Of a stretch of DNA of 64,000 nucleotides, positions 1 to 64,000 are shown piece after piece. The position numbers were made by a program, and so were the translations under genes. Each line of letters opens with the position of its first letter. Position 1 is the stretch's first letter. The notes beneath the pieces are model-generated. The model made no database searches, was not told where the DNA came from, and worked only from the letters and a program-made list of their open reading frames with translations. Source of the stretch: Glaciimonas sp. (lineage in GTDB: Bacteria; Pseudomonadota; Gammaproteobacteria; Burkholderiales; Burkholderiaceae_D); NCBI GenBank assembly GCA_012927625.1, contig JABBOV010000008.1, positions 186,001 to 250,000 on the forward strand, given 5' to 3'.

Positions 1-1392
1 GCTGACCGGGATGGCCGCAAGACGACGCTGATGGGTATCGGGCAAGCAGCCGAGAAGACGCCAGAATTCAACGGCAAAATTCCGTTGCGTGGCGCGGGTT
101 CTACCGTGACTTCCGCTTGCACCGTCGACACCTGGAATCGGGCGCATGAATTTTCCAAAAAGAACTGGGGCGGCAAAAAAAGTTTTGCTTCGCTCCTCGA
201 TGCAGCGATTGGCTATGCTGAAAACGGTTTTCCGACGACCGCTTCCCAAGTTTTCTGGCATGACTTCCGCAAGACTGAAGTAGCCAATTGGCCTGGTTTC
301 GCCAAACTCTTCATGCCGAACGGGAAGGCGCGGCAAGTGGGCGATATTTTCCTGCAGCCCGACCTGGCGCGCAGCCTCAAGCTGATTGCGAAGAATGGTC
401 CACGCGATTTTTACGAAGGCGAACTCGCCGCGCAAATCGCCAAGGGCTTGCAAGATGCCGGATCGCCATTGACCGCAGCAGACTTGAAAAAGACCGTGAC
501 CAGAGAAGCAGCGCCGGCAATGCTGGACTATCGCGGCGTCACGCTACTGGCACCGCCGTCCCCGACCCAAGGTATTTCCACGCTGGAGATCATGGGCGTG
601 CTGCGCGAGTTCGACCTGAAGAACGTGCCCGAAGGCAGCGCCGATTACTATCACCTCTGTGTTGAAGCCGTGAAACAAGCCTTCCTGGATCGTCCGGGAA
701 TCGCCGACCCGGATTTCGTCAAGCAAGCGGTGAATCTATGGCTGTCGAAAGAGCATCTCGCGCGCAAGGCGGCCGCCATCGACAAGGCCCACGCCATGCC
801 ATGGCCGCATGTATTTAAAACGGGCGACACGGTCTACATTGGCGCGACCGATTCGGAAGGGCGCAGCGTCAGTATTTTACAAAGCCTCTATTTCGACTGG
901 GGGAGTGGCGTCGTGGTCGGTGATACCGGCATTCTCTGGCAGAACCGCGGGGCCGCTTTCAGCCTTGATCCAAAGAGCCCGAATGTGCTGAAACCCGGCA
1001 AACGTCCGTTTTATACGCTCAATCCCGGCATGGCGCTCAAGGATAATAAACCGCATATCCTATACGGCACGCAGGGTGCCGACGGTCAGCCGCAAACTTT
1101 AGCAGTGGTTCTGACGCGCCTGCTGGATTACAAGCTCAATCCGCTCCAGGCGCTGGCCCGGCCGCGCTTCCTGCTCGGGCGAACCTTCTCCGACAGCCGT
1201 GACAGCCTGAAGCTGGAGCGGGATGCCGGCGCCAATGTTTTCGCCGAACTTGCACGACGCGGTCACGAGATGAGCCCGATAGAATCAAACAGCCCACTCG
1301 GCGGCCAAGCCGGCGCTATCGTCATCCACGCGGATGGCAGAATAGAAGGTGCGCATGACCCGCGCAGCGATGGGTCTGCCATGGGCGTGTAA
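1..1392 (+). CDS. Gamma-glutamyltransferase family protein, 5' end outside the window
   Basis: The frame is open from base 1, so the start lies upstream; about 463 residues are visible. Gamma-glutamyltransferases are N-terminal nucleophile hydrolases that cleave gamma-glutamyl bonds (glutathione and conjugates), usually exported to the periplasm, with self-cleavage before a catalytic Thr. Family signs are the large-subunit style text, a GDTVYIGATD segment where the Thr after GD is the expected nucleophile and small-subunit start, and a late SPLGGQAGAI glycine-rich stretch before the C-terminal DPRSDGSAMGV. Some family members are cephalosporin acylases or other acylases, so the substrate is uncertain. 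It stands alone and converges on gltD. Confidence 0.85.
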   Translation, partial: ADRDGRKTTLMGIGQAAEKTPEFNGKIPLRGAGSTVTSACTVDTWNRAHEFSKKNWGGKKSFASLLDAAIGYAENGFPTTASQVFWHDFRKTEVANWPGFAKLFMPNGKARQVGDIFLQPDLARSLKLIAKNGPRDFYEGELAAQIAKGLQDAGSPLTAADLKKTVTREAAPAMLDYRGVTLLAPPSPTQGISTLEIMGVLREFDLKNVPEGSADYYHLCVEAVKQAFLDRPGIADPDFVKQAVNLWLSKEHLARKAAAIDKAHAMPWPHVFKTGDTVYIGATDSEGRSVSILQSLYFDWGSGVVVGDTGILWQNRGAAFSLDPKSPNVLKPGKRPFYTLNPGMALKDNKPHILYGTQGADGQPQTLAVVLTRLLDYKLNPLQALARPRFLLGRTFSDSRDSLKLERDAGANVFAELARRGHEMSPIESNSPLGGQAGAIVIHADGRIEGAHDPRSDGSAMGV

Positions 1393-1490
1393 AGGCGCTC
1401 GGTAGCAAGACTGTACGGCAAGGGAGCCGGTCACCAAGGCCGGCCTGCCGACTTGAGACAACGCGCTTCAAATAATATTTTTGGATCGAT

Positions 1491-1517
1491 AGCCGCCATT
1501 CATGGTGAATGGCGGCT
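1491..1517. repeat. Perfect hairpin after the gamma-glutamyltransferase gene
   Basis: Arms of 12 bases (AGCCGCCATTCA at 1491-1502 and its complement at 1506-1517) flank a TGG loop. There is no T-run after it on the plus strand, so it is more likely an mRNA 3'-end stabilising or REP-like hairpin than a standard intrinsic terminator. Confidence 0.6.
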
Positions 1518-1654
1518 CGAAAGCACGGGATTTTTCACGGCAACAAAATAAACTCATTGGTGCGTTTTATATGCTCAAAAAGTGCCACTGAATACAGCCT
1601 TCGTGTCTTGTGTGGACAGGGGTGCAATATCAGTTACCGATACACATTAGACAA

Positions 1655-1726
1655 GGAGTATATAAAAAAACATGGCACTTACCGCATGCATATTATGCAG
1701 AAATAAAAAATACACGCAATAGTATA
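1655..1726 (-). repeat. AT-rich dispersed repeat, copy 1
   Basis: Read on the minus strand it begins TATACTATTGCG, has a T-rich block, a core ATGCGGTAAGTGCCAT and ends TATACTCC. The same order of blocks recurs at 8510-8569, 24607-24679, 30506-30578 and (minus) 41710-41782. It abuts the terminator at 1731. A 65-codon open frame here (1509-1706) is not considered a gene. Confidence 0.6.
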
Positions 1727-1730
1727 AAAA

Positions 1731-1766
1731 AATCTGCCGTCTCTTTCGATACGGCAGATTTTTTTT
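1731..1766. terminator. Bidirectional rho-independent terminator between the converging gamma-glutamyltransferase and gltD genes
   Basis: A 10-bp stem (AATCTGCCGT at 1731-1740 with ACGGCAGATT at 1751-1760) and 10-base loop are flanked by an A-run on the left and a T-run (1759-1766) on the right. It can therefore end transcription from both sides. gltD stops at 1783, just beyond it. Confidence 0.9.
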
Positions 1767-1782
1767 GCGTGACAGGCCGTTC

Positions 1783-3246
1783 TTAGCGTGGCAATACCGA
1801 AACCCCCATCAGAAATTCATCCACTGCACGCGCGCATTGGCGACCTTCGCGGATCGCCCAGACCACCAGCGATTGTCCGCGCCGCATGTCGCCGGCGGCG
1901 AATACCTTGGCGGCCGAGGTTTGATAGCAACCTTCGCCTTCGGTGGTGGCGCGGGCGTTGCCGCGCACGTCTTTCTCGACTCCGAAAGCATCCAGTACTT
2001 GCTGCACCGGCGACACGAATCCCATCGCCAGCAATACCAGATCGGCCTTCATGGAAAATTCGGAATCCGGCACTTCAACCATTTTGCCGTCTTGCCATTC
2101 GACCCGGCAGGCGACCAGTTTTTCGACTTTGCCGTTCTTGCCTTCAAGTCGCTTGGTGGCTACCGCCCAATCGCGCTCGCAACCTTCGTCGTGCGAAGAT
2201 GAAGTGCGCAGCTTGGTCGGCCAGTACGGCCACACCATCGGTTTGTTTTCCTGCTCCGGCGGCTGCGGCATCAGTTCGAACTGGGCCACATCGGCGGCGC
2301 CTTGCCGGTTCGAGGTGCCGACGCAATCGGAGCCGGTATCGCCGCCGCCGATTACCACTACATGCTTGCCAGTCGCCTTGATCTGATCTTTCTGTTTGTC
2401 GCCGGCATTGACTTTATTTTGCAGCGGCAGGAAATCCATCGCGAAATGCACCCCTTTAAGCTCGCGCCCCGGCACCGGCAGATCACGCGGCTGCTCGGCA
2501 CCGCCGGCAATGATGACGGCATCAAAATCTTTTGCCAACTGCTCGGGCGTGATGGTTTCAGTGGCCCAGTTATTGACGTTTTTCGGGAAATCTTTTCCGA
2601 CGAAAACGCCGGTACGGAAGCTCACGCCCTCAGCCTCCATTTGCGCGACGCGACGATCGATATGCGTCTTTTCCAACTTGAAATCTGGAATACCGTAGCG
2701 CATCAAGCCGCCGACGCGGTCGCTCTTCTCGAACACCGTCACCGCATGGCCGACCCGCGCCAGTTGTTGCGCCGCCGCCATACCGGCTGGGCCGGAGCCG
2801 ACCACCGCGACACTTTTGCCGGTCTTGACAGTCGACGGTTGCGGTAATACCCAACCGTTTTCCCAGCCCTTGTCGATGATGAAATGTTCAATCGATTTAA
2901 TGCCAACCGCGGCGTCATTAATATTCAGCGTGCAGGCCGATTCGCAAGGCGCCGGACAGATGCGGCCGGTGAATTCGGGAAAGTTATTAGTCGAGTGCAA
3001 GGTTTCCAGCGCCGCCTGATAATTGCCGCGATACACCAAGTCGTTCCAGTCCGGGATGACGTTGTTTACCGGGCAGCCATTGGAGCAAAACGGAATCCCG
3101 CAGTCCATGCAGCGCGCACCTTGCGTCTTGGCGTCGGCGTCAGACAGATGCATCACGAACTCTTTGTAATTCTTGAGCCGCGCAGATGCCGGCAGATATG
3201 TTTCTTCCTGCCGTCTGAATTCCATGAAACCGGTTATCTTGCCCAT
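1783..3246 (-). CDS. gltD: Glutamate synthase [NADPH] small subunit
   Basis: The beta subunit oxidises NADPH on FAD and passes electrons through Fe-S clusters to GltB for glutamate formation from glutamine and 2-oxoglutarate. The 487-residue protein begins MGKITGF; the ATG at 3246 was chosen because a longer frame upstream to 3351 reads through a repeat and lacks family similarity. Visible motifs are the N-terminal Fe-S cysteines (CMDCGIPFC, then CPAPCESAC), the FAD motif [15 protein letters not shown] and the NADPH motif [13 protein letters not shown]. It lies downstream of gltB on the same strand, separated by 143 bp with a hairpin and a repeat fragment; co-transcription is likely. Confidence 0.95.
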
Positions 3247-3300
3247 TTCTACCCCTTTATCTGATCTGACCAGCGCCCTGCGAAACACAAGACTGGCGTG

Positions 3301-3355
3301 GCAGGCCGGGTTACCCGGTCTGCAATCTGATGCAGGCACGGAGGCCTGCACTACT
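3301..3355. repeat. Hairpin and palindromic-repeat fragment between gltB and gltD
   Basis: GCAGGCCGGGT and ACCCGGTCTGC (3301-3323) form an 11-bp stem with one mismatch around a single T. Immediately after it, 3331-3355 is a 25-base copy, one mismatch, of the right arm of the long palindrome at 38451-38507. This is intercistronic in the glutamate synthase operon and may modulate the gltB:gltD ratio. Confidence 0.55.
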
Positions 3356-3389
3356 TAATTGCTAAATTGCTTAATTGCGTAGGCTCTGC

Positions 3390-8102
<4,713 letters not shown>

Positions 8103-8669
8103 AACCGTTCTCCACTACTTGATGAGTTTGAATGCGAAGAATAGTGCAGTGCAAAAGAAAATTCAATAACAATAATTAGGGTCAGTGTAAATTTAAGTAC
8201 AAATAATTTTAAAAATACATTTAATTAGGGACGGAGTAATTGAAGTTGACAGGCATCCCTTATCTTTACCATTTCTTGCGCGCCACCCTTCCAGTGCGGC
8301 AATAGACCCGGCCCCGGACAACTAACGGCCAAAAATACATCAGCGCAAAGATGCGCCAATGCCATAGCCACAGGTATTACACACATTCATAATCAAAAAA
8401 AACAAGATTCACCAAATCCGTGAAAGGCGCAAAAAAAATGGCAATGGAGCCTGCAGAAACAGAGTCCAAAATACCTGCGAAAGTACAACATATTTCCAAT
8501 TATATCTGGTGTATATTTTATATACTCAATAAAAATATGCGGTGAATGCCATGAAAAAAACGATACTCCTTATTTTTATAAAAATGCGGAAACAGTTAAC
8601 TTTGCGTTTCGCATGGATTATTTGATAAGTACATTTGGGTTGGCGGCAACGTTGTATTAAGCCATACCG
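8103..8669. other. AT-rich intergenic region between gltB and the CRISPR trailer end
   Basis: 567 bp with no gene found. It must hold the gltB promoter. It also carries two imperfect direct copies of an AATTAGGG(T/A)C(A/G)G(T/A)GTAA motif near 8174 and 8222, and an AT-rich dispersed repeat at 8510-8569. No transposase or further cas gene can be read. Confidence 0.6.
8510..8569 (+). repeat. AT-rich dispersed repeat, copy 2
   Basis: Contains TGTATATTTT, then ATGCGGTGAATGCCAT, an A-run and GATACTCC, in the same order and spacing as copies 1, 3, 4 and 5. It lies about 100 bp beyond the leader-distal end of the CRISPR array. Confidence 0.6.
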
Positions 8670-11600
8670 TTGCTGAACTGCCTGTACGGCAGTGAACGCA
8701 AGCGCAGCGCGCAGCGACGAAGGAGCGGATTTCTGAGCTGCCTATGCGGCAGTGAACATTTCCGACTAAGTCGTATGCGCGGCCTTCGTTTTCTGAGCTG
8801 CCTATGCGGCAATGAACAATAATTGATAACCGGATGCGTTAATGCGATCTTTCTGAGCTGCCTATGCGGCAGTGAACTTAGCGCCGCAAATGGTTCCAAC
8901 AATATGTATTTTCTGAGCTGCCTATGCGGCAGTGAACAGCATCCTTGCGGCATCACCAACTTTGTCAGATTTCTGAGCTGCCTATGCGGCAGTGAACGTA
9001 AGGCTGTACGCGTTCCCCTGAATGCAATCTTTCTGAGCTGCCTATGCGGCAGTGAACAGCACTGCGCTGGTGCTTTGCTTCCCCATGTCTTTCTGAGCTG
9101 CCTATGCGGCAGTGAACGATGTAGCGTCACAACTGTCTCGCCTTGGTCTTTTCTGAGCTGCCTATGCGGCAGTGAACTTTTGTTGGCCTGTAGGGTCCAG
9201 TTTTTGGTATTTCTGAGCTGCCTATGCGGCAGTGAACTTTTCCTTTCTATTTGATTCGTTTAAGTGGCTTTTCTGAGCTGCCTATGCGGCAGTGAACTAT
9301 GTCACTTGCGGCGCTGGCGTGGCCGCAACTTTCTGAGCTGCCTATGCGGCAGTGAACGATCGATTGCGGCGTTGCGCGCTGATTATTCTTTTCTGAGCTG
9401 CCTATGCGGCAGTGAACGATTTTGTAGAGCAGAAAAGATGATAGCCGAATTTCTGAGCTGCCTATGCGGCAGTGAACTACTCGGCTTTCATGATCGTTAC
9501 CATTTCAACTTTCTGAGCTGCCTATGCGGCAGTGAACTGCGATGGCAAGCTAGTTTGTGTTATCCCAGTTTTCTGAGCTGCCTATGCGGCAGTGAACTTA
9601 TTTCACCGCGCAGGAATCCATCAATAGTTTTTCTGAGCTGCCTATGCGGCAGTGAACGAGCGACATAAAAACTGGATCGCTGCGTGTTTTTTCTGAGCTG
9701 CCTATGCGGCAGTGAACGGTTTCCGAGGCTACGCGGGATGATATTCGCATTTTCTGAGCTGCCTATGCGGCAGTGAACAGCCCCGCCAGCGTTGCAGATG
9801 TTTTCGTCGTTTTCTGAGCTGCCTATGCGGCAGTGAACTTGTTGCCACGACCGCCACCAGACGGTTGGCCTTTTCTGAGCTGCCTATGCGGCAGTGAACT
9901 ACCAGAAGCGCCTGATTTATTCAACGCGTAGTTTCTGAGCTGCCTATGCGGCAGTGAACGCTTGGCGGTATGCCGGGCGCTCTAGTTCTGCTTTCTGAGC
10001 TGCCTATGCGGCAGTGAACGATAACTGCACTCCAGGGACGATGACTTTCGATTTCTGAGCTGCCTATGCGGCAGTGAACTACCTAGACACGATGATATTT
10101 GTTTTTCGACGTTTCTGAGCTGCCTATGCGGCAGTGAACAAGCCTAAGACCGACCACTTACGATGGGCCAATTTCTGAGCTGCCTATGCGGCAGTGAACC
10201 AGGATGCTCGAATAGAACCGGAAGAAATCCGTTTCTGAGCTGCCTATGCGGCAGTGAACGTTTTCTATTTTTCCACGACGCCATATGTTGTTTTCTGAGC
10301 TGCCTATGCGGCAGTGAACGATGATGGATCATCTGTACAACCGGTTGGATGTTTCTGAGCTGCCTATGCGGCAGTGAACTTGCAGCCGCTTCGTTCGTGA
10401 CGAGTGGGTGATTTCTGAGCTGCCTATGCGGCAGTGAACTTTGTCATTTGTACGGCCAGTTGCGCGATACATTTCTGAGCTGCCTATGCGGCAGTGAACC
10501 CTCCGACAACCACAGCGTCATAGCACCCATATTTCTGAGCTGCCTATGCGGCAGTGAACAGCGGTCATGACGTATCTTACTAATAATAGGATTTCTGAGC
10601 TGCCTATGCGGCAGTGAACCGTGGTTTACACAGCATGTTCCGGCTGGTTTTTTTCTGAGCTGCCTATGCGGCAGTGAACGTTCTTCTCGGTGTTATATCG
10701 CTCTCTGATATTTTCTGAGCTGCCTATGCGGCAGTGAACTTTTCCAGGCTACGCAAGGCTTCCGCGTGACATTTCTGAGCTGCCTATGCGGCAGTGAACT
10801 TTCAACGCCGCGCGATACATTGTTTAGCATTTTTCTGAGCTGCCTATGCGGCAGTGAACATGCACGCTGAGCGCGGCCTTGACGCTGTAAATTTCTGAGC
10901 TGCCTATGCGGCAGTGAACCAATTGCGGAGGATTACTCGCTTTCTAACTTATTTCTGAGCTGCCTATGCGGCAGTGAACTCATTGGCGTACTTGTATTGA
11001 TCTTCGGTAAATTTCTGAGCTGCCTATGCGGCAGTGAACGCCTTATTACGCTCTTCCTGTAGTGCTGTGATTTTCTGAGCTGCCTATGCGGCAGTGAACG
11101 GATGCACTGCACGCTCCGCACGAAGCCATGATTTCTGAGCTGCCTATGCGGCAGTGAACCTTTATGCTTTTCAGTGCTGCTCCTGGATACATTTCTGAGC
11201 TGCCTATGCGGCAGTGAACGGCATTGCTACGCGCCGCTTGTGTTCGGTACAGTTTCTGAGCTGCCTATGCGGCAGTGAACCGACTACTTCGATTGGTTCG
11301 TCATAATCTAGTTTTCTGAGCTGCCTATGCGGCAGTGAACGGGTATTTAGTTTCCACCAACCTGCTTGACTGTTTCTGAGCTGCCTATGCGGCAGTGAAC
11401 AAACTGGTTCAGCCATGTGAATCCTTATTTTTTTTCTGAGCTGCCTATGCGGCAGTGAACCGTCGCAAGTTCGGCTGGCTCAGTGGCGTATCTTTCTGAG
11501 CTGCCTATGCGGCAGTGAACGACTGGCGCTGCGCTTGCAGTGCCCACGAAACTTTCTGAGCTGCCTATGCGGCAGTGAACATTCCGTAATGAAAAAACCA

Positions 11601-13261
11601 ATTGCATCTATGTTTCTGAGCTGCCTATGCGGCAGTGAACATCTGGTGTTGCGCAAGTCGTACTTTTCATGATTTCTGAGCTGCCTATGCGGCAGTGAAC
11701 ATGAATGCAGGGCTCTCGGATCTTTTTATGTTTTTCTGAGCTGCCTATGCGGCAGTGAACCCTCCGACAACCACAGCGTCATCGCACCAACATTTCTGAG
11801 CTGCCTATGCGGCAGTGAACACGCGAGTATTTCCCGATTGTTGGTGGCAACTTTTCTGAGCTGCCTATGCGGCAGTGAACAGCCACGGCACCGATCGACG
11901 GACATACCGACTTTTCTGAGCTGCCTATGCGGCAGTGAACGCACGCTGACTGCTGTGCTCAACGATCAGAAATTTCTGAGCTGCCTATGCGGCAGTGAAC
12001 GCTCAGTCTGCTGCCTGTTTGATCTTCGAACTTTTCTGAGCTGCCTATGCGGCAGTGAACTTGGCCTGCATCGTTAACGCGATGGCTAGCATTTTCTGAG
12101 CTGCCTATGCGGCAGTGAACTACAAGTGCGAATTGCAGTGAGAGTGCCAACCTTTCTGAGCTGCCTATGCGGCAGTGAACCAGGCCCCGCAGTAATCGTC
12201 TACGGCCCGCAATTTCTGAGCTGCCTATGCGGCAGTGAACGTCAATGCGGTGATCCAGTCCAGCGGCGTGACTTTCTGAGCTGCCTATGCGGCAGTGAAC
12301 TGCCAGCAACATTTAAACAATATGCCAAGCCATTTCTGAGCTGCCTATGCGGCAGTGAACGAGCATATGGAGAGCGCATTGCAGCTCCGGTATTTCTGAG
12401 CTGCCTATGCGGCAGTGAACGCCATAACTTAAACTCCGTTTAGTTTTAGTGCTTTCTGAGCTGCCTATGCGGCAGTGAACTCCGATGCAGATAGTTTGGG
12501 GTGGGTGGAGACTTTCTGAGCTGCCTATGCGGCAGTGAACCTTATTTTGCGCAGCGTGAACCCTCTAAATAATTTCTGAGCTGCCTATGCGGCAGTGAAC
12601 TTCAGTGCGGGAGTTTTACTACTGATGCAAGTTTTCTGAGCTGCCTATGCGGCAGTGAACCTGCTGTTGTGGCACTAGGCGTAGCTTTATCATTTCTGAG
12701 CTGCCTATGCGGCAGTGAACACGTAAGAGCATCTTTAAAGTCCTGCCCTAGTTTTTCTGAGCTGCCTATGCGGCAGTGAACATCATTGGCAATGCACAGG
12801 CGAGTGCGTAATGTTTCTGAGCTGCCTATGCGGCAGTGAACAATATTAGTTTCAAAATCGAATGGCGCAGTATTTTCTGAGCTGCCTATGCGGCAGTGAA
12901 CTTGACGCTTTGCACCGGGCCACCGTTGGCGCCTTTCTGAGCTGCCTATGCGGCAGTGAACAGATTGCACCACGCGGCACCTTTTATTTGATATTTCTGA
13001 GCTGCCTATGCGGCAGTGAACTGCCGAGGTTGACGCCGGTCGATTGTTGGTGATTTCTGAGCTGCCTATGCGGCAGTGAACTCCATGAAAACAAAGAATT
13101 GACGGGAGTTGGATTTCTGAGCTGCCTATGCGGCAGTGAACTCTTGCCTTGGCAGACCATCCATTCTGCTGATTTTCTGAGCTGCCTATGCGGCAGTGAA
13201 CTTCGATTCCAGTTGCGACCAAGTTGACCGAATTTTCTGAGCTGCCTATGCGGCAGTGAAC
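8670..13261 (-). CRISPR. Type I-F CRISPR array, 77 repeats and 76 spacers
   Basis: A 28-bp repeat recurs every 60 bp. On the minus strand it begins GTTCACTGCC and ends CAGAAA, with the I-F stem-loop CTGCC-GCATA-GGCAG. Spacers are 32 bp except four of 33 bp (ending at 9750, 9871, 11252 and 12753). Transcription is minus strand: the leader and cas genes lie to the right, the right-hand repeats are perfect, and the left end decays. The repeat at 8670-8697 has four changes, all outside the stem bases, and that at 8790-8817 has one. Spacers at 10500-10531 and 11761-11792 differ at only 3 of 32 positions; no other close pair was noticed. Apparent proteins made of repeating SCLCGSE or LPHRQLR units here are artefacts of the period. 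Confidence 0.99.
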
Positions 13262-13390
13262 TAGATCATAAATCACGCAAGTGCCTGTCATACAAGCATT
13301 TTTCATTAAAAAGAAGGGCCACCCCAAAAAAATTGGGGCGCACGTAAGTCGTTGATTTTTAAAGAGCTGTTTCAGCCATCTAAAAAAGGG
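13262..13390 (-). promoter_or_regulatory. CRISPR leader with IHF site
   Basis: 129 bp between the csy4 stop and the first repeat. On the minus strand it contains AATCAACGACTTA (13345-13357), an exact match to the IHF consensus WATCAANNNNTTR, 84-96 bp from the first repeat. A short CCCCAA/TTGGGG hairpin with an A/T loop lies at about 13322-13338. IHF is known to help Cas1-Cas2/3 integrate spacers at I-F leaders. The array promoter should lie here but no clear -35/-10 pair was assigned. Confidence 0.75.
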
Positions 13391-13960
13391 TCAAAACCAG
13401 GGGATTGTGGCTCCTTGACTCAATCCATAGGCGTTGAAAGCGCCAGAAACCGCGTTGGGCTGGCTCGGGCCGTGGTCGATGAACAGCCTGAAGGTCTGGG
13501 CGGTGCTGGTGCTGCGCAATTGCACAAAAGGCAAATGCGCGAAGCGGGCCGACTCATCCGGGATACGTTCACGCGCCTCTTCCGCATCCATATCGTGACG
13601 ACGCATCAATCGGCGGCGCAAACGTTCGGGGTTGCTTTTCACCTGAACGCGTCTTACCGCCCGATGCTGCGCGTTGTTTGGCACCCGCATCGGCAGCGTC
13701 AGCACGACATGGTCGCGCATCCCGGCAAGCCAGTCGCTTTCCAACAACGCCGACAGCGCCGCAAGATTCCCGTGCAGACGCAAGCGCGTGCCTGTTCCAA
13801 AGTTCGATGCCTTCAAATCGAAGCCCGGAAAGCTCACACCGATGCCGGTACTGCCCTGAGCCACCAGCGCCCGGTGCAACTTGGCATACAGCGCGCTCAT
13901 GAGTTGGTGCGCCGCAAACTCCGGGTCTGGTCGCACATCAATATCTACATGATGGTCCAT
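13391..13960 (-). CDS. cas6f: CRISPR endoribonuclease Cas6f/Csy4
   Basis: Csy4 binds the repeat hairpin, cuts at the 3' base of the stem and stays on the crRNA as the head of the Csy surveillance complex. The 189-residue protein aligns by eye with the Pseudomonas aeruginosa enzyme over its whole length. His29 (KLHRAL) and Ser150 (LRSTST, equivalent to Ser148) supply the catalytic pair. The arginine-rich helix KSNPERLRRRLMRRHD that grips the RNA major groove is intact, and the protein ends PWF as expected. It is the last gene of the cas operon, 3 bp after csy3 and 129 bp before the array. Confidence 0.98.
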   Translation of the reverse strand: MDHHVDIDVRPDPEFAAHQLMSALYAKLHRALVAQGSTGIGVSFPGFDLKASNFGTGTRLRLHGNLAALSALLESDWLAGMRDHVVLTLPMRVPNNAQHRAVRRVQVKSNPERLRRRLMRRHDMDAEEARERIPDESARFAHLPFVQLRSTSTAQTFRLFIDHGPSQPNAVSGAFNAYGLSQGATIPWF

Positions 13961-13963
13961 GGC

Positions 13964-15007
13964 TTATTCCTTGCCCGAGTCGCCGAACACGCCACCACGA
14001 ATCAGCGTCGCCATCACAAAATGCTGCTGATCGAGCGCGGGCACTTGATCCTTGATCAGCCAGTTGTCGAGTAACGAATAGAAATCATCCTTTGGCTTGG
14101 GCAGGCGATAGGCCTTGCCTTGCGTGGTGACTGAGCCGTAGGGTTCGACTGCGATAGGGCCGTTTTCTGCCGCCTCGGGATACCAGGTGTCGATGGAACG
14201 CAACGCGTTGCCCAGTTTTTGCGAGTGCATGCCAGCGATGCCGCTGACGTGGTAAAGCGTTTTGCTCTTGGTAGTTTTTGCTTTATCGAGAATGAGTTCT
14301 TGCGACGGGAACACCTCTTGCCCGGCGCCGATACGCACGAAAGCCGTGACTTGCAACAACACATGACGGTTGCTGGCCAGACCCTCGGCGATTAGTGCGC
14401 TGAGTTGCGCCAAGGCGGTCGCCGCTTCAGTGGGCGCGTCGAAATGGCGCAGGGACAAAGCCAATGCGTCAAAAGTCCAAGTCTGCGCGGGTAAGCCATT
14501 CACCAGTTGCGCGACTTCCACCTCCACTTGTTCAGCACCCAAGCGATTGCGCCAGAGAAACCGGCCGTTGGCCAGGTTGTAGGCATAGCGCCGGGCCAAC
14601 TCGGCAAAACCGTTCGCATCGACATAGCCTTTAACCGTGTCGAGCAGTTTGCGTTGGTAGTCTGCGTTGTTGCAGGCTGATGGCGTACCCGCACCACCCA
14701 GCACGCGCAGCGTGAAGCCGACTTTGAGCGTGTCGGCGTCGGCGGGCAAGGCGGCGACATCGACAGTTTGCAAGTTGGGATTCTGGATAGCGGCATCGAG
14801 TTTGGCGGGGTCTTGATCTTTGGTTTTCAGACGATTGGAGATGGTGCCGCGCACCGATTTTTCTCGCACGATCACGGCCGGCCATTGTTGACTGATGGCG
14901 CGTTCAGCCCAAGAGCCAGCGAAGAATAAGGCGTCGGATGGGTCAAGCTTGCGCTCGAAGGCGAGGACGGAAGCGGTTTTGAGAGAGGTCGTTGAAGTGG
15001 TTGCCAT
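13964..15007 (-). CDS. csy3: Type I-F CRISPR Csy3 (Cas7f) backbone protein
   Basis: Csy3 forms the six-copy filament along the crRNA spacer in the I-F Cascade complex. The 347-residue protein has the family's N-terminal [19 protein letters not shown] and a middle [10 protein letters not shown] segment. Length and position (csy2-csy3-csy4) are canonical. The ATG follows an AGGAG-type site in the 18-bp gap after csy2. No truncation was seen. Confidence 0.97.
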
Positions 15008-15025
15008 GAGAAAAACTCCTTGAAT

Positions 15026-16078
15026 TTAGTTGGTTTGAGAAAGGGGAGAAACAGGGGCGGCAGGGGCCATAGAAAAGGAAGGCGCGTGAAAATCGTTGAC
15101 ACAGCGATACAGCCCCGTGGCGACATCGTGGACAGGTTCCCACAGCAGATCGTTGACGTCGCCTAGCCGGTGCGGGCTGATCCACTGCCCGATCGAATAG
15201 ACGCTTTCAACAAACTGAAACGGCACGTTGGGGTCACGCACGCCCGCCACGGTACCGGGCGCATACAACTCCGAGAGCGCCGCAAAGCCGACTGGAATGG
15301 GCACGGTCCAGCCCAGTCGCTTATCCGTCACCCATTCGATGGTTTCTGTGGTTTCGCCAGTTTTTTCTCCGTCTTTCTCAACGGGCGTTTGGTGGCGAAC
15401 GGCGCGGTGGTTCAACCGCGAGAGATCAAGCCAAGCGTCCAGTAGCGTTGCGGCGGGTGCCGTTTGCCGCAGCTCAATCAGTCGCGCTTGCATCAAGTCG
15501 TCGCGTGACACCAGCGCAAAACCGGGTAGCCAGCGGCGGCTAAGTTTGTGGAAGTCCTCGCGACGCGCTTCACTGTCATCAGACACCAAGACCAACTGCG
15601 GGCGCGGCGGGCGACGCAGCGTGCCGGGGAGCGGCGGCATCACGCTGCCGCCTGCCACGCGCATCCCGGCGACCATCTCAACGATGCGCGCGGCCAGTTG
15701 GGCGCGTTCAGCGCCGCCCAGCAACGATGATGTCAGTTCAACCTCAAACACCAGCGTAATGTCAAGATGGACGCGACCCTCTTCAACAATGGCGGCGGTG
15801 CTGCCGTCTTGTAACACCGGATTACGCGTCAGGTGAAAACTACGGGTATAGCCGCCCCGCGTGACCTGCGGCTCAAACCCGTGACAAATCACGCCAACGC
15901 GAAAGAACGCGATGCCCTCTTCAGGTTTCAGGCGACGTTCCAGCGCCGTCATAAAGCCGGTGAACGCGGTGATGGCCGGAAATCCCCAAGTCAGGGGGCT
16001 AGAAATAGCATTGGCGTTTTGCACCCGCAGGCGCGGCAATACCAACAATGCTTTGCTCGATAGATATTCAGTCATCAT
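15026..16078 (-). CDS. csy2: Type I-F CRISPR Csy2 (Cas5f)
   Basis: Csy2 pairs with Csy1 and holds the 5' handle of the crRNA at the tail of the Csy complex. The 350-residue protein starts at MMTEYLSSKALLVLPRL; the ATG at 16078 is preferred because a GGAGGG site precedes it and the frame further upstream lies inside csy1. The start overlaps the csy1 end by 11 bp, so the two subunits are translationally coupled. Residues near the start (LPRLRVQNANAISSPLTWGFP) are typical of the family. Confidence 0.95.
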   Translation of the reverse strand: MMTEYLSSKALLVLPRLRVQNANAISSPLTWGFPAITAFTGFMTALERRLKPEEGIAFFRVGVICHGFEPQVTRGGYTRSFHLTRNPVLQDGSTAAIVEEGRVHLDITLVFEVELTSSLLGGAERAQLAARIVEMVAGMRVAGGSVMPPLPGTLRRPPRPQLVLVSDDSEARREDFHKLSRRWLPGFALVSRDDLMQARLIELRQTAPAATLLDAWLDLSRLNHRAVRHQTPVEKDGEKTGETTETIEWVTDKRLGWTVPIPVGFAALSELYAPGTVAGVRDPNVPFQFVESVYSIGQWISPHRLGDVNDLLWEPVHDVATGLYRCVNDFHAPSFSMAPAAPVSPLSQTN

Positions 16079-17399
16079 GACGACCCTCCCGTTCTTCGGC
16101 CTTGATTTGTTCGTGCAGCTGGGTGCGCCATTCCAAAAACTCCGGGTCGCCCATCGGCAATGGATCGCGCAGTTGCGCGTTGAGCCAGTTGGCAAACAGC
16201 GCGCTGACTCGTTCGTCAGTGTCGGTGGGCAATGGCAGGCCCGATTGAGCACAGGCATCTTCGACGCCCTCGGGGTCTAGCCAGTGCTTTTCCGCACTGC
16301 CCAGGTGGCACTCCGGTGTTTGGCTCCAGCCCGGCGGCAAAGAGCGCAGTTCAGCCGTGAACTGTAAAAATTCGTCGTTCAGTGCATTAACCCACTCTTT
16401 GCGTCGATCACGGGTTTCACGGTTTCCCGTCGGATTGGACTTAAAAAACGCCAACAACACCTTGACTATTTCTTTGACTTCGGGGCGTCGGCCATAACTG
16501 TAAAACATCGAGTCGGTGCCCAGCAACGGTTTCAGATCGACTGACCGCCAGACGGGTGGCAGCGAGGCCAGCAAAAAGTTGTCCCCGCGCCGCTCACTGT
16601 TGAGTTGGCTAATGTTCTGCGGTTTGGTGCCGCCGAGGTTTTGAATCGCCAGTTGCGAATATTCACGAACCGGGCGTTCGCTGAATGCGCTCTCTTTCTT
16701 GGCTTGACGGGCCGCCTTGGCTTCTTCGCTAAAGCGGTCATCTTGAATCATCAAGTAAACGCGATGCGCCAGCGAACTGGCGTACAGCGGAGCGAGCAAG
16801 TGAAAGCTGGTGTCGTCATGCGGGTCGGGGTTGTCGCCAGTCAACCAATAAAGCTGCTTGGCGAGTGCGTGCGAAGCGACCCGACCGCGTGGTGCGGTGA
16901 TTCCGGCGAAGGCGCTCATCCATGCTTCAGCCTGAAGCGGATCGTTGCTCAGTGCTGCCGCCAGATCGATATCGCGAGCCAACACCAGTGCCAACAGGCT
17001 GTGGTCCTTATGCGCAAGTTTCAGGAATTTATAAACATCTAGCGCGGCCGCATCCCCAGTCACATCGTCAAAGTAATCGACACCAAGTACATGGCTACCC
17101 ACAACATCGTGGGCAAACAGACCTTCTGGCGAAACATAAAGACTAGTCGCTTCATATATTTTGGGAGAAGGATGAGTGGCTTTAAGAACATGAGTTACTA
17201 GCTGTATCCCTTTTATTCGCTTAGTCGCGTTTTCCAGCCAAGTCTTTTGATCAAAACGATCAAACTCTTTTTCCCGAGCAGCTACAGCTTTTTCGTCGGT
17301 GTCCTTGATCTTGTCGAGCTTGTCATCAAGCCGCGCCTTCAAAAAGTCGGCAATGAGTGCCCGCAAATCGCTGACGCGCTGCGGATCGTGGTTTGACAT
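16068..17399 (-). CDS. csy1: Type I-F CRISPR Csy1 (Cas8f)
   Basis: Csy1 is the large subunit of the I-F interference complex; with Csy2 it recognises the PAM and caps the crRNA 5' end. This 443-residue protein begins MSNHDPQRVSDLRALIADFL. Internal LGGTKPQNISQLNSERRGDNFLL matches the well-conserved Csy1 core. A GGGAGGA site precedes the ATG. It follows cas3 after a 62-bp gap and overlaps csy2. Confidence 0.96.
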   Translation of the reverse strand: MSNHDPQRVSDLRALIADFLKARLDDKLDKIKDTDEKAVAAREKEFDRFDQKTWLENATKRIKGIQLVTHVLKATHPSPKIYEATSLYVSPEGLFAHDVVGSHVLGVDYFDDVTGDAAALDVYKFLKLAHKDHSLLALVLARDIDLAAALSNDPLQAEAWMSAFAGITAPRGRVASHALAKQLYWLTGDNPDPHDDTSFHLLAPLYASSLAHRVYLMIQDDRFSEEAKAARQAKKESAFSERPVREYSQLAIQNLGGTKPQNISQLNSERRGDNFLLASLPPVWRSVDLKPLLGTDSMFYSYGRRPEVKEIVKVLLAFFKSNPTGNRETRDRRKEWVNALNDEFLQFTAELRSLPPGWSQTPECHLGSAEKHWLDPEGVEDACAQSGLPLPTDTDERVSALFANWLNAQLRDPLPMGDPEFLEWRTQLHEQIKAEEREGRHDD

Positions 17400-17461
17400 T
17401 TAGATTCCTCCCTGTGGCGATTCAGTTGTTGTAAAAAATCAGGTTTTAAGTGGGATTCAAA

Positions 17462-20400
17462 TTAGTTTACGTCTTGCCTCCATTTCGTAAACCCCAGCGC
17501 CGGATGAAAGCGCCAGCCGTTGATGTTTTCGGGCAGGGTCACGGTGCCAAAACTCCGGGCGCAGTTGGCCAACGACATATCCAGTTCGTCGGAAAGTTCG
17601 GTAAGAGCTTGCAGGTAGTTGGGCTGTCCCCAAGGGGCAATGCCAGCGCCCTCTACGGCGGCATCTGGAATGCGCTGGTGTTTTGACTTATCCACCACCA
17701 TGCAAAAAGGCTCGCTGCGTCGGCCCGTGGGGTTGTCCATGAGTTGAACAAGTTCGTAGGTATCACCGTCGTCGTTCGGGCGTAGCAACAAATCAACCCG
17801 CTTGATGGGATCAAATCGAAACGGCTTTTGCCGTTGCAACACCGCCGTGAGCAAGGCATCGGCAGGCGGCAGGTTCCACCAGCTTGCGGCGTTGAGTTCT
17901 GTCGGCGCGCCTATCGGTGCGGTGCTGCGCTGGCGGCGACCCGAGGTGACGGGCACCGTGGTGGTTGGCGCCTGCACCAGCATGGTCTGGCGCAAACGGG
18001 TGTGCTCCAGATCAACCAGCCGGGTGCGCGACTGTAACTGCTCGGGCGGCCTTGACACGATGCGCGGTCGGGCGTCGATTACGTCACGTTCAGCGGCTAA
18101 GAGCAGTTGCGCCATGCTGTGGGTGTCCAGTGGAAAGTCGATGCTTTCAAAACCCGGCTTGCAAAACGCAGGTTTACCCAACTCGCGGAAATGCCGCAGG
18201 TTGGTATCAAAAATAAGCATATTCGGCGACGTGCATTCGCCATCGCGGTGACGACGAATGCGCCCGGCAAGCTGAATCAGCGAACGCATCGATGAGGGCT
18301 CCACCACGGCCCAGTCATAGTCATGATCGCGGCCCACTTCGGTCACGGGGGAACCCAACACAATGAAAATATGGTCGGGTTCGTCGTGCGCATCAAGCCG
18401 TTCACGAATGTCTGGCAACTGAAAAACCGGCTCAGCCTGCGCACGGTCAGGCCAGCGACGGTTGAGTGCTTCGTCAAGCTGACGCTCAATCGCCGAGCGA
18501 ATCAGCAGCGGAAACTGCGAGTGATAAGTACACAAGTGGATGCGCACGCCCTCGGGCGCACCCAGCCGGTACAGCGCCAAGGCCACGTCTACCAGCGGCT
18601 CGATGTTGGCCATGCGCACCAAGCCAAAGCTGACGCGCTTGGCGCTATGCGGATCAACGCTGTGGTGTTGTGCGTGCAGTTTCAGTACGGCGGTGCGTGC
18701 CAGTTCGGCAAAGCGGACGGCGTGTTGGTCACGGTTCAATCCGCCAAGATCGAGTGGCAGCAATTCACCACGCCGGCGCACCTGCGACGTGGCCAATCGG
18801 TCGTGGCGCTTGGCGGCAAACGCTTGGTGCGCCGTGGCGAAGGTCTGTGCATCGGCGCAATCAACTTGCGAGGGATTAATCGACTCGTCAAACCAGGCAC
18901 AGCAGACCTCCGGTGCCTGGTTGGCAGCACCGGGGCGGTCGCCCCGGTTGTCTTGAAAATGCTGGCGACCACTGCGGTATGCCTGGAACAGTCCTTGCAC
19001 TAGAGCGGGCGGCAAGGTCGCCGACGACAACAACACCCGCGCGCCCAGCAGCCCGGCCCAATGCACCAGTCGGGTCAGTGCGGGTAGATCACTGATGTCG
19101 AAATCGTCCGGCTCGTCGAGCACCAAATCGCCGCTCATCAGCCGTAACATCGGTGCGATCTGGCGGCCTCCCCTTTCGCTTTCGGTGGCGGGCGTCAGAT
19201 GGTCGATGGTGCAAACCAGCAACGGAGCGGCGAGTAACGAGCGCACTTGCGGGTCGTGCATGACGCGGCGCAGCAGCGGATGGGCGTCTTGGTTGCCCTC
19301 GAACCGGACATAGGAGTTTTCGTCGAGTAGCGCCTGGCGCGATGCGGAACCGGTGGCTTCAGCTTGTTGTTCGTAGTGCTCGAACAGCGCCCGGCTGGCC
19401 GCGCCGCCGACACGAATCCCGAGATCGTCATCGGCCAGACTCAACAAGTCGCGAAACGCTTTCCCTGTTTGCAACGTGAGTGTTCGCAAGCCCATAGCGA
19501 AGGCGCAGCGCATACCGCGTTCAGCGTCAGCCAGTGCGTACATGATGCGGGCGTTGGCCAGCGTCTTGCCGCAACCGGTGGAGGCCATGTTGACGATGAA
19601 AGCGCCCCCGCGTAGGGAACGCTCGCGCATTGCAGCGGCGGTGTCGGCGGCTTTGTCTTGCCAGCGAAACCGTTCATCTTGAGAGCGTTTGCGCAGGCCC
19701 TTATGGCGCGCCAGGCGGGGCAGGTGCAGATCGAATTTCGGCAACGAACGGGTGACCTCCGCGCTGTGCTGGGCCACGCCAAGCAGGTGCTCGTCGAGCG
19801 TCTGGTTGAAGCCGCCAAAATTACTTTTGGTGTTGGCGTAGAGCAGGTAGCCTTTGGGAACTTTGACGCGGTTGGGGTCGTTATCGTCTTCCAGGCTGGA
19901 GTAGTGATGATCGGCCAGCATCAGGCACAACCGGGACAAATGCATCACATACGGATTAGCCAGCCAGTTGCCCTTGCCGGGTTGGGCGCGCAGTATTAAT
20001 AGACGTTGCGCAGTGCGAGCGGTGCGCTTGCGCCACAGTTCGGTGGTGATTGGCAAACCATGCGGGAATTGCCAATAAAAATCCAACGTGTTGGGGTCGC
20101 CATTGTCGGTTCTTTCATTCCAGCCCGCGTCGATGTGTTCGAGCGTTTTGTGCAGCAGCCCATTTTGGAAGGTGCCCCGACTGCCGTCACTGTTACGCGG
20201 CAAAGTGGGCAGTCGGTGGTGCGTCACCAGCAGCCAGCCAATCGCTTGGGCCAGCGGCGCATGCGACAACTTGGCAAACGGGTGCGATACCGCCGCATCG
20301 ATGCCATCACGCTTCAAGCGGTTCAGGTCTAGCCAAGTGGCATCGTCCTGCGACGTGGGTGCAGCGAGCCGGGCCAGCCAAGTCGCGTCGTCATCTTCGC

Positions 20401-20872
20401 CATCAAACAGCCGCAACGACACCCATTCATGCCGGTACTGGTTGCGCTCCTGCAGCTTGCCTTCCAGACGCATCTGAAAAGCACGGCAGGCTTTGCCAAG
20501 ATCGTGCAGTAGCGCTGCTAACGTGGTCAGCAGGTGAATGTCCTCGCCGGTATGCCAGTCGTTTTCACCCTCACGGCGCAGGATGTTGCGCGTGGTGGTG
20601 TTGGTGGGAACGGCACCCTGACTGTTGAAACGGCTGGCGTCGCCCACGGTCCAAAGCAGTTCGCTGTGATCAAGTCCGCGTATCCAGTGACAAGCTACGG
20701 CGGTGTTTTTGCGTGCGGTCTTGCGTAGCAACTGGCGCAGCGTAGTGAGTCCCTCCTGCGTGATCGGCGTCTGCCAAGTGCGGTCGCCGCGCCGCTCGCC
20801 GAACTGATCGAGGATGCGCCGGGTTTCTGCTAGCGCCCGTTTATCGCACTGAGAGATCAGCAGGATGTTCAT
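17462..20872 (-). CDS. cas3: CRISPR Cas2-Cas3 fusion, type I-F helicase-nuclease
   Basis: In I-F systems Cas2 is fused to the front of Cas3, so one protein serves both spacer acquisition (with Cas1) and target degradation. This 1136-residue protein has a Cas2-like region at about 1-95 (MNILLISQCDKRALAETRR). An HD nuclease follows, with H123-D124 (LLHDLGKACRAF) and H218-H219. The helicase core has Walker A STGCGKT at 431-437 and Walker B DEPD at 586-589. The ATG at 20872 overlaps the cas1 stop by 4 bp; longer upstream frames run inside cas1. All key motifs appear intact. Confidence 0.97.
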   Translation of the reverse strand: MNILLISQCDKRALAETRRILDQFGERRGDRTWQTPITQEGLTTLRQLLRKTARKNTAVACHWIRGLDHSELLWTVGDASRFNSQGAVPTNTTTRNILRREGENDWHTGEDIHLLTTLAALLHDLGKACRAFQMRLEGKLQERNQYRHEWVSLRLFDGEDDDATWLARLAAPTSQDDATWLDLNRLKRDGIDAAVSHPFAKLSHAPLAQAIGWLLVTHHRLPTLPRNSDGSRGTFQNGLLHKTLEHIDAGWNERTDNGDPNTLDFYWQFPHGLPITTELWRKRTARTAQRLLILRAQPGKGNWLANPYVMHLSRLCLMLADHHYSSLEDDNDPNRVKVPKGYLLYANTKSNFGGFNQTLDEHLLGVAQHSAEVTRSLPKFDLHLPRLARHKGLRKRSQDERFRWQDKAADTAAAMRERSLRGGAFIVNMASTGCGKTLANARIMYALADAERGMRCAFAMGLRTLTLQTGKAFRDLLSLADDDLGIRVGGAASRALFEHYEQQAEATGSASRQALLDENSYVRFEGNQDAHPLLRRVMHDPQVRSLLAAPLLVCTIDHLTPATESERGGRQIAPMLRLMSGDLVLDEPDDFDISDLPALTRLVHWAGLLGARVLLSSATLPPALVQGLFQAYRSGRQHFQDNRGDRPGAANQAPEVCCAWFDESINPSQVDCADAQTFATAHQAFAAKRHDRLATSQVRRRGELLPLDLGGLNRDQHAVRFAELARTAVLKLHAQHHSVDPHSAKRVSFGLVRMANIEPLVDVALALYRLGAPEGVRIHLCTYHSQFPLLIRSAIERQLDEALNRRWPDRAQAEPVFQLPDIRERLDAHDEPDHIFIVLGSPVTEVGRDHDYDWAVVEPSSMRSLIQLAGRIRRHRDGECTSPNMLIFDTNLRHFRELGKPAFCKPGFESIDFPLDTHSMAQLLLAAERDVIDARPRIVSRPPEQLQSRTRLVDLEHTRLRQTMLVQAPTTTVPVTSGRRQRSTAPIGAPTELNAASWWNLPPADALLTAVLQRQKPFRFDPIKRVDLLLRPNDDGDTYELVQLMDNPTGRRSEPFCMVVDKSKHQRIPDAAVEGAGIAPWGQPNYLQALTELSDELDMSLANCARSFGTVTLPENINGWRFHPALGFTKWRQDVN

Positions 20873-21861
20873 GCGCTGGCTTTGTCTTGCGCGAGTCGGC
20901 CCATCTTGAGCGCCACCGCCTTGAGCGTGTCGATCATGAAGTCCAGTGACTCGCTGCGCGTCAGGCTCTCGACACAAGCCTGTCGAAATTCTTGTTCCGA
21001 GTCGCCTCGCATCGCCGAGATGAAGGCCTGCGGCAGGATGACGGCATCTTTGACCAGATCGGCCACGTCAAATACCAGCCCACCACGTCGAGTCTTTCCG
21101 TGCAACACCGCCAAACCGTGCGGCAGACCGAGCACCCAAGTGGCGGTGGCGGCCAAGCCATAAGCGAGGTAATTGCCATGATCTAAAAACTGGTTGGCAG
21201 TATCGACGCTATTGCCGCGCTGGCTGCGAACAAAATCGCCGTATCGGGTCGCATTGGCGACCAGTCGATAAAGTTGTTTCGTCAACCGCCCCTCTTCCGC
21301 CAGCAATTCCATTTGGGTTGAGGCGATGGCGATACCTTGGATTGACTGATTGAGCAATTGATCCAGCACTATCACATCAACCTCACATGGGCTATCTTTT
21401 AGCCGACTCCTTTGGTTCCAGCTGTGCCGGATTTGTTCCATCCTGATTAGCTGAAACTCTTTAGCTGCGGTGAGGCGCAAGCTGTCATCAAACCAAAAGC
21501 GCACCCAGTTCTGTACATACTCGGTGGGACGGTATTCGCTTTGAGGTGAAAACCAAGCCACTTCGATATCTATCTCGTTCGCACTGAATAGCGGTGTTCC
21601 ACCACCGCCACAAAAACCAACCAATACACCGGCTTTGGCAAGTTCACGCATCGCAGCTTGCGTGACTGATGTGCCTGTCCCCAGCAGAACGGTCGTAGTA
21701 TTGGCAATCGGAATATTCCAATAAAGAGAGCGTTTTCCCTCATCAGTTACGTACTCAACGCGCCCGCCATTAACCAACACACGGCAATGCTCCAGGTAAT
21801 AAAGATTTGCCCTTTTTGAATGCAAAATACTTTTTAAATCGTAAGGCGATAGGTCATCCAT
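20869..21861 (-). CDS. cas1: CRISPR-associated endonuclease Cas1, type I-F
   Basis: Cas1 is the integrase that inserts new spacers at the leader-repeat junction together with the Cas2 part of Cas3. With the start at MDDLSPYDLKSIL (330 residues, GGAG site upstream) the expected metal residues fall at E190 (LLAEEGRLTK), H254 (AVLHGKT) and D265/D268 (VFDVADLVKD), which agrees with my memory of the P. aeruginosa numbering and supports this start over the ATG five codons upstream. It is the first cas gene, 4-bp coupled to cas3. Confidence 0.97.
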   Translation of the reverse strand: MDDLSPYDLKSILHSKRANLYYLEHCRVLVNGGRVEYVTDEGKRSLYWNIPIANTTTVLLGTGTSVTQAAMRELAKAGVLVGFCGGGGTPLFSANEIDIEVAWFSPQSEYRPTEYVQNWVRFWFDDSLRLTAAKEFQLIRMEQIRHSWNQRSRLKDSPCEVDVIVLDQLLNQSIQGIAIASTQMELLAEEGRLTKQLYRLVANATRYGDFVRSQRGNSVDTANQFLDHGNYLAYGLAATATWVLGLPHGLAVLHGKTRRGGLVFDVADLVKDAVILPQAFISAMRGDSEQEFRQACVESLTRSESLDFMIDTLKAVALKMGRLAQDKASA

Positions 21862-21916
21862 GGCGGCAAGCTCCATTCGATTTCAGGTAAAGACTCTGAA
21901 GCGCCTGGAATGCGCC

Positions 21917-21941
21917 ATGTATTACTATTACATCAATACAT
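21917..21941. promoter_or_regulatory. Inverted repeat in the cas1 upstream region
   Basis: ATGTATT and AATACAT arms (7 bp each) are separated by 11 bases in the 126-bp gap between cas1 and the transposase gene. On the minus strand a weak TTGTAA, 17-bp, TGTATT promoter-like pair overlaps it. This would suit a repressor or activator site for the cas operon. The stretch also faintly resembles the AT-rich dispersed repeat, so it may be a decayed copy instead. Confidence 0.4.
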
Positions 21942-21987
21942 TCCGCATGGGTAACTTTTACAACAACTTTTCGACCGCCTTTGCAAG

Positions 21988-22728
21988 CTACTTTGGCTGG
22001 AGTGCAGCGCTTGCCTTACCCAGTTCAGCCGGCAGCGCCTCGGCTTTCTTCCGCGGACGCCCTCTTGTAGCTGGCGCTACGCGGCGCTGCATCTGGTGTG
22101 CCAGCGACTGCAGGAACGCTGCATCGCCCAATACCCAGCCTTTGGTTAGCGACGCATTCAGTAAGGCGATCTGCTCCGGCGGCAATCCCTGCTCCAACAA
22201 TAATTTGTACTCTGCTTCGCGCTCAAAAGGCGTATTGCCCAGCGACCAATACAGCGGGTGATCGGTCACCAACGGATCAAGCCGGACTCCGACATGGTGT
22301 GCGTAACTCGACCACGGATATTGCGCCGCCGTCGCAACCAGGCCGGCGCGCACCGGATTGGTTTCAAGGTAGCGATAACAGGTCAGCAGATAGCGCGGCG
22401 CTTCAATCACCGAAGCCTTGAAGCGGCCCTGCCATAGGGTGCCGATATGCCCATGCTTGCGGTTGAAATACGGTACGTAATGCCGCCCTACCCACTGCAT
22501 CATGCGGCCCAAACCGATTTCATCGGCGGGCGTAGCCAGCAAATGAACGTGATTTTCCATCAGTACATAGGCATGAATGGAGACCTTGAACTGGCGCGCA
22601 GCATCGCGTAGCCAGCCCAAGAAAGCCAGATAATCACTGCTATCGCAAAAAATCGGTTGCCGGTTGTGGCCTTGCTGCAAAATATGGTGCGGCTGCTGGG
22701 GAATGACGAGTCGAGGAAGTCGGGCCAT
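21988..22728 (-). mobile_element. REP-associated tyrosine transposase (RAYT, Y1_Tnp family)
   Basis: A 246-residue single-strand transposase of the IS200/IS605-like RAYT group, thought to spread REP-type palindromes. It begins MARLPRLVIPQQPHHI; the ATG at 22728 was chosen because this motif is the family's normal N-terminus. The HUH metal site is H60-V-H62 (ENHVHLL) and the nucleophile is one of the tyrosines in CYRYLETNPVRAGL (Y118 or Y120). The C-terminal GRPRKKAE tail is common in such proteins. It appears intact and sits directly upstream of the cas operon on the same strand. No flanking REP pair was identified with confidence. Confidence 0.88.
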
Positions 22729-22981
22729 AGTGTGTAAAAAGAGGTGAAAGTGTACGAAAGCGTGCGCAAACATTCTATTCCAATGGTCATGACAAAAATG
22801 TCACCCCGGTGCAAGAAAGACCCCTGGTGCCGTTCCGCGTTGTGAATTGCCGACTAAAGTGTGCTTGCACCGCTTCGCATGGACGGTTTGGAATACCGAT
22901 AAACATGATACAAACGTACCAGTACCAGTGCTGGCACGCAGGGCTGCATTACCACCCATTTTCAGAGATAACCCATACTTT

Positions 22982-23800
22982 ATGAATACTTACGTCATCG
23001 GCGACCTTCAGGGTTGCCAGCGCCCGCTAATGGAATTGATGTCGCGCATTGATCTGGCTTCGCCGGCGTCGAGGATTTTATTCGCCGGCGATTTGGTCAA
23101 TCGCGGGCCGGACTCGCTCGCTACTTTACGCACGGTAATCGGCCTCGGGCAGCGGGCCAGGACGGTATTGGGCAATCACGACCTGCATCTGCTGGCCGTA
23201 TCCCAAGGCATCCGCAAAACGCATCGTTCCGATACGCTGAACGACATCTTGCAGGCGCCGGACTGCAATGCGTTACTCGACTGGTTGCGCCGGCAGCCAT
23301 TGGCCATCATGCAGGACGGCCATTTGTTGGTGCATGCAGGCGTTGCGCCGCAATGGAGCGCGGCACAAACGCTGGACCTGGCGCAAGAAGTGGAAACAGC
23401 GTTGCGCGGGCCGAACTGGATCGAATTGTTACGCGCAATGTACGGTAATAAACCGAACCGCTGGGACGATGCGCTGACCGGCACCGACCGTCTGCGCTGC
23501 ATCGTCAATATTTTGACCCGAATCCGCTTTTGCGCCGCAGATGGCACGATGGATTTCGTCACCAAGGAAGCCGCCGCCAATGCGTTGCCCGACATGATGC
23601 CGTGGTTTGAGGTGCCGAACCGCCGCACCGAGGATGTGACGATGGTCTTTGGTCATTGGTCTACGCTAGGATTGGTTCAGCGCCCGAACCTGATCTCACT
23701 CGATACCGGCTGCGTCTGGGGTGGAAAGTTGACAGCGGTCTGTCTGGAAGACCGCAGCGTGATTCAGGTCGATTGCCCGCAATGCCAAGCGCCGGGCTGA
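22982..23800 (+). CDS. apaH: Bis(5'-nucleosyl)-tetraphosphatase, symmetrical
   Basis: ApaH splits diadenosine tetraphosphate into two ADP and can decap Np4-capped RNA. The 272-residue protein has all metallophosphatase motifs: GDLQGC near the start, [18 protein letters not shown] and a late VFGHWSTLG. The ATG at 22982 starts [11 protein letters not shown], as in the family; the frame upstream to 22847 has no similarity. It is a single plus-strand gene convergent with plsC, 24 bp apart. Confidence 0.95.
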
Positions 23801-23824
23801 TGCCGGCATTTCAATGGCCTGTCG

Positions 23825-24568
23825 TTACGACTGCCGGTGCCCCAGCGCTTGCGCCACCGATGACCTGGATGCTTGCGCGATGTCGCGCCGCTGCGCGCCG
23901 GTGGTTTCAATCACCGGCAGCCGCACCAATTCCGCTCTGATCTGCCGTGCCTTCAAAATAATCGAGATGCTTTGCGCAAAGCTCATGTCGCCGATGAAAG
24001 CGACTGCCGGATGCAGTGCGCCGCTGGCATCCAGATAGCGTAGCGCATACGGCTGCACCGGCACTGCCGCTTCAATCGCCGCTTCGAACAGGTTGGCATG
24101 GAACGGCAACAGCATGCCCTGCTCGGTGGTGGTGCCTTCGGGGAAGAACGCAACGCGTTCGCCGGCATGAACGGCGGCAACCAGCCCAGCATAAATTCGC
24201 TTCACTTCGCGCCGATTGCCGCGCGCCAGGAATACCGTGCCAGCCTTGCTACTGAGCCAGCCGATCAGCGGCCAGTCGCGCACGTCGGCTTTGGCGACAA
24301 AGCGGCACGGCTGATAGGTATTGATGACGAAGATATCCAGCCAGGAAACATGGTTGGAGACAATCATTGCATTCGACGCTGGCGCTTGCTGCCCATCCAC
24401 CAGATGCAGCACTTCCAGTTGTACACCGCAAATCGATAGCAGTTGACCCGACCAGCGCTGGATGCGCCGTTCGCGCCCGGCCGCATCAGTACGCGGGAAG
24501 ATCACCGCACACGTCCACAAGCCCGCCAGCAGGTGTATGGAAATTCGCAAATATTGGTACGCGATCAT
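23825..24568 (-). CDS. 1-acyl-sn-glycerol-3-phosphate acyltransferase (PlsC family)
   Basis: This membrane-bound acyltransferase makes phosphatidic acid in phospholipid synthesis, or a related lyso-lipid acyltransferase product. The 247-residue protein has an N-terminal hydrophobic segment (about 1-25), the acyltransferase box NHVSWLD, and the acceptor-binding box FFPEGTTTEQG. It lies downstream of pyrC' on the same strand, 131 bp away, with an AT-rich dispersed repeat in the gap. The exact lipid substrate cannot be told from sequence. Confidence 0.88.
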   Translation of the reverse strand: MIAYQYLRISIHLLAGLWTCAVIFPRTDAAGRERRIQRWSGQLLSICGVQLEVLHLVDGQQAPASNAMIVSNHVSWLDIFVINTYQPCRFVAKADVRDWPLIGWLSSKAGTVFLARGNRREVKRIYAGLVAAVHAGERVAFFPEGTTTEQGMLLPFHANLFEAAIEAAVPVQPYALRYLDASGALHPAVAFIGDMSFAQSISIILKARQIRAELVRLPVIETTGAQRRDIAQASRSSVAQALGHRQS

Positions 24569-24606
24569 CTTTGGTCGGATCTCGATTCAAACAACATGCC
24601 TGGTCA

Positions 24607-24679
24607 ATATACTTACTATTGTATTTTTTTGTACCGCAATTTATATGTGCGGATATAGTGGCATTTTAAGACATACTCC
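24607..24679 (+). repeat. AT-rich dispersed repeat, copy 3
   Basis: A 73-bp element starting ATATACTTACTATTG and ending CATACTCC with the core GTGCGGATATAGTGGCAT. It lies between pyrC' and plsC, i.e. inside a likely transcription unit. About 85% of the block order is shared with copy 4 at 30506-30578. Confidence 0.65.
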
Positions 24680-24699
24680 CACTATTTTATATTACCGAA

Positions 24700-25995
24700 T
24701 CACCGCATAAATACGACATGGCCGGCAACAATCGTAGCTTTGACCTGGCCGAGCATTTCGTATCCCAGGAACGGCGTGTGCTTGCCTTGGCTGGCGAGTG
24801 CGCCGGCTTCGACTGTCCAGCGTGCAGCCGGATCGAACAGGCAAATATCGGCGACGCTGCCAAGACGTAACTGGCCGCAGTCCAAGGCGCCGATTTTGGC
24901 CGCATCGGTAGTGATTTTCGCAATCGCCCGGCTCATCGGTTGTGCTGCCGGCGCGATGCATTCTTCGGCCCATTTCAGCGCCAACGACAGCAACAATTCC
25001 AGTCCGGTAGCGCCCGGCGTGGCTTCACCGAAAGGCAGCAGCTTTTCTTCATCGTCGACCGGCGTGTGGTCGGAACAGATTGCATCAATGGTGCCATCCA
25101 GCAAGCATTGGCGAATCGCATCGCGGTCGCGCTGGCCCCGCAGCGGCGGCAGCATGCGGGCGTTGGAGTCGAAATAGCCGATATCCATCTCGGTCAGATG
25201 GATGTGGTGTGCGCCGACGTCGCAGGTGACCGGCAGCCCTTCCTGCTTGGCGGCGCGCACCAGTTCCAGCCCGGCGGCGGACGACATGCGGCACAAATGT
25301 ACGCGCGCACCAGTCACTCGCATCAATTCGAAAATAGTGTGCAAGGCAACGGTTTCGGCGATTACCGGAATCCCAGACAAACCCAACCGGGCAGCAATTG
25401 GGCCGCTATGCGCGATGCCGTCGTGGCCCAGGTGCGCATCCTGCGGGCGCAACCAAATGCTATAGCCGAAGGTTTTCGCATATTGCATTGCCCGCAGCAG
25501 CACATTGGTGTCCAGAATCGGTTGATCCGCTTGCGAAAAGCCGATGCAGCCGGCTTCGGTCAACTCCGCCATTTCGGTCAAAGCCTGCCCTTTCAGGCCG
25601 ACAGTGAGCGCACCCAATGGATAGACGTGAGCCTGATTCAGCGATTTGGCGCGGTGCTTGAGCATTTCGACCAGGCCCGGCTCGTCTAGCACCGGATCGG
25701 TATCCGGCGGACAAATCAAACTGGTGACGCCGCCCTGCATCGCCGCCTGCATTTCGGACTCTAGCGTGGCCCTGTATTCGTAACCGGGTTCGCGCAAGCG
25801 GGCGCTGAGGTCGACCAGACCGGGCGCGATGATCAGTCCGCTGGCATCAATCACTTTGGCCGTGCCTGATTCCGCCGGCGCACCACCGGGTTCATAGATG
25901 CCGGCAATTTTGCCGGAAGCGATGCAAATATCTTTTTTGGCGTCAATCCCATTAGCCGGATCGACCAGACGGCCATTTTTGATGTGGATTTTCAT
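24700..25995 (-). CDS. pyrX: Dihydroorotase-like protein, predicted non-catalytic (PyrC')
   Basis: This 431-residue dihydroorotase homologue has lost several metal-site residues. The HxH pair after the first strand is S64-A65-R66 (DLSARLREPG), the usual FSDDG metal segment reads FSQAD (153-157), and the HxxH before VST has R236 (VHLCRMSS). Other family residues remain (GAHHIHL, CSDHTPV, PPLRGQRDR). This is the pattern of the inactive PyrC' that scaffolds aspartate carbamoyltransferase in Pseudomonas, and the neighbours (pyrB, pyrR, ruvX, yqgE) are in the same order as there. An active pyrC should exist elsewhere in the genome. It is separated from pyrB by 281 bp containing a MITE-like element. 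Confidence 0.9.
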   Translation of the reverse strand: MKIHIKNGRLVDPANGIDAKKDICIASGKIAGIYEPGGAPAESGTAKVIDASGLIIAPGLVDLSARLREPGYEYRATLESEMQAAMQGGVTSLICPPDTDPVLDEPGLVEMLKHRAKSLNQAHVYPLGALTVGLKGQALTEMAELTEAGCIGFSQADQPILDTNVLLRAMQYAKTFGYSIWLRPQDAHLGHDGIAHSGPIAARLGLSGIPVIAETVALHTIFELMRVTGARVHLCRMSSAAGLELVRAAKQEGLPVTCDVGAHHIHLTEMDIGYFDSNARMLPPLRGQRDRDAIRQCLLDGTIDAICSDHTPVDDEEKLLPFGEATPGATGLELLLSLALKWAEECIAPAAQPMSRAIAKITTDAAKIGALDCGQLRLGSVADICLFDPAARWTVEAGALASQGKHTPFLGYEMLGQVKATIVAGHVVFMR

Positions 25996-26025
25996 TTATT
26001 CCTTATTGCAAAGCTGATACAAACT

Positions 26026-26220
26026 GTCCACGAAAGACACGAAAAACACGAAAAGGCTTCACAACACAATTTTTTCAACTGTCGTTTCCAAGCGCTCATA
26101 CCGGCACATACCTGCACATCAAGTTCCACCGTTGTGAAAGTTAGAGTTTTAAAAAAACTCTCTTCTCGCGCCAAATATTCCTATCTATCTTTGTTCGTGC
26201 CTTTCGTGTTTTTCGTGGAC
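26026..26220. repeat. MITE-like element with TTTCGTG-unit terminal inverted repeats, between pyrB and pyrC'
   Basis: The left end (from 26026) reads GTCCACGAAAGACACGAAAA and the right end (26194-26220) is its near complement, ending TTTTTCGTGGAC. Each end is built of about 9-base units. The 195-bp element has no coding content. The same ends occur at 38398-38551 and a single degenerate arm at about 30738-30765. Confidence 0.7.
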
Positions 26221-26276
26221 GATGTTTTTTTAATTACGAGAGTGCAAATATCCGCTACAGAACTCTCGATACCATT

Positions 26277-27236
26277 TTAATTTCCCGCCAAAATCCCCAT
26301 CACCGCCATCCGCACCGCAATCCCGAATGTGACTTGCGGCAGGATCACTGCCTGCGCGCCGTCGGCCACGACCGAATCGATTTCGACGCCGCGGTTCATC
26401 GGTCCCGGGTGCATTACGATGGCGTCCGGCTTGGCTAGCGCCAGCCGTTCCGGCGTGAGTCCGTAGCTTTTGAAATATTCTTGCGCGGAAGGCAGCAAAG
26501 CGCCGGTCATGCGCTCGTTTTGCAGTCGCAGCATGATGATGACATCAACCCCTTTCAAGCCGGCGTTGATGTCGGTGAAGACGCGCACGCCCATTTGTTC
26601 CAGACCGCCCGGCAGCAATGTCAGCGGCGCGACGGCGCGAATTTCCGGTACGCCCAGCGTAGTTAGCGCATGGATGTCGGAGCGCGCCACCCGGCTATGC
26701 AGGATGTCGCCGACGATTGCCACTGTGAGCTGGCTAAAATCTTTTTTGTAATGCCGGATGGTGTACATGTCCAGCAAACCCTGAGTCGGGTGCGCATGGC
26801 GGCCGTCGCCTGCATTGACCACATGCACATGATGGTGCTTGATCCGGCGCAAATGGTCGGCGATCAGGTGCGGAGCGCCGGACTGGCTGTGGCGCACCAC
26901 GAACATGTCGGCATGCATTGCGGCCAGGTTGTCGATGGTGTCGAGCAGCGACTCGCCTTTGCTGGCGCTGGAAGCCGAGATATTCAGGTTGATCACGTCG
27001 GCCGACAAGCGTTTGGCGGCGATCTCGAAAGTGGTGCGAGTGCGGGTCGAGTTCTCGAAGAACAGGTTGAACACGCTTTTGCCGCGCAGCAGCGGCACTT
27101 TCTTGACTTCGCGGTCGGACACGCTGACAAACGAGGAGGCGGTATCGAGAATATGGTGGAGGGTGGGTTTGGGCAGGCCTTCGATGGTGAGCAAATGTTG
27201 CAGTTCGCCATTTTTATTCAGTTGCGGATTATGCAT
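26277..27236 (-). CDS. pyrB: Aspartate carbamoyltransferase catalytic subunit
   Basis: PyrB joins carbamoyl phosphate and aspartate in the committed step of pyrimidine synthesis. The 319-residue protein has the carbamoyl-phosphate motif [12 protein letters not shown] and the later [12 protein letters not shown] motif. Its N-terminus ([19 protein letters not shown]) is extended relative to the E. coli enzyme, as in proteins that assemble with PyrC'. The ATG overlaps the pyrR stop by 8 bp. No pyrI regulatory subunit is nearby, which fits the PyrB-PyrC' type. Confidence 0.96.
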
Positions 27237-27744
27237 GGGAGGTGGTTAGCGAGAGCGTAAGTTGGCCATCTTCGGCGCGTTGCAGCAGCAGGGTTTGATC
27301 GGCGGTCAGTTGCACGGTATCGGCGACAAAATCTGCGGCAATCGGCAGTTCGCGTCCGCCACGGTCGACCAATGCTGCCAGCATGATTTTTGCCGGGCGG
27401 CCGTAATCGAATAATTCATTGATCGCGGCGCGCGTGGTGCGCCCGGTATACAGCACGTCGTCGACTAGCAGGATGACGGCATCATCGACCGGGAACTGGA
27501 TCTGAGTTGGCTTGACATCGACATGCAAGCCTTTTTCCGCGTAATCGTCACGATAAAAAGAGACGTCGATAAAGCCGAGCCGGTCAGTCAACTGCAAGTC
27601 AGCCGCCAGCCGCTCGGCCAGCCATGCGCCACCGGAATGGATGCCGACCAGGGCGACATTGCCGATACCCGCCAATGCGGTTTTAATGCGTGCGGCCAGC
27701 ACCAGATACAGGGCTTCCGCGTCGAGATCAGGATTGGTCATCAT
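27229..27744 (-). CDS. pyrR: Bifunctional pyr operon regulator / uracil phosphoribosyltransferase family protein
   Basis: A phosphoribosyltransferase-fold protein of about 171 residues with the PRPP loop [14 protein letters not shown] and the PyrR-typical [13 protein letters not shown]. In Bacillus PyrR senses UMP and binds RNA; in proteobacteria beside pyrBC' its role is less clear. The start is uncertain: ATGs occur at 27756, 27750, 27744 and 27741, none with a strong ribosome site, and all overlap the 3' end of ruv[13 protein letters not shown] fits related proteins best. It overlaps pyrB, so coupled translation is likely. Confidence 0.9.
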
Positions 27745-28126
27745 GCTCATGGTCATCAAAATATTGTTGCAAAATAATTGCTGCGGCGCGAGCGTCAATC
27801 ACCTCGCCGCGTTTGGCTGCCAGCACTGCGGAAGAATAGCGTTCGTCCACCAGCGTGGTTTCCAGCGCGAAACGTCCATGCAACTGATTGGCGAAACGGC
27901 GGCAGCGCACGGTCATTTCGTGTTCGGCACCGTCTGGATAGAGCGGCAGGCCAACCACGCAACGCGCCGGTTGCCATTCTGCGACAACGGCCGCGATGGC
28001 GGCAAATTTAGCCACATTGGTAGCCGCTCCAATGACGGTCAGCGGTTGCGCCTGCCGCAGCATGCTATTGCCGACCGCGACGCCGATGCGCTTGAGGCCG
28101 AAATCGAACGCCAGCACGGTTTCCAC
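27728..28126 (-). CDS. ruvX: Putative pre-16S rRNA nuclease / Holliday junction resolvase-like protein
   Basis: YqgF/RuvX proteins are RNase H-fold nucleases implicated in 16S rRNA 5'-end maturation. The 132-residue protein starts METVLAFDFGLKRIGVAVGN with the catalytic Asp in the first strand. It also has GLPLYPDG and the late DERYSSAVLA, with the expected acidic residues. It sits between yqgE and pyrR, the usual order, overlapping pyrR. Confidence 0.94.
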   Translation of the reverse strand: METVLAFDFGLKRIGVAVGNSMLRQAQPLTVIGAATNVAKFAAIAAVVAEWQPARCVVGLPLYPDGAEHEMTVRCRRFANQLHGRFALETTLVDERYSSAVLAAKRGEVIDARAAAIILQQYFDDHEHDDQS

Positions 28127-28150
28127 TAGGAGATACCGCGGCCAGAACTG

Positions 28151-28816
28151 TTATGCATGGCCAGCTTCGGAAGCGAGCATCATCGGGTCGATGCCGAGCA
28201 ATTTGATGGCGGCGGCGTAGCGTGCATCAAACGGCACGTCGAACAGCACGGCAGGGTCGGCCAGCACCGTCAGCCACGCGTTACGGGAAATTTCATCTTC
28301 GAGCTGACCCGGGCTCCAGCCCGAATAACCGACGCTGATCAAAAACTGGCTCGGGCCTTGCCCGGTGGCGATCGCTTCTAGTACGTCGCGCGAAGTCGTA
28401 AAAGCGATCTGATCGTTCACTTTCAGAGTCGATGAATAGTTCGCCGCCGGCGTATGCAGCACAAAGCCGCGATCTTCCTGAACCTGGCCGCCGAACATCA
28501 CCGGCCGGTCGGCGATAGCCAAATATTCGGGCGCCTTCTCGCCAGCCAGTTCAACCCGGTCGAGCAAGTCGTCGATGCACATGTCGGTAGGCCTATTGAT
28601 CACCACGCCGAGCGCACCCTGGCTGTTGTGCTCGCACAAATACACCACGGTGCCGCTGAAAACCGGGTCGGGCATGGATGGCATTGCGATCAGAAAATGA
28701 TTCGTTAAATCAAGCGCGCTGAGTGTCATGACGCCGACATGACCGGGCACATCGGAACTGGCCTGGGACGCGCCGGGCAACGCTCGAATTTTTGGATTTT
28801 TACTAAGTTTAGGCAT
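28151..28816 (-). CDS. YqgE/AlgH family protein
   Basis: A 221-residue member of the UPF0301/AlgH family, whose biochemical role is unsettled. The conserved core is NHFLIAMPSM, VVYLCEHNSQGALGVVINRP and the late GYSGWSPGQLEDE. The first ATG (28816) gives a 29-residue extension before MTLSALDLTNHFLIAMP; initiation at 28729 is an alternative. First gene of the yqgE-ruvX-pyrR-pyrB row. Confidence 0.93.
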   Translation of the reverse strand: MPKLSKNPKIRALPGASQASSDVPGHVGVMTLSALDLTNHFLIAMPSMPDPVFSGTVVYLCEHNSQGALGVVINRPTDMCIDDLLDRVELAGEKAPEYLAIADRPVMFGGQVQEDRGFVLHTPAANYSSTLKVNDQIAFTTSRDVLEAIATGQGPSQFLISVGYSGWSPGQLEDEISRNAWLTVLADPAVLFDVPFDARYAAAIKLLGIDPMMLASEAGHA

Positions 28817-29009
28817 GCCTGTATTCTAGCAGTTTTGCTGCCCTGTACCGCAGGCTGCTAGCGCGATTATGCTGCGTTACACGGACTTTTGCTGACATAC
28901 CACAAGCCTAGACGGGTTTTATTTGGCACCGCCATAAGCCACCTTTGCGTCATCTTTACTGATTGAAGCCTGTCATACTGGGTTTTTTACATACTCTGTA
29001 CCTTCTTCC

Positions 29010-30485
29010 ATGCCACCATTCGACACTGCGCTGGTCTGGTTCCGCCGCGATTTGCGCGATTTTGACCATGCGGCGCTATATCACGCATTAAAGCAAAGCC
29101 GGCGTGTGTTTTGCGCCTTCATCTTCGACAAGACCATCCTGCAGCCTTTGCTGGAGTCCGGCCTGAAAGCCGACCGCCGGGTGGAATTCATCCATGCCAG
29201 CCTGCTCGAACTCGATACCGCCTTGCGGGCCCTTGGCGGCGGCCTGATCGTGCGCCACGCTGAGGCTGCGGCTGAAATCCCGCGGTTAGCCGCCGAACTC
29301 GGGGCCGAAGCGGTGTTCATTAACCATGATTTCGAACCGCAGGCAGCAGCGCGCGATGCCGAAGTTGCCGCTGCATTAAGCGCGCACGGCCGGCAATTGC
29401 TAGACTTCAAGGATCACGTTATTTTTGAAAAAGATGAGGTACTAACCTTGTCTGAACGACCGTTTTCTATTTTCACGCCCTACAAGAACGCCTGGCTCAA
29501 GAAGCTGCATGCCCGCAGCGACGACTTCTATCTAAAACCCTATCCAGTCGACGCCTACCGCGCCCGCTTGGCAGCGGTCGCTAACTGCATCATGCCGTCA
29601 CTAGAGGAAATGGGCTTTGAACGCAGTAATCTGAGCACGCTGCACATCCCAACCGGCATGTCCGGCGGGCAACAACTGCTGCAGGATTTCCTGCCGCGCA
29701 TGGGGCGCTACGACAGCACGCGCAATTTTCCTGCAGTCAAAGGACCGTCTTACCTCTCGATCCACTTGCGTTTCGGCACGGTTTCGATCCGCACGCTGGC
29801 GCGCCATGCGGTGGAGGCGATACGATCTAATGCAGGCAGTACTGGCGCTGCCACATGGCTGTCGGAACTGATCTGGCGCGATTTCTACTGCATGATTTTG
29901 CATCACCATCCGCGCGTGGCGGAGCGGGCATTCAAGCCGGAATATGACGCGATCCGCTGGGAATCCGGCCACGCCGCAAAACGATCCTTTGAAGATTGGT
30001 GCGCCGGCGCCACCGGCTATCCGCTGGTGGACGCAGCCATGATGCAACTGAACCAAACCGGTTATATGCATAACCGGTTACGCATGGTCACCGCCTGCTT
30101 TTTGATCAAAGACCTTGGTATCGACTGGCGCTGGGGCGAGCGTTACTTTGCCCAGCATTTGAACGATTTCGACTTGGCCGCCAACAATGGCGGCTGGCAA
30201 TGGGCAGCATCGACCGGCTGCGACGCACAACCGTATTTCCGCATCTTCAATCCCGTCACGCAATCCGAAAAATTCGATCCCGAAGGTGCTTTCATCCGGC
30301 GCTACCTGCCGCAATTAAGCAAACTGCACAACAAGCAGATCCACACACCGTGGCTACTGGGCAAGATGGAACTGGCGCTAGCCGGCATCACGCTGGGCGA
30401 GGATTATCCAAACCCCATCGTGCAACATGACGCTGCCAGAAAACGTACGCTGGAACGCTATGCGGTAGTCAAGAAAACCGCTTGA
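29010..30485 (+). CDS. phrB: Deoxyribodipyrimidine photolyase
   Basis: This FAD enzyme reverses cyclobutane pyrimidine dimers with light. The 491-residue protein has the N-terminal antenna domain (LVWFRRDLRDFDHAAL) and the C-terminal FAD domain, with WLSELIWRDFY, GYPLVDAAM, GYMHNRLRM and NGGWQWAASTGCDAQPYFRIFNP. These are the class I CPD photolyase hallmarks. It is transcribed alone, divergent from yqgE across 193 bp. Confidence 0.96.
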   Translation: MPPFDTALVWFRRDLRDFDHAALYHALKQSRRVFCAFIFDKTILQPLLESGLKADRRVEFIHASLLELDTALRALGGGLIVRHAEAAAEIPRLAAELGAEAVFINHDFEPQAAARDAEVAAALSAHGRQLLDFKDHVIFEKDEVLTLSERPFSIFTPYKNAWLKKLHARSDDFYLKPYPVDAYRARLAAVANCIMPSLEEMGFERSNLSTLHIPTGMSGGQQLLQDFLPRMGRYDSTRNFPAVKGPSYLSIHLRFGTVSIRTLARHAVEAIRSNAGSTGAATWLSELIWRDFYCMILHHHPRVAERAFKPEYDAIRWESGHAAKRSFEDWCAGATGYPLVDAAMMQLNQTGYMHNRLRMVTACFLIKDLGIDWRWGERYFAQHLNDFDLAANNGGWQWAASTGCDAQPYFRIFNPVTQSEKFDPEGAFIRRYLPQLSKLHNKQIHTPWLLGKMELALAGITLGEDYPNPIVQHDAARKRTLERYAVVKKTA

Positions 30486-30843
30486 ACACAATTTTTAAAA
30501 TTAAACATACTCACGCAATGTATTTTTTATTACAGCAATTAATATATGCGTAAAAGTGCATTTTTATTGGCATACTCCGTACATTTTTAAAAAAGGATTG
30601 AAACTGCGATGAACCGGGCCCGCCTGATCACAGAGTCCCGCACCCGCTCGCACAGCATGCCGTGTGCACCGTGCAGCTCGCAGATACTGTAAAGCCAAGC
30701 CCGATGCAATGCCGGGCCGAAAATTTTCCATAATTTTCGCGCCTTTCACGCCTTTCGCGCATATGAAGCAGCGCCAACGCAAAAGCGCGCCGCGCCCGAT
30801 TCGGTTACAGTAACAACTCATACCCATGAAAGAAAACAGCATC
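30486..30843. other. Intergenic region phrB-gloA with repeat sequences
   Basis: No gene found. It holds the AT-rich dispersed repeat copy at 30506-30578 and, at about 30738-30765, three tandem TTTCGCGCC/TTTCACGCC-type units resembling one arm of the MITE-like element. The gloA promoter should lie near its right end. Confidence 0.6.
30506..30578 (+). repeat. AT-rich dispersed repeat, copy 4
   Basis: A 73-bp element starting CATACTCACGCAATG and ending CATACTCC, with AATATATGCGTAAAAGTGCAT in the middle. CATACTC at both ends is a direct repeat. It starts 21 bp after the phrB stop. Confidence 0.65.
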
Positions 30844-31254
30844 ATGCGCATACTCCACACCATGCTCCGCGTCGGCGACTTGCAGCGCTCTATCGATTTT
30901 TATACCCAGGTACTGGGCATGCATTTGCTGCGCACCAGCGACAATCCAGAATACAAATATACCCTTGCCTTCGTCGGCTACGGCAGCAATCCGGGCCATT
31001 CCGAGCTGGAACTGACCTATAACTATGGAGTAGAAAAATACGAGATGGGAAGCGCCTACGGCCATATCGCAATCGCAGTCGACGATGCTGAAAAAGCCTG
31101 TGCGGCCACCAAAAACGCCGGCGGCATCGTCACCCGCGAAGCCGGCCCAGTCAAAGGCGGCAGCACGGTAATCGCTTTCGTGGAAGACCCGGACGGCTAC
31201 AAGATTGAATTAATCGAGCGCAAAGCCGATGCGGGCGGAACTGGGCTGCGATAG
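30844..31254 (+). CDS. gloA: Lactoylglutathione lyase (glyoxalase I)
   Basis: GloA isomerises the methylglyoxal-glutathione hemithioacetal to S-lactoylglutathione. The start at [20 protein letters not shown] gives 136 residues, close to the 135 of E. coli, and puts the first metal ligand at His5. The other ligands are the Glu in SELELTYN, the His in YGHIAIAVD and the Glu in YKIELIE. An ATG six codons upstream (30826) is also possible. Confidence 0.95.
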
Positions 31255-31278
31255 TCGAAAGTTTTACAAAGCGGCCTG

Positions 31279-31917
31279 CTAGCGGCGCAGAGAATCGTCC
31301 AAAGTCTGCATCGCAACTGCCCGCAAACAGAACGCTTGAATGGATCGGATTAATTGGGTCTGCTCAGTTCCCGGCTGGCTATCAATCTGCCAGGAAAGTG
31401 GGCCTACCAGAGATTCCGCTATAACCCCAACCAGTGCCGCCGCGCTGACTGCCGATGCCTGCTCTGGAAAATTTCCCGAGCGAACCCCATCCTCCACCAA
31501 CTGCTGAAAAATCTCTGCATAGGCACGGCGATAATGCAGCCTTTCAGTGTCCACCAAAGCATCTACAGGTTCGGCAATGAGTGCATAAGCCAGGCGCTGA
31601 CCACGCAGTGCGCGTAACGCAAAGGTTTCGATGGTGTCGAGCAGGCGGGTTGCGGCAGTGCCTTCGCGCAAGGCTGTTTCCCGAACCACAGCGACTTCCT
31701 TTTCAGTGGCGATACGAAAAACTTCGGCGCAGAGTTGCGCCTTGGATTCGAAGTGCTTGTAGACGGCCCCCGTGGCAATACCCGCCTTCTGGGCCACCGC
31801 ATTGATAGTGAGGGCATTGAAACCTCCTGTGGATACGAGAAATAGGCCCGCATTGAGCAATCGTTCTTTCAGTTCTGCTTTGCGCGCTTCAGTCTTTTCT
31901 GTGGGCCGGTAAGCCAT
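31279..31917 (-). CDS. TetR family transcriptional regulator
   Basis: A 212-residue repressor-type protein. The N-terminal helix-turn-helix (LTINAVAQKAGIATGAVYKHFESKAQL) is classic TetR; the C-terminal ligand domain is not diagnostic. The ATG at 31917 is preferred over an upstream TTG. It is divergent from the AidB-like acyl-CoA dehydrogenase gene, with a perfect palindrome between them, so control of that gene and of itself is the simple reading. The ligand may be an acyl-CoA but this is inference. Confidence 0.88.
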   Translation of the reverse strand: MAYRPTEKTEARKAELKERLLNAGLFLVSTGGFNALTINAVAQKAGIATGAVYKHFESKAQLCAEVFRIATEKEVAVVRETALREGTAATRLLDTIETFALRALRGQRLAYALIAEPVDALVDTERLHYRRAYAEIFQQLVEDGVRSGNFPEQASAVSAAALVGVIAESLVGPLSWQIDSQPGTEQTQLIRSIQAFCLRAVAMQTLDDSLRR

Positions 31918-32119
31918 AGGAAGCAAACCCTTATTCAATTTTTGCGAAGCGTAAGAAGTGTAATTACAGCGGATTTATATTTGGCTTCAGCGTGGTTTTC
32001 GAACCAATCCCTGGCACCACGCATCATATCCAGCAAGATTTTATACAGCATTGCCATGCCGGCAGAATAATTTTAACGTATGAAAAATGTTCTACCGCAT
32101 TAAATTGACTGCCTGTTCC

Positions 32120-32137
32120 TTACGCGATTTCGCGTAA
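32120..32137. promoter_or_regulatory. Palindromic operator candidate between the TetR and AidB-like genes
   Basis: TTACGCGA-TT-TCGCGTAA is a perfect 18-bp inverted repeat in the 372-bp divergent intergenic region, the size and symmetry expected of a TetR-family site. A TTGACT lies 10 bp upstream and a TTGACA at 32163-32168. Confidence 0.6.
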
Positions 32138-32289
32138 ACGTAATGTGGTGAAAATGCGCTTCTTGACATGCAAAGTTAACCATGATTTACTTCGAAAAAC
32201 AGTGTGAATCAATATTCACATGTTTATCGAAACAACTCAAATGGTTGCATGGTTTACATAAAGCACGGCATTTTCAGGAGATTTTGTTG

Positions 32290-33969
32290 ATGATGGATAC
32301 CCAATCGGAAAATATGTTTATGGCGGAGACGCATAAGGTCGAAAACCAGCCGCCGCCGTTACAGGATTACAACCTTTACCTGCAGGATCAGGCATTGCGG
32401 GAAGCGGTTGCGCGTGAAGGGGCTGGTTGGGCAGAAAATGAACTGAACGCTTTCGGCATCTTGACCGGCTCCCGGGAAATGATCGAATTGGGTTTTCAGG
32501 CCAATGAAAACAAGCCTGTGCTGTACACCCATGACAATTACGGCCACCGCATCGATGAGGTTCGGTTTCACCCGGCTTATCATCGCTTGATGCAAATCTC
32601 GCTAGAGAACGGTTTGCACTCGGCTCACTGGAGTGACCCAAAAGCCGGGGCGCAAGTGGCACGCGCAGCCAAGTTCTATATGCAAAGTCAAGTGGACGCC
32701 GCGCACTGCTGTCCGGTAACGATGACTTCGGCAGTGATTCCGGCCTTGCTACAGCAACCGGAAATTGCCGAACATTGGATACCCAAAATTCTGGCGCGCC
32801 ATTACGATTACCGGAATATTCCGATCGAACAAAAACAAGGCATTACGATCGGTATGGCGATGACGGAAAAGCAAGGCGGCTCCGACGTGCGAACCAACAC
32901 CTTGCGCGCCTATCCACTGGGCAGCGGCGGACCCGGGCAAGCTTATGAACTGGTCGGTCACAAGTATTTCGTATCGGCTCCGATGAGCGACGCCTTTCTG
33001 GTGTTGGCCCAGGCTCCTGGTGGACTCTCGTGTTTTCTGTTGCCCCGTTGGCGCCCTGACGGCAGCAGGAATCCACTACAAATTCAGCGGCTCAAAAACA
33101 AGATGGGCAACGTTGCCAATGCATCGTGCGAAACCGAATTGCGTGGCGCCTATGCGCAAATGGTTGGCGACGAAGGCCGAGGCGTCACGACCATTCTGAA
33201 GATGGTCACCATGACGCGCTTCGATTGCATGATCGGCTCTTCGGCCGGTATGCGGCAGGCCGTGGCGCAAGCTTCGCACCACTGCGCCCATCGTACAGCC
33301 TTCGGAAAACGGTTATCGGAACAGCCATTGATGCAAAACGTGCTGACCGATTTGATTATTGAACATGAAGCTGCGCTCGCACTCACCATGCGCATTGCCA
33401 GTGCGCTGGATCGAAGCGAGCACAGCGATTCGGAAAAGCTTCTAGTGCGCATCGGCACTGCGGTTGGCAAATACTGGATTTGCAAGCGCACTCCGGCCCA
33501 TGCATACGAAGCCATGGAGTGCATTGGCGGTAGTGGCGTGATGGAGGATTGCATCATGCCGCGTCTGTTCCGGGAATCGCCGGTGAATTCGATCTGGGAA
33601 GGTAGCGGTAATGTGCAATGCCTGGACATGCTGCGGGCGATGCGCCGAAATCAGGGCTCAGTGGAAATTTTTACGGCGGAAGTACAACAGGCGGCAGGAG
33701 CGAATAAGCACCTGGATCAATATGTTGCGCAATTGGGCCGCGAATTGGCTGACCCGGCCGACATCGAATACCGGGCCCGCGGTGTGGTGGAAAAAATGGC
33801 GCTGGCATTGCAGGGCTCGTTGTTGGTGCGCTATGGCAATCCAGCGGTCGCGGATGCCTTTTGTGCTTCTCGCCTGGCGGGAAGAAGCAGTGGCCTAACT
33901 TACGGCAACTTACCGCGCGCAGTGGATTGCGCAGCGATCATCAAGCGGGCGACACCGGTGCCAGGCTGA
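32290..33969 (+). CDS. AidB-like acyl-CoA dehydrogenase family protein
   Basis: A 559-residue FAD flavoprotein of the acyl-CoA dehydrogenase superfamily, closest in layout to E. coli AidB (alkylation response; isovaleryl-CoA dehydrogenase activity reported). Supporting text includes HPAYHRLM early on, GMAMTEKQGGSDVRTNT in the FAD-binding middle domain, KYWICKRTPAHAYEAMECIGGSGVMED, and a basic C-terminal region as in AidB. The start at 32290 (MMDTQSENMF) has GGAG upstream; an ATG at 32182 would precede a possible TTGACA promoter and gives no family similarity. It is divergent from a TetR gene. Confidence 0.88.
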   Translation: MMDTQSENMFMAETHKVENQPPPLQDYNLYLQDQALREAVAREGAGWAENELNAFGILTGSREMIELGFQANENKPVLYTHDNYGHRIDEVRFHPAYHRLMQISLENGLHSAHWSDPKAGAQVARAAKFYMQSQVDAAHCCPVTMTSAVIPALLQQPEIAEHWIPKILARHYDYRNIPIEQKQGITIGMAMTEKQGGSDVRTNTLRAYPLGSGGPGQAYELVGHKYFVSAPMSDAFLVLAQAPGGLSCFLLPRWRPDGSRNPLQIQRLKNKMGNVANASCETELRGAYAQMVGDEGRGVTTILKMVTMTRFDCMIGSSAGMRQAVAQASHHCAHRTAFGKRLSEQPLMQNVLTDLIIEHEAALALTMRIASALDRSEHSDSEKLLVRIGTAVGKYWICKRTPAHAYEAMECIGGSGVMEDCIMPRLFRESPVNSIWEGSGNVQCLDMLRAMRRNQGSVEIFTAEVQQAAGANKHLDQYVAQLGRELADPADIEYRARGVVEKMALALQGSLLVRYGNPAVADAFCASRLAGRSSGLTYGNLPRAVDCAAIIKRATPVPG

Positions 33970-34126
33970 CCGCGAGACGTTACCTGTCTGGTGTGCCGCA
34001 GTGTCAGAAAGTCCATAACCATAGCTCGCCAGGTTAAATTTAAAATGAAACCTTATTCCGTTTTTAAATCAATTGTGAACGCGAAGGCGAAGCCGACACA
34101 GTGCAGGTTTGATTGAGAAATGGAAA

Positions 34127-35443
34127 TTACATCCCGAGATAAGCTGCGCGCACCTGTTCGTTGCTGATGAGTTCCTGACCGGTGCCGGTGAGGGTAATTG
34201 TGCCCGTTTCCAGCACATAACCACGATCAGCAATGGCCAGGGCGGCAAAGGCGTTCTGCTCGACCAGAAAGATGGTCATGCCCTGCGCTTTGAGTGTCTT
34301 GACAACGTTAAACACTTCTTCCACCAGTAGTGGCGCCAAACCCATCGAAGGCTCATCGAGCAGCAGCATTTTCGGGCGACCCATCAGCGCCCGGCTTATT
34401 GCCAGCATCTGCTGCTGACCGCCAGACAGCGTGCCTGCAGGCAGCTTGCGTTTCTCCTTCAGGATTGGAAACATCGAGAAGACCATCTCAAGGTCGCCCT
34501 CGACCTGATTTTTGGGCTGGGTGTAAGCGCCCAAACGCAAATTATCTTCGATGGACAGCGGCCCAAAAACCTGTCGACCTTCCGGCGACTGGCAGATGCC
34601 GCGCCGCATGCGCATGTCGGCACGCAGTTTGCTGATGTCTTCCCCGCAGAACTGAATGCTGCCCGCACTCAGCGGCTGTACCCCGGACAGAGTGCGCAGG
34701 AATGTCGTCTTGCCCGCGCCATTAGCGCCGACCAGGGCGACCGTCTCGCCCCGCCGCACTTCGAGGCTGATGCCCTTCAGGGCCTTGATGCGGCCATAAC
34801 AACTTTCCATGCCGCTGACGCGGAGCACGACATCCATCTTGTCTGGTGCGGCATTCGGCTGTAGACGGCCTGCCGATTGCGCCCCCAGGCCGATGGATTC
34901 GGGGGCCAGGCTAACGATGCGATGGAAAAGTTCGCGGAATTCAGCCTTGGCATTTTCGCCAAAGAATGGATCTTCGCTGTTACGGAAAGCACCATCTATT
35001 TCGGCCCAGTCTGCGGCAGTCAATATCTCACGGGCAAGCGGAAAGACCTCTTTTTCTTCAGCTTCAATATGATTTTTAAGTCCGTGACTGAATATCCGCA
35101 AGGCCGCGGCAAAAGCCGTGTTATCCAGGTCGCCGTCAACAGCGCTTTTCAGCTGCTCGCGCAGATGCCTGAGATTTTCCGGCCCGTTGCGATGTTCAAC
35201 CTGCAGGCGGTCGAGGATGGCTGTGGCATCGGTGCTGCGCGTGCGCAAAATACGAAACAAGAAATCATCTTCCTTGGGGTGGTGCGAGCGATCGATGAAT
35301 TGCTCAATGTAATCAAAAACCGAGCTGAAAAAATTGCCATCGATTTTGCTGCCGGCTTCGATTTCATCGGCGACCAGATTCACCGTGGTCAAGATACGCC
35401 AGAGATTGCGATGCTCGTCGCTGATAATGCGCAGTGCTTCCAT
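34127..35443 (-). CDS. Hemerythrin-like domain fused to LivF-type ABC transporter ATPase
   Basis: One uninterrupted 438-residue frame joins two domains. Residues 1-180 are a hemerythrin/HHE-like four-helix domain with H11, H54-H55-PKED (E58), H84, H120 and H125-xxxE, a pattern able to bind a diiron or similar centre. After a linker (about 181-202) residues 203-438 are a LivF ATPase: Walker A GANGAGKTT (239-247), signature LSGGQQQML and Walker B LLLDEPSMG. Met203 has no ribosome site, so separate LivF synthesis is not indicated. The fusion is the last gene of livH-livM-livG-livF. I infer that oxygen, iron or redox state may modulate the transporter; nothing in the sequence proves it. Confidence 0.9.
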   Translation of the reverse strand: MEALRIISDEHRNLWRILTTVNLVADEIEAGSKIDGNFFSSVFDYIEQFIDRSHHPKEDDFLFRILRTRSTDATAILDRLQVEHRNGPENLRHLREQLKSAVDGDLDNTAFAAALRIFSHGLKNHIEAEEKEVFPLAREILTAADWAEIDGAFRNSEDPFFGENAKAEFRELFHRIVSLAPESIGLGAQSAGRLQPNAAPDKMDVVLRVSGMESCYGRIKALKGISLEVRRGETVALVGANGAGKTTFLRTLSGVQPLSAGSIQFCGEDISKLRADMRMRRGICQSPEGRQVFGPLSIEDNLRLGAYTQPKNQVEGDLEMVFSMFPILKEKRKLPAGTLSGGQQQMLAISRALMGRPKMLLLDEPSMGLAPLLVEEVFNVVKTLKAQGMTIFLVEQNAFAALAIADRGYVLETGTITLTGTGQELISNEQVRAAYLGM

Positions 35444-35455
35444 GCTGTTCCTTTT

Positions 35456-36217
35456 TTATGGTTGCGCGCCGAGATAAGCGGCGATCACGTCGGGATTCTT
35501 GCGAACCTCTTCACCGGTGCCTTCGGCAAGTTTTTTGCCGTAATCAAGCACGAGGATACGGTCGGAGAGGTTCATCACCATCTTCATGTCGTGTTCGACC
35601 AGGACGACGGTGACGCCGGAATCGGCAACCTTGCGTACCAGTTCGTCGACTTCGATAGTTTCCCTGGGGTTCAGGCCGGCAGCCGGTTCGTCCAGGAAGA
35701 TCAGGCGCGGTTTCGAGGCCAGCGCCCGGGCTATTTCCAGACGCTTGAGGGCGCCATACGGCATGCTATCGGCGCGCGTCTCGATATACTTTTCCAGACC
35801 GACAAAGCGCATCAGTTCGGCGGCTTCGTCGCGAAGCTCGCGGTCCCGACGCTGAATGCTTGGGAAACGCAGCGCGGCTTTAAGCGGATTACGGTCCAGG
35901 CGCAGATGGGCGCCGACCATCACGTTCTCGATGGCTCGCATGTTCATGCATATCTGCAGGTTCTGAAAAGTGCGAGCGACACCGCGTTTGGCTAGTTCAT
36001 TCGGCGTTTTTCCTCCAATTGATTCGCCATCCAGTCTAATCTCGCCACTGGTAGGGGTATAGATTCCCGTGATCAAGTTGAACAGTGTGGTCTTGCCCGC
36101 GCCGTTGGGGCCAATGACCGCATAGACTATCCCGGCATCAATGCTGAAACTGACGTTCTGTACCGCCTTGACCCCACCAAAATTGATGGAGAGTTGGCTA
36201 ACATCAAGTAACGCCAT
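35456..36217 (-). CDS. livG: Branched-chain amino acid-type ABC transporter ATPase
   Basis: A 253-residue ATP-binding subunit. Walker A is GPNGAGKTT, Walker B LIFLDEPAAGLNP, and the LivG-type insert RTFQNLQICMNMRAIENVMVG is clear. The canonical LSGGQ signature is altered to MPYGALKRLEIARAL, as is usual in LivG proteins. It starts 2 bp after livM and is followed 12 bp later by the hemerythrin-LivF gene. The cargo is probably an amino or aromatic acid. Confidence 0.94.
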   Translation of the reverse strand: MALLDVSQLSINFGGVKAVQNVSFSIDAGIVYAVIGPNGAGKTTLFNLITGIYTPTSGEIRLDGESIGGKTPNELAKRGVARTFQNLQICMNMRAIENVMVGAHLRLDRNPLKAALRFPSIQRRDRELRDEAAELMRFVGLEKYIETRADSMPYGALKRLEIARALASKPRLIFLDEPAAGLNPRETIEVDELVRKVADSGVTVVLVEHDMKMVMNLSDRILVLDYGKKLAEGTGEEVRKNPDVIAAYLGAQP

Positions 36218-36219
36218 GT

Positions 36220-37158
36220 CTATTCTCCCTTGCCGAATTTGGTAGCCAGCGTGGGGACTAATCCCTTGGGCATGAAGATCATGCAGATCATCAGAATGGC
36301 GCCGAAGGCGACAGTTTCCCAGCCCTCAAAAGTAACCAGAACTTGAGGCAGTGCGGTGAGCAGCACGGCACCGACCAGCGAGCCATAGACTGAAGCCATG
36401 CCGCCAATCACGACCATGGTGACTAGTTCGATGGAGTGAAAGAAGCCAGCGAGATTGGGGGTGACAAAGCCAACGTAGTGCGCTGTGACACTGCCCATCA
36501 GGCTGGCGAAAACGGCAGACATGACAAAGATCGCCACTTTGTAACGCGCCACATCGACCCCGACGACTTGAGCCGCGACTTCCGAGCCATGCAGAGCGCG
36601 CAGGGCGCGACCGAACGGTGAATCGATCAGGTTGAGCGAGGCCCAGATACTGACCGAGAGCAGCAGGGCGACGACCCAGTACCAGTGCTTGTCACTTGAC
36701 AGTTGAAAGCCCAGCAAACCCATTGCCGGTACCGGCATGCCATCCGGGCCGCCGGTCCAGGCCGCTTCGTTACGCAGTGCGATGTTGATGATGATGCCGA
36801 TACCGAGGGTAGCCATGGCCAGATAGTGGCCCTTCAATTTGAAGATCGGACGCGCAATCAAGGCGGCCAGCAGGCCGGTGGCAATAGCCCCCGCCCCCAT
36901 TGCCAGCAGCGGATGCCAGCCGAAGTGGGTCGTTAGCACGGCGGAAGCGTAAGCGCCGATGCCCAGGAAACCAGCGTGGCCGAGGCTGATTTGCCCGGCG
37001 AAACCAATCAGCAGGTTCAGGCCCAGCGCAATCACCGCATTGATTGCCATACGGATGGCGAGATCGAGGTAAAAACTATTGGGTAGTACAAAAGGCAGAA
37101 CCAGCAGGATGCCGATGACGAGATACAGACCATAGTAGGCGTTCTTTTGCATTTTCAT
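36220..37158 (-). CDS. livM: Branched-chain amino acid-type ABC transporter permease
   Basis: The second permease (312 residues) has eight to nine hydrophobic segments and the LivM signature GFAGQISLGHAGFLGIGAYASAV. The start ATG at 37158 overlaps the livH stop as ATGA; the longer frame upstream to 37473 lies inside livH and is discarded. It forms the membrane channel with LivH. Confidence 0.94.
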   Translation of the reverse strand: MKMQKNAYYGLYLVIGILLVLPFVLPNSFYLDLAIRMAINAVIALGLNLLIGFAGQISLGHAGFLGIGAYASAVLTTHFGWHPLLAMGAGAIATGLLAALIARPIFKLKGHYLAMATLGIGIIINIALRNEAAWTGGPDGMPVPAMGLLGFQLSSDKHWYWVVALLLSVSIWASLNLIDSPFGRALRALHGSEVAAQVVGVDVARYKVAIFVMSAVFASLMGSVTAHYVGFVTPNLAGFFHSIELVTMVVIGGMASVYGSLVGAVLLTALPQVLVTFEGWETVAFGAILMICMIFMPKGLVPTLATKFGKGE

Positions 37159-38030
37159 ACACGATCCGTCGATTTGCCGCCAAACAGCCCGCGCGGCATG
37201 AAAAAGAGAATGAACAGGATAAGCAAGAAGGGAATTGCATCCTTGTAGGCCGAAGAGATGTAACCGGCACCCATGGCCTCGAGAATACCGACCAGCAGGC
37301 CGCCGATCACTGCGCCGAGGCCATTGCCCATGCCACCGACGACTGCAGCGACAAAACCCTTGAGGCCGAGCATGATCCCTACATCGTAGGAGGTCATCGT
37401 AATCGGGGTTACCAGAATGCCGCCGACGGCGCCGAGCGCCGCCGACATGGCAAAACTCATGCACAGCACCCAACTGGTATTAATGCCGACCAGTTCTGCT
37501 GCCAGCCGGTTGTAAGAGGTGGCGAGCATGGCTTTGCCTTGCAGAGTGCGGTTGAAAAAATACCACAGGACAATCACTACCAGTGCGGTCCCGCCAAGAA
37601 CCCAGAGACTTTGCGGCATCAGCGTGGCGCCCAGTATTTGAATCGGATCTTCGCCGGAAAAAGCCGGCAGGCTGTGGGTTCCTTTGCCCAACCAGACTTG
37701 GGTCAACCCCCGAATGACGAGTGAAGCGCCAATGGTGATGATGATCAGGGTCACCGTTTCAGCGTTCTTGACAGGCTCAATAGCCAATTTTTCCATCAGG
37801 ACGCCAACGACGGCGGGCAACACAATCGCCAGCAGCAATGCTATTGGCAAAGGTAGTCCGGCCTGGGTAAAAAATACCGACAGCATACCGCCCAGCATGA
37901 TGAATTCACCTTGGGCAAAGTTGATTACGTTGCTGGCGTTGTAGATCAGGGTGAAGCCCAGGGCAGACAAGGCGTAGGTGGCGCCAACCGTAATGCCGGA
38001 AAAAAGAAATTGCAGAAACTGGGCAAGCAT
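37155..38030 (-). CDS. livH: Branched-chain amino acid-type ABC transporter permease
   Basis: The 291-residue permease starts MLAQFLQFLFSGITVGATYAL with an AAGGAG site before the ATG. LivH hallmarks are the GFTLIYNASNVINFAQGEFIMLGG segment and the late GGMGNGLGAVIGGLLVG. It is first in livH-livM-livG-hemerythrin/livF. No binding protein gene adjoins it; the nearest on the same strand is at 48760-49905 in the paa operon. Confidence 0.95.
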   Translation of the reverse strand: MLAQFLQFLFSGITVGATYALSALGFTLIYNASNVINFAQGEFIMLGGMLSVFFTQAGLPLPIALLLAIVLPAVVGVLMEKLAIEPVKNAETVTLIIITIGASLVIRGLTQVWLGKGTHSLPAFSGEDPIQILGATLMPQSLWVLGGTALVVIVLWYFFNRTLQGKAMLATSYNRLAAELVGINTSWVLCMSFAMSAALGAVGGILVTPITMTSYDVGIMLGLKGFVAAVVGGMGNGLGAVIGGLLVGILEAMGAGYISSAYKDAIPFLLILFILFFMPRGLFGGKSTDRV

Positions 38031-38113
38031 CAAGTTCTCCTTCCCGTTTGGGTAAAGGCCAAATGGCTGGTTGATTGCTTGGGCATTTTTTGTCTCCTGG
38101 TTGCTTCAGTAAA

Positions 38114-38230
38114 CGGCTGTGAGCCGATTTTTACTTATATTTTATATTCTAAAATACAGAATATATTCCGCTAATAATAAATGATACAAAAAAACAGTGC
38201 AATCTATATTCATGTATCGTTTGCACTGTT
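38114..38230 (-). promoter_or_regulatory. liv upstream region with nested inverted repeats
   Basis: Upstream of livH are a CGGCT-GTG-AGCCG hairpin (38114-38126), an ATTCT/AGAAT pair (38146-38162) overlapping a GAATATATTC palindrome (38159-38168), and an AT-rich promoter-like tract. Further up, GATACA/TGTATC (38183-38188, 38213-38218) and AACAGTGCAA/TTGCACTGTT (38193-38202, 38221-38230) cross each other in pseudoknot order. Which of these are operators or RNA structures is unknown. Confidence 0.5.
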
Positions 38231-38397
38231 CTGTCGGATTAACTTTTTTAACCGTCACGACATACGATATGCGAGACAGTTATCGCTCATTGATATGGCC
38301 TGTTATGGCCTGTTGCGATCAAATTTTACGTTTTGTAAAAATGTGCAGGGATCTCTTCGCGTGCCGTTACTAACTGATGTTACTCACAAAAAATTCG

Positions 38398-38551
38398 ATC
38401 CACGAAGACACGAAAAAACTGCATGGCACCATTTTTTGGCGTTCGTTTGTCAGTAGTGCAGGCCTGCGTGCCTGCAACCGATGCAGGCACGCAGGCCTGC
38501 ACTACTGTGACATTGCTTGCTGTTTTCGTGCTTTTCGTGTCTTTCGTGGAG
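38398..38551. repeat. MITE-like element carrying a perfect 26-bp palindrome
   Basis: The ends ATCCACGAAGACACGAAAA (38398) and TTTTCGTGTCTTTCGTGGA (38532-38550) match the element at 26026-26220. Inside, 38451-38476 and 38482-38507 are exact 26-bp complements around the loop ACCGA; each arm holds TGCAGGC and GCCTGC motifs. A partial arm of the same palindrome lies between gltB and gltD (3331-3355). Confidence 0.75.
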
Positions 38552-38638
38552 AATGCTTTTCCTATGTCGCACACGCACTGAGTAACATCTGTTACTCATT
38601 GCACTAAAAGCGCAACAATTCCCTGTGACGCGTTTAGC

Positions 38639-38863
38639 TTAATGGTCTTCGCGCGCCAGTTGCAGCGCAGTGCGCAGGATCGCGATATCGCCGATATGGT
38701 TTGCCAGCAGCAAAATCAACTTGGCGTTCAGCAGCGCACTTTGCTCGTCGGAAAGATCGCGATGCGACTCGATCAGCGCTTCGTAAAAGTCGTCGCCAGG
38801 CGAAAATTCGCGGAAATAACGCTTGCCCGACTCGTTGAAATTCGGGGCCAGATTCAGTGTCAT
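38639..38863 (-). CDS. DUF2783 small protein
   Basis: A 74-residue acidic helical protein (FSPGDDFYEALIESHRDLSDEQSALLNAKLILLLANHIGD) of the DUF2783 family, known mainly as a companion of aromatic FAD monooxygenases. Its ATG overlaps the stop of the upstream monooxygenase (ATGA), implying coupled synthesis. No biochemical role is established; a small partner or stabiliser is inference. Confidence 0.85.
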   Translation of the reverse strand: MTLNLAPNFNESGKRYFREFSPGDDFYEALIESHRDLSDEQSALLNAKLILLLANHIGDIAILRTALQLAREDH

Positions 38864-40548
38864 GATAATTCTCCCGTTACAGGTTGCAGGTTGCAGGTGG
38901 CCCGAGCCAATGCCTGTTGCACGCGTGCCAAGTCGAGCGCACGCCAGCGGGCAGCGACATGCTGGTCGGGACGCGCCAGGTAATAGGTTCCATCTTGCGC
39001 ATCGTAGTGCCTGGCGATCATGCCATTGGCGTCAAGCATGACTTTCGCGTGCGCCAATTGGCCCGGCTTGGCGGCAATGACTAATGCCTCGATTGGCAGC
39101 TCGCCCTGCGCCAGCACCGCAAACTGCGCCAGCACAGAGTCCGGGATCGCGGCTGGATCAACACAGAAATACAGACCCTGGAAACGGTTGCCAAGCTGGT
39201 CGATCAGCCAGCCATCTTGCTGGCCGATTTTCACCGGGCCGTCGTCCATCGGCGCGCCCGGCACCATGTCACCGGTAAATTGATCGGTATCCGGCGTATT
39301 CAGACAGGATTCGGTCAAAAAAGCCGGCACCGACAGGCGGCCGGAATTGACTAGCTTTCTGGCGAACGCATGCTTTTCCGCCAGTTTCAACACCGCATTG
39401 CGGAAGGTCTTGCTGGCAGTACTCTTGGGGGTAATGAAATCGGTCGATCGGGTCGAATTCATCAGGTTCTCGTCGGCGGCAAAACAGCGCTCATGCGAAT
39501 AAGTATCGAGCAGTTGGTCAGGCGCCTTGCCGTCCATTACCAGTTTCAGTTTCCAGACCAGGTTGTCGGTATCCTGCAAACCGGAATTGGCGCCGCGCGC
39601 ACCGAATGGCGAAACCTGATGCGCGGCGTCGCCGACAAACAGGCACTTGCCATGCCGGAAGCTTTTCATGCGGCGGCACTGAAAGGTGTATACGCTGACC
39701 CATTCCAGCTCGAATTCGCGTTCGTCGCCCAGCATCGCCTTGATCCGCGGGATCACGTTTTCCGGCTTTCTTTCTTCGTCTGGATCGGCATCCCAGCCGA
39801 GCTGGAAATCGATGCGCCAGACATTATCGGCTTCGCGGTGCAGCAGTACCGATTGGTTTGGATGGAATGGCGGATCGAACCAGAACCAGCGCTCGGCTGG
39901 AAAATCCGCTTTCATTACGACATCGGCGATCAGGAACCGATCCATGAAAATTTTGCCTTCAGTCTCCAATCCCAACATATTGCGGATCGGGCTGCGCGCA
40001 CCGTCCGCCACAATCAACCAGTCGGCCTCGATCTGATACATGCCGTCCGGCGTTTCAACCTGTAATGTAACGCTGCCATCCTGCTGCTGCACCGACACCG
40101 CCTTATTCTTCCAGCGCAACGTCACACCCGCCGACACTGCCCGCTGCACCAGGTATTCTTCCAGATAATACTGCTGCAAATTCACCATTCCAGGCCGCTT
40201 CTGATCGTCTTCCGGCTGCAGGTTGAAACTGAACACTTCATCGTTGCGAAAAAAAGTACGACCGACATTCCAGCTCACGCCCTTTGCCATGATCGGATCG
40301 CCGCAACCAAGCCGATCCAACACCTCGATCGCCCGCTTCGCGTAGCACAGGCCGCGCGAGCCGACCGAGACGGTATCGTCATCGTCCAGCAGCAGCACAG
40401 GTATGTTCTGCAAGCGGCAATCAATCGCTGCCGCCAGACCGGCCGGGCCGGCTCCGATAATTACCACCGGATAGCGCCGCACTGCGCCGCTATTGATTTC
40501 TTCCGGCGTGGTGTACTGAAATTTTGAATAGGTATAGGTTTTTTGCAT
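38860..40548 (-). CDS. FAD-dependent aromatic monooxygenase (MhpA-like)
   Basis: A 562-residue class A flavin hydroxylase resembling 3-(3-hydroxyphenyl)propionate hydroxylase. The three fingerprints are present: GxGxxG in VVIIGAGPAGLAAAID, the DG motif in IVADGARSPIRNMLG, and the GD motif in CLFVGDAAHQVSPFGARGANSG. A thioredoxin-like C-terminal domain follows. The ATG at 40548 (MQKTYTYSKF) has AAGGAGA upstream and is chosen over a frame starting ten codons earlier. The substrate is unknown; no ring-cleavage gene lies beside it. Confidence 0.9.
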   Translation of the reverse strand: MQKTYTYSKFQYTTPEEINSGAVRRYPVVIIGAGPAGLAAAIDCRLQNIPVLLLDDDDTVSVGSRGLCYAKRAIEVLDRLGCGDPIMAKGVSWNVGRTFFRNDEVFSFNLQPEDDQKRPGMVNLQQYYLEEYLVQRAVSAGVTLRWKNKAVSVQQQDGSVTLQVETPDGMYQIEADWLIVADGARSPIRNMLGLETEGKIFMDRFLIADVVMKADFPAERWFWFDPPFHPNQSVLLHREADNVWRIDFQLGWDADPDEERKPENVIPRIKAMLGDEREFELEWVSVYTFQCRRMKSFRHGKCLFVGDAAHQVSPFGARGANSGLQDTDNLVWKLKLVMDGKAPDQLLDTYSHERCFAADENLMNSTRSTDFITPKSTASKTFRNAVLKLAEKHAFARKLVNSGRLSVPAFLTESCLNTPDTDQFTGDMVPGAPMDDGPVKIGQQDGWLIDQLGNRFQGLYFCVDPAAIPDSVLAQFAVLAQGELPIEALVIAAKPGQLAHAKVMLDANGMIARHYDAQDGTYYLARPDQHVAARWRALDLARVQQALARATCNLQPVTGELS

Positions 40549-40651
40549 GCCTGTCTCCTTGAAGAACCGGCTCGCCATTGTTTAGGCACAAATGCGTCCG
40601 GTTTCTGTTATTGCGCCGGCCAACCTGGCTGGCGTGTTTCCTTGTGATCCC

Positions 40652-41614
40652 TTAGCCTTCCAGCGTCTTCCACATTTCGATATCCCGTTCGGCAGTCCAG
40701 ATGCGCGGATCCGGGTAGCCGGTCGCCTCATCAAAGGCACGCGTCACGTCGAACGGCATGCAGTGATCGAAAATTACCCAGTTGCCGTATTTCGGTTGCA
40801 GCAGCGCATAGGTTTCCTTATAAATCGTATTCAGGTCTTTACCTTGTTGCGCACCTTGGCGCACCGCAGCGAACAGATCCTGCACAAAGTCCCGGGTGCC
40901 TTCCAGTCCAGCCTTGACTTGCACTGCAGTCTTGAGTGCAGCGCCGCGTCCCGGCACCAGTTTTTCCGCCTGCAGCGCAACCAGGTTGTCTAACGTATGC
41001 GGCCAATCCTGAAAGTAAGCGTCGCCGGCATAGGGCGTAGCACCGAATTCAACCAGATCGCCGGAAAACAGGACTTTGTCCTGCGGCAGCCAAACCACGG
41101 TATCGCCCTTGGTATGGCCGCGCCCGAGCTGCATGATCTTCACTTCAAGCTTGCCGAGCCAGAGCGTCATTTCTTTCTGGAACACAATCGTCGGCCAAGT
41201 CAGACCGGGGACCGATTCGACCGCCTGGAACAGGCGCGGGAAACGGCCGATCTCACTATCCATATCGAACGCGCCGCGCTCGACAATCAGGTCATAGGTA
41301 TCCTTGCTGGCGATGATGTGCTCCAGTCCGTGCTGCCGGTAGCCGCTGGCGCCGAGCACGCGCACCGCGTGGTAATGGCTCAGCACCACATACTTGATCG
41401 GCTTGTCGGTGACTTCGCGGATGCGGCGCACCACGTCCTGCGCCATGACCGGCGTAGCTTGCGTATCGATCACCATCACCGCTTCGTCGCCGATGATGAT
41501 GCCGGTATTCGGATCGCCCTCGGCGGTGTAGGCATACGCATGTTCGGACAGTTGATCGAAGCTAACCTTTTTCTGTTCGAGGTCGGCTTGCGAGGCAAAT
41601 TTTTTCTGATTCAT
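40652..41614 (-). CDS. Metallo-beta-lactamase-fold hydrolase with altered metal motif
   Basis: A 320-residue MBL-fold protein starting MNQKKFASQADLEQKK, with AAGGAG before the ATG at 41614 (a longer frame to 41899 crosses a repeat). The usual HxHxDH is HYHAVR, so the second-metal residues are missing, and the late loop is VPGRGA rather than the common PGHG. The GRGHTKGD His and LFSGD Asp remain. It may bind one metal. It lies upstream of the monooxygenase on the same strand and divergent from the IclR gene, so a role in the same aromatic pathway is likely. Confidence 0.85.
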   Translation of the reverse strand: MNQKKFASQADLEQKKVSFDQLSEHAYAYTAEGDPNTGIIIGDEAVMVIDTQATPVMAQDVVRRIREVTDKPIKYVVLSHYHAVRVLGASGYRQHGLEHIIASKDTYDLIVERGAFDMDSEIGRFPRLFQAVESVPGLTWPTIVFQKEMTLWLGKLEVKIMQLGRGHTKGDTVVWLPQDKVLFSGDLVEFGATPYAGDAYFQDWPHTLDNLVALQAEKLVPGRGAALKTAVQVKAGLEGTRDFVQDLFAAVRQGAQQGKDLNTIYKETYALLQPKYGNWVIFDHCMPFDVTRAFDEATGYPDPRIWTAERDIEMWKTLEG

Positions 41615-41709
41615 GTGAACTCCTTGTAATGTTTCAAATTGGGCCGCCATGATTGAACGGAGTACAAATTTAAATGCTGAGAGCAGCTTTTTAATTATAA
41701 ATATTAGAT

Positions 41710-41782
41710 GAGTATAAGTATAAACAATACATTTTACGCATGTATTTATTGCGTATTTAAAAAATACAATGGCTAGTATATG
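41710..41782 (-). repeat. AT-rich dispersed repeat, copy 5
   Basis: Read on the minus strand it runs CATATACTAGCCATTG, a T-run, ACGCAATAAATACATGCGTAAAATG and ends TATACTC. It matches copies 3 and 4 in block order and length (73 bp). It lies about 95 bp upstream of the MBL-fold gene. Confidence 0.6.
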
Positions 41783-41960
41783 TTTATTACGACCATTCTG
41801 AAAAACCACTGCAACCCACTTAAAATGCACCTGGCACCGCTTGCTTTTGGTGCCTATTCCCGGCTTCGCCATCAACATGCATGCAGGTCTTGTCGACAAC
41901 TATCCGTATCTAGACCGTATTTTTCACCGCACTCAAACACTGGCCTGTGCTTGCATTAAT

Positions 41961-42068
41961 ATTCGTTTATAACGAATCAATTTACTATCATCAAATTTGT
42001 TGATATTGACGAATAAATTTAATTTATAATCAACGCGTGCCGTTGTGGTCAGCAGGTAGCTGACCACA
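41961..42068 (+). promoter_or_regulatory. Promoter and operators of the IclR-LuxR pair
   Basis: Three inverted repeats occur in order: ATTCGTT-TAT-AACGAAT (41961-41977), ATCAA-ATTTG-TTGAT (41990-42004) and TGTGGTCAGC-AGGTA-GCTGACCACA (42044-42068). A TATAAT at 42025-42030 with TTGATA 19 bp upstream is a plausible promoter. The last palindrome would lie just after the transcription start, a good place for autorepression by IclR. Confidence 0.6.
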
Positions 42069-42099
42069 GAGCAACCAAAATTGGATCAAGGAGAATTGC

Positions 42100-42894
42100 A
42101 TGGTGTTATCCCCGCCAAAAGCTAGCAGGCGAATACAGGCGATCGAGGTTGGCAGCCAGTTACTGATGGCGCTGGTGCGCCACCGGCAACCGATGTCGCT
42201 AACCACGCTGGCAAAAGCGGCCAACATGACGCCATCCAAGGCGCATCCGTACCTGGCCAGCTTTGGCGCGGTCGGCCTCACCGAGCAAGACCCGGTCAGC
42301 GGCAACTATGGACTGGGACCCTTTTCGTTCCAGATGGGATTGGTCTGCTTGCAACAACAAAATCCGATCAAACTTGCGATCCCCGAAATCACCAGCCTGG
42401 CCGCCCGCATCGAGCAAACTGTCGTGTTGGCGGTCTGGGGCACGCACGGCCCGACCGTGGTTTATCTGGGCGACTCGAACCGCCCGATCCATGTCAATCT
42501 GCGGCCCGGTTCGGTAATGTCGATGCTGGGTACCGCCACCGGGCAGGTTTTTTCAGCTTTCCTGCCGGTCAAGCTAGTCGAAACAGCACTGGCCCGAGAA
42601 TTGAAGGATGAGGCGGTACTGGCCCAAAACACCTCGAAAAGCGCACTGCAGCAACACGAAGCAACGCTGGCCGAAGTGCGCCAGCGCGGCTTGGCCCGGG
42701 TCGAGGGTTTTCCGATTCCCGGCATCAGCGCATTCAGCGCGCCAGTGTTCGACAACAAGCAGTCGCTGGTGTTGGTGATTACCGCCACCGGCTCGTCCGG
42801 CAGCTTCGACTCGTCCTGGAATGGCCCGATCGCGCGCGAACTGCAGGCGTGCGCGCAAACGGTTTCCTACCGCCTTGGTTACGCCGGGAAATAA
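42100..42894 (+). CDS. IclR family transcriptional regulator
   Basis: A 264-residue regulator with an N-terminal winged helix (MSLTTLAKAANMTPSKAHPYLASF) and an IclR effector domain (IEQTVVLAVWGTHGPTVVYL, RPGSVMSMLGTATGQVF, GISAFSAPVFD). AAGGAG precedes the ATG. It is divergent from the MBL-fold/monooxygenase genes, which it probably controls. The LuxR-type gene starts 4 bp after its stop. Confidence 0.92.
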   Translation: MVLSPPKASRRIQAIEVGSQLLMALVRHRQPMSLTTLAKAANMTPSKAHPYLASFGAVGLTEQDPVSGNYGLGPFSFQMGLVCLQQQNPIKLAIPEITSLAARIEQTVVLAVWGTHGPTVVYLGDSNRPIHVNLRPGSVMSMLGTATGQVFSAFLPVKLVETALARELKDEAVLAQNTSKSALQQHEATLAEVRQRGLARVEGFPIPGISAFSAPVFDNKQSLVLVITATGSSGSFDSSWNGPIARELQACAQTVSYRLGYAGK

Positions 42895-42898
42895 GCCG

Positions 42899-43942
42899 AT
42901 GTATGCGCCGACCCGCGAAGAATTGCATCTGCTGCTGGAAATTATTGCCAGCCTGCATCACGGCGATAGCTCGCAACGCATCCGGCAAGAAATGGCGCAC
43001 GCCATCCTGCAATTGCTGCGCGCCGATTATCTGGCGTCGTATGTCAAGAACACCGCGACCGGGCGCTTCGAAGACTGCGTTGCACTGAATATGGAGCCAG
43101 ACAGGTTGGCGCTGTATGAAGAATATTTCCAATACCATGACCCGATCACACCGCTGTTACAGCAGCAGCGTCAGACCACGCTGGTATCGGCAGTGATTAC
43201 GCAGCGTGAGCTGGAAAAGACCGAATTTTTCAACGACTTCCTGATCCGCGGCGGCCTGCACCACGGTATTGACCTGCACCTGCACGACGGCGACTTGCAT
43301 ATTGGCGATCTGCGCATCTGGCGCGCACGGCAGCAACCCCAGTTCGGCCAGCGCGAAGTGATGCTGCTGGAAATGCTGAAACCACATCTGATCGATGCGC
43401 TGGCGCAACTGGCCGCGCTGCAGCGCGAACGCAGCAACAGCGACAACTGGCAAGCGTTATGGGCCAGCTATCCCGACCCCTGCTTCATCCTCGATGGCAA
43501 TGGCACAGAATTGCAGCGCAATCGTAGCGCTAACGTATTGCTGGAGCAGATAGGCGAGCCGGAGCGCGCCACACTGCCGGGCTTTCTGCAAGAGGCCGAA
43601 AAAAATACACTGGGAGGCCAGCTCTGGGGCGACTATTTGGCCATTACGACACGTATTCAGTATGCAAAGCAGACGCAGGCCGGGACGCTGATCCAACTGG
43701 TGCCGCAACATCGCCATCTACCCGCAGCGCACGACTTGTGCCAATGTTTTGGGCTGACGCAACGCGAAGCACAAGTTTGTTCACTGGTATTGCATGGCTA
43801 TTCGGATAAAGAAATTTCACGTCAGTTATCGATCAGCTTCCCAACCGTGCGTACCCACCTGAGTCACACTTTTTCCAAAGTCGGCGCCACTAGCCGCGCC
43901 GGATTGATCCACCGCGTCAGTTCAAGCCCACACTTTAAGTGA
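42899..43942 (+). CDS. LuxR-type HTH transcriptional regulator
   Basis: A 347-residue protein with a GAF-like or PAS-like N-terminal region (unassigned) and a C-terminal LuxR helix-turn-helix (about 285-342: LTQREAQVCSLVLHGYSDKEI, ISFPTVRTHLSHTF). It starts MYAPTREELH 4 bp after the iclR stop, so it is translated from the same mRNA. It lacks an obvious receiver or autoinducer domain. It converges on paaE. Confidence 0.88.
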   Translation: MYAPTREELHLLLEIIASLHHGDSSQRIRQEMAHAILQLLRADYLASYVKNTATGRFEDCVALNMEPDRLALYEEYFQYHDPITPLLQQQRQTTLVSAVITQRELEKTEFFNDFLIRGGLHHGIDLHLHDGDLHIGDLRIWRARQQPQFGQREVMLLEMLKPHLIDALAQLAALQRERSNSDNWQALWASYPDPCFILDGNGTELQRNRSANVLLEQIGEPERATLPGFLQEAEKNTLGGQLWGDYLAITTRIQYAKQTQAGTLIQLVPQHRHLPAAHDLCQCFGLTQREAQVCSLVLHGYSDKEISRQLSISFPTVRTHLSHTFSKVGATSRAGLIHRVSSSPHFK

Positions 43943-44014
43943 GAGACACGGCTTGATCTTCAATCTTGCCGCATCGCTAAATAAGCGCACTAAAGCATAT
44001 TCCGACTCCTGCTA

Positions 44015-45112
44015 TTAGCGCTCGTCGAAACTGATCACCACCCGATTGCTGGTTGCGCGGGCTTGGCAACTCAGCACAAAACCCTGCTCCATTTCCCACG
44101 CTTCCAGGGTGAAGTTCTTGTCCATCTCGACCGTACCTTCAAGAACTTTGGCCCGACAGGTACAACAAACGCCTGACTTGCAGGAGAACGGCAAATCGAG
44201 GCCGGCATTGAGGGCCGCATCAAGCACACGTTCGCCGGCGCCAATGCGCATCTCATGCTGCTTGCCATCAACCAGAATAGACAGGGAAATGTCTTTTGCC
44301 GCTTGATTCCCGCTCTGCGCAGCGTCGGTGTCGGCCTGAACCTTGGCGGCTATTGCCGCACTGGTTGTAAATCTTTCAGTGTAGACACGGCTTTGCGGCA
44401 CACCGGCACCGACGAGTGCCGCCTCGGTCGCTTCGATCATCGCTTCCGGTCCGCAAATAAACACTTCGTCCATGCTGGCTACGGGTAACAGCGCAGCGAT
44501 AATCGCGCGGACCTTGTCGCCATCGATACGTCCTTGCAGCAGATCCACTTCTTGCGCCTGGCGCGACAGGATGTGGATGAGCGTCAGGCGATCCGTGTAG
44601 CGATCCTTCATATCTTGCAGGGTTTCGTTGAACATCACGCTGGACATGTGGCGATTACCATAGATTAGAGTGAATTTCGAGTCCGGCTGCTCTTCCAGGG
44701 TGGTGGCCGCAATCGACAGAATCGGCGTGATCCCCGAACCCGCAGCAAAACCGACCCGATGAATAGCGCGCTGTTTGCGCACGGTAAAACGTCCATCGGG
44801 CGGCATCACGCTGATCGTGTCCCCAACCTTGAGCGAGGTCGCCGCCCAGTTGGAAAATAGCCCGCTCTCGACCGGGCGAATGCCGATTTCCAGCTCGCCC
44901 AATTTTGCCAGACGGCTGCGCGAGCTGCTGACCGAATAATTCCGCCGCACCTGTTCGCCATTTACGCTGGCGCGCAGGATCAGGAATTGACCGGGTTGAA
45001 AATTGAAAATTTCCCGTGTTTCTGGCGGAATATCAAAGGTAATCGCCACCGAGCCAGCCGCTTCCGGGTTGACGCGTTTGATTTTGAGTTCATGAAAATG
45101 GAGAGCGGGCAT
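44015..45112 (-). CDS. paaE: Phenylacetyl-CoA epoxidase reductase PaaE
   Basis: PaaE feeds electrons from NADPH to the PaaABC(D) epoxidase. The 365-residue protein has an FAD/NAD reductase front (RRNYSVSSSRS; GFAAGSGITPILSIAATT) and a C-terminal plant-type 2Fe-2S domain with CKSGVCCTC and a later Cys in LSCQAR. It is the last gene of the paa operon, 28 bp after paaD. Confidence 0.96.
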   Translation of the reverse strand: MPALHFHELKIKRVNPEAAGSVAITFDIPPETREIFNFQPGQFLILRASVNGEQVRRNYSVSSSRSRLAKLGELEIGIRPVESGLFSNWAATSLKVGDTISVMPPDGRFTVRKQRAIHRVGFAAGSGITPILSIAATTLEEQPDSKFTLIYGNRHMSSVMFNETLQDMKDRYTDRLTLIHILSRQAQEVDLLQGRIDGDKVRAIIAALLPVASMDEVFICGPEAMIEATEAALVGAGVPQSRVYTERFTTSAAIAAKVQADTDAAQSGNQAAKDISLSILVDGKQHEMRIGAGERVLDAALNAGLDLPFSCKSGVCCTCRAKVLEGTVEMDKNFTLEAWEMEQGFVLSCQARATSNRVVISFDER

Positions 45113-45140
45113 GTCGTGATACTCCGATAAAGACTAATAA

Positions 45141-45650
45141 CTAATAAGGCTTGAAATAATCGAACGGTTCCTGGCAATCCAGACACTTGTACAGCGCCTT
45201 GCAGGCCGTTGACCCGAAATAGGAAGATTCGACGGTGTTGGCGGAGCCGCAACGCGGGCAAACCACGGCATCGGCAGAGACCGGCACCGAACGGCGCGCC
45301 ATGAAGTGCACCACGTTGGTCGCCGCAGGTGTCCGATGCGGCGGCGCGATGCCGTAAGCGCGCAATTTTTCCTTGCCGGCCTCGGTCATCCAGTCGGTAG
45401 TCCAGGCCGGGGCAAGTTGCGTGATGATCCGCGCTGAAATTCCTTTCGCTTGCAGGGCGGATCGCACATCATCCTCAATCTGCCCCATGGCCGGGCAGCC
45501 ACTGTAGGTGGGAGTGATAACCACCTCCATCTCATCGCCTGTCTCGCGCACATCGCGCAAGATGCCCAGTTCGCGCAACGAAACAACCGGGATTTCCGGG
45601 TCGGACAAGTCGTCGAGCGCCGCCCAGGCATCTTGCACGCGGGTGCTCAT
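45141..45650 (-). CDS. paaD: Phenylacetate degradation protein PaaD
   Basis: PaaD belongs to the MIP18/DUF59 family and is thought to mature metal centres of the epoxidase. The 169-residue protein has the DUF59 core (LSDPEIPVVSLRELGILRDV, PTYSGCPAM) and a C-terminal zinc-ribbon-like CPRCGS...CLDCQ tail, typical of PaaD. Start at 45650 (MSTRVQDAW), 4 bp after paaC. Confidence 0.95.
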   Translation of the reverse strand: MSTRVQDAWAALDDLSDPEIPVVSLRELGILRDVRETGDEMEVVITPTYSGCPAMGQIEDDVRSALQAKGISARIITQLAPAWTTDWMTEAGKEKLRAYGIAPPHRTPAATNVVHFMARRSVPVSADAVVCPRCGSANTVESSYFGSTACKALYKCLDCQEPFDYFKPY

Positions 45651-45654
45651 CGGC

Positions 45655-46437
45655 TTACCAGCAGCCATTCGGGTGAGCGCGCGCCAGACTTTGCATCTCA
45701 CTCAGTACATAACCCAGATGCTCGGAGTGCAGGCCGTTTTTACCCTGCGGCACATAGCCGTCGGTTTTGGAGCGACGCAATGTTGCTTCCAGCAGCGCGT
45801 CGTCAACCATGCAATCCCAATCCGTTTTCAGATCTTGCAAATCGACGCCAATGCCGGCGGCACTAGCATCTGACTCGGCCGCACTGCTGATCCAAAATTC
45901 CTGGGTATACGGCATCAGGTGATCCAAAGCTGCCTGTGCGCGAGAGTGGGATTGCTCCGTTCCATCGCCCAAGCGCAGCAACCAGTCGCGTGAATAACGC
46001 AGGTGATAACGCACTTCCTTCAATGATTTGGCAGCGATGGCAGCCAACTGTTCATCCTTGGAACTCTGCAAGGATTCCCATAACAAGGCCATCAGGGCGC
46101 TGTAAAGAAAGTTGCGAACGATGGTTGTGGCGTAATCGTGATCGGCGGCAGCATTGCCTGCCAGCGGGCCATGATGCGGCAACTCAAGCAGGGTGTAATT
46201 ACGGAAATCGCCGACATCGCGAAAATAGGCCAGCGTATCCTCGGTCGCCGCGCCACCCTTGCGTTGGGCTGCGCATTGATACAACATGCGCGCTTGCCCA
46301 ATCAGATCGAGGCTGACGTTGGCCAAAGCGATGTCTTCCTCCAGGATCGGCCCGTGTCCGCACCATTCGGCATTACGCTGGCCGAGCACCAGTGCGTTGT
46401 CAGCCAAATGCAACAGGTAGTCAACATGGCTTGTCAT
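45655..46437 (-). CDS. paaC: Phenylacetyl-CoA epoxidase subunit PaaC
   Basis: PaaC is the structural partner of the PaaA catalytic subunit. The 260-residue protein has a ferritin-like helical fold lacking a full diiron set and matches the family over its length (LADNALVLGQRNAEWCGHGPILEEDIALANVSLDLIGQAR). Its ATG overlaps the paaB stop by one base. Confidence 0.95.
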   Translation of the reverse strand: MTSHVDYLLHLADNALVLGQRNAEWCGHGPILEEDIALANVSLDLIGQARMLYQCAAQRKGGAATEDTLAYFRDVGDFRNYTLLELPHHGPLAGNAAADHDYATTIVRNFLYSALMALLWESLQSSKDEQLAAIAAKSLKEVRYHLRYSRDWLLRLGDGTEQSHSRAQAALDHLMPYTQEFWISSAAESDASAAGIGVDLQDLKTDWDCMVDDALLEATLRRSKTDGYVPQGKNGLHSEHLGYVLSEMQSLARAHPNGCW

Positions 46438-46730
46438 TACATGTGCCCCACTTCGTCAGGAATAGTATAAAAAGTCGGATGTCGATAAATTTTGTCGGCC
46501 ATCGGATCGAAAAATTCAGGTTTCTCGTCAGGTTTGCTGGCAGTGATCGCGGCCGACGGCAACACCCAGATGCTGACGCCTTCCTGGCGACGCGTATACA
46601 CATCGCGCGCCATTTGCAGCGCTTGTTTTGCATCTGCGGCGTGCAGACTGCCGCAGTGTTTGTGCTCCAGGCCCTGTTTGCTGCGAATAAAAATTTCCCA
46701 TAGTGGCCATGCTTTCAATTCGGTGCTCAT
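46437..46730 (-). CDS. paaB: Phenylacetyl-CoA epoxidase subunit PaaB
   Basis: A 97-residue small subunit of the epoxidase complex ([27 protein letters not shown]). Start at 46730 (MSTELKAW) overlaps the paaA stop as ATGA; a longer frame from 46796 is within paaA. Confidence 0.95.
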
Positions 46731-47740
46731 GCTGTCTCCTTCATTGTGCGTTCTTGTTGTTTGCGGGCGTAGGCAAGTGCGGCATCGCGCACCCACTGCC
46801 CATCGTTATGCGCTTTGACGCGGGTCGCCAGGCGCTCTTTGTTGCATGGACCGTCGCCATTGACGGTGGCCCAGAATTCGTCCCAGTCGATCTGGCCATA
46901 ATCGTAATGTTGGCGCTCCTCGTTCCATTTCAGATCAGGGTCGGGCAGCGTCACGCCAAGTACCTTGGCTTGCGGTACGGTGGCATCGACAAATTTCTGG
47001 CGCAAATCGTCGTTGCTGATGCGCTTGATGCCCCAGCGCATGCCCTGCGCACTGTTCGGGCTATCCGCATCGGGCGGGCCGAACATGGCCAGACATTTCC
47101 ACCACCAGCGGTTGACCGCATCGCGCACCATGGCGCGCTGTTCTTCGGTACCTTGCATCATCACCAACAGAGCTTCGTAACCCTGGCGCTGATGGAAAGA
47201 TTCCTCCTTGCACACGCGCACCATGGCCCGGGCGTATGGGCCGTAGGAACAACGGCAAAGTGGAATCTGGTTCATGATCGCCGCGCCGTCGACCAGCCAG
47301 CCGATCACGCCCATATCGGCCCAGGTCAGCGTCGGGTAATTGAAGATGGAACTGTATTTGGCGCGGCCGCTGTGCAAGCCGTCCAGCATCTGTTCACGGC
47401 TGGTGCCGAGTGTTTCAGCCGCTGAGTACAGATACAGGCCGTGGCCGCCTTCGTCTTGCACCTTGGCGATCAGAATGGCTTTGCGCTTCAGACTCGGGGC
47501 GCGAGAAATCCAGTTACCCTCGGGCAGCATACCGACGATTTCGCTGTGCGCGTGCTGGCTGATCTGGCGCACCAGCGTCTTGCGATAGGCTTCCGGCATC
47601 CAGTCTTGTGGTTCGATCTTGCCATCGGCATCGATCTTGCTATCGAAATGGGCCTGCAATTCTGGATTTTCCGTCGATGGGGCCAGTGGTACAGCCTTCA
47701 GGCCGGGGCTATCTGGAACATTAAAAGATTGCGTGTACAT
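46727..47740 (-). CDS. paaA: Phenylacetyl-CoA epoxidase catalytic subunit PaaA
   Basis: PaaA is the diiron subunit that epoxidises the ring of phenylacetyl-CoA with O2. The 337-residue protein shows the metal motifs [13 protein letters not shown] and [14 protein letters not shown] and the conserved [22 protein letters not shown]. Full family length. It is the first of the coupled A-B-C-D-E block; the enoyl-CoA hydratase gene upstream is 66 bp away. Confidence 0.97.
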
Positions 47741-47806
47741 ATTGAGTCTTCTCCTTGGAGGTAGAACAAACTCTGAATCAGAGTTCGCTGTTCGGTTTCG
47801 TCATCA

Positions 47807-48589
47807 TTAAAGAAGCCAGGAAGGCGCGCGTTTCTTGAGGAAAGCCGCGATGCCCTCCTTGGCTTCGTCCGTGGCCCGCTGCTGGGCAATACGCTGGGCG
47901 GTTTCCTCACAAACCGAATGGTCGATTGCCCGGCCGTTGATCGCGGCAATCAGATCCTTTGCCGCTTTCTGGGCTTGTGGAGCCCCGGCAATCAGCGCAT
48001 CGGCCAAGGCAGCAATGACGGCATCCAGCGCATCAAGCGTGGTCACTTCGTTGACCAGGCCGATCTCCAGCGCCCGCTCGGCAGAGATCCGCTCAGCGCT
48101 CTGAAAATACCGCAGCGCATGACGCGGCCCGATGGCGCGCAGAACATAGGGGCTAATCACCGCAGGAATAATCCCGAATTTCACTTCGGAGGTGGAGAAC
48201 ACCGCATCGGCAGACGCCACCGCCATATCGCAGGCAGCCGCCAATCCGGTGCCACCGCCCAAAGCGGCCCCTTGCACCCGGGCAATGGTCGGCTTCGACA
48301 TGTCCGCCAACGCTCGCAACATCCGGGCAAAGCGGCGGGAATCTTCTAGATTTTCTTCCGAGTCGTAGGTAGATGCCCGCTGCATCCAGTTCAGGTCGGC
48401 CCCAGCCGAGAAGTGGCGGCCCCGACCGGCCAGTATCACCACGCGCACCGCCAGGTCGGCATTGAGCGCAGCGCAGGCATCGTTCATATCTGCGATGAGC
48501 TGTTCGTTGAAGGCGTTGAAGACTGCCGGACGATTCATCCAGATCGTGGCAACCCGTCCATGTCGTTCAATTTCGAGAGTTTCGTACAT
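47807..48589 (-). CDS. Enoyl-CoA hydratase/isomerase family protein
   Basis: A 260-residue crotonase with the oxyanion segments HFSAGADLNWM and ALGGGTGLAAACDMAVAS. The FSAGADLNWM box is also common in methylglutaconyl-CoA hydratases. In this position it may serve as the PaaF-like 2,3-dehydroadipyl-CoA hydratase, which is otherwise absent from the cluster. Sequence alone does not fix the substrate. Confidence 0.88.
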   Translation of the reverse strand: MYETLEIERHGRVATIWMNRPAVFNAFNEQLIADMNDACAALNADLAVRVVILAGRGRHFSAGADLNWMQRASTYDSEENLEDSRRFARMLRALADMSKPTIARVQGAALGGGTGLAAACDMAVASADAVFSTSEVKFGIIPAVISPYVLRAIGPRHALRYFQSAERISAERALEIGLVNEVTTLDALDAVIAALADALIAGAPQAQKAAKDLIAAINGRAIDHSVCEETAQRIAQQRATDEAKEGIAAFLKKRAPSWLL

Positions 48590-48612
48590 GCTTGTCTGCT
48601 CCGGCTTCCCGT

Positions 48613-48707
48613 TCAGTGGTTCTTGAAAATCGGCTTGCCCTTATCGATCCATTAATACAAATCGAGCCGATCTTGCCGTCGTTTTCGATCTGTACAACTT
48701 GTGACAT
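48613..48707 (-). pseudogene. Deletion remnant of a second crotonase gene
   Basis: An ATG at 48707 with GGGAGTTAAGG upstream begins MSQVVQIENDGKIGSICIN, a typical enoyl-CoA hydratase N-terminus. After that the frame is lost, but the next frame gives WIDKGKPIFKNH and a stop at 48613, like a crotonase C-terminus. About 220-230 residues are missing. This suggests an internal deletion with frame change; it may have been the original operon hydratase. Confidence 0.55.
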
Positions 48708-48759
48708 CCTTAACTCCCAAAATTGCCACTCGCAGGCAGCCCTGGATTCAGTCTCTGCG

Positions 48760-49905
48760 TTACTGGGCAATCGTCCATTCGCCACCCTTGACTTCCAGCA
48801 TGCGGAAGGCGGAAAGATCGAGACCCATATGGTCGGTAGCCGACATATTCACGCTACCGCCCGTTCCTATATAGCCTTTGGTCGCTTCGATGGCATCGCG
48901 TACTTTGGCCTTATCGGTGCTGCCGGCACGCTTGATGGCGTTAACCGCAATCATAAGGCCGTCATAAGCATGGCCGCCGAAAGCCGACACGTCTTGCTTG
49001 TAACGATCTTTGTAAGCTTTAGTGTAGGCCGTCACAACCGGCTTCTGCGGGTCGCTGGCTGCCAGCTTGTCGGCCACCAGCAATGCAGCGGCAGGCAGAC
49101 GAACGCCTTCGGAAGCCGGGCCGGCGATCTTGATGAACTCTTCAGAGGCGACGCCGTGGGCGTGGTAGAGCGGTAGGGTGATGCCGAGCTGCTTGTAATT
49201 CTTGGTGACGATGGCCGGACCCTGTCCCAGACCGATGACGAACAACGCCTGCACACCGGCCGTGTTCTTGATCTTGGTCAGTTGCGGGCTCATGTCGGTA
49301 TCTTTCGGGCCGTAAGATTCATAAGCGACCAAAGTGATGCCGTACTTGGCGGCAACGCCCGCAGCTTCTTTTTTTCCAGACTGGCCGAAACCGCTGGTTT
49401 CGGCGAACAAGGCTACCTTGCTAATGCCGCGTTTTTTCATGTCTTCAAACACTTTTTCAGCCGCCATGCGGTCAGTGTGCGGTGTCTTGAACACCCATTT
49501 CTTGACCGGATCAATAATCACCACAGCACCAGCCAGCGAAATGAAAGGCACACCGGCAGTTTCAACCAACGGCACCATCGCCATGGTGGAACCGGTGGTG
49601 GTGCCGCCCACCAGAACATCGACCTTATCATCATCGATCAGACGCTTGGCAAAACTGTTGGCCTTGCCGGCATCGCTGGCATCGTCGTAGTGAACGAGCT
49701 GCAACTGGCGACCCAACACGCCACCCTTCTTGTTGATTTCCTCGACGTACAACTGCATGGTTTTCAGTTCCGGGTCGCCCAGAAACGCAGCCGGGCCGGT
49801 CACCGATAGCACGGAACCGATCTTGATCGGGTCCGCAGCATAGGCGCCGAATGCGCCCAGCGTCAGAACGGCACCAACAACCAATTTTTTCATTGCGTAT
49901 TTCAT
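48760..49905 (-). CDS. ABC transporter periplasmic substrate-binding protein (LivK-like)
   Basis: A 381-residue type I periplasmic binding protein with a signal peptide (MKYAMKKLVVGAVLTLGAF, cleavage near AYA-AD). It then reads PIKIGSVLSVTGPAAFLGDPE, typical of the LivJ/LivK group. GGAGA precedes the ATG at 49905; the frame start at 49944 is ignored. It lies inside the paa operon. Its likely partner permeases and ATPases are livHMGF at 34-38 kb on the same strand. Cargo could be phenylacetate or a related acid (inference). Confidence 0.92.
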   Translation of the reverse strand: MKYAMKKLVVGAVLTLGAFGAYAADPIKIGSVLSVTGPAAFLGDPELKTMQLYVEEINKKGGVLGRQLQLVHYDDASDAGKANSFAKRLIDDDKVDVLVGGTTTGSTMAMVPLVETAGVPFISLAGAVVIIDPVKKWVFKTPHTDRMAAEKVFEDMKKRGISKVALFAETSGFGQSGKKEAAGVAAKYGITLVAYESYGPKDTDMSPQLTKIKNTAGVQALFVIGLGQGPAIVTKNYKQLGITLPLYHAHGVASEEFIKIAGPASEGVRLPAAALLVADKLAASDPQKPVVTAYTKAYKDRYKQDVSAFGGHAYDGLMIAVNAIKRAGSTDKAKVRDAIEATKGYIGTGGSVNMSATDHMGLDLSAFRMLEVKGGEWTIAQ

Positions 49906-49940
49906 GGTTTTGTCTCCTCTGTGGTAAATCTTAAATACGT

Positions 49941-51146
49941 TCAAATACGTTCAATAATCAGAGCGATGCCCTGTCCAACACCGATACACATGGTGCAAAG
50001 CGCATACCGGCCGCCACGGCGAGCGAGCTCGTAGCTGGCGGTGGTGACCAGGCGGGCGCCACTCATCCCGAGCGGATGACCCATTGCAATGGCGCCACCA
50101 TTCGGATTGACGCGGGCTTCATCGTCAGCCAAACCGAGGCTGCGCAGCACAGCCAGACTCTGGGCAGCGAAGGCTTCGTTGAGTTCAATGACGTCCATCT
50201 GACCCAGCGTCAGGCCCGCCTTGGCCAGTACCTTACGCACGGCGGGAACGGGGCCAATGCCCATGACATGTGGCGACACACCCGCGGTAGCCATGGCAAC
50301 GACGCGAGCACGCGGCGTCAGCCCATGCTGCCGAGCGGCAGCTTCTGAGGCGATAAGCAGCGCGCAGGCACCATCGTTAAGGCCGGAAGCATTGCCGGCA
50401 GTGACGGAAAGTTCCGGGCCATTGACGCCCTTGAGTTTGGCCAGCATGTCTAGCGTAGTTTCCGGGCGCGGATGCTCATCGGTATCGACGACCATCGGCT
50501 CACCCTTCTTGCGCGGAATAAGCACCGGCACGATTTCATCGGCAAAACGACCGGCCGCATGGGCAGCAGCCCAACGCTGTTGTGAGCGCAGCGCGAAAAC
50601 GTCCTGATCGGCACGAGAAATCTTGAACTCTTGCGCCACGTTATCCGCCGTTTGCGGCATCGTATGGGTGTCGTAGAGTTTCTTCATCAGTGGATTGGGG
50701 AAACGCCAGCCGATGGTAGTGTCGTAAACACTGGCACTACGCGAGTAGGCAGACTCCGCCTTGCCCATAACGAAAGGCGCGCGCGACATGCTTTCGACGC
50801 CGCCGGCAATCATCAGCTCGGTGTCGCCCGCCTTGATCGAACGTGCCGCCAGGCCGATCGCATCCATTGCCGAGCCGCACAGGCGATTGATTGTGGTACC
50901 CGGCACTTCGATGGGCAAACCAGCCAACAGGCCGGACATCCGGGCGACGTTACGATTGTCTTCTCCGGCCTGGTTGGCACAACCGTAGATGATGTCATCG
51001 ACGCTTGTCCAGTCGACATGCGGATTGCGCTCCATTAACGCCTTAAGCGGAATCGCCCCCAGATCGTCGGCGCGCACGCCGGCCAAAGCGCCGCCGTAAC
51101 GGCCGATGGGGGTGCGAATGGCATCGCAAATAAAAGCTTCAGTCAT
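49941..51146 (-). CDS. paaJ: 3-oxoadipyl-CoA/3-oxo-5,6-dehydrosuberyl-CoA thiolase
   Basis: PaaJ performs the thiolytic steps at the end of phenylacetate catabolism. The 401-residue length equals that of PcaF/PaaJ. Active residues are the Cys in NRLCGSAMDA, the His in GGAIAMGHPLGMSG, and the Cys in CTMCIGVGQGIAL. The ATG at 51146 (MTEAFICDAIRTPIGRYGGA) is the family start. Confidence 0.95.
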   Translation of the reverse strand: MTEAFICDAIRTPIGRYGGALAGVRADDLGAIPLKALMERNPHVDWTSVDDIIYGCANQAGEDNRNVARMSGLLAGLPIEVPGTTINRLCGSAMDAIGLAARSIKAGDTELMIAGGVESMSRAPFVMGKAESAYSRSASVYDTTIGWRFPNPLMKKLYDTHTMPQTADNVAQEFKISRADQDVFALRSQQRWAAAHAAGRFADEIVPVLIPRKKGEPMVVDTDEHPRPETTLDMLAKLKGVNGPELSVTAGNASGLNDGACALLIASEAAARQHGLTPRARVVAMATAGVSPHVMGIGPVPAVRKVLAKAGLTLGQMDVIELNEAFAAQSLAVLRSLGLADDEARVNPNGGAIAMGHPLGMSGARLVTTASYELARRGGRYALCTMCIGVGQGIALIIERI

Positions 51147-51156
51147 ATCCGTTCTT

Positions 51157-52482
51157 TCAATTTTGTTTGGGGCGCTTGTCAATTACTCGGAGGGCCTTGC
51201 CGGTCAGGGTGCGCGGAATGGAGTCGTACGCCATGACAGTCACCCGTGTCGAAATGCCGGCGATAGTCTTGATGTGATGCTGTATTTCCTTACTGACCGT
51301 CTGGATTTCCAAGGGTGACAACTTGCCGGAAAACTCGCGCTGCAGTTCGCAACGCACTTCGACGTTGTCGAGGTGACCATCACGGGAGAGCAGAATCTGA
51401 TAGGTCCCAGCCAGGCGTTTGTCACGTAGGATCTGCTCTTCAATTACGCTTGGAAAGACGTTGACGCCGCGTACGATCAGCATATCGTCGGTACGGCCGG
51501 TGATCCGATCCATACGTCGGAAGCTGCGCGAGGTCGGTGCCAGCAAACGGGTCAAGTCGCGTGTGCGGTAGCGGATCACCGGCATCGCCTCCTTGGAAAG
51601 TGAAGTGAAAACCAGTTCGCCTTCCTCACCATCGGCTACCACTTCACCCGTTTCCGGGTTGATGATTTCAGGATAAAAATGATCTTCCCAAACCACTGGG
51701 CCATCTTTGGATTCGATGCACTCACAGGCGACGCCTGGCCCCATCACTTCAGTCAAACCGTAGATGTCGATGGCGTCGAGACCCAGCTTGCGTTCAATTT
51801 CGGTTCGCATGCCATAGCCCCACGGCTCTGCGCCGAAGATGCCGATTTTCAGAGAAATGTCTTCGGGGCTGATACCCTGACGCTCGAACTCTTCGGCAAT
51901 CACCAGCGAGTAAGACGGGGTCACCATGATGATCTCGGGTTGGAAATCCAGGATCAACTGCACTTGTTTTTCCGTCTGACCGCCTGACATCGGCACCACC
52001 ATGCAACCGGCACGCTCGGCACCGTAGTGGGCACCCATGCCGCCTGTGAACAAGCCGTAGCCGTAAGCAATGTGGCAGGTATCCCCGGCGCGACCACCAG
52101 CCGCGCGAATTGAGCGAGCCACGAGATTGGCCCATGTGTCGATATCTTTTAATGTGTACCCGACCACGATCGGCTTGCCGGTGGTACCGGACGATGCGTG
52201 TACGCGCGCCACCTTGTTGCGAGGCACCGCAAACAGGCCAAACGGATAGTTGTCGCGCAGGTCTATCTTGGTGGTAAATGGGAACTTGGCAAGGTCAGCC
52301 AAGGTTTTCAAGTCGTCAGGATGGACGCCTTTTTCATCGAACGTCTTTTTGTAATGCGGCACGTTATCGTAGGCATGCTTCAGCGTCCACTTCATGCGCT
52401 CCAGTTGCAGTGCGGCGATTTCATCACGGCTGGCGGTTTCTATGCGCTCGAGGTCTCCGGGCATGGGGGTTTTGACGGGCAT
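51157..52482 (-). CDS. paaK: Phenylacetate-CoA ligase
   Basis: PaaK activates phenylacetate to its CoA ester with ATP, the entry step of the pathway. The 441-residue protein has the P-loop HASSGTTGKPIVVGYT, the AMP motifs GIFGAEPWG and IYGLTEVMGPGVA, and the C-terminal IPRTLTGKALRVIDKR lysine region. All appear intact. Confidence 0.96.
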   Translation of the reverse strand: MPVKTPMPGDLERIETASRDEIAALQLERMKWTLKHAYDNVPHYKKTFDEKGVHPDDLKTLADLAKFPFTTKIDLRDNYPFGLFAVPRNKVARVHASSGTTGKPIVVGYTLKDIDTWANLVARSIRAAGGRAGDTCHIAYGYGLFTGGMGAHYGAERAGCMVVPMSGGQTEKQVQLILDFQPEIIMVTPSYSLVIAEEFERQGISPEDISLKIGIFGAEPWGYGMRTEIERKLGLDAIDIYGLTEVMGPGVACECIESKDGPVVWEDHFYPEIINPETGEVVADGEEGELVFTSLSKEAMPVIRYRTRDLTRLLAPTSRSFRRMDRITGRTDDMLIVRGVNVFPSVIEEQILRDKRLAGTYQILLSRDGHLDNVEVRCELQREFSGKLSPLEIQTVSKEIQHHIKTIAGISTRVTVMAYDSIPRTLTGKALRVIDKRPKQN

Positions 52483-52506
52483 GGTTGTCTCCTCTCGGTA
52501 ATTTAA

Positions 52507-52962
52507 TTATTCGGCGGGCTGCAAGCCGGCGATCACTTCGCCGCTGATGCGATAGCTCTTGCCCCGAAACAGGGCAATGGTTTTTCCGCCACGCGTGCGC
52601 ACGGTGACGTCATAGACGCCGGTGCGACCGGACAGCGACTGCTCAACGGCTTCGGCTTCTAAAATGTCGCCTTCATTGGCCGGTGCCAGAAAGTCGATGT
52701 GACAGGCGGAAGCCACCGTATTTTGGTTGTAACTGTTGCAGGAATAGGCAAAAGCACTGTCTGCCAGCGTAAAGATGTAGCCGCCGTGACAGATAGCGTG
52801 ACCGTTGACCATATCTGGTCGCACCGGCATCGACATCATGGCGTAGCCGGGTTTGACCTTAAGTATCTGCATATCCAGGGCATTGGTGGCGCGGTCGCGC
52901 GACCACATGACGGCAGAAACTTGTTCGGCCAGTGCCTGCGGATCGGTATGTTGTTCAGTCAT
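52507..52962 (-). CDS. paaI: Hydroxyphenylacetyl-CoA thioesterase PaaI
   Basis: A 151-residue hot-dog thioesterase that releases CoA from dead-end ring-oxidised intermediates. The active-site segment is NGHAICHGGYIFTLADSAFAY with the catalytic Asp in ADSA. Start MTEQHTDPQ at 52962 overlaps the paaH end by 8 bp. Confidence 0.94.
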   Translation of the reverse strand: MTEQHTDPQALAEQVSAVMWSRDRATNALDMQILKVKPGYAMMSMPVRPDMVNGHAICHGGYIFTLADSAFAYSCNSYNQNTVASACHIDFLAPANEGDILEAEAVEQSLSGRTGVYDVTVRTRGGKTIALFRGKSYRISGEVIAGLQPAE

Positions 52963-54496
52963 GGATATTCTTTCCAGCAAAAACCTTATGTTGGATTAGC
53001 GGTGAGACGCGGTAGCGATCTTCACCGTAGGCCTGGCCCAAATTGGCCAGAACCTGGCTAATTTTTGACAAGCCAACGGCGTCGGCCCAGGCCAGTGGCC
53101 CACAAGGATAATTGACGCCCAAGCGCATCGCCGAATCGGCCCCTTTGGCATCGCACACGCCTTGATTAACGGCATCCGCCGCTTCATTGGCCAGCATGGC
53201 GACGCTACGCATGACAACGAGACCAGGCACATCGTTAAAGCGGGAGACTGCAATACCTGCGGCTTGCAATAAGCCGATGGCCCGCGCCGCACTTGGTGCA
53301 TCGCATTGCGCTGCAATACTGATGGCCAATCGCGTCGCGTGGCTGTAATCAAGCGCCAAATCGATCAACACGGTATGGGCGATACCGGATTCAGCGGCCC
53401 GATGCGTCGCTGTGCGGCCATCGGTGACATACACCACCGCACCGCCGGCCTCGGCAACACATTCATCTTTTGCTGCGTCACGCATGACCGCGGACTGGGT
53501 AAAGCTGACACTATTGGCGCGCAAGCGTTCGGCCAGTGCTTTGGCAGCGGTGGAATCGCCATAAATAACAATATCGTCCGGCACCGACTGCAGAGCCTCG
53601 GTGCTTGGCGCGGGACGCACTGCCCCTTCGCGATAATCATAAAAGCCGCGACCGGTTTTTTTACCGAGGAACCCGGCATCGACCAGTTCTTGTTGAATCA
53701 AGGAAGGCAGGAAACGCTGGTCGTTGAAGAAAGCATTCCATACCGAACGGGTCACCGCAAAATTGACGTCGTGGCCGATCATGTCCATCAGCTCGAACGG
53801 CCCCATGCGAAAACCGCCGGACTCGCGGCAGCAGGCGTCAATGGTAGCCGGATCGGCCCCGCCTTCATTGAGCACGCGCATGGCTTCGGCGTAGTACGGG
53901 CGCGCCACACGATTGACGATGAAGCCCGGTGTTGATTTGGCATGCACAGGCGTTTTGCCCCATGCGGCGGCGGTGGCGAACAGCGTTTCCGCCACGGCAC
54001 GGTCGGTGGCCAGCCCGGAGACAATTTCCACCAGCGCCATCAAGGGAGCGGGGTTGAAAAAATGCAAACCGGCGAGCCGCTCGGGGTGTTTCAGGGCCGC
54101 ACCAATCGCCGTTACGGAAATCGAGGATGTATTGGTGCCAAAAATGCAGTCGTCACTGACCACAGCTTCGAGATCGCTATACAGTTTTTGCTTGGCGTCC
54201 AGATTTTCGACAATCGCTTCGATAACCAGACTGGCGTCGGCCAGATCGGATAATTGATTAGCCGCAACAAGGCGCTCGCCTGCTGCGGCGGCGGCTTCTG
54301 CTGTCATCTTGCCTTTTTCGGCCATTTTCGCGAACTGGGCGCGAATACCAGCAATTGCGCGTGCCGCTGCCTCGGGACGATTATCCAGTAATTTCACTGG
54401 ATGGCCGGCTGCTGCCGCAACTTGGGCAATGCCAGCGCCCATGGCGCCGGTACCGACCACTGCGATCACTGCTTGCATTGAAAGGGGGCTATGCAT
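52955..54496 (-). CDS. paaH: 3-hydroxyadipyl-CoA dehydrogenase
   Basis: The 513-residue NAD enzyme oxidises 3-hydroxyadipyl-CoA. The Rossmann motif is VVGTGAMGAGIAQVAAAAGH, with the HAD motif HFFNPAPLMALVE and C-terminal helices twice (GRGFYDYREG; GVNYPCGPLAWADAVG). Start at 54496 (MHSPLSMQAV) is favoured by GGGGGA upstream; MQAVIAVVG at 54478 is an alternative. Confidence 0.95.
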   Translation of the reverse strand: MHSPLSMQAVIAVVGTGAMGAGIAQVAAAAGHPVKLLDNRPEAAARAIAGIRAQFAKMAEKGKMTAEAAAAAGERLVAANQLSDLADASLVIEAIVENLDAKQKLYSDLEAVVSDDCIFGTNTSSISVTAIGAALKHPERLAGLHFFNPAPLMALVEIVSGLATDRAVAETLFATAAAWGKTPVHAKSTPGFIVNRVARPYYAEAMRVLNEGGADPATIDACCRESGGFRMGPFELMDMIGHDVNFAVTRSVWNAFFNDQRFLPSLIQQELVDAGFLGKKTGRGFYDYREGAVRPAPSTEALQSVPDDIVIYGDSTAAKALAERLRANSVSFTQSAVMRDAAKDECVAEAGGAVVYVTDGRTATHRAAESGIAHTVLIDLALDYSHATRLAISIAAQCDAPSAARAIGLLQAAGIAVSRFNDVPGLVVMRSVAMLANEAADAVNQGVCDAKGADSAMRLGVNYPCGPLAWADAVGLSKISQVLANLGQAYGEDRYRVSPLIQHKVFAGKNIHD

Positions 54497-54500
54497 CCGC

Positions 54501-55298
54501 TTATTCCCCCGTAAAATTTGGGGCGCGCTTGCCGATGAAAGCGGCAACACCCTCGGTAAAATCGGCACTCCAGCCCAATTCGCGCATGAAACCAGCTTCC
54601 ATCGAAAGTTGCTGCTCCAGAGTGTGTCCAGGGGCAGCATGCATGGCTTGACGGGTACGCACCAAAGCCTTGGTGGGAGCGGTGGAAAGTTGCGCAGCCA
54701 AGGCGTCGACGGTAGCTGCGAACTCGGCATCATCGACGGCGGCCCAGATCAGCCCCCACTCGGCAGCTTTCTCAGCAGGCAGTTTGTCGGCCAGCAGCGC
54801 CAGTCCCATTGCACGCGCCATTCCAACGCGTTGCGGCAAAAACCAGGTGCCGCCGGTGTCAGGAATCAGCCCGACCTTGGAGAATGCCTGTAGGAATGAA
54901 GCGGATTTACAAGCGATGACCAGATCGCATGCCAGCGCCAGACTGGCCCCGGCACCAGCCGCAATACCATTGACGGCGGCAATGGTCGGCACCCGCAGAT
55001 TTTGCAGGCGCAGGATCAACGGCTTGTAATTTCTTTCAACCACATCGCCCATATCGGGCGGAGCCTCACCGGGAGCGAACTGCACCTCCTTGTCCGACAA
55101 ATCCTGCCCGGAACAGAAAGCACGGCCGGCACCTGTCAAGACCAGCACGCGGATCGTTTTATCTTCCTGAACCTGATCGAGCGCAACTCGCAACTCGGCG
55201 TGCATGGCCGCGTTGAAGCTGTTCATTTTGTCGGGCCGATTGAGCGTCAGACGGGCAACGCTGCCTTGCACCTCGAAGCGAATATTTTCAAAAGTCAT
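54501..55298 (-). CDS. paaG: 2-(1,2-epoxy-1,2-dihydrophenyl)acetyl-CoA isomerase
   Basis: PaaG converts the ring epoxide to oxepin-CoA and later isomerises a double bond. The 265-residue crotonase has the oxyanion segment GRAFCSGQDLSDKEV, a glycine-rich GIAAGAGASLALACD, and the PaaG-type Asp in LIPDTGGTWFLPQRVG. It starts 9 bp downstream of paaN's stop and ends 4 bp before paaH. Confidence 0.94.
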   Translation of the reverse strand: MTFENIRFEVQGSVARLTLNRPDKMNSFNAAMHAELRVALDQVQEDKTIRVLVLTGAGRAFCSGQDLSDKEVQFAPGEAPPDMGDVVERNYKPLILRLQNLRVPTIAAVNGIAAGAGASLALACDLVIACKSASFLQAFSKVGLIPDTGGTWFLPQRVGMARAMGLALLADKLPAEKAAEWGLIWAAVDDAEFAATVDALAAQLSTAPTKALVRTRQAMHAAPGHTLEQQLSMEAGFMRELGWSADFTEGVAAFIGKRAPNFTGE

Positions 55299-55307
55299 GG
55301 CAGTGCC

Positions 55308-56975
55308 TTACACGTGGTAACGACGCTGGATAACCCGAAAGCGGTTGGCAACGAAGGCCGAATCAGAGTAGGAAGCATTCGCTGCAGGATTACCGCCGGT
55401 ACCGTGGTAATCGGAGAAGGCGGACGATTGATTCACAAACACGCCACCGGTCAGATTGATCGACAGAGCCACCTTCGAACGCCAGGTAGCTGCGGTCATC
55501 GCGTCGATGACTTCCGGCTTGGTAGAGTAGATGCCTGCGGTCAACGCGCCGTGAGTGGCAATAATGCGTTCGGACAGCGCAATGGCTGCTGCAGTATCAG
55601 TCACTTTGACAATGAAGCTGATCGGACCGAAACGCTCTTCCATGTAGGATTTTTCATCCGTAGCATCGCAAGCCAGCAGGATCGGGGTACGCACTTCGGC
55701 TTGCGGGAATTCAGGATTGTCGAGCTTCTTCGATGCGAGAATCACCCTTCCCAGCGCACCGCTATCAGCCTCCTCGATGCGAGTCAGCGTGTCGGTGGAT
55801 TGGATGGCGCCAAGGACAGCGTGCGCGACTTCCGGCTTAGACAAGAAGCCTTCCACAGCCCGTGCCAGATCGGCACAGAATTCATCGTAGGATTTGTGAC
55901 CGTCTTCTGTCTCAATGCCATTTGCCGGAACGAACAAGGCTTGGGAAGTGGTACACATCTGGCCGGAGTACAGCGATAGCGTGAAGGCCAGATTGCGCAG
56001 CATTGGTTTGTAAGCATCGGTCGAGTCGATGACAATATTGTTCACACCAGCCAGTTCGGCATAAACCTGAGCCTGGCGGCAGTTGTCAATCAGCCACTGA
56101 CCGAAAACATTGCCGCCGGTGAAATCGATCGACTTTACCGCCGAATCGGTCACCAACTGTTGCGTGGTTTCGCGCTTGTCAGACACACACAGGGTTACGA
56201 GATTGGGGTCGATGCCATTTTCAGCAAGGACGGTACGAATGGTGCGCACGGTAATGGCAGCCGGCAGAATTGCGTTGCTATGCGGCTTGACGATAACGGC
56301 ATTGCCGGTTGCGAGTGCCGCAAACAGGCCGGGATAGGTGTTCCAGGTCGGGAAGGTACCGCAACCAACGACCACGCCGACACCACGCCCGACTAATTCA
56401 AAGTGCTTTTTCATTACCAGCGGCGGATTCTTGCCCTGCGGTTTTTCCCAGATCGTTTCAGCCGGCACGAAACTCTGTTCGCGATAGGCATAAGTAACCG
56501 CCTCCAGGCCGCGCTCCTGCGCATGCGGCGCACCAGCCTGGAAAGCCATCATCCAGCCTTGCCCTGTGGTCATCATCACCGCGTGCGCCAGTTCAAAGCT
56601 CTGCTTATTCAAACGATCCAATATCTCGATACAAATACCGGTTCGTCCTTCGCAGCCGACCGCCTGCCAAGCTTGCATGGCCCGCTGGCCGGCATCAATC
56701 AGCGCCTGAACATCGCAAACTGGGTATTGCACATTAAGCGCAATACCAAAAGGGGACTGCTCTGCCCCGTGCCAAGCGGCTTGCCCCGGCTGAGCCAGGT
56801 CGAAATTCTGACCCAGATGGGCCTCGAAAGCGCGTTTGCCATCCTCTGGCGCAGTCTCGCCATACGTTTTCGGGCTGGGCATTTCATTGTAGGCCGCCCA
56901 GTAACCCCGGGTCTGGATCGCCTTAAGCGCGTTTTCCAGCGTGGCGCGATGCTTTTCGAATAAGGGGTGAGACAT
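55308..56975 (-). CDS. paaN: Phenylacetate degradation aldehyde dehydrogenase PaaN
   Basis: A 555-residue aldehyde dehydrogenase of the PaaN type, proposed to oxidise the semialdehyde formed on ring opening. The N-terminus (MSHPLFEKHRATLENALKAI) is characteristic; catalytic Cys is in YSGQMCTTSQALFV. Unlike E. coli PaaZ it lacks the MaoC-like hydratase domain, so oxepin-CoA hydrolysis needs another protein. The ATG at 56975 has AGGAG; upstream frame to 57068 is rejected. First gene of the minus-strand paa operon. Confidence 0.94.
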   Translation of the reverse strand: MSHPLFEKHRATLENALKAIQTRGYWAAYNEMPSPKTYGETAPEDGKRAFEAHLGQNFDLAQPGQAAWHGAEQSPFGIALNVQYPVCDVQALIDAGQRAMQAWQAVGCEGRTGICIEILDRLNKQSFELAHAVMMTTGQGWMMAFQAGAPHAQERGLEAVTYAYREQSFVPAETIWEKPQGKNPPLVMKKHFELVGRGVGVVVGCGTFPTWNTYPGLFAALATGNAVIVKPHSNAILPAAITVRTIRTVLAENGIDPNLVTLCVSDKRETTQQLVTDSAVKSIDFTGGNVFGQWLIDNCRQAQVYAELAGVNNIVIDSTDAYKPMLRNLAFTLSLYSGQMCTTSQALFVPANGIETEDGHKSYDEFCADLARAVEGFLSKPEVAHAVLGAIQSTDTLTRIEEADSGALGRVILASKKLDNPEFPQAEVRTPILLACDATDEKSYMEERFGPISFIVKVTDTAAAIALSERIIATHGALTAGIYSTKPEVIDAMTAATWRSKVALSINLTGGVFVNQSSAFSDYHGTGGNPAANASYSDSAFVANRFRVIQRRYHV

Positions 56976-57354
56976 TGATTTCTCCTGGGTATGGGATGTG
57001 GCGTGATGGATGTGGCCTGATGCGGAAATGTTGCTCCAACTTGCGATTAAGTACAAATTACAAAACATTTCATTGATATAGAATATGTGTATCAGAACTA
57101 ACAGTCAAGGCAATTAATTACATTTAGCGTAATTTATTCCTCTTAATTAAAGATAATCCTTTTAAAACAATGACTATATTTATAATATTAAGTATTTTTT
57201 TGTTTATATAGCAACAATAAATGCAATACAAGAGGTATTTAATCCATAAATTAGATACAAAAATATTGACATTAATATGAATTATGTATCATTATTAGAT
57301 CGCGGAATCCCATAGCGGGCTGATCCGCTTTTCAATAACCGTATAGGAGCAGTT
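56976..57354. promoter_or_regulatory. Divergent control region between paaN and the diiron gene
   Basis: 379 bp, very AT-rich, no gene. Two similar motifs, ATATAGAATATGTGTATCAG (57076-57095) and ATATGAATTATGTATCAT (57275-57292), lie near each end. A TTGACA at 57266-57271 with TATCAT 15 bp on is a possible diiron-gene promoter overlapping the second motif. PaaX is the obvious candidate to bind here, though its published consensus is not clearly matched. Confidence 0.55.
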
Positions 57355-58383
57355 ATGGCTAGCAACAAAGAACGTTTCGCAGATACGATGGAATTTCCAC
57401 CGGAAACTGAACAACCGAACATCTATCCGCTTTCATGGAATGTAAAAACCAAGAAATTGCAGGAAGTATGGGAAGCCTCCCTGCGCGAGAGCTGGAACCC
57501 GGAAAATCTGCCTTGGGACACACTGGATGTGGATAGCTACTCTTGGGAAGAGCGCGAATCCATCGCCTATTGGTGGAGCCTGCTGTCAGTGTTCGACGCC
57601 TCCGCCCCTCCTGTTTTTGCCGAAGCATTGGTCAAGACCTATGAAGTCCACGAAGAAGATCCGGTGCGGAAGTGCTTCTTCTCGGTCACCCGCGACGAAC
57701 AGAATCACGAAATCATGTGCGGCCTGGCCATCACCAAGATGCTTGGCCATCCGGACCCAATAACCTACGAGCCGAAGACTGAACTCGGCAAGCGTTTGCA
57801 GAAAAACGTGAAGTGGCTGTACTTCAATGGCGGACGTTACTGGACTGGTTACAAGAAAGCAGTGCCAAAGTACGACCTGGCAGTGCTTTTCAGCTCATTC
57901 CTGATGGGCGAAATCGCTGCTGCCACTATCTTCAAACAGATGTTCGACCACAGCCGCGAAGCCGTCTTCAAGGAAGGCTTCAAGAACATCGGCCGCGATG
58001 AAGGCCGTCACATGGCCATCTGCATGGCCGTGATGGAACGTGACTACCCCGGCCTCAAGGAAGAAAACAAAGCCATCGTCACCAAGCAGATCCGCGCTGG
58101 TTACCTGTTCCTGTCGGCGGTGCTGTTCGAACCGCCGATGGAATTCTGGGATCTTCCGTCCGACTTCATCGCTAACCAGCGTGAAGCAGAGGAAGTAGCG
58201 CGCGGCGCCGGTTTCGGTATCCCGAGCTATGAAGCCAAGCTCGAAAATTGGAAGAACGCGATAATCAACTTGAAGGGCGTGCTAGATCGTTACAACATTC
58301 CATTCCCGGCAATTCCAGAACTGGGCATTACCGGCCAGGAAATCAGCGACGTCGACATGGAAGACATAATTCCGGTCTTCTAA
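57355..58383 (+). CDS. Ferritin-like diiron protein, probable monooxygenase or oxidase component
   Basis: A 342-residue protein of the ribonucleotide-reductase-R2-like fold. Candidate metal ligands are E90, E115 with H118 (DEQNH), E186 (GEI) and E216 with H219 (DEGRH), giving two ExxH motifs at the spacing seen in R2 and bacterial multicomponent monooxygenases. It is unlike PaaA in sequence. AGGAG precedes the ATG. A flavin/2Fe-2S reductase follows, so an O2-dependent oxidation is expected. The substrate is unknown; a reaction feeding or assisting phenylacetate use is inferred from PaaX and paaN as neighbours. Confidence 0.8.
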   Translation: MASNKERFADTMEFPPETEQPNIYPLSWNVKTKKLQEVWEASLRESWNPENLPWDTLDVDSYSWEERESIAYWWSLLSVFDASAPPVFAEALVKTYEVHEEDPVRKCFFSVTRDEQNHEIMCGLAITKMLGHPDPITYEPKTELGKRLQKNVKWLYFNGGRYWTGYKKAVPKYDLAVLFSSFLMGEIAAATIFKQMFDHSREAVFKEGFKNIGRDEGRHMAICMAVMERDYPGLKEENKAIVTKQIRAGYLFLSAVLFEPPMEFWDLPSDFIANQREAEEVARGAGFGIPSYEAKLENWKNAIINLKGVLDRYNIPFPAIPELGITGQEISDVDMEDIIPVF

Positions 58384-58474
58384 ACACGGTCAACCGTAAC
58401 AAACTGCTGGCCGGTTCTCCGCGGGGGCGCCGGTCTTGCATTAACAGAAAAATACTGCAACAAAGGGGAAAACA

Positions 58475-59524
58475 ATGGCTCGCATCATCATGCAACCCTC
58501 CGGCAAATCAGTCGATTGCGCCTATGGCGACACCGTACTCATGGGACTGGAAAAAGCGGGTTACGCCTTGCCGAACAACTGTCGCGCCGGCGCTTGCGGC
58601 GAGTGCAAAGTGAAGGTCACGGGCGGCCAATTCGACCAGGGCATGGTGCTCGACATGGCACTCACACAGGAAGAACGCAAGCAGGGCTATGGCCTCATGT
58701 GCATGGCCAAACCGATTTCCGAGGAACTGACCATCGAATGGGGCACCACTGATGCGCAGCCCAAACTCTTCCCGCCACGCGAAGATGCCCTCTTCGTCGT
58801 CACCGAAAAACGTCCAATCGCACAGCGCGTGGTCGAACTGCGCCTGCGCCCGGTCGGCCAACCGATCCGCTACTGGCCTGGCCAATACGTGACCATTGGC
58901 AATTCTCGTGCCGGCATTCCGCCCCGAGCCTATTCCATTTCCAACGCACCACGCCCGGATGGCGAACTGGTTTTTCAGGTCGCCCGTGACGAGGGCGGTG
59001 TCACCAGCAACTGGGTCCACGATCAATTAAACATTGGCGAAAGCATCAAAATATCCGGGGCTTACGGCACCTTCATCGGCGATCCGTCGGTCGACACTCC
59101 AGTCCTCTGCCTGGCTGCCGGGACCGGCCTCGCCCCCATCCTGGCACTGGCCGAAGCAGCGCTGCGCCGCGGCTATAAAAAACCGGTAACCATGCTTTTC
59201 TCAGCGCGAACCAAAGACGATGTCTACAGCCAAGGCCTGATGGCCTGGTGGCGTACCAAGCATCGTAATTTCGACTACAAGGTCACGCTGACCCGGGAAA
59301 ATCTAGAGGGCTACCTCGCCGGCCGCGTTGATGTAGTCCTGCCCCAGCTTTTCCCTGATCTATCCAAACACACCATCTTTGCAGCAGGCAGTCCGGAGTT
59401 TGTCGATACCTGTCGGGCAACAGTTAAACAGCTTGGGGCCAAAGACGAATTGATCCACACCGAAGGCTTTTTTGCGCAGCAACAACCAGTCGTCGCCAAT
59501 GCGGATCGCTTGCTCCCGCTCTGA
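58475..59524 (+). CDS. 2Fe-2S ferredoxin/FAD/NAD(P)H oxidoreductase
   Basis: A 349-residue oxygenase reductase. The N-terminal ferredoxin domain has C36, C41, C44 and C76 (CX4CX2CX31C). FAD binding is at RAYSISNAPR, and the nucleotide domain has CLAAGTGLAPILALAEAA and FAAGSPEFVD. The domain order (ferredoxin first) is opposite to PaaE. It follows the diiron gene by 91 bp, a gap containing a GC-rich imperfect hairpin, and is the natural electron donor to it. Confidence 0.9.
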   Translation: MARIIMQPSGKSVDCAYGDTVLMGLEKAGYALPNNCRAGACGECKVKVTGGQFDQGMVLDMALTQEERKQGYGLMCMAKPISEELTIEWGTTDAQPKLFPPREDALFVVTEKRPIAQRVVELRLRPVGQPIRYWPGQYVTIGNSRAGIPPRAYSISNAPRPDGELVFQVARDEGGVTSNWVHDQLNIGESIKISGAYGTFIGDPSVDTPVLCLAAGTGLAPILALAEAALRRGYKKPVTMLFSARTKDDVYSQGLMAWWRTKHRNFDYKVTLTRENLEGYLAGRVDVVLPQLFPDLSKHTIFAAGSPEFVDTCRATVKQLGAKDELIHTEGFFAQQQPVVANADRLLPL

Positions 59525-59569
59525 CTTTTCTCTTCAGGGCTCTGTTCAGAACAGGGCGGAATCGCTAAC

Positions 59570-60595
59570 ATGCAATACTTTATTGCCTTGCAAACTGCTT
59601 CCATCCCCGTGATTCTTCCTATTCAAAAACATCTTGACAACTTCCGGCAACTGAGCCGCGTGCAGGCCGGTTCGCTCATTATTTCCGTTTTTGGCGATGC
59701 TGTTTTGCCGCGCGGCGGGCGCATCTGGCTCGGTAGCCTGATTGGCCTGCTCGAACCTTTGCAACTTAATGAGCGGCTCATCCGCACATCTGTGTTCCGT
59801 CTAGCCAAAGAAGAGTGGCTGCGTACAGAAGCCCACGGCCGACGCGCAGATTACATGCTGACGCCCGCAGGGAAACGTCGTTTTGAAGAAGCATCACGAC
59901 ATATTTACGCTTCCAACGCCCCGTTTTGGGACCGCCGTTGGCGTCTGATCCTGACCGTCGGTGAACTCGATCCAAAGCAACGTGAGCGCCTGCGCCGCGC
60001 ACTCTTCTGGCAAGGTTTTGGCGTCCTCGGTTCGAATTGTTTTGTGCATCCAAGCGCCGACTTAACCGCTGCTTTCGATGCACTGATGACGGACGGCATG
60101 ACTGATCTGCTCAGCCATTTGATGCCATTACTCGCCGCAGACTCGCGCCTAGGTCAGTCCGCCAGTGATGTCGACATGGTGCAATCTGCCTGGAATCTGG
60201 AACAGCTTGCCACCGCCTATACGGATTTCGTCACCAGCTACCACCCGATTCTGAAGACGCTGCGTCAGGACGTACGCAGCGAAATTGACGATGAAAGTGC
60301 TTTTTTGCTGCGCACGCTGCTGATCCACGACTATCGCAGGCTGTTACTACGCGACCCGGAGCTTCCTGATGTGCTGCTGCCTGCCAACTGGCCCGGGCAG
60401 AAAGCCCGTCTACTGTGCAAAGAACTCTACCGGCGGTTGCTTGCGCCCTCCGAGCGCCACCTCGACCGCCACATGACGCTAGCCAACGGCGAGACACCGG
60501 AAGCCTCGCCCATGCTGGCTGAACGTTTTCAGAACGAGGATCCGCTGGCTCCACAGTTTAACCAACGCGCTTTTTCAGTTCAACCAGAGGGATGA
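59570..60595 (+). CDS. paaX: PaaX family transcriptional repressor
   Basis: PaaX represses phenylacetate genes and is released by phenylacetyl-CoA. The 341-residue protein has the conserved winged-helix opening (RAGSLIISVFGDAVLPRGGRIWLGSLI), later RLAKEEWLRTEAHGRRADYMLTPAGKRR, and the PaaX C-domain. The first ATG gives about 15 extra residues and the true start may be later. It is the third gene of the diiron operon; a small CTGTTC-A-GAACAG hairpin (59542-59554) lies just before it. Confidence 0.93.
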   Translation: MQYFIALQTASIPVILPIQKHLDNFRQLSRVQAGSLIISVFGDAVLPRGGRIWLGSLIGLLEPLQLNERLIRTSVFRLAKEEWLRTEAHGRRADYMLTPAGKRRFEEASRHIYASNAPFWDRRWRLILTVGELDPKQRERLRRALFWQGFGVLGSNCFVHPSADLTAAFDALMTDGMTDLLSHLMPLLAADSRLGQSASDVDMVQSAWNLEQLATAYTDFVTSYHPILKTLRQDVRSEIDDESAFLLRTLLIHDYRRLLLRDPELPDVLLPANWPGQKARLLCKELYRRLLAPSERHLDRHMTLANGETPEASPMLAERFQNEDPLAPQFNQRAFSVQPEG

Positions 60596-60890
60596 CTTCC
60601 TGCAGGCGGATATGCGTTGGCGGTTCGTCTCAACTGCCGCCAGTGGCATAGTTTGATGCATGCTCGTCAAGCTGCATTGGGTAATATCTTGATAAATTCG
60701 CCTCCACTTGCCTTTCCAGGTGATTTTCACATAGGTCTTCGTCTACGGTGAGGTCGGAGGCTGCGCACCGCACCACTGGAAAGCGCCGGGATTTTTCGTG
60801 TCCATGAACTCGAACCAATTTGCATCTCCCTAAAACGCCGATATACTGCGCAAACTGCATCTTCCCTGCCACTGCCTTAAAGACTATCCC
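60596..60890. other. Intergenic region after paaX
   Basis: 295 bp with no convincing gene. A minus-strand 98-codon frame (60630-60926) has no recognisable features and covers the start of the next gene. The DUF484 promoter is presumably near the right end. Confidence 0.5.
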
Positions 60891-61559
60891 ATGACTATCC
60901 CGCTTGACTCCCATTCTGTTGCTCAATTCCTGTCAAACACACCCGGTTTTTTTGAAGAACATGCCGCTTTGCTAGGGCGAATACGACTGTCGAGTCCGTT
61001 GACCGGGCGCACGCTGTCATTGCAGGAGCGCCAGATGGAAGTGATGCGTGAAAAATACAAGGTGCTGGAGCTGCAATTATCAGATTTGCTGCACCACGGG
61101 CAGGAAAATGATGCGATTGCGCGCAAGTTTCAAAGCTGGACGCGATCGCTTCTGGAAGCACGCAACGATGTCGACTTACCGCATGTGCTGGTGACCGGTC
61201 TGCAAACTGTTTTCGACGTGCCGCAGGCTACCTTGCGGCTCTGGCGCGTAGCGCCGGATTACGCCCATGCCTGGTTTGCCCAGGATGGCGCTGACGACGC
61301 GATGATTTTTGCTGGAAGCCTGACAGCGCCGTATTGCGGCGCGAATAACGATTTCGACGCGGTGCGCTGGCTGGAAAATGCCGCCAGCGTGCAATCAACC
61401 GCGATCATACCGCTACGAATCGGCAGTGCGCCGGAAACCTTCGGGCTGCTGGTGCTGGGATCAAACGATCCACAGCGCTTTGCAGCCGGCATGGCGACCG
61501 ACTTCCTCAGTGAAATTGGCACCACAGCCAGCGCTGCTCTGACCTGTTTACTGAATTAA
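60891..61559 (+). CDS. DUF484 family protein
   Basis: A 222-residue GAF-like protein of unknown function. The start (IPLDSHSVAQFLSNTPGFFEEHAALL) and SLQERQMEVMREKY coiled segment are typical; in many proteobacteria it neighbours dapF and xerC, which are absent here. It converges on moeB with 84 bp between. Confidence 0.88.
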   Translation: MTIPLDSHSVAQFLSNTPGFFEEHAALLGRIRLSSPLTGRTLSLQERQMEVMREKYKVLELQLSDLLHHGQENDAIARKFQSWTRSLLEARNDVDLPHVLVTGLQTVFDVPQATLRLWRVAPDYAHAWFAQDGADDAMIFAGSLTAPYCGANNDFDAVRWLENAASVQSTAIIPLRIGSAPETFGLLVLGSNDPQRFAAGMATDFLSEIGTTASAALTCLLN

Positions 61560-61643
61560 AAAATGCGCGCTCGAGTTTTAAGTGAAACATTTTTAACAAC
61601 CGTGTAGAGGCCCGGCACTCCAGGAATCCGCGCACGCCAAAAG

Positions 61644-62390
61644 TCAGTGCGCGCAAACCGTGCAATGCGGATTACGATGGATTGCGATGCTAGTCCATTC
61701 CATGTCGCGGGCATCGAGCAGCAATAAGCGCCCCGCCAGGGAAGTGCCTATTGCCGTAATAAGTTTTAAAGCTTCCGCCGCCTGCATCGACCCTATGATT
61801 CCTACTAGTGGTGCAAATACGCCCATGGTTGAGCAACGAATTTCTTCGTATTGCTGATCGGGCGGAAACAGGCAGGCGTAGCAGGGGTTATCTGCTCCGC
61901 GCTTATCGAAAACACTGATCTGGCCATCAAATTTGATGGCCGCTCCCGACACCAAAGGAACTCCATTGACCACACAGGCGTGGTTTATCGCATGGCGGGT
62001 GGCAAAATTGTCGCTGCAATCGAGGACAACACTGGCCTCCGACACTAATTCAGCCAGCCGATCACCTTGCAAACGCTCATTGATGGCAATTACATTGACT
62101 TCAGGATTAATCTGAGCCAAGGTCTTTTGCCCGGAAAGCACTTTGGCCTGGCCGATGCGTTCGGTTGTGTGCAAAATCTGTCGCTGCAGATTGGTTAAGT
62201 CAACGGTGTCATTGTCGACCAGGGTGATACTGCCAACGCCGGCCGATGCCAGATAGAAAGCTGCGGGCGAACCCAGTCCCCCTGCACCGATAATCAGCGC
62301 GTGGGCTGCCAGGATTTTCTCCTGTCCTTCTATGCCGATTTCATCCAGCAGAATATGTCGTGAATAGCGTAACAGTTGATTGTCATTCAT
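61644..62390 (-). CDS. moeB: ThiF/MoeB family adenylyltransferase
   Basis: MoeB activates the C-terminus of MoaD by adenylation for molybdopterin synthesis; ThiF is the thiamine counterpart and cannot be excluded. The 248-residue protein has the nucleotide motif IIGAGGLGSPAAFYLASAG, the NLQRQILH arginine finger, and two zinc CxxC pairs (CYAC, CTVC). Start at 62390 (MNDNQLLRYSRH). It lies downstream of ctpA, separated by a terminator. Confidence 0.92.
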   Translation of the reverse strand: MNDNQLLRYSRHILLDEIGIEGQEKILAAHALIIGAGGLGSPAAFYLASAGVGSITLVDNDTVDLTNLQRQILHTTERIGQAKVLSGQKTLAQINPEVNVIAINERLQGDRLAELVSEASVVLDCSDNFATRHAINHACVVNGVPLVSGAAIKFDGQISVFDKRGADNPCYACLFPPDQQYEEIRCSTMGVFAPLVGIIGSMQAAEALKLITAIGTSLAGRLLLLDARDMEWTSIAIHRNPHCTVCAH

Positions 62391-62430
62391 CGTGCGGGGA
62401 TATAAGTGTGGCGCAAGAAGTGGGGCGTAC

Positions 62431-62456
62431 AAAAAAGCCGCATTACTGCGGCCTTT
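62431..62456 (-). terminator. Rho-independent terminator after ctpA
   Basis: Minus-strand stem GCCGCA/TGCGGC (62437-62442, 62447-62452) with a 4-base loop and a T6 run (62436-62431). It follows the ctpA stop by about 20 bp. moeB starts 41 bp beyond, so its promoter must lie very close or some read-through occurs. Confidence 0.85.
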
Positions 62457-62472
62457 TCTTTAGCAAGAGCAA

Positions 62473-63924
62473 TTATTTTTTCTGGTTGGGATCAGTTTTA
62501 TCGGTTGCTGGACTACTGGCAACCTCGGGCTTAACCTTGGTAACTTGCACTGGCAATCCTTTAAGATGATTCATTGCCTGCGCCAACTGGAAGTCATCCG
62601 GGCCGCCGTATTCAAGCGGCTTGCGTTTTTTCTCGAGGGCAATCAGGCGCTGCTCTTCTTCCAGTCCATCACGATGCGGGCTAACAGCATCAGCTTGCTT
62701 GACCGTGTCGTTGGTCAAATGTTTTTGGAGATCGGCTTCGCGCAGTCGCAAGCTGTTCAAACCATCACCATCTGCATATTCTTCCACCAATAAATCGGGA
62801 ACAATTCCTTTGGCCTGGATGGAGCGGCCATTCGGGGTGTAATAGCGTGCAGTAGTCAATTTGACGGCCGTATCAGCCGACAATTGCCGGATAGTCTGTA
62901 CCGAGCCTTTGCCGAATGTTTGGGTACCCATGATAGTTGCGCGTTTGTAATCTTGCAACGCGCCCGCCACGATTTCAGAGGCAGAAGCAGAGCCGGTGTT
63001 GACCAGCACCACCATGGGCACTTTCTTGATCGCATCAGGCAGTTTGGAGAGTGGATCGCTTAATGCCCGGGATGCATAATATTCGCGCTGGGCATAAAAG
63101 GTAGCCTTGGAATCCGGTAACTGGCCGTTGGTGGATACAATCACTACATCTTTTGGCAGGAATGCTGCGGCAACGCCAATTGCGCCAGGCAATACGCCGC
63201 CTGGATCATTACGCAGATCCAGAACCAAACCTTTCAGGTTCGGATCTTTCGCGTACAGATCGTCAATTTTCTTGACAAGGTCATCTACCGTCGGTTCTTG
63301 AAACTGTGCTACGCGCAACCAGCCGTATCCGGGTTCGATTATTTTGGCTTTGACGCTCTGGACGTGGATTTCCTGCCTGACAATCGGGATGATTAATGGC
63401 TTGTCTTCCTCTTTGCGCGCGATAGTCAGGGTAATTTTGGTATTGGGCTCGCCGCGCATTTTCTTCACTGCCTGATCGAGGGTCATGCCCTTGACCGGCG
63501 TCGAGTCGAGACGGGTAATCAAATCACCGGCTTTGATTCCAGCGCGATAAGCAGGAGAATCTTCGATTGGCGAAATGACTTTTACATAACCGTCTTCCAT
63601 TCCCACCTCAATCCCAAGGCCGACAAATTTGCCCTGGGTACCTTCACGCAATTCCTTGAAGGCTTTCTTGTCCAGATAGGATGAATGCGGGTCCAGCGAC
63701 GCGACCATGCCCGAAATAGCTTCGGTCAGCAGCTTTTTGTCTTCTACCGGCTCGACATAGTCGGATTTGATCAAGCCGAAGACATCGGCCAGCTGGCGCA
63801 ATTCTTCATAGGGAAGCGGCGCAGTAACTGACTTTTGCGCAAGTGCAGAAAACTGCATGGATGCCGCGACGCCAGCAATCAAGCCGAGACCGATCAGACC
63901 GAAATTTTTGAGTTTGCTGCCCAT
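62473..63924 (-). CDS. ctpA: Carboxy-terminal processing protease, S41 family
   Basis: A 483-residue exported serine protease that trims periplasmic proteins. There is an N-terminal membrane/signal segment (about 8-29), a PDZ domain (about 95-180, GKFVGLGIEVGMEDGYVKVI), and the catalytic domain with Ser in GSASASEIVAGAL and Lys in QTFGKGSVQT. The C-terminal tail is Lys/Pro-rich. It starts 3 bp after the stop of the upstream M23 peptidase gene. Confidence 0.95.
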   Translation of the reverse strand: MGSKLKNFGLIGLGLIAGVAASMQFSALAQKSVTAPLPYEELRQLADVFGLIKSDYVEPVEDKKLLTEAISGMVASLDPHSSYLDKKAFKELREGTQGKFVGLGIEVGMEDGYVKVISPIEDSPAYRAGIKAGDLITRLDSTPVKGMTLDQAVKKMRGEPNTKITLTIARKEEDKPLIIPIVRQEIHVQSVKAKIIEPGYGWLRVAQFQEPTVDDLVKKIDDLYAKDPNLKGLVLDLRNDPGGVLPGAIGVAAAFLPKDVVIVSTNGQLPDSKATFYAQREYYASRALSDPLSKLPDAIKKVPMVVLVNTGSASASEIVAGALQDYKRATIMGTQTFGKGSVQTIRQLSADTAVKLTTARYYTPNGRSIQAKGIVPDLLVEEYADGDGLNSLRLREADLQKHLTNDTVKQADAVSPHRDGLEEEQRLIALEKKRKPLEYGGPDDFQLAQAMNHLKGLPVQVTKVKPEVASSPATDKTDPNQKK

Positions 63925-63927
63925 GTA

Positions 63928-64000
63928 TCACCTAATAGTTGTCCAGCCAAGTGGATCGAATGCGCGGCCCTGATGCCGCATTTCAAAGTATAAGCCGGAT
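63928..64000 (-). CDS. M23 peptidase / murein hydrolase activator (EnvC-like), C-terminal end only
   Basis: The last 24 codons enter from the right edge: SGLYFEMRHQGRAFDPLGW then TTIR and a stop at 63928. GLYFEMRHQGR is the characteristic C-terminus of LytM-domain EnvC-type proteins, which activate cell-division amidases. The gene order envC-ctpA is usual. Confidence 0.85.
   Translation of the reverse strand, partial: SGLYFEMRHQGRAFDPLGWTTIR

Follow-up and report, generated by a model that had tools for sequence, protein, structure and literature searches.

The hybrid phenylacetate pathway is one of the central routes by which aromatics are broken down aerobically, and the accessible portions of its literature name PaaABCE as the only enzyme making the first attack on the ring. 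PaaA and PaaC were proposed as robust markers in a 2026 survey of 6,536 genomes (PMC13186573). Here we describe a gene pair, DII and RED, in a 64,000-nt stretch of DNA (the window). We propose that the pair encodes an alternative phenylacetyl-CoA ring oxygenase, isofunctional with PaaABCE and having no detectable sequence kinship to it; genomic context argues for this catalytic role with a probability that we put at about 0.72.

The DII, RED, and PaaX reading frames are all intact (Table 1). A preliminary description of this DNA had recognized a diiron protein, a reductase and PaaX, divergent from paaN, and its positions and identities were confirmed by an ORF check and by the TIGR02277 and TIGR02288 models. 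The immediate neighbors of DII in the window are paaN, RED, and paaX, with no adjacent PaaB, PaaC, or FAD-first PaaE. The preliminary description did not mention that PaaABCDE is encoded in the same window, which bears on the interpretation. The window's PaaE scores 409.6 bits, slightly below the 420.8-bit cut-off, and paaB and paaD are PaaB- and PaaD-like frames named by reading, PaaD having no match at E 1e-60.

Table 1. Features of the DII-RED locus and of the phenylacetate genes in the window.
Feature	Position	Strand	Model score against cut-off, or proposed role
DII, R2/AurF-like diiron protein, 342 aa	57355..58383	+	proposed hydroxylase component of alternative phenylacetyl-CoA oxygenase
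RED, reductase, ferredoxin [2Fe-2S]-FAD-NAD(P) order	58475..59524	+	proposed dedicated electron donor of DII
paaX, repressor of phenylacetate genes	59570..60595	+	TIGR02277 285.4 > 264.55 bits
PaaX-box-like operator GATACA-N25-TGTATC; TTGACA (-35-like) between halves at 57266	57254..57290	.	sequence pattern
paaN, ring-opening aldehyde dehydrogenase, divergent from DII	55308..56975	-	TIGR02288 902 > 579 bits; start set at 56975
paaG, epoxide isomerase	54501..55298	-	TIGR02280 372.4 > 345.15 bits
paaH (longest ORF; family match from residue 87)	52955..54733	-	TIGR02279 697.5 > 669.4 bits
paaK, phenylacetate-CoA ligase	51157..52482	-	TIGR02155 703.6 > 646.3 bits
paaJ-type 3-oxoadipyl-CoA thiolase	49941..51182	-	TIGR02430 731.3 > 597 bits
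paaABCDE, standard phenylacetyl-CoA epoxidase genes, alongside DII-RED	44015..47740	-	PaaA 541.8 > 280; PaaC 270 > 133 bits
Second PaaX-box-like operator, upstream of livH	38183..38218	.	sequence pattern
livH transporter operon	34127-38033	-	

The two ExxH motifs previously noticed in DII, E115-x-x-H118 and E216-x-x-H219, are joined by further acidic residues D81 and E186, and all six of these positions are invariant in 26/26 aligned sequences (DII counted) at identities down to 50%. By analogy with known diiron proteins, their spacing would represent a complete six-ligand set. DII scores above no Pfam or NCBIfam cut-off. At E ≤1, Pfam gave AurF (21.6 against a cut-off of 29.6 bits) and Rubrerythrin (15.9 against 22.8), and NCBIfam gave three matches, each far below its cut-off and none of them BoxB; the R2lox model NF006200 scored 9.2 against 194 bits. 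AurF is the nearest Pfam model and is touched by every one of the 26 alignment members at E ≤0.01, a threshold at which four of them touch PF00268, with which DII itself has no match at E ≤1. AurF has a third histidine ligand; the corresponding position in DII, assigned by spacing alone, would be I212, again invariant in all 26. The earlier statement that DII is not PaaA was borne out by the lack of any match to the PaaA models TIGR02156 and PF05138 at E ≤1 and by a profile comparison (hhalign) probability of 0.3%. Searching the PDB with the DII profile brought no significant match, and across Pfam, NCBIfam, and the PDB, no close family of known function was found for DII, as had been supposed.

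The predicted fold of DII (model pTM 0.83) is R2-like diiron. In structural comparisons the model matched R2lox with Z 18.2 (rmsd 4.1, 256 residues) and human R2 with Z 16.9 (rmsd 4.0, 243 residues); Z was ∼16 to 18 for R2lox, R2, VlmB, and ADO, with sequence identities of 8 to 15% among the matches listed. PaaA and BoxB are absent from the best 50 structural matches, which is uninformative. Top matches in a viral fold library were weak and mostly ribonucleotide-reductase-like. The radical tyrosine of E. coli R2 lies four residues after the position equivalent to DII H118, where DII has C122. Ribonucleotide reductase R2 was rejected as an identity for DII because no ribonucleotide reductase cut-off was reached, PDB sequence matches to R2 chains had E values of at least 0.6, and C122 is not tyrosine.

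Class IB reductases are ferredoxin-first, the order also found in BenC- and MmoC-type reductases. RED belongs with the class IB oxygenase reductases by domain order, with Pfam Fer2 (7-80), FAD_binding_6 (118-200), and NAD_binding_1 (213-314) domains, and so differs from PaaE as first described. Its best NCBIfam scores were to BenC (144.8 bits), PRK10684 NADH oxidoreductase (140.1), PaaE (124.5), and, fourth, MmoC (122.7), far under the equivalog cut-offs of BenC (430 bits) and MmoC (500 bits), and the BoxA model gave 26 bits against a cut-off of 459.2. According to the accessible text of PMC4498308, the reductases of classical monooxygenases are of class IB or III, whereas PaaE is class IA.

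DII is conserved far beyond chance: the genome collection contains 174 relatives, and the best 80 of them (82 to 93% identity) were used for locus counts. RED adjoins DII in 79 of these 80 loci; a RED-like gene was not found in the Nonomuraea stretch (L006). In the survey of the diiron-reductase-paaX trio, paaX follows RED in 32/80 loci, and the strict trio is only a subset. PaaX-box-like sites are found upstream of DII, paaN, and livH in the window; the first is seen in 47/80 loci and not in the other 33, and the livH site recurs in other loci. These predicted operators have PaaX-like architecture, with half-site letters unlike the E. coli PaaX box. A PaaR-type box precedes DII in all three of the other loci examined, each in another genome. 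The operator-like sites, and the paaN found in 35/35 DII genomes of one family, support at the sequence level the assignment of DII-RED to the phenylacetate regulon as an oxygenase-type pair, as originally put forward.

Broad samples contained few copies of DII. The window's own genome was the sole match in samples of 299 phylum genomes and 369 class genomes, an order sample contained DII in 6/300 genomes, and a 145-genome family sample held the window's own full copy and one more, plus a remnant and a distant relative. PaaA_PaaC (PF05138) was strong in 43 of the 80 DII genomes and diverged in one (71 and 59 bits); in the other 36 it was absent or weak (≤31 bits), a count of absences that gaps in MAGs may inflate. 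Among these 36, twelve carry no MAG label, and these include Dechloromonas denitrificans, Brachymonas denitrificans, Insolitispirillum peregrinum, Castellaniella defragrans, and Azonexus hydrophilus. The DII-region stretches of 30/36 contained paaN, and none of the 36 showed PaaA, PaaC, or PaaE there. Six PaaA-less clusters examined in detail (L012, L050, L076, L077, L079, and L080) encode paaN, paaH, paaI, paaK, paaJ, and an SBP together with DII-RED, without paaABCDE. In PaaA-less clusters PaaK is 67 to 84% identical to that of the window, which itself scores above the cut-off, and is accompanied by paaN and paaJ.

Further counts came from a sample of 199 genomes from one family. PaaN at ≥850 bits was present in 35/35 genomes with full-length DII, and PaaA was missing in 18 of the 35; RED lies beside DII in each of the 18, four of which are single-contig genomes of 99 to 100% completeness, as is G975 from outside the sample. 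The paaN region was read for 15 of the 18, and every one also had at least paaG and paaJ. On the DII tree, PaaA status switches at least 18 times. At the 850-bit PaaN line (58 genomes), which was picked post hoc, absence of PaaA was associated with presence of DII at a Fisher p of 0.005, and in the three genomes above this line that have neither, a diverged PaaA-like protein is encoded close to paaN. DII was not enriched among PaaA-less genomes, 18 having DII and 20 lacking it, when the curated PaaN cut-off (76 genomes) was applied. The argument for the link between PaaA absence and DII stands on the counts and not on the p value.

PaaABCDE was not detected although other paa genes are present (36/80 and 18/35), and replacement of PaaABCDE by DII-RED is therefore a simpler reading than an extra substrate. 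The preliminary description had taken a second O2-activating enzyme to imply either an additional substrate or a role in side reactions, and this reading was demoted because of the PaaABCDE-less clusters. Coexistence in 43/80 genomes, the window's own being among the DII hosts with PaaABCDE, counts against the proposal, as do the 33 loci with no operator seen before DII, the Nonomuraea stretch with no RED-like gene found, the absence of enrichment at the curated PaaN cut-off, and, described below, a sister species with a mere remnant of the pair, DII-RED copies away from paa clusters, and an FAD monooxygenase gene near some PaaA-less loci. In the proposed mechanism, electrons from NAD(P)H would pass through FAD and the [2Fe-2S] cluster of RED to the putative diiron site of DII (D81, E115, H118, E186, E216, and H219), which would activate O2 and epoxidize the CoA-activated ring. 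The product is probably the 1,2-epoxide of phenylacetyl-CoA, which PaaG, oxepin-CoA hydrolase, and PaaN would then process, and PaaX (PaaR in some genomes) would keep the promoter shut until phenylacetyl-CoA appears. DII-RED probably represents a second, independently evolved means of ring opening. The operator-like sites, the ferredoxin-first order of RED, the R2-like fold predicted for DII, and the Variovorax operon described below also speak for the proposed oxygenase.

It is unlikely that DII-RED leaves phenylacetyl-CoA untouched and instead oxygenates some other or substituted arylacetyl-CoA, such as a hydroxylated one, as an entry to the shared lower pathway. Strong PaaA/PaaC alongside DII in 43 of the 80 genomes would be consistent with such a substrate, as would the Variovorax relatives (∼52% identity), which have a diverged PaaK-like ligase (283 bits against a cut-off of 646) and, in the annotation, an adjoining indolepyruvate ferredoxin oxidoreductase, which would point to a different aryl group there. 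However, the PaaA-less clusters retain paaK, paaN, and paaJ, and the DII operators resemble phenylacetyl-CoA repressor sites. An FAD monooxygenase gene, whose product could in principle also hydroxylate a ring, lies in the stretch of 6/36 PaaA-less loci, and most unmatched neighboring ORFs carry no annotation. In L070, L071, L074, L085, and L086, DII-RED is away from the paa cluster and PaaA is present in the genome, and an extra role is therefore possible there.

Less probable still, and improbable overall, is a side role as a protective diiron protein that clears toxic epoxide or tropone-type by-products, or scavenges O2 or NO. In a sister species that has paaN, paaX, and PaaA, DII and RED are reduced to a fused 108-aa remnant, and the pair is therefore dispensable there, as fits an accessory function; several carriers also bear the name denitrificans. 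A side role leaves unexplained the genomes in which no PaaABCDE was detected that could make the epoxide, and the Variovorax operon, where DII-RED accompanies a PaaN that exceeds its cut-off, a PaaG-like crotonase, and a MaoC protein with a match to the PaaZ hydratase domain, with PaaABCDE not among the annotated genes. That DII is an N-oxygenase of the AurF type, working on an amine and recruited into the phenylacetate regulon, is highly improbable. The match of all 26 alignment members to the AurF model would favor it, but DII falls below the AurF cut-off, several other diiron families are equally close in fold, and no amine-handling gene was seen among the nameable neighbors, most unmatched ORFs being without annotation.

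The open-licence literature, which lacks most papers of subscription journals, yielded no description of DII-RED, none of an oxygenase for phenylacetyl-CoA that dispenses with PaaABCDE, and no biochemical or growth evidence on the pair; nor did we notice there any PaaA-less strain said to grow aerobically on phenylacetate. The accessible portions of PMC5876002 and PMC6515984 contain nothing on the pair. For D. aromatica, the available part of PMC2907700 scores the anaerobic PadBCD, PadEFGHI, and PadJ as absent and mentions a phenylacetic acid cluster. In the accessible text of the 2026 survey, the last filter retained ligases only if they were co-localized with PaaABCDE (PMC13186573), and clusters of the DII type would therefore drop out. 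If DII-RED is a phenylacetyl-CoA oxygenase, the pathway is undercounted in surveys, a simple two-gene phenylacetyl-CoA oxygenase becomes available, and O2-dependent dearomatization of aryl-CoA has non-homologous evolutionary solutions.

A broader proposal, which we hold tentatively and at a little under even odds, is that DII, as an R2-like one-protein hydroxylase, founds another independently evolved class of CoA-thioester arene epoxidases, the third after PaaABCE and BoxAB, that it displaced PaaABCDE many times, and that its Variovorax and actinobacterial relatives (50 to 52% identity) serve other arylacetyl-CoAs. On this proposal, work at low oxygen would suit the hosts whose names refer to denitrification. 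R2lox, class I ribonucleotide reductase R2, VlmB/ADO, and AurF are like DII in fold and ExxH pairs, but DII reaches none of their family cut-offs, and company and regulon differ. The BenC- and MmoC-type reductases resemble RED in domain order but do not share its partner, DII. BoxAB, the benzoyl-CoA 2,3-epoxidase, likewise pairs one hydroxylase with one reductase to act on an aryl-CoA; BoxA has two [4Fe-4S] clusters, according to the accessible part of PMC4498308, whereas RED has one ferredoxin domain. PaaABCE, the 1,2-phenylacetyl-CoA epoxidase, shares with DII-RED the probable regulon, the company of paaK, paaG, paaH, paaJ, and paaN, putative diiron chemistry, an NAD(P)H-FAD-[2Fe-2S] reductase, and the proposed reaction, but no sequence kinship was detected between the two systems, RED is the sole constant partner found for DII, and its domain order is opposite to that of PaaE.

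The genes for DII, the 342-residue diiron-type protein, RED, the ferredoxin-first reductase encoded next to it, and PaaX, a phenylacetyl-CoA-responsive repressor, lie where the preliminary description placed them, divergent from paaN, and all three open reading frames are intact. Its statement that DII is not PaaA agrees with a profile comparison of the two, which gave no alignment (probability 0.3%). NCBIfam models support paaX, paaN, paaK, paaG, paaH, a paaJ-type thiolase, paaA and paaC in the window; paaE scores slightly below its cut-off, and paaB and paaD were assigned by reading of frames. The standard epoxidase genes are thus present alongside DII-RED, and the host genome has a single copy of DII.

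Features of the DII-RED region and candidate operators in the window
Feature	Position	Remark
PaaX-box-like element	38183-38218	before livH
PaaX-box-like element	57254-57290	before DII
DII	57355-58383	intact ORF, divergent from paaN
RED	58475-59524	intact ORF
paaX	59570-60595	intact ORF; NCBIfam-confirmed

The window also encodes, between the transporter and paaE (38860-43942), an FAD monooxygenase (PRK08132 family, 832.7 bits), an MBL-fold protein, and IclR-type and LuxR-type regulators; relatives of the FAD monooxygenase again adjoin liv genes in loci L075, L076, L078, and L079. In the transporter operon bearing the PaaX-like box, the livF-type ATPase (34127-35443, minus strand) is a fusion protein: a hemerythrin domain (PF01814, 59.5 bits), of a kind that binds O2 or iron, precedes the ABC ATPase. 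A type I-F CRISPR-Cas locus (8670-21876) combines csy4, csy3, csy2, csy1, cas1, and a fused cas2-3, identified with Pfam models, with an array of 72 repeat copies, spaced mostly at 60 nt.

DII reached the cut-off of no Pfam or NCBIfam model; AurF was the Pfam model touched by all 26 aligned members. Residues D81, E115, H118, E186, E216, and H219 are invariant in the 26 sequences and are spaced like the diiron site of an R2-like bundle, the putative ligands being assigned from this spacing. The structures nearest to the AlphaFold model of DII (alignment A2, 42 rows; mean pLDDT 79.8, pTM 0.83) were R2lox (Z 18.2, rmsd 4.1, 256 residues), VlmB (Z 17.4, rmsd 3.6, 257 residues), human RNR R2 (Z 16.9, rmsd 4.0, 243 residues), and MMOH (Z 16.8, rmsd 4.3, 269 residues), at 8-15% sequence identity among the matches listed, although helical bundles score high in general. 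Because of this, and because a Foldseek search of the model against the PDB gave no match at E ≤ 0.001, the predicted structure is read as an R2-like diiron fold and nothing narrower.

A search of the genome collection yielded 174 DII relatives; the 80 best matches (82-93% identity) were retained, and the following counts refer to these closest relatives alone. The preliminary description had raised conservation of the diiron-reductase-paaX trio as a check: RED is constant (79/80; 74 by ORF and five further by tblastn, with the remaining locus, L054, stopping at a contig edge), but paaX comes next in just 32/80, and livH in 27/80. The divergent neighbor is paaN in 57/80, and at least one paa gene at ≥45% identity was found in 67/80. 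Paraburkholderia loci L044 and L048 have the trio without paa genes at ≥45% identity inside 10 kb. A RED-like gene was not found in the locus stretch examined for the actinobacterial DII relative of Nonomuraea (50% identity). A distant 304-residue relative (genome G733, L089 1039-1953, E 2.7e-7) is followed by a transporter-type substrate-binding protein, and no RED was noticed in the 3.4 kb read.

PF05138, the family of PaaA and PaaC, is strong in 43 of the 80 genomes, and diverged in one (L081, 71 and 59 bits). In the other 36 it is missing or scores no higher than 31 bits; 12 of these 36 have titles without a MAG label. The weak matches fall mostly in frames of ~480 residues, which from their length look like BoxB; that of G1135, at 28.9 bits, is barely above the Pfam cut-off. 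The locus stretches of the 36 contain no PaaA, PaaC, or PaaE (0/36), and they encode paaN (30), a paaG-type crotonase (31), paaK (25), paaH (24), and paaJ (21), with an FAD monooxygenase gene in six; L058, L065, and L075 have none of paaN/K/J/H/G. Close reading of six clusters without PaaA (L012, L050, L076, L077, L079, and L080) showed paaN, H, I, K, J, a substrate-binding protein gene, and DII-RED but no paaABCDE; paaG was called in four, and an FAD monooxygenase in L076 and L079.

A sample of 199 genomes from one family, overlapping the 80 in part (G889 and G1312 share DII coordinates with L012 and L010), included 35 genomes with full DII, one more with a partial DII (G1180), 44 with PaaA, and 76 with PaaN above the cut-off. 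All 35 full-DII genomes have PaaN at ≥850 bits; PaaA is present in 17 and absent from 18. RED accompanies DII in all 18, four of which are single-contig genomes (G1160, G1181, G1190, and G1247), and G975, from outside this sample, is a further single-contig DII genome without PaaA. Among the 18, paaN adjoins DII in ten, lies inside the same 19.9-kb region in three, and is on another contig in five. Both paaG and paaJ (≥40% identity) occur in all 15 paaN regions read, which include two of the five other-contig cases and leave out G1300, G1326, and G1331. On the 86-row DII tree, with L081 scored as lacking PaaA, a minimum of 18 changes in PaaA status is needed, five of them required by the starred branches alone.

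At the curated PaaN cut-off, PaaA and DII occur together in 17 genomes of this sample, PaaA alone in 21, DII alone in 18, and neither in 20; PaaA-less genomes thus show no enrichment for DII. With PaaN required to reach 850 bits, a threshold picked once the scores had been seen, the corresponding numbers are 17, 20, 18, and 3. The PaaN proteins of the genomes with neither (19/20 on the ORF map) are 39-55% identical to that of the window, and 15 of the 20 regions fetched, some on short contigs, contain no paaG, paaH, or paaJ. The three at ≥850 bits, without PaaA or DII, encode near paaN, paaG, paaI, and paaK a single diverged PaaA-like protein (~260 residues, ~24-26% identity to PaaA; L099 11411-12190, PF05138 86.4 bits; L104 11411-12208; L115 11266-12063), possibly a further ring-oxygenase variant.

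In a Variovorax plasmid operon (L003), genes for PaaN (624.7 versus a 578.75-bit cut-off), a MaoC protein that aligns with positions 523-653 of the PaaZ model, a thiolase, a CoA-transferase, and, each scoring below its cut-off, a PaaG-like crotonase and a PaaK-like ligase are followed by DII (52% identity), RED, and an ABC transporter. No PaaABCDE is annotated on the operon, and the PaaA model TIGR02156 was absent from the two records searched, L003 and L004.

Among upstream 8-mers, TTTGTATC/GATACAAA occurred in 44/71 dereplicated DII promoters; in 20 mononucleotide shuffles no 8-mer exceeded 8 promoters. The full PaaX-box-like element, GATAC-N26..29-GTATC, lies ≤260 bp before DII in 47/80 loci and is missing there in 33. 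The remaining 1,397,007 bases of the 80 loci hold 44 sites, 43 of them ≤450 bp from the start of DII, paaN, paaG, or livH, and many being a second copy that lies toward paaN, ~310 bp ahead of DII. The architecture is similar to that of the E. coli PaaX box, given in PMC9493321 as TGATTC(N27)GAATCA, but the half-site letters differ. In Azoarcus sp. L1K30 (G1072), Pseudothauera rhizosphaerae (G1073), and G1157, the exact 12-mer GACCGGTCGGTC precedes DII instead, and its reverse complement lies by paaN, as an exact match in G1072 and G1073 and with a single mismatch in G1157. DII shares a stretch with the paa cluster in G1157 but is far from that cluster in the other two genomes. This 12-mer resembles the PaaR operator of Burkholderia cenocepacia, ACCGACCGGTCGGTT, given in PMC9493321 and PMC2770484. 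With PaaX-like boxes in some loci and the PaaR-like 12-mer in others, two different phenylacetyl-CoA repressors probably control DII-RED through these putative operators.

DII-RED would be a two-component diiron monooxygenase acting on aryl-CoA, placed and probably co-regulated with the phenylacetyl-CoA pathway and occurring where the usual epoxidase is missing. We consider it a candidate phenylacetyl-CoA ring oxygenase, with a probability of roughly 0.7. In a sister species sampled from the window's genus (G659), which retains paaN, paaX, and PaaA, DII and RED have decayed to a single fused 108-residue remnant between the paaN and paaX frames (L088 1363-1689), so the pair is dispensable there. 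That DII-RED acts instead on another arylacetyl-CoA is unlikely, a protective role appears quite improbable, and an N-oxygenase function can be given very little credence. A published description of the pair was not found in the open-licence papers searched. As a phenylacetyl-CoA ring oxygenase, DII-RED is proposed to work in the same way as PaaABCE and BoxAB, but by the tests run it is a member of neither system.
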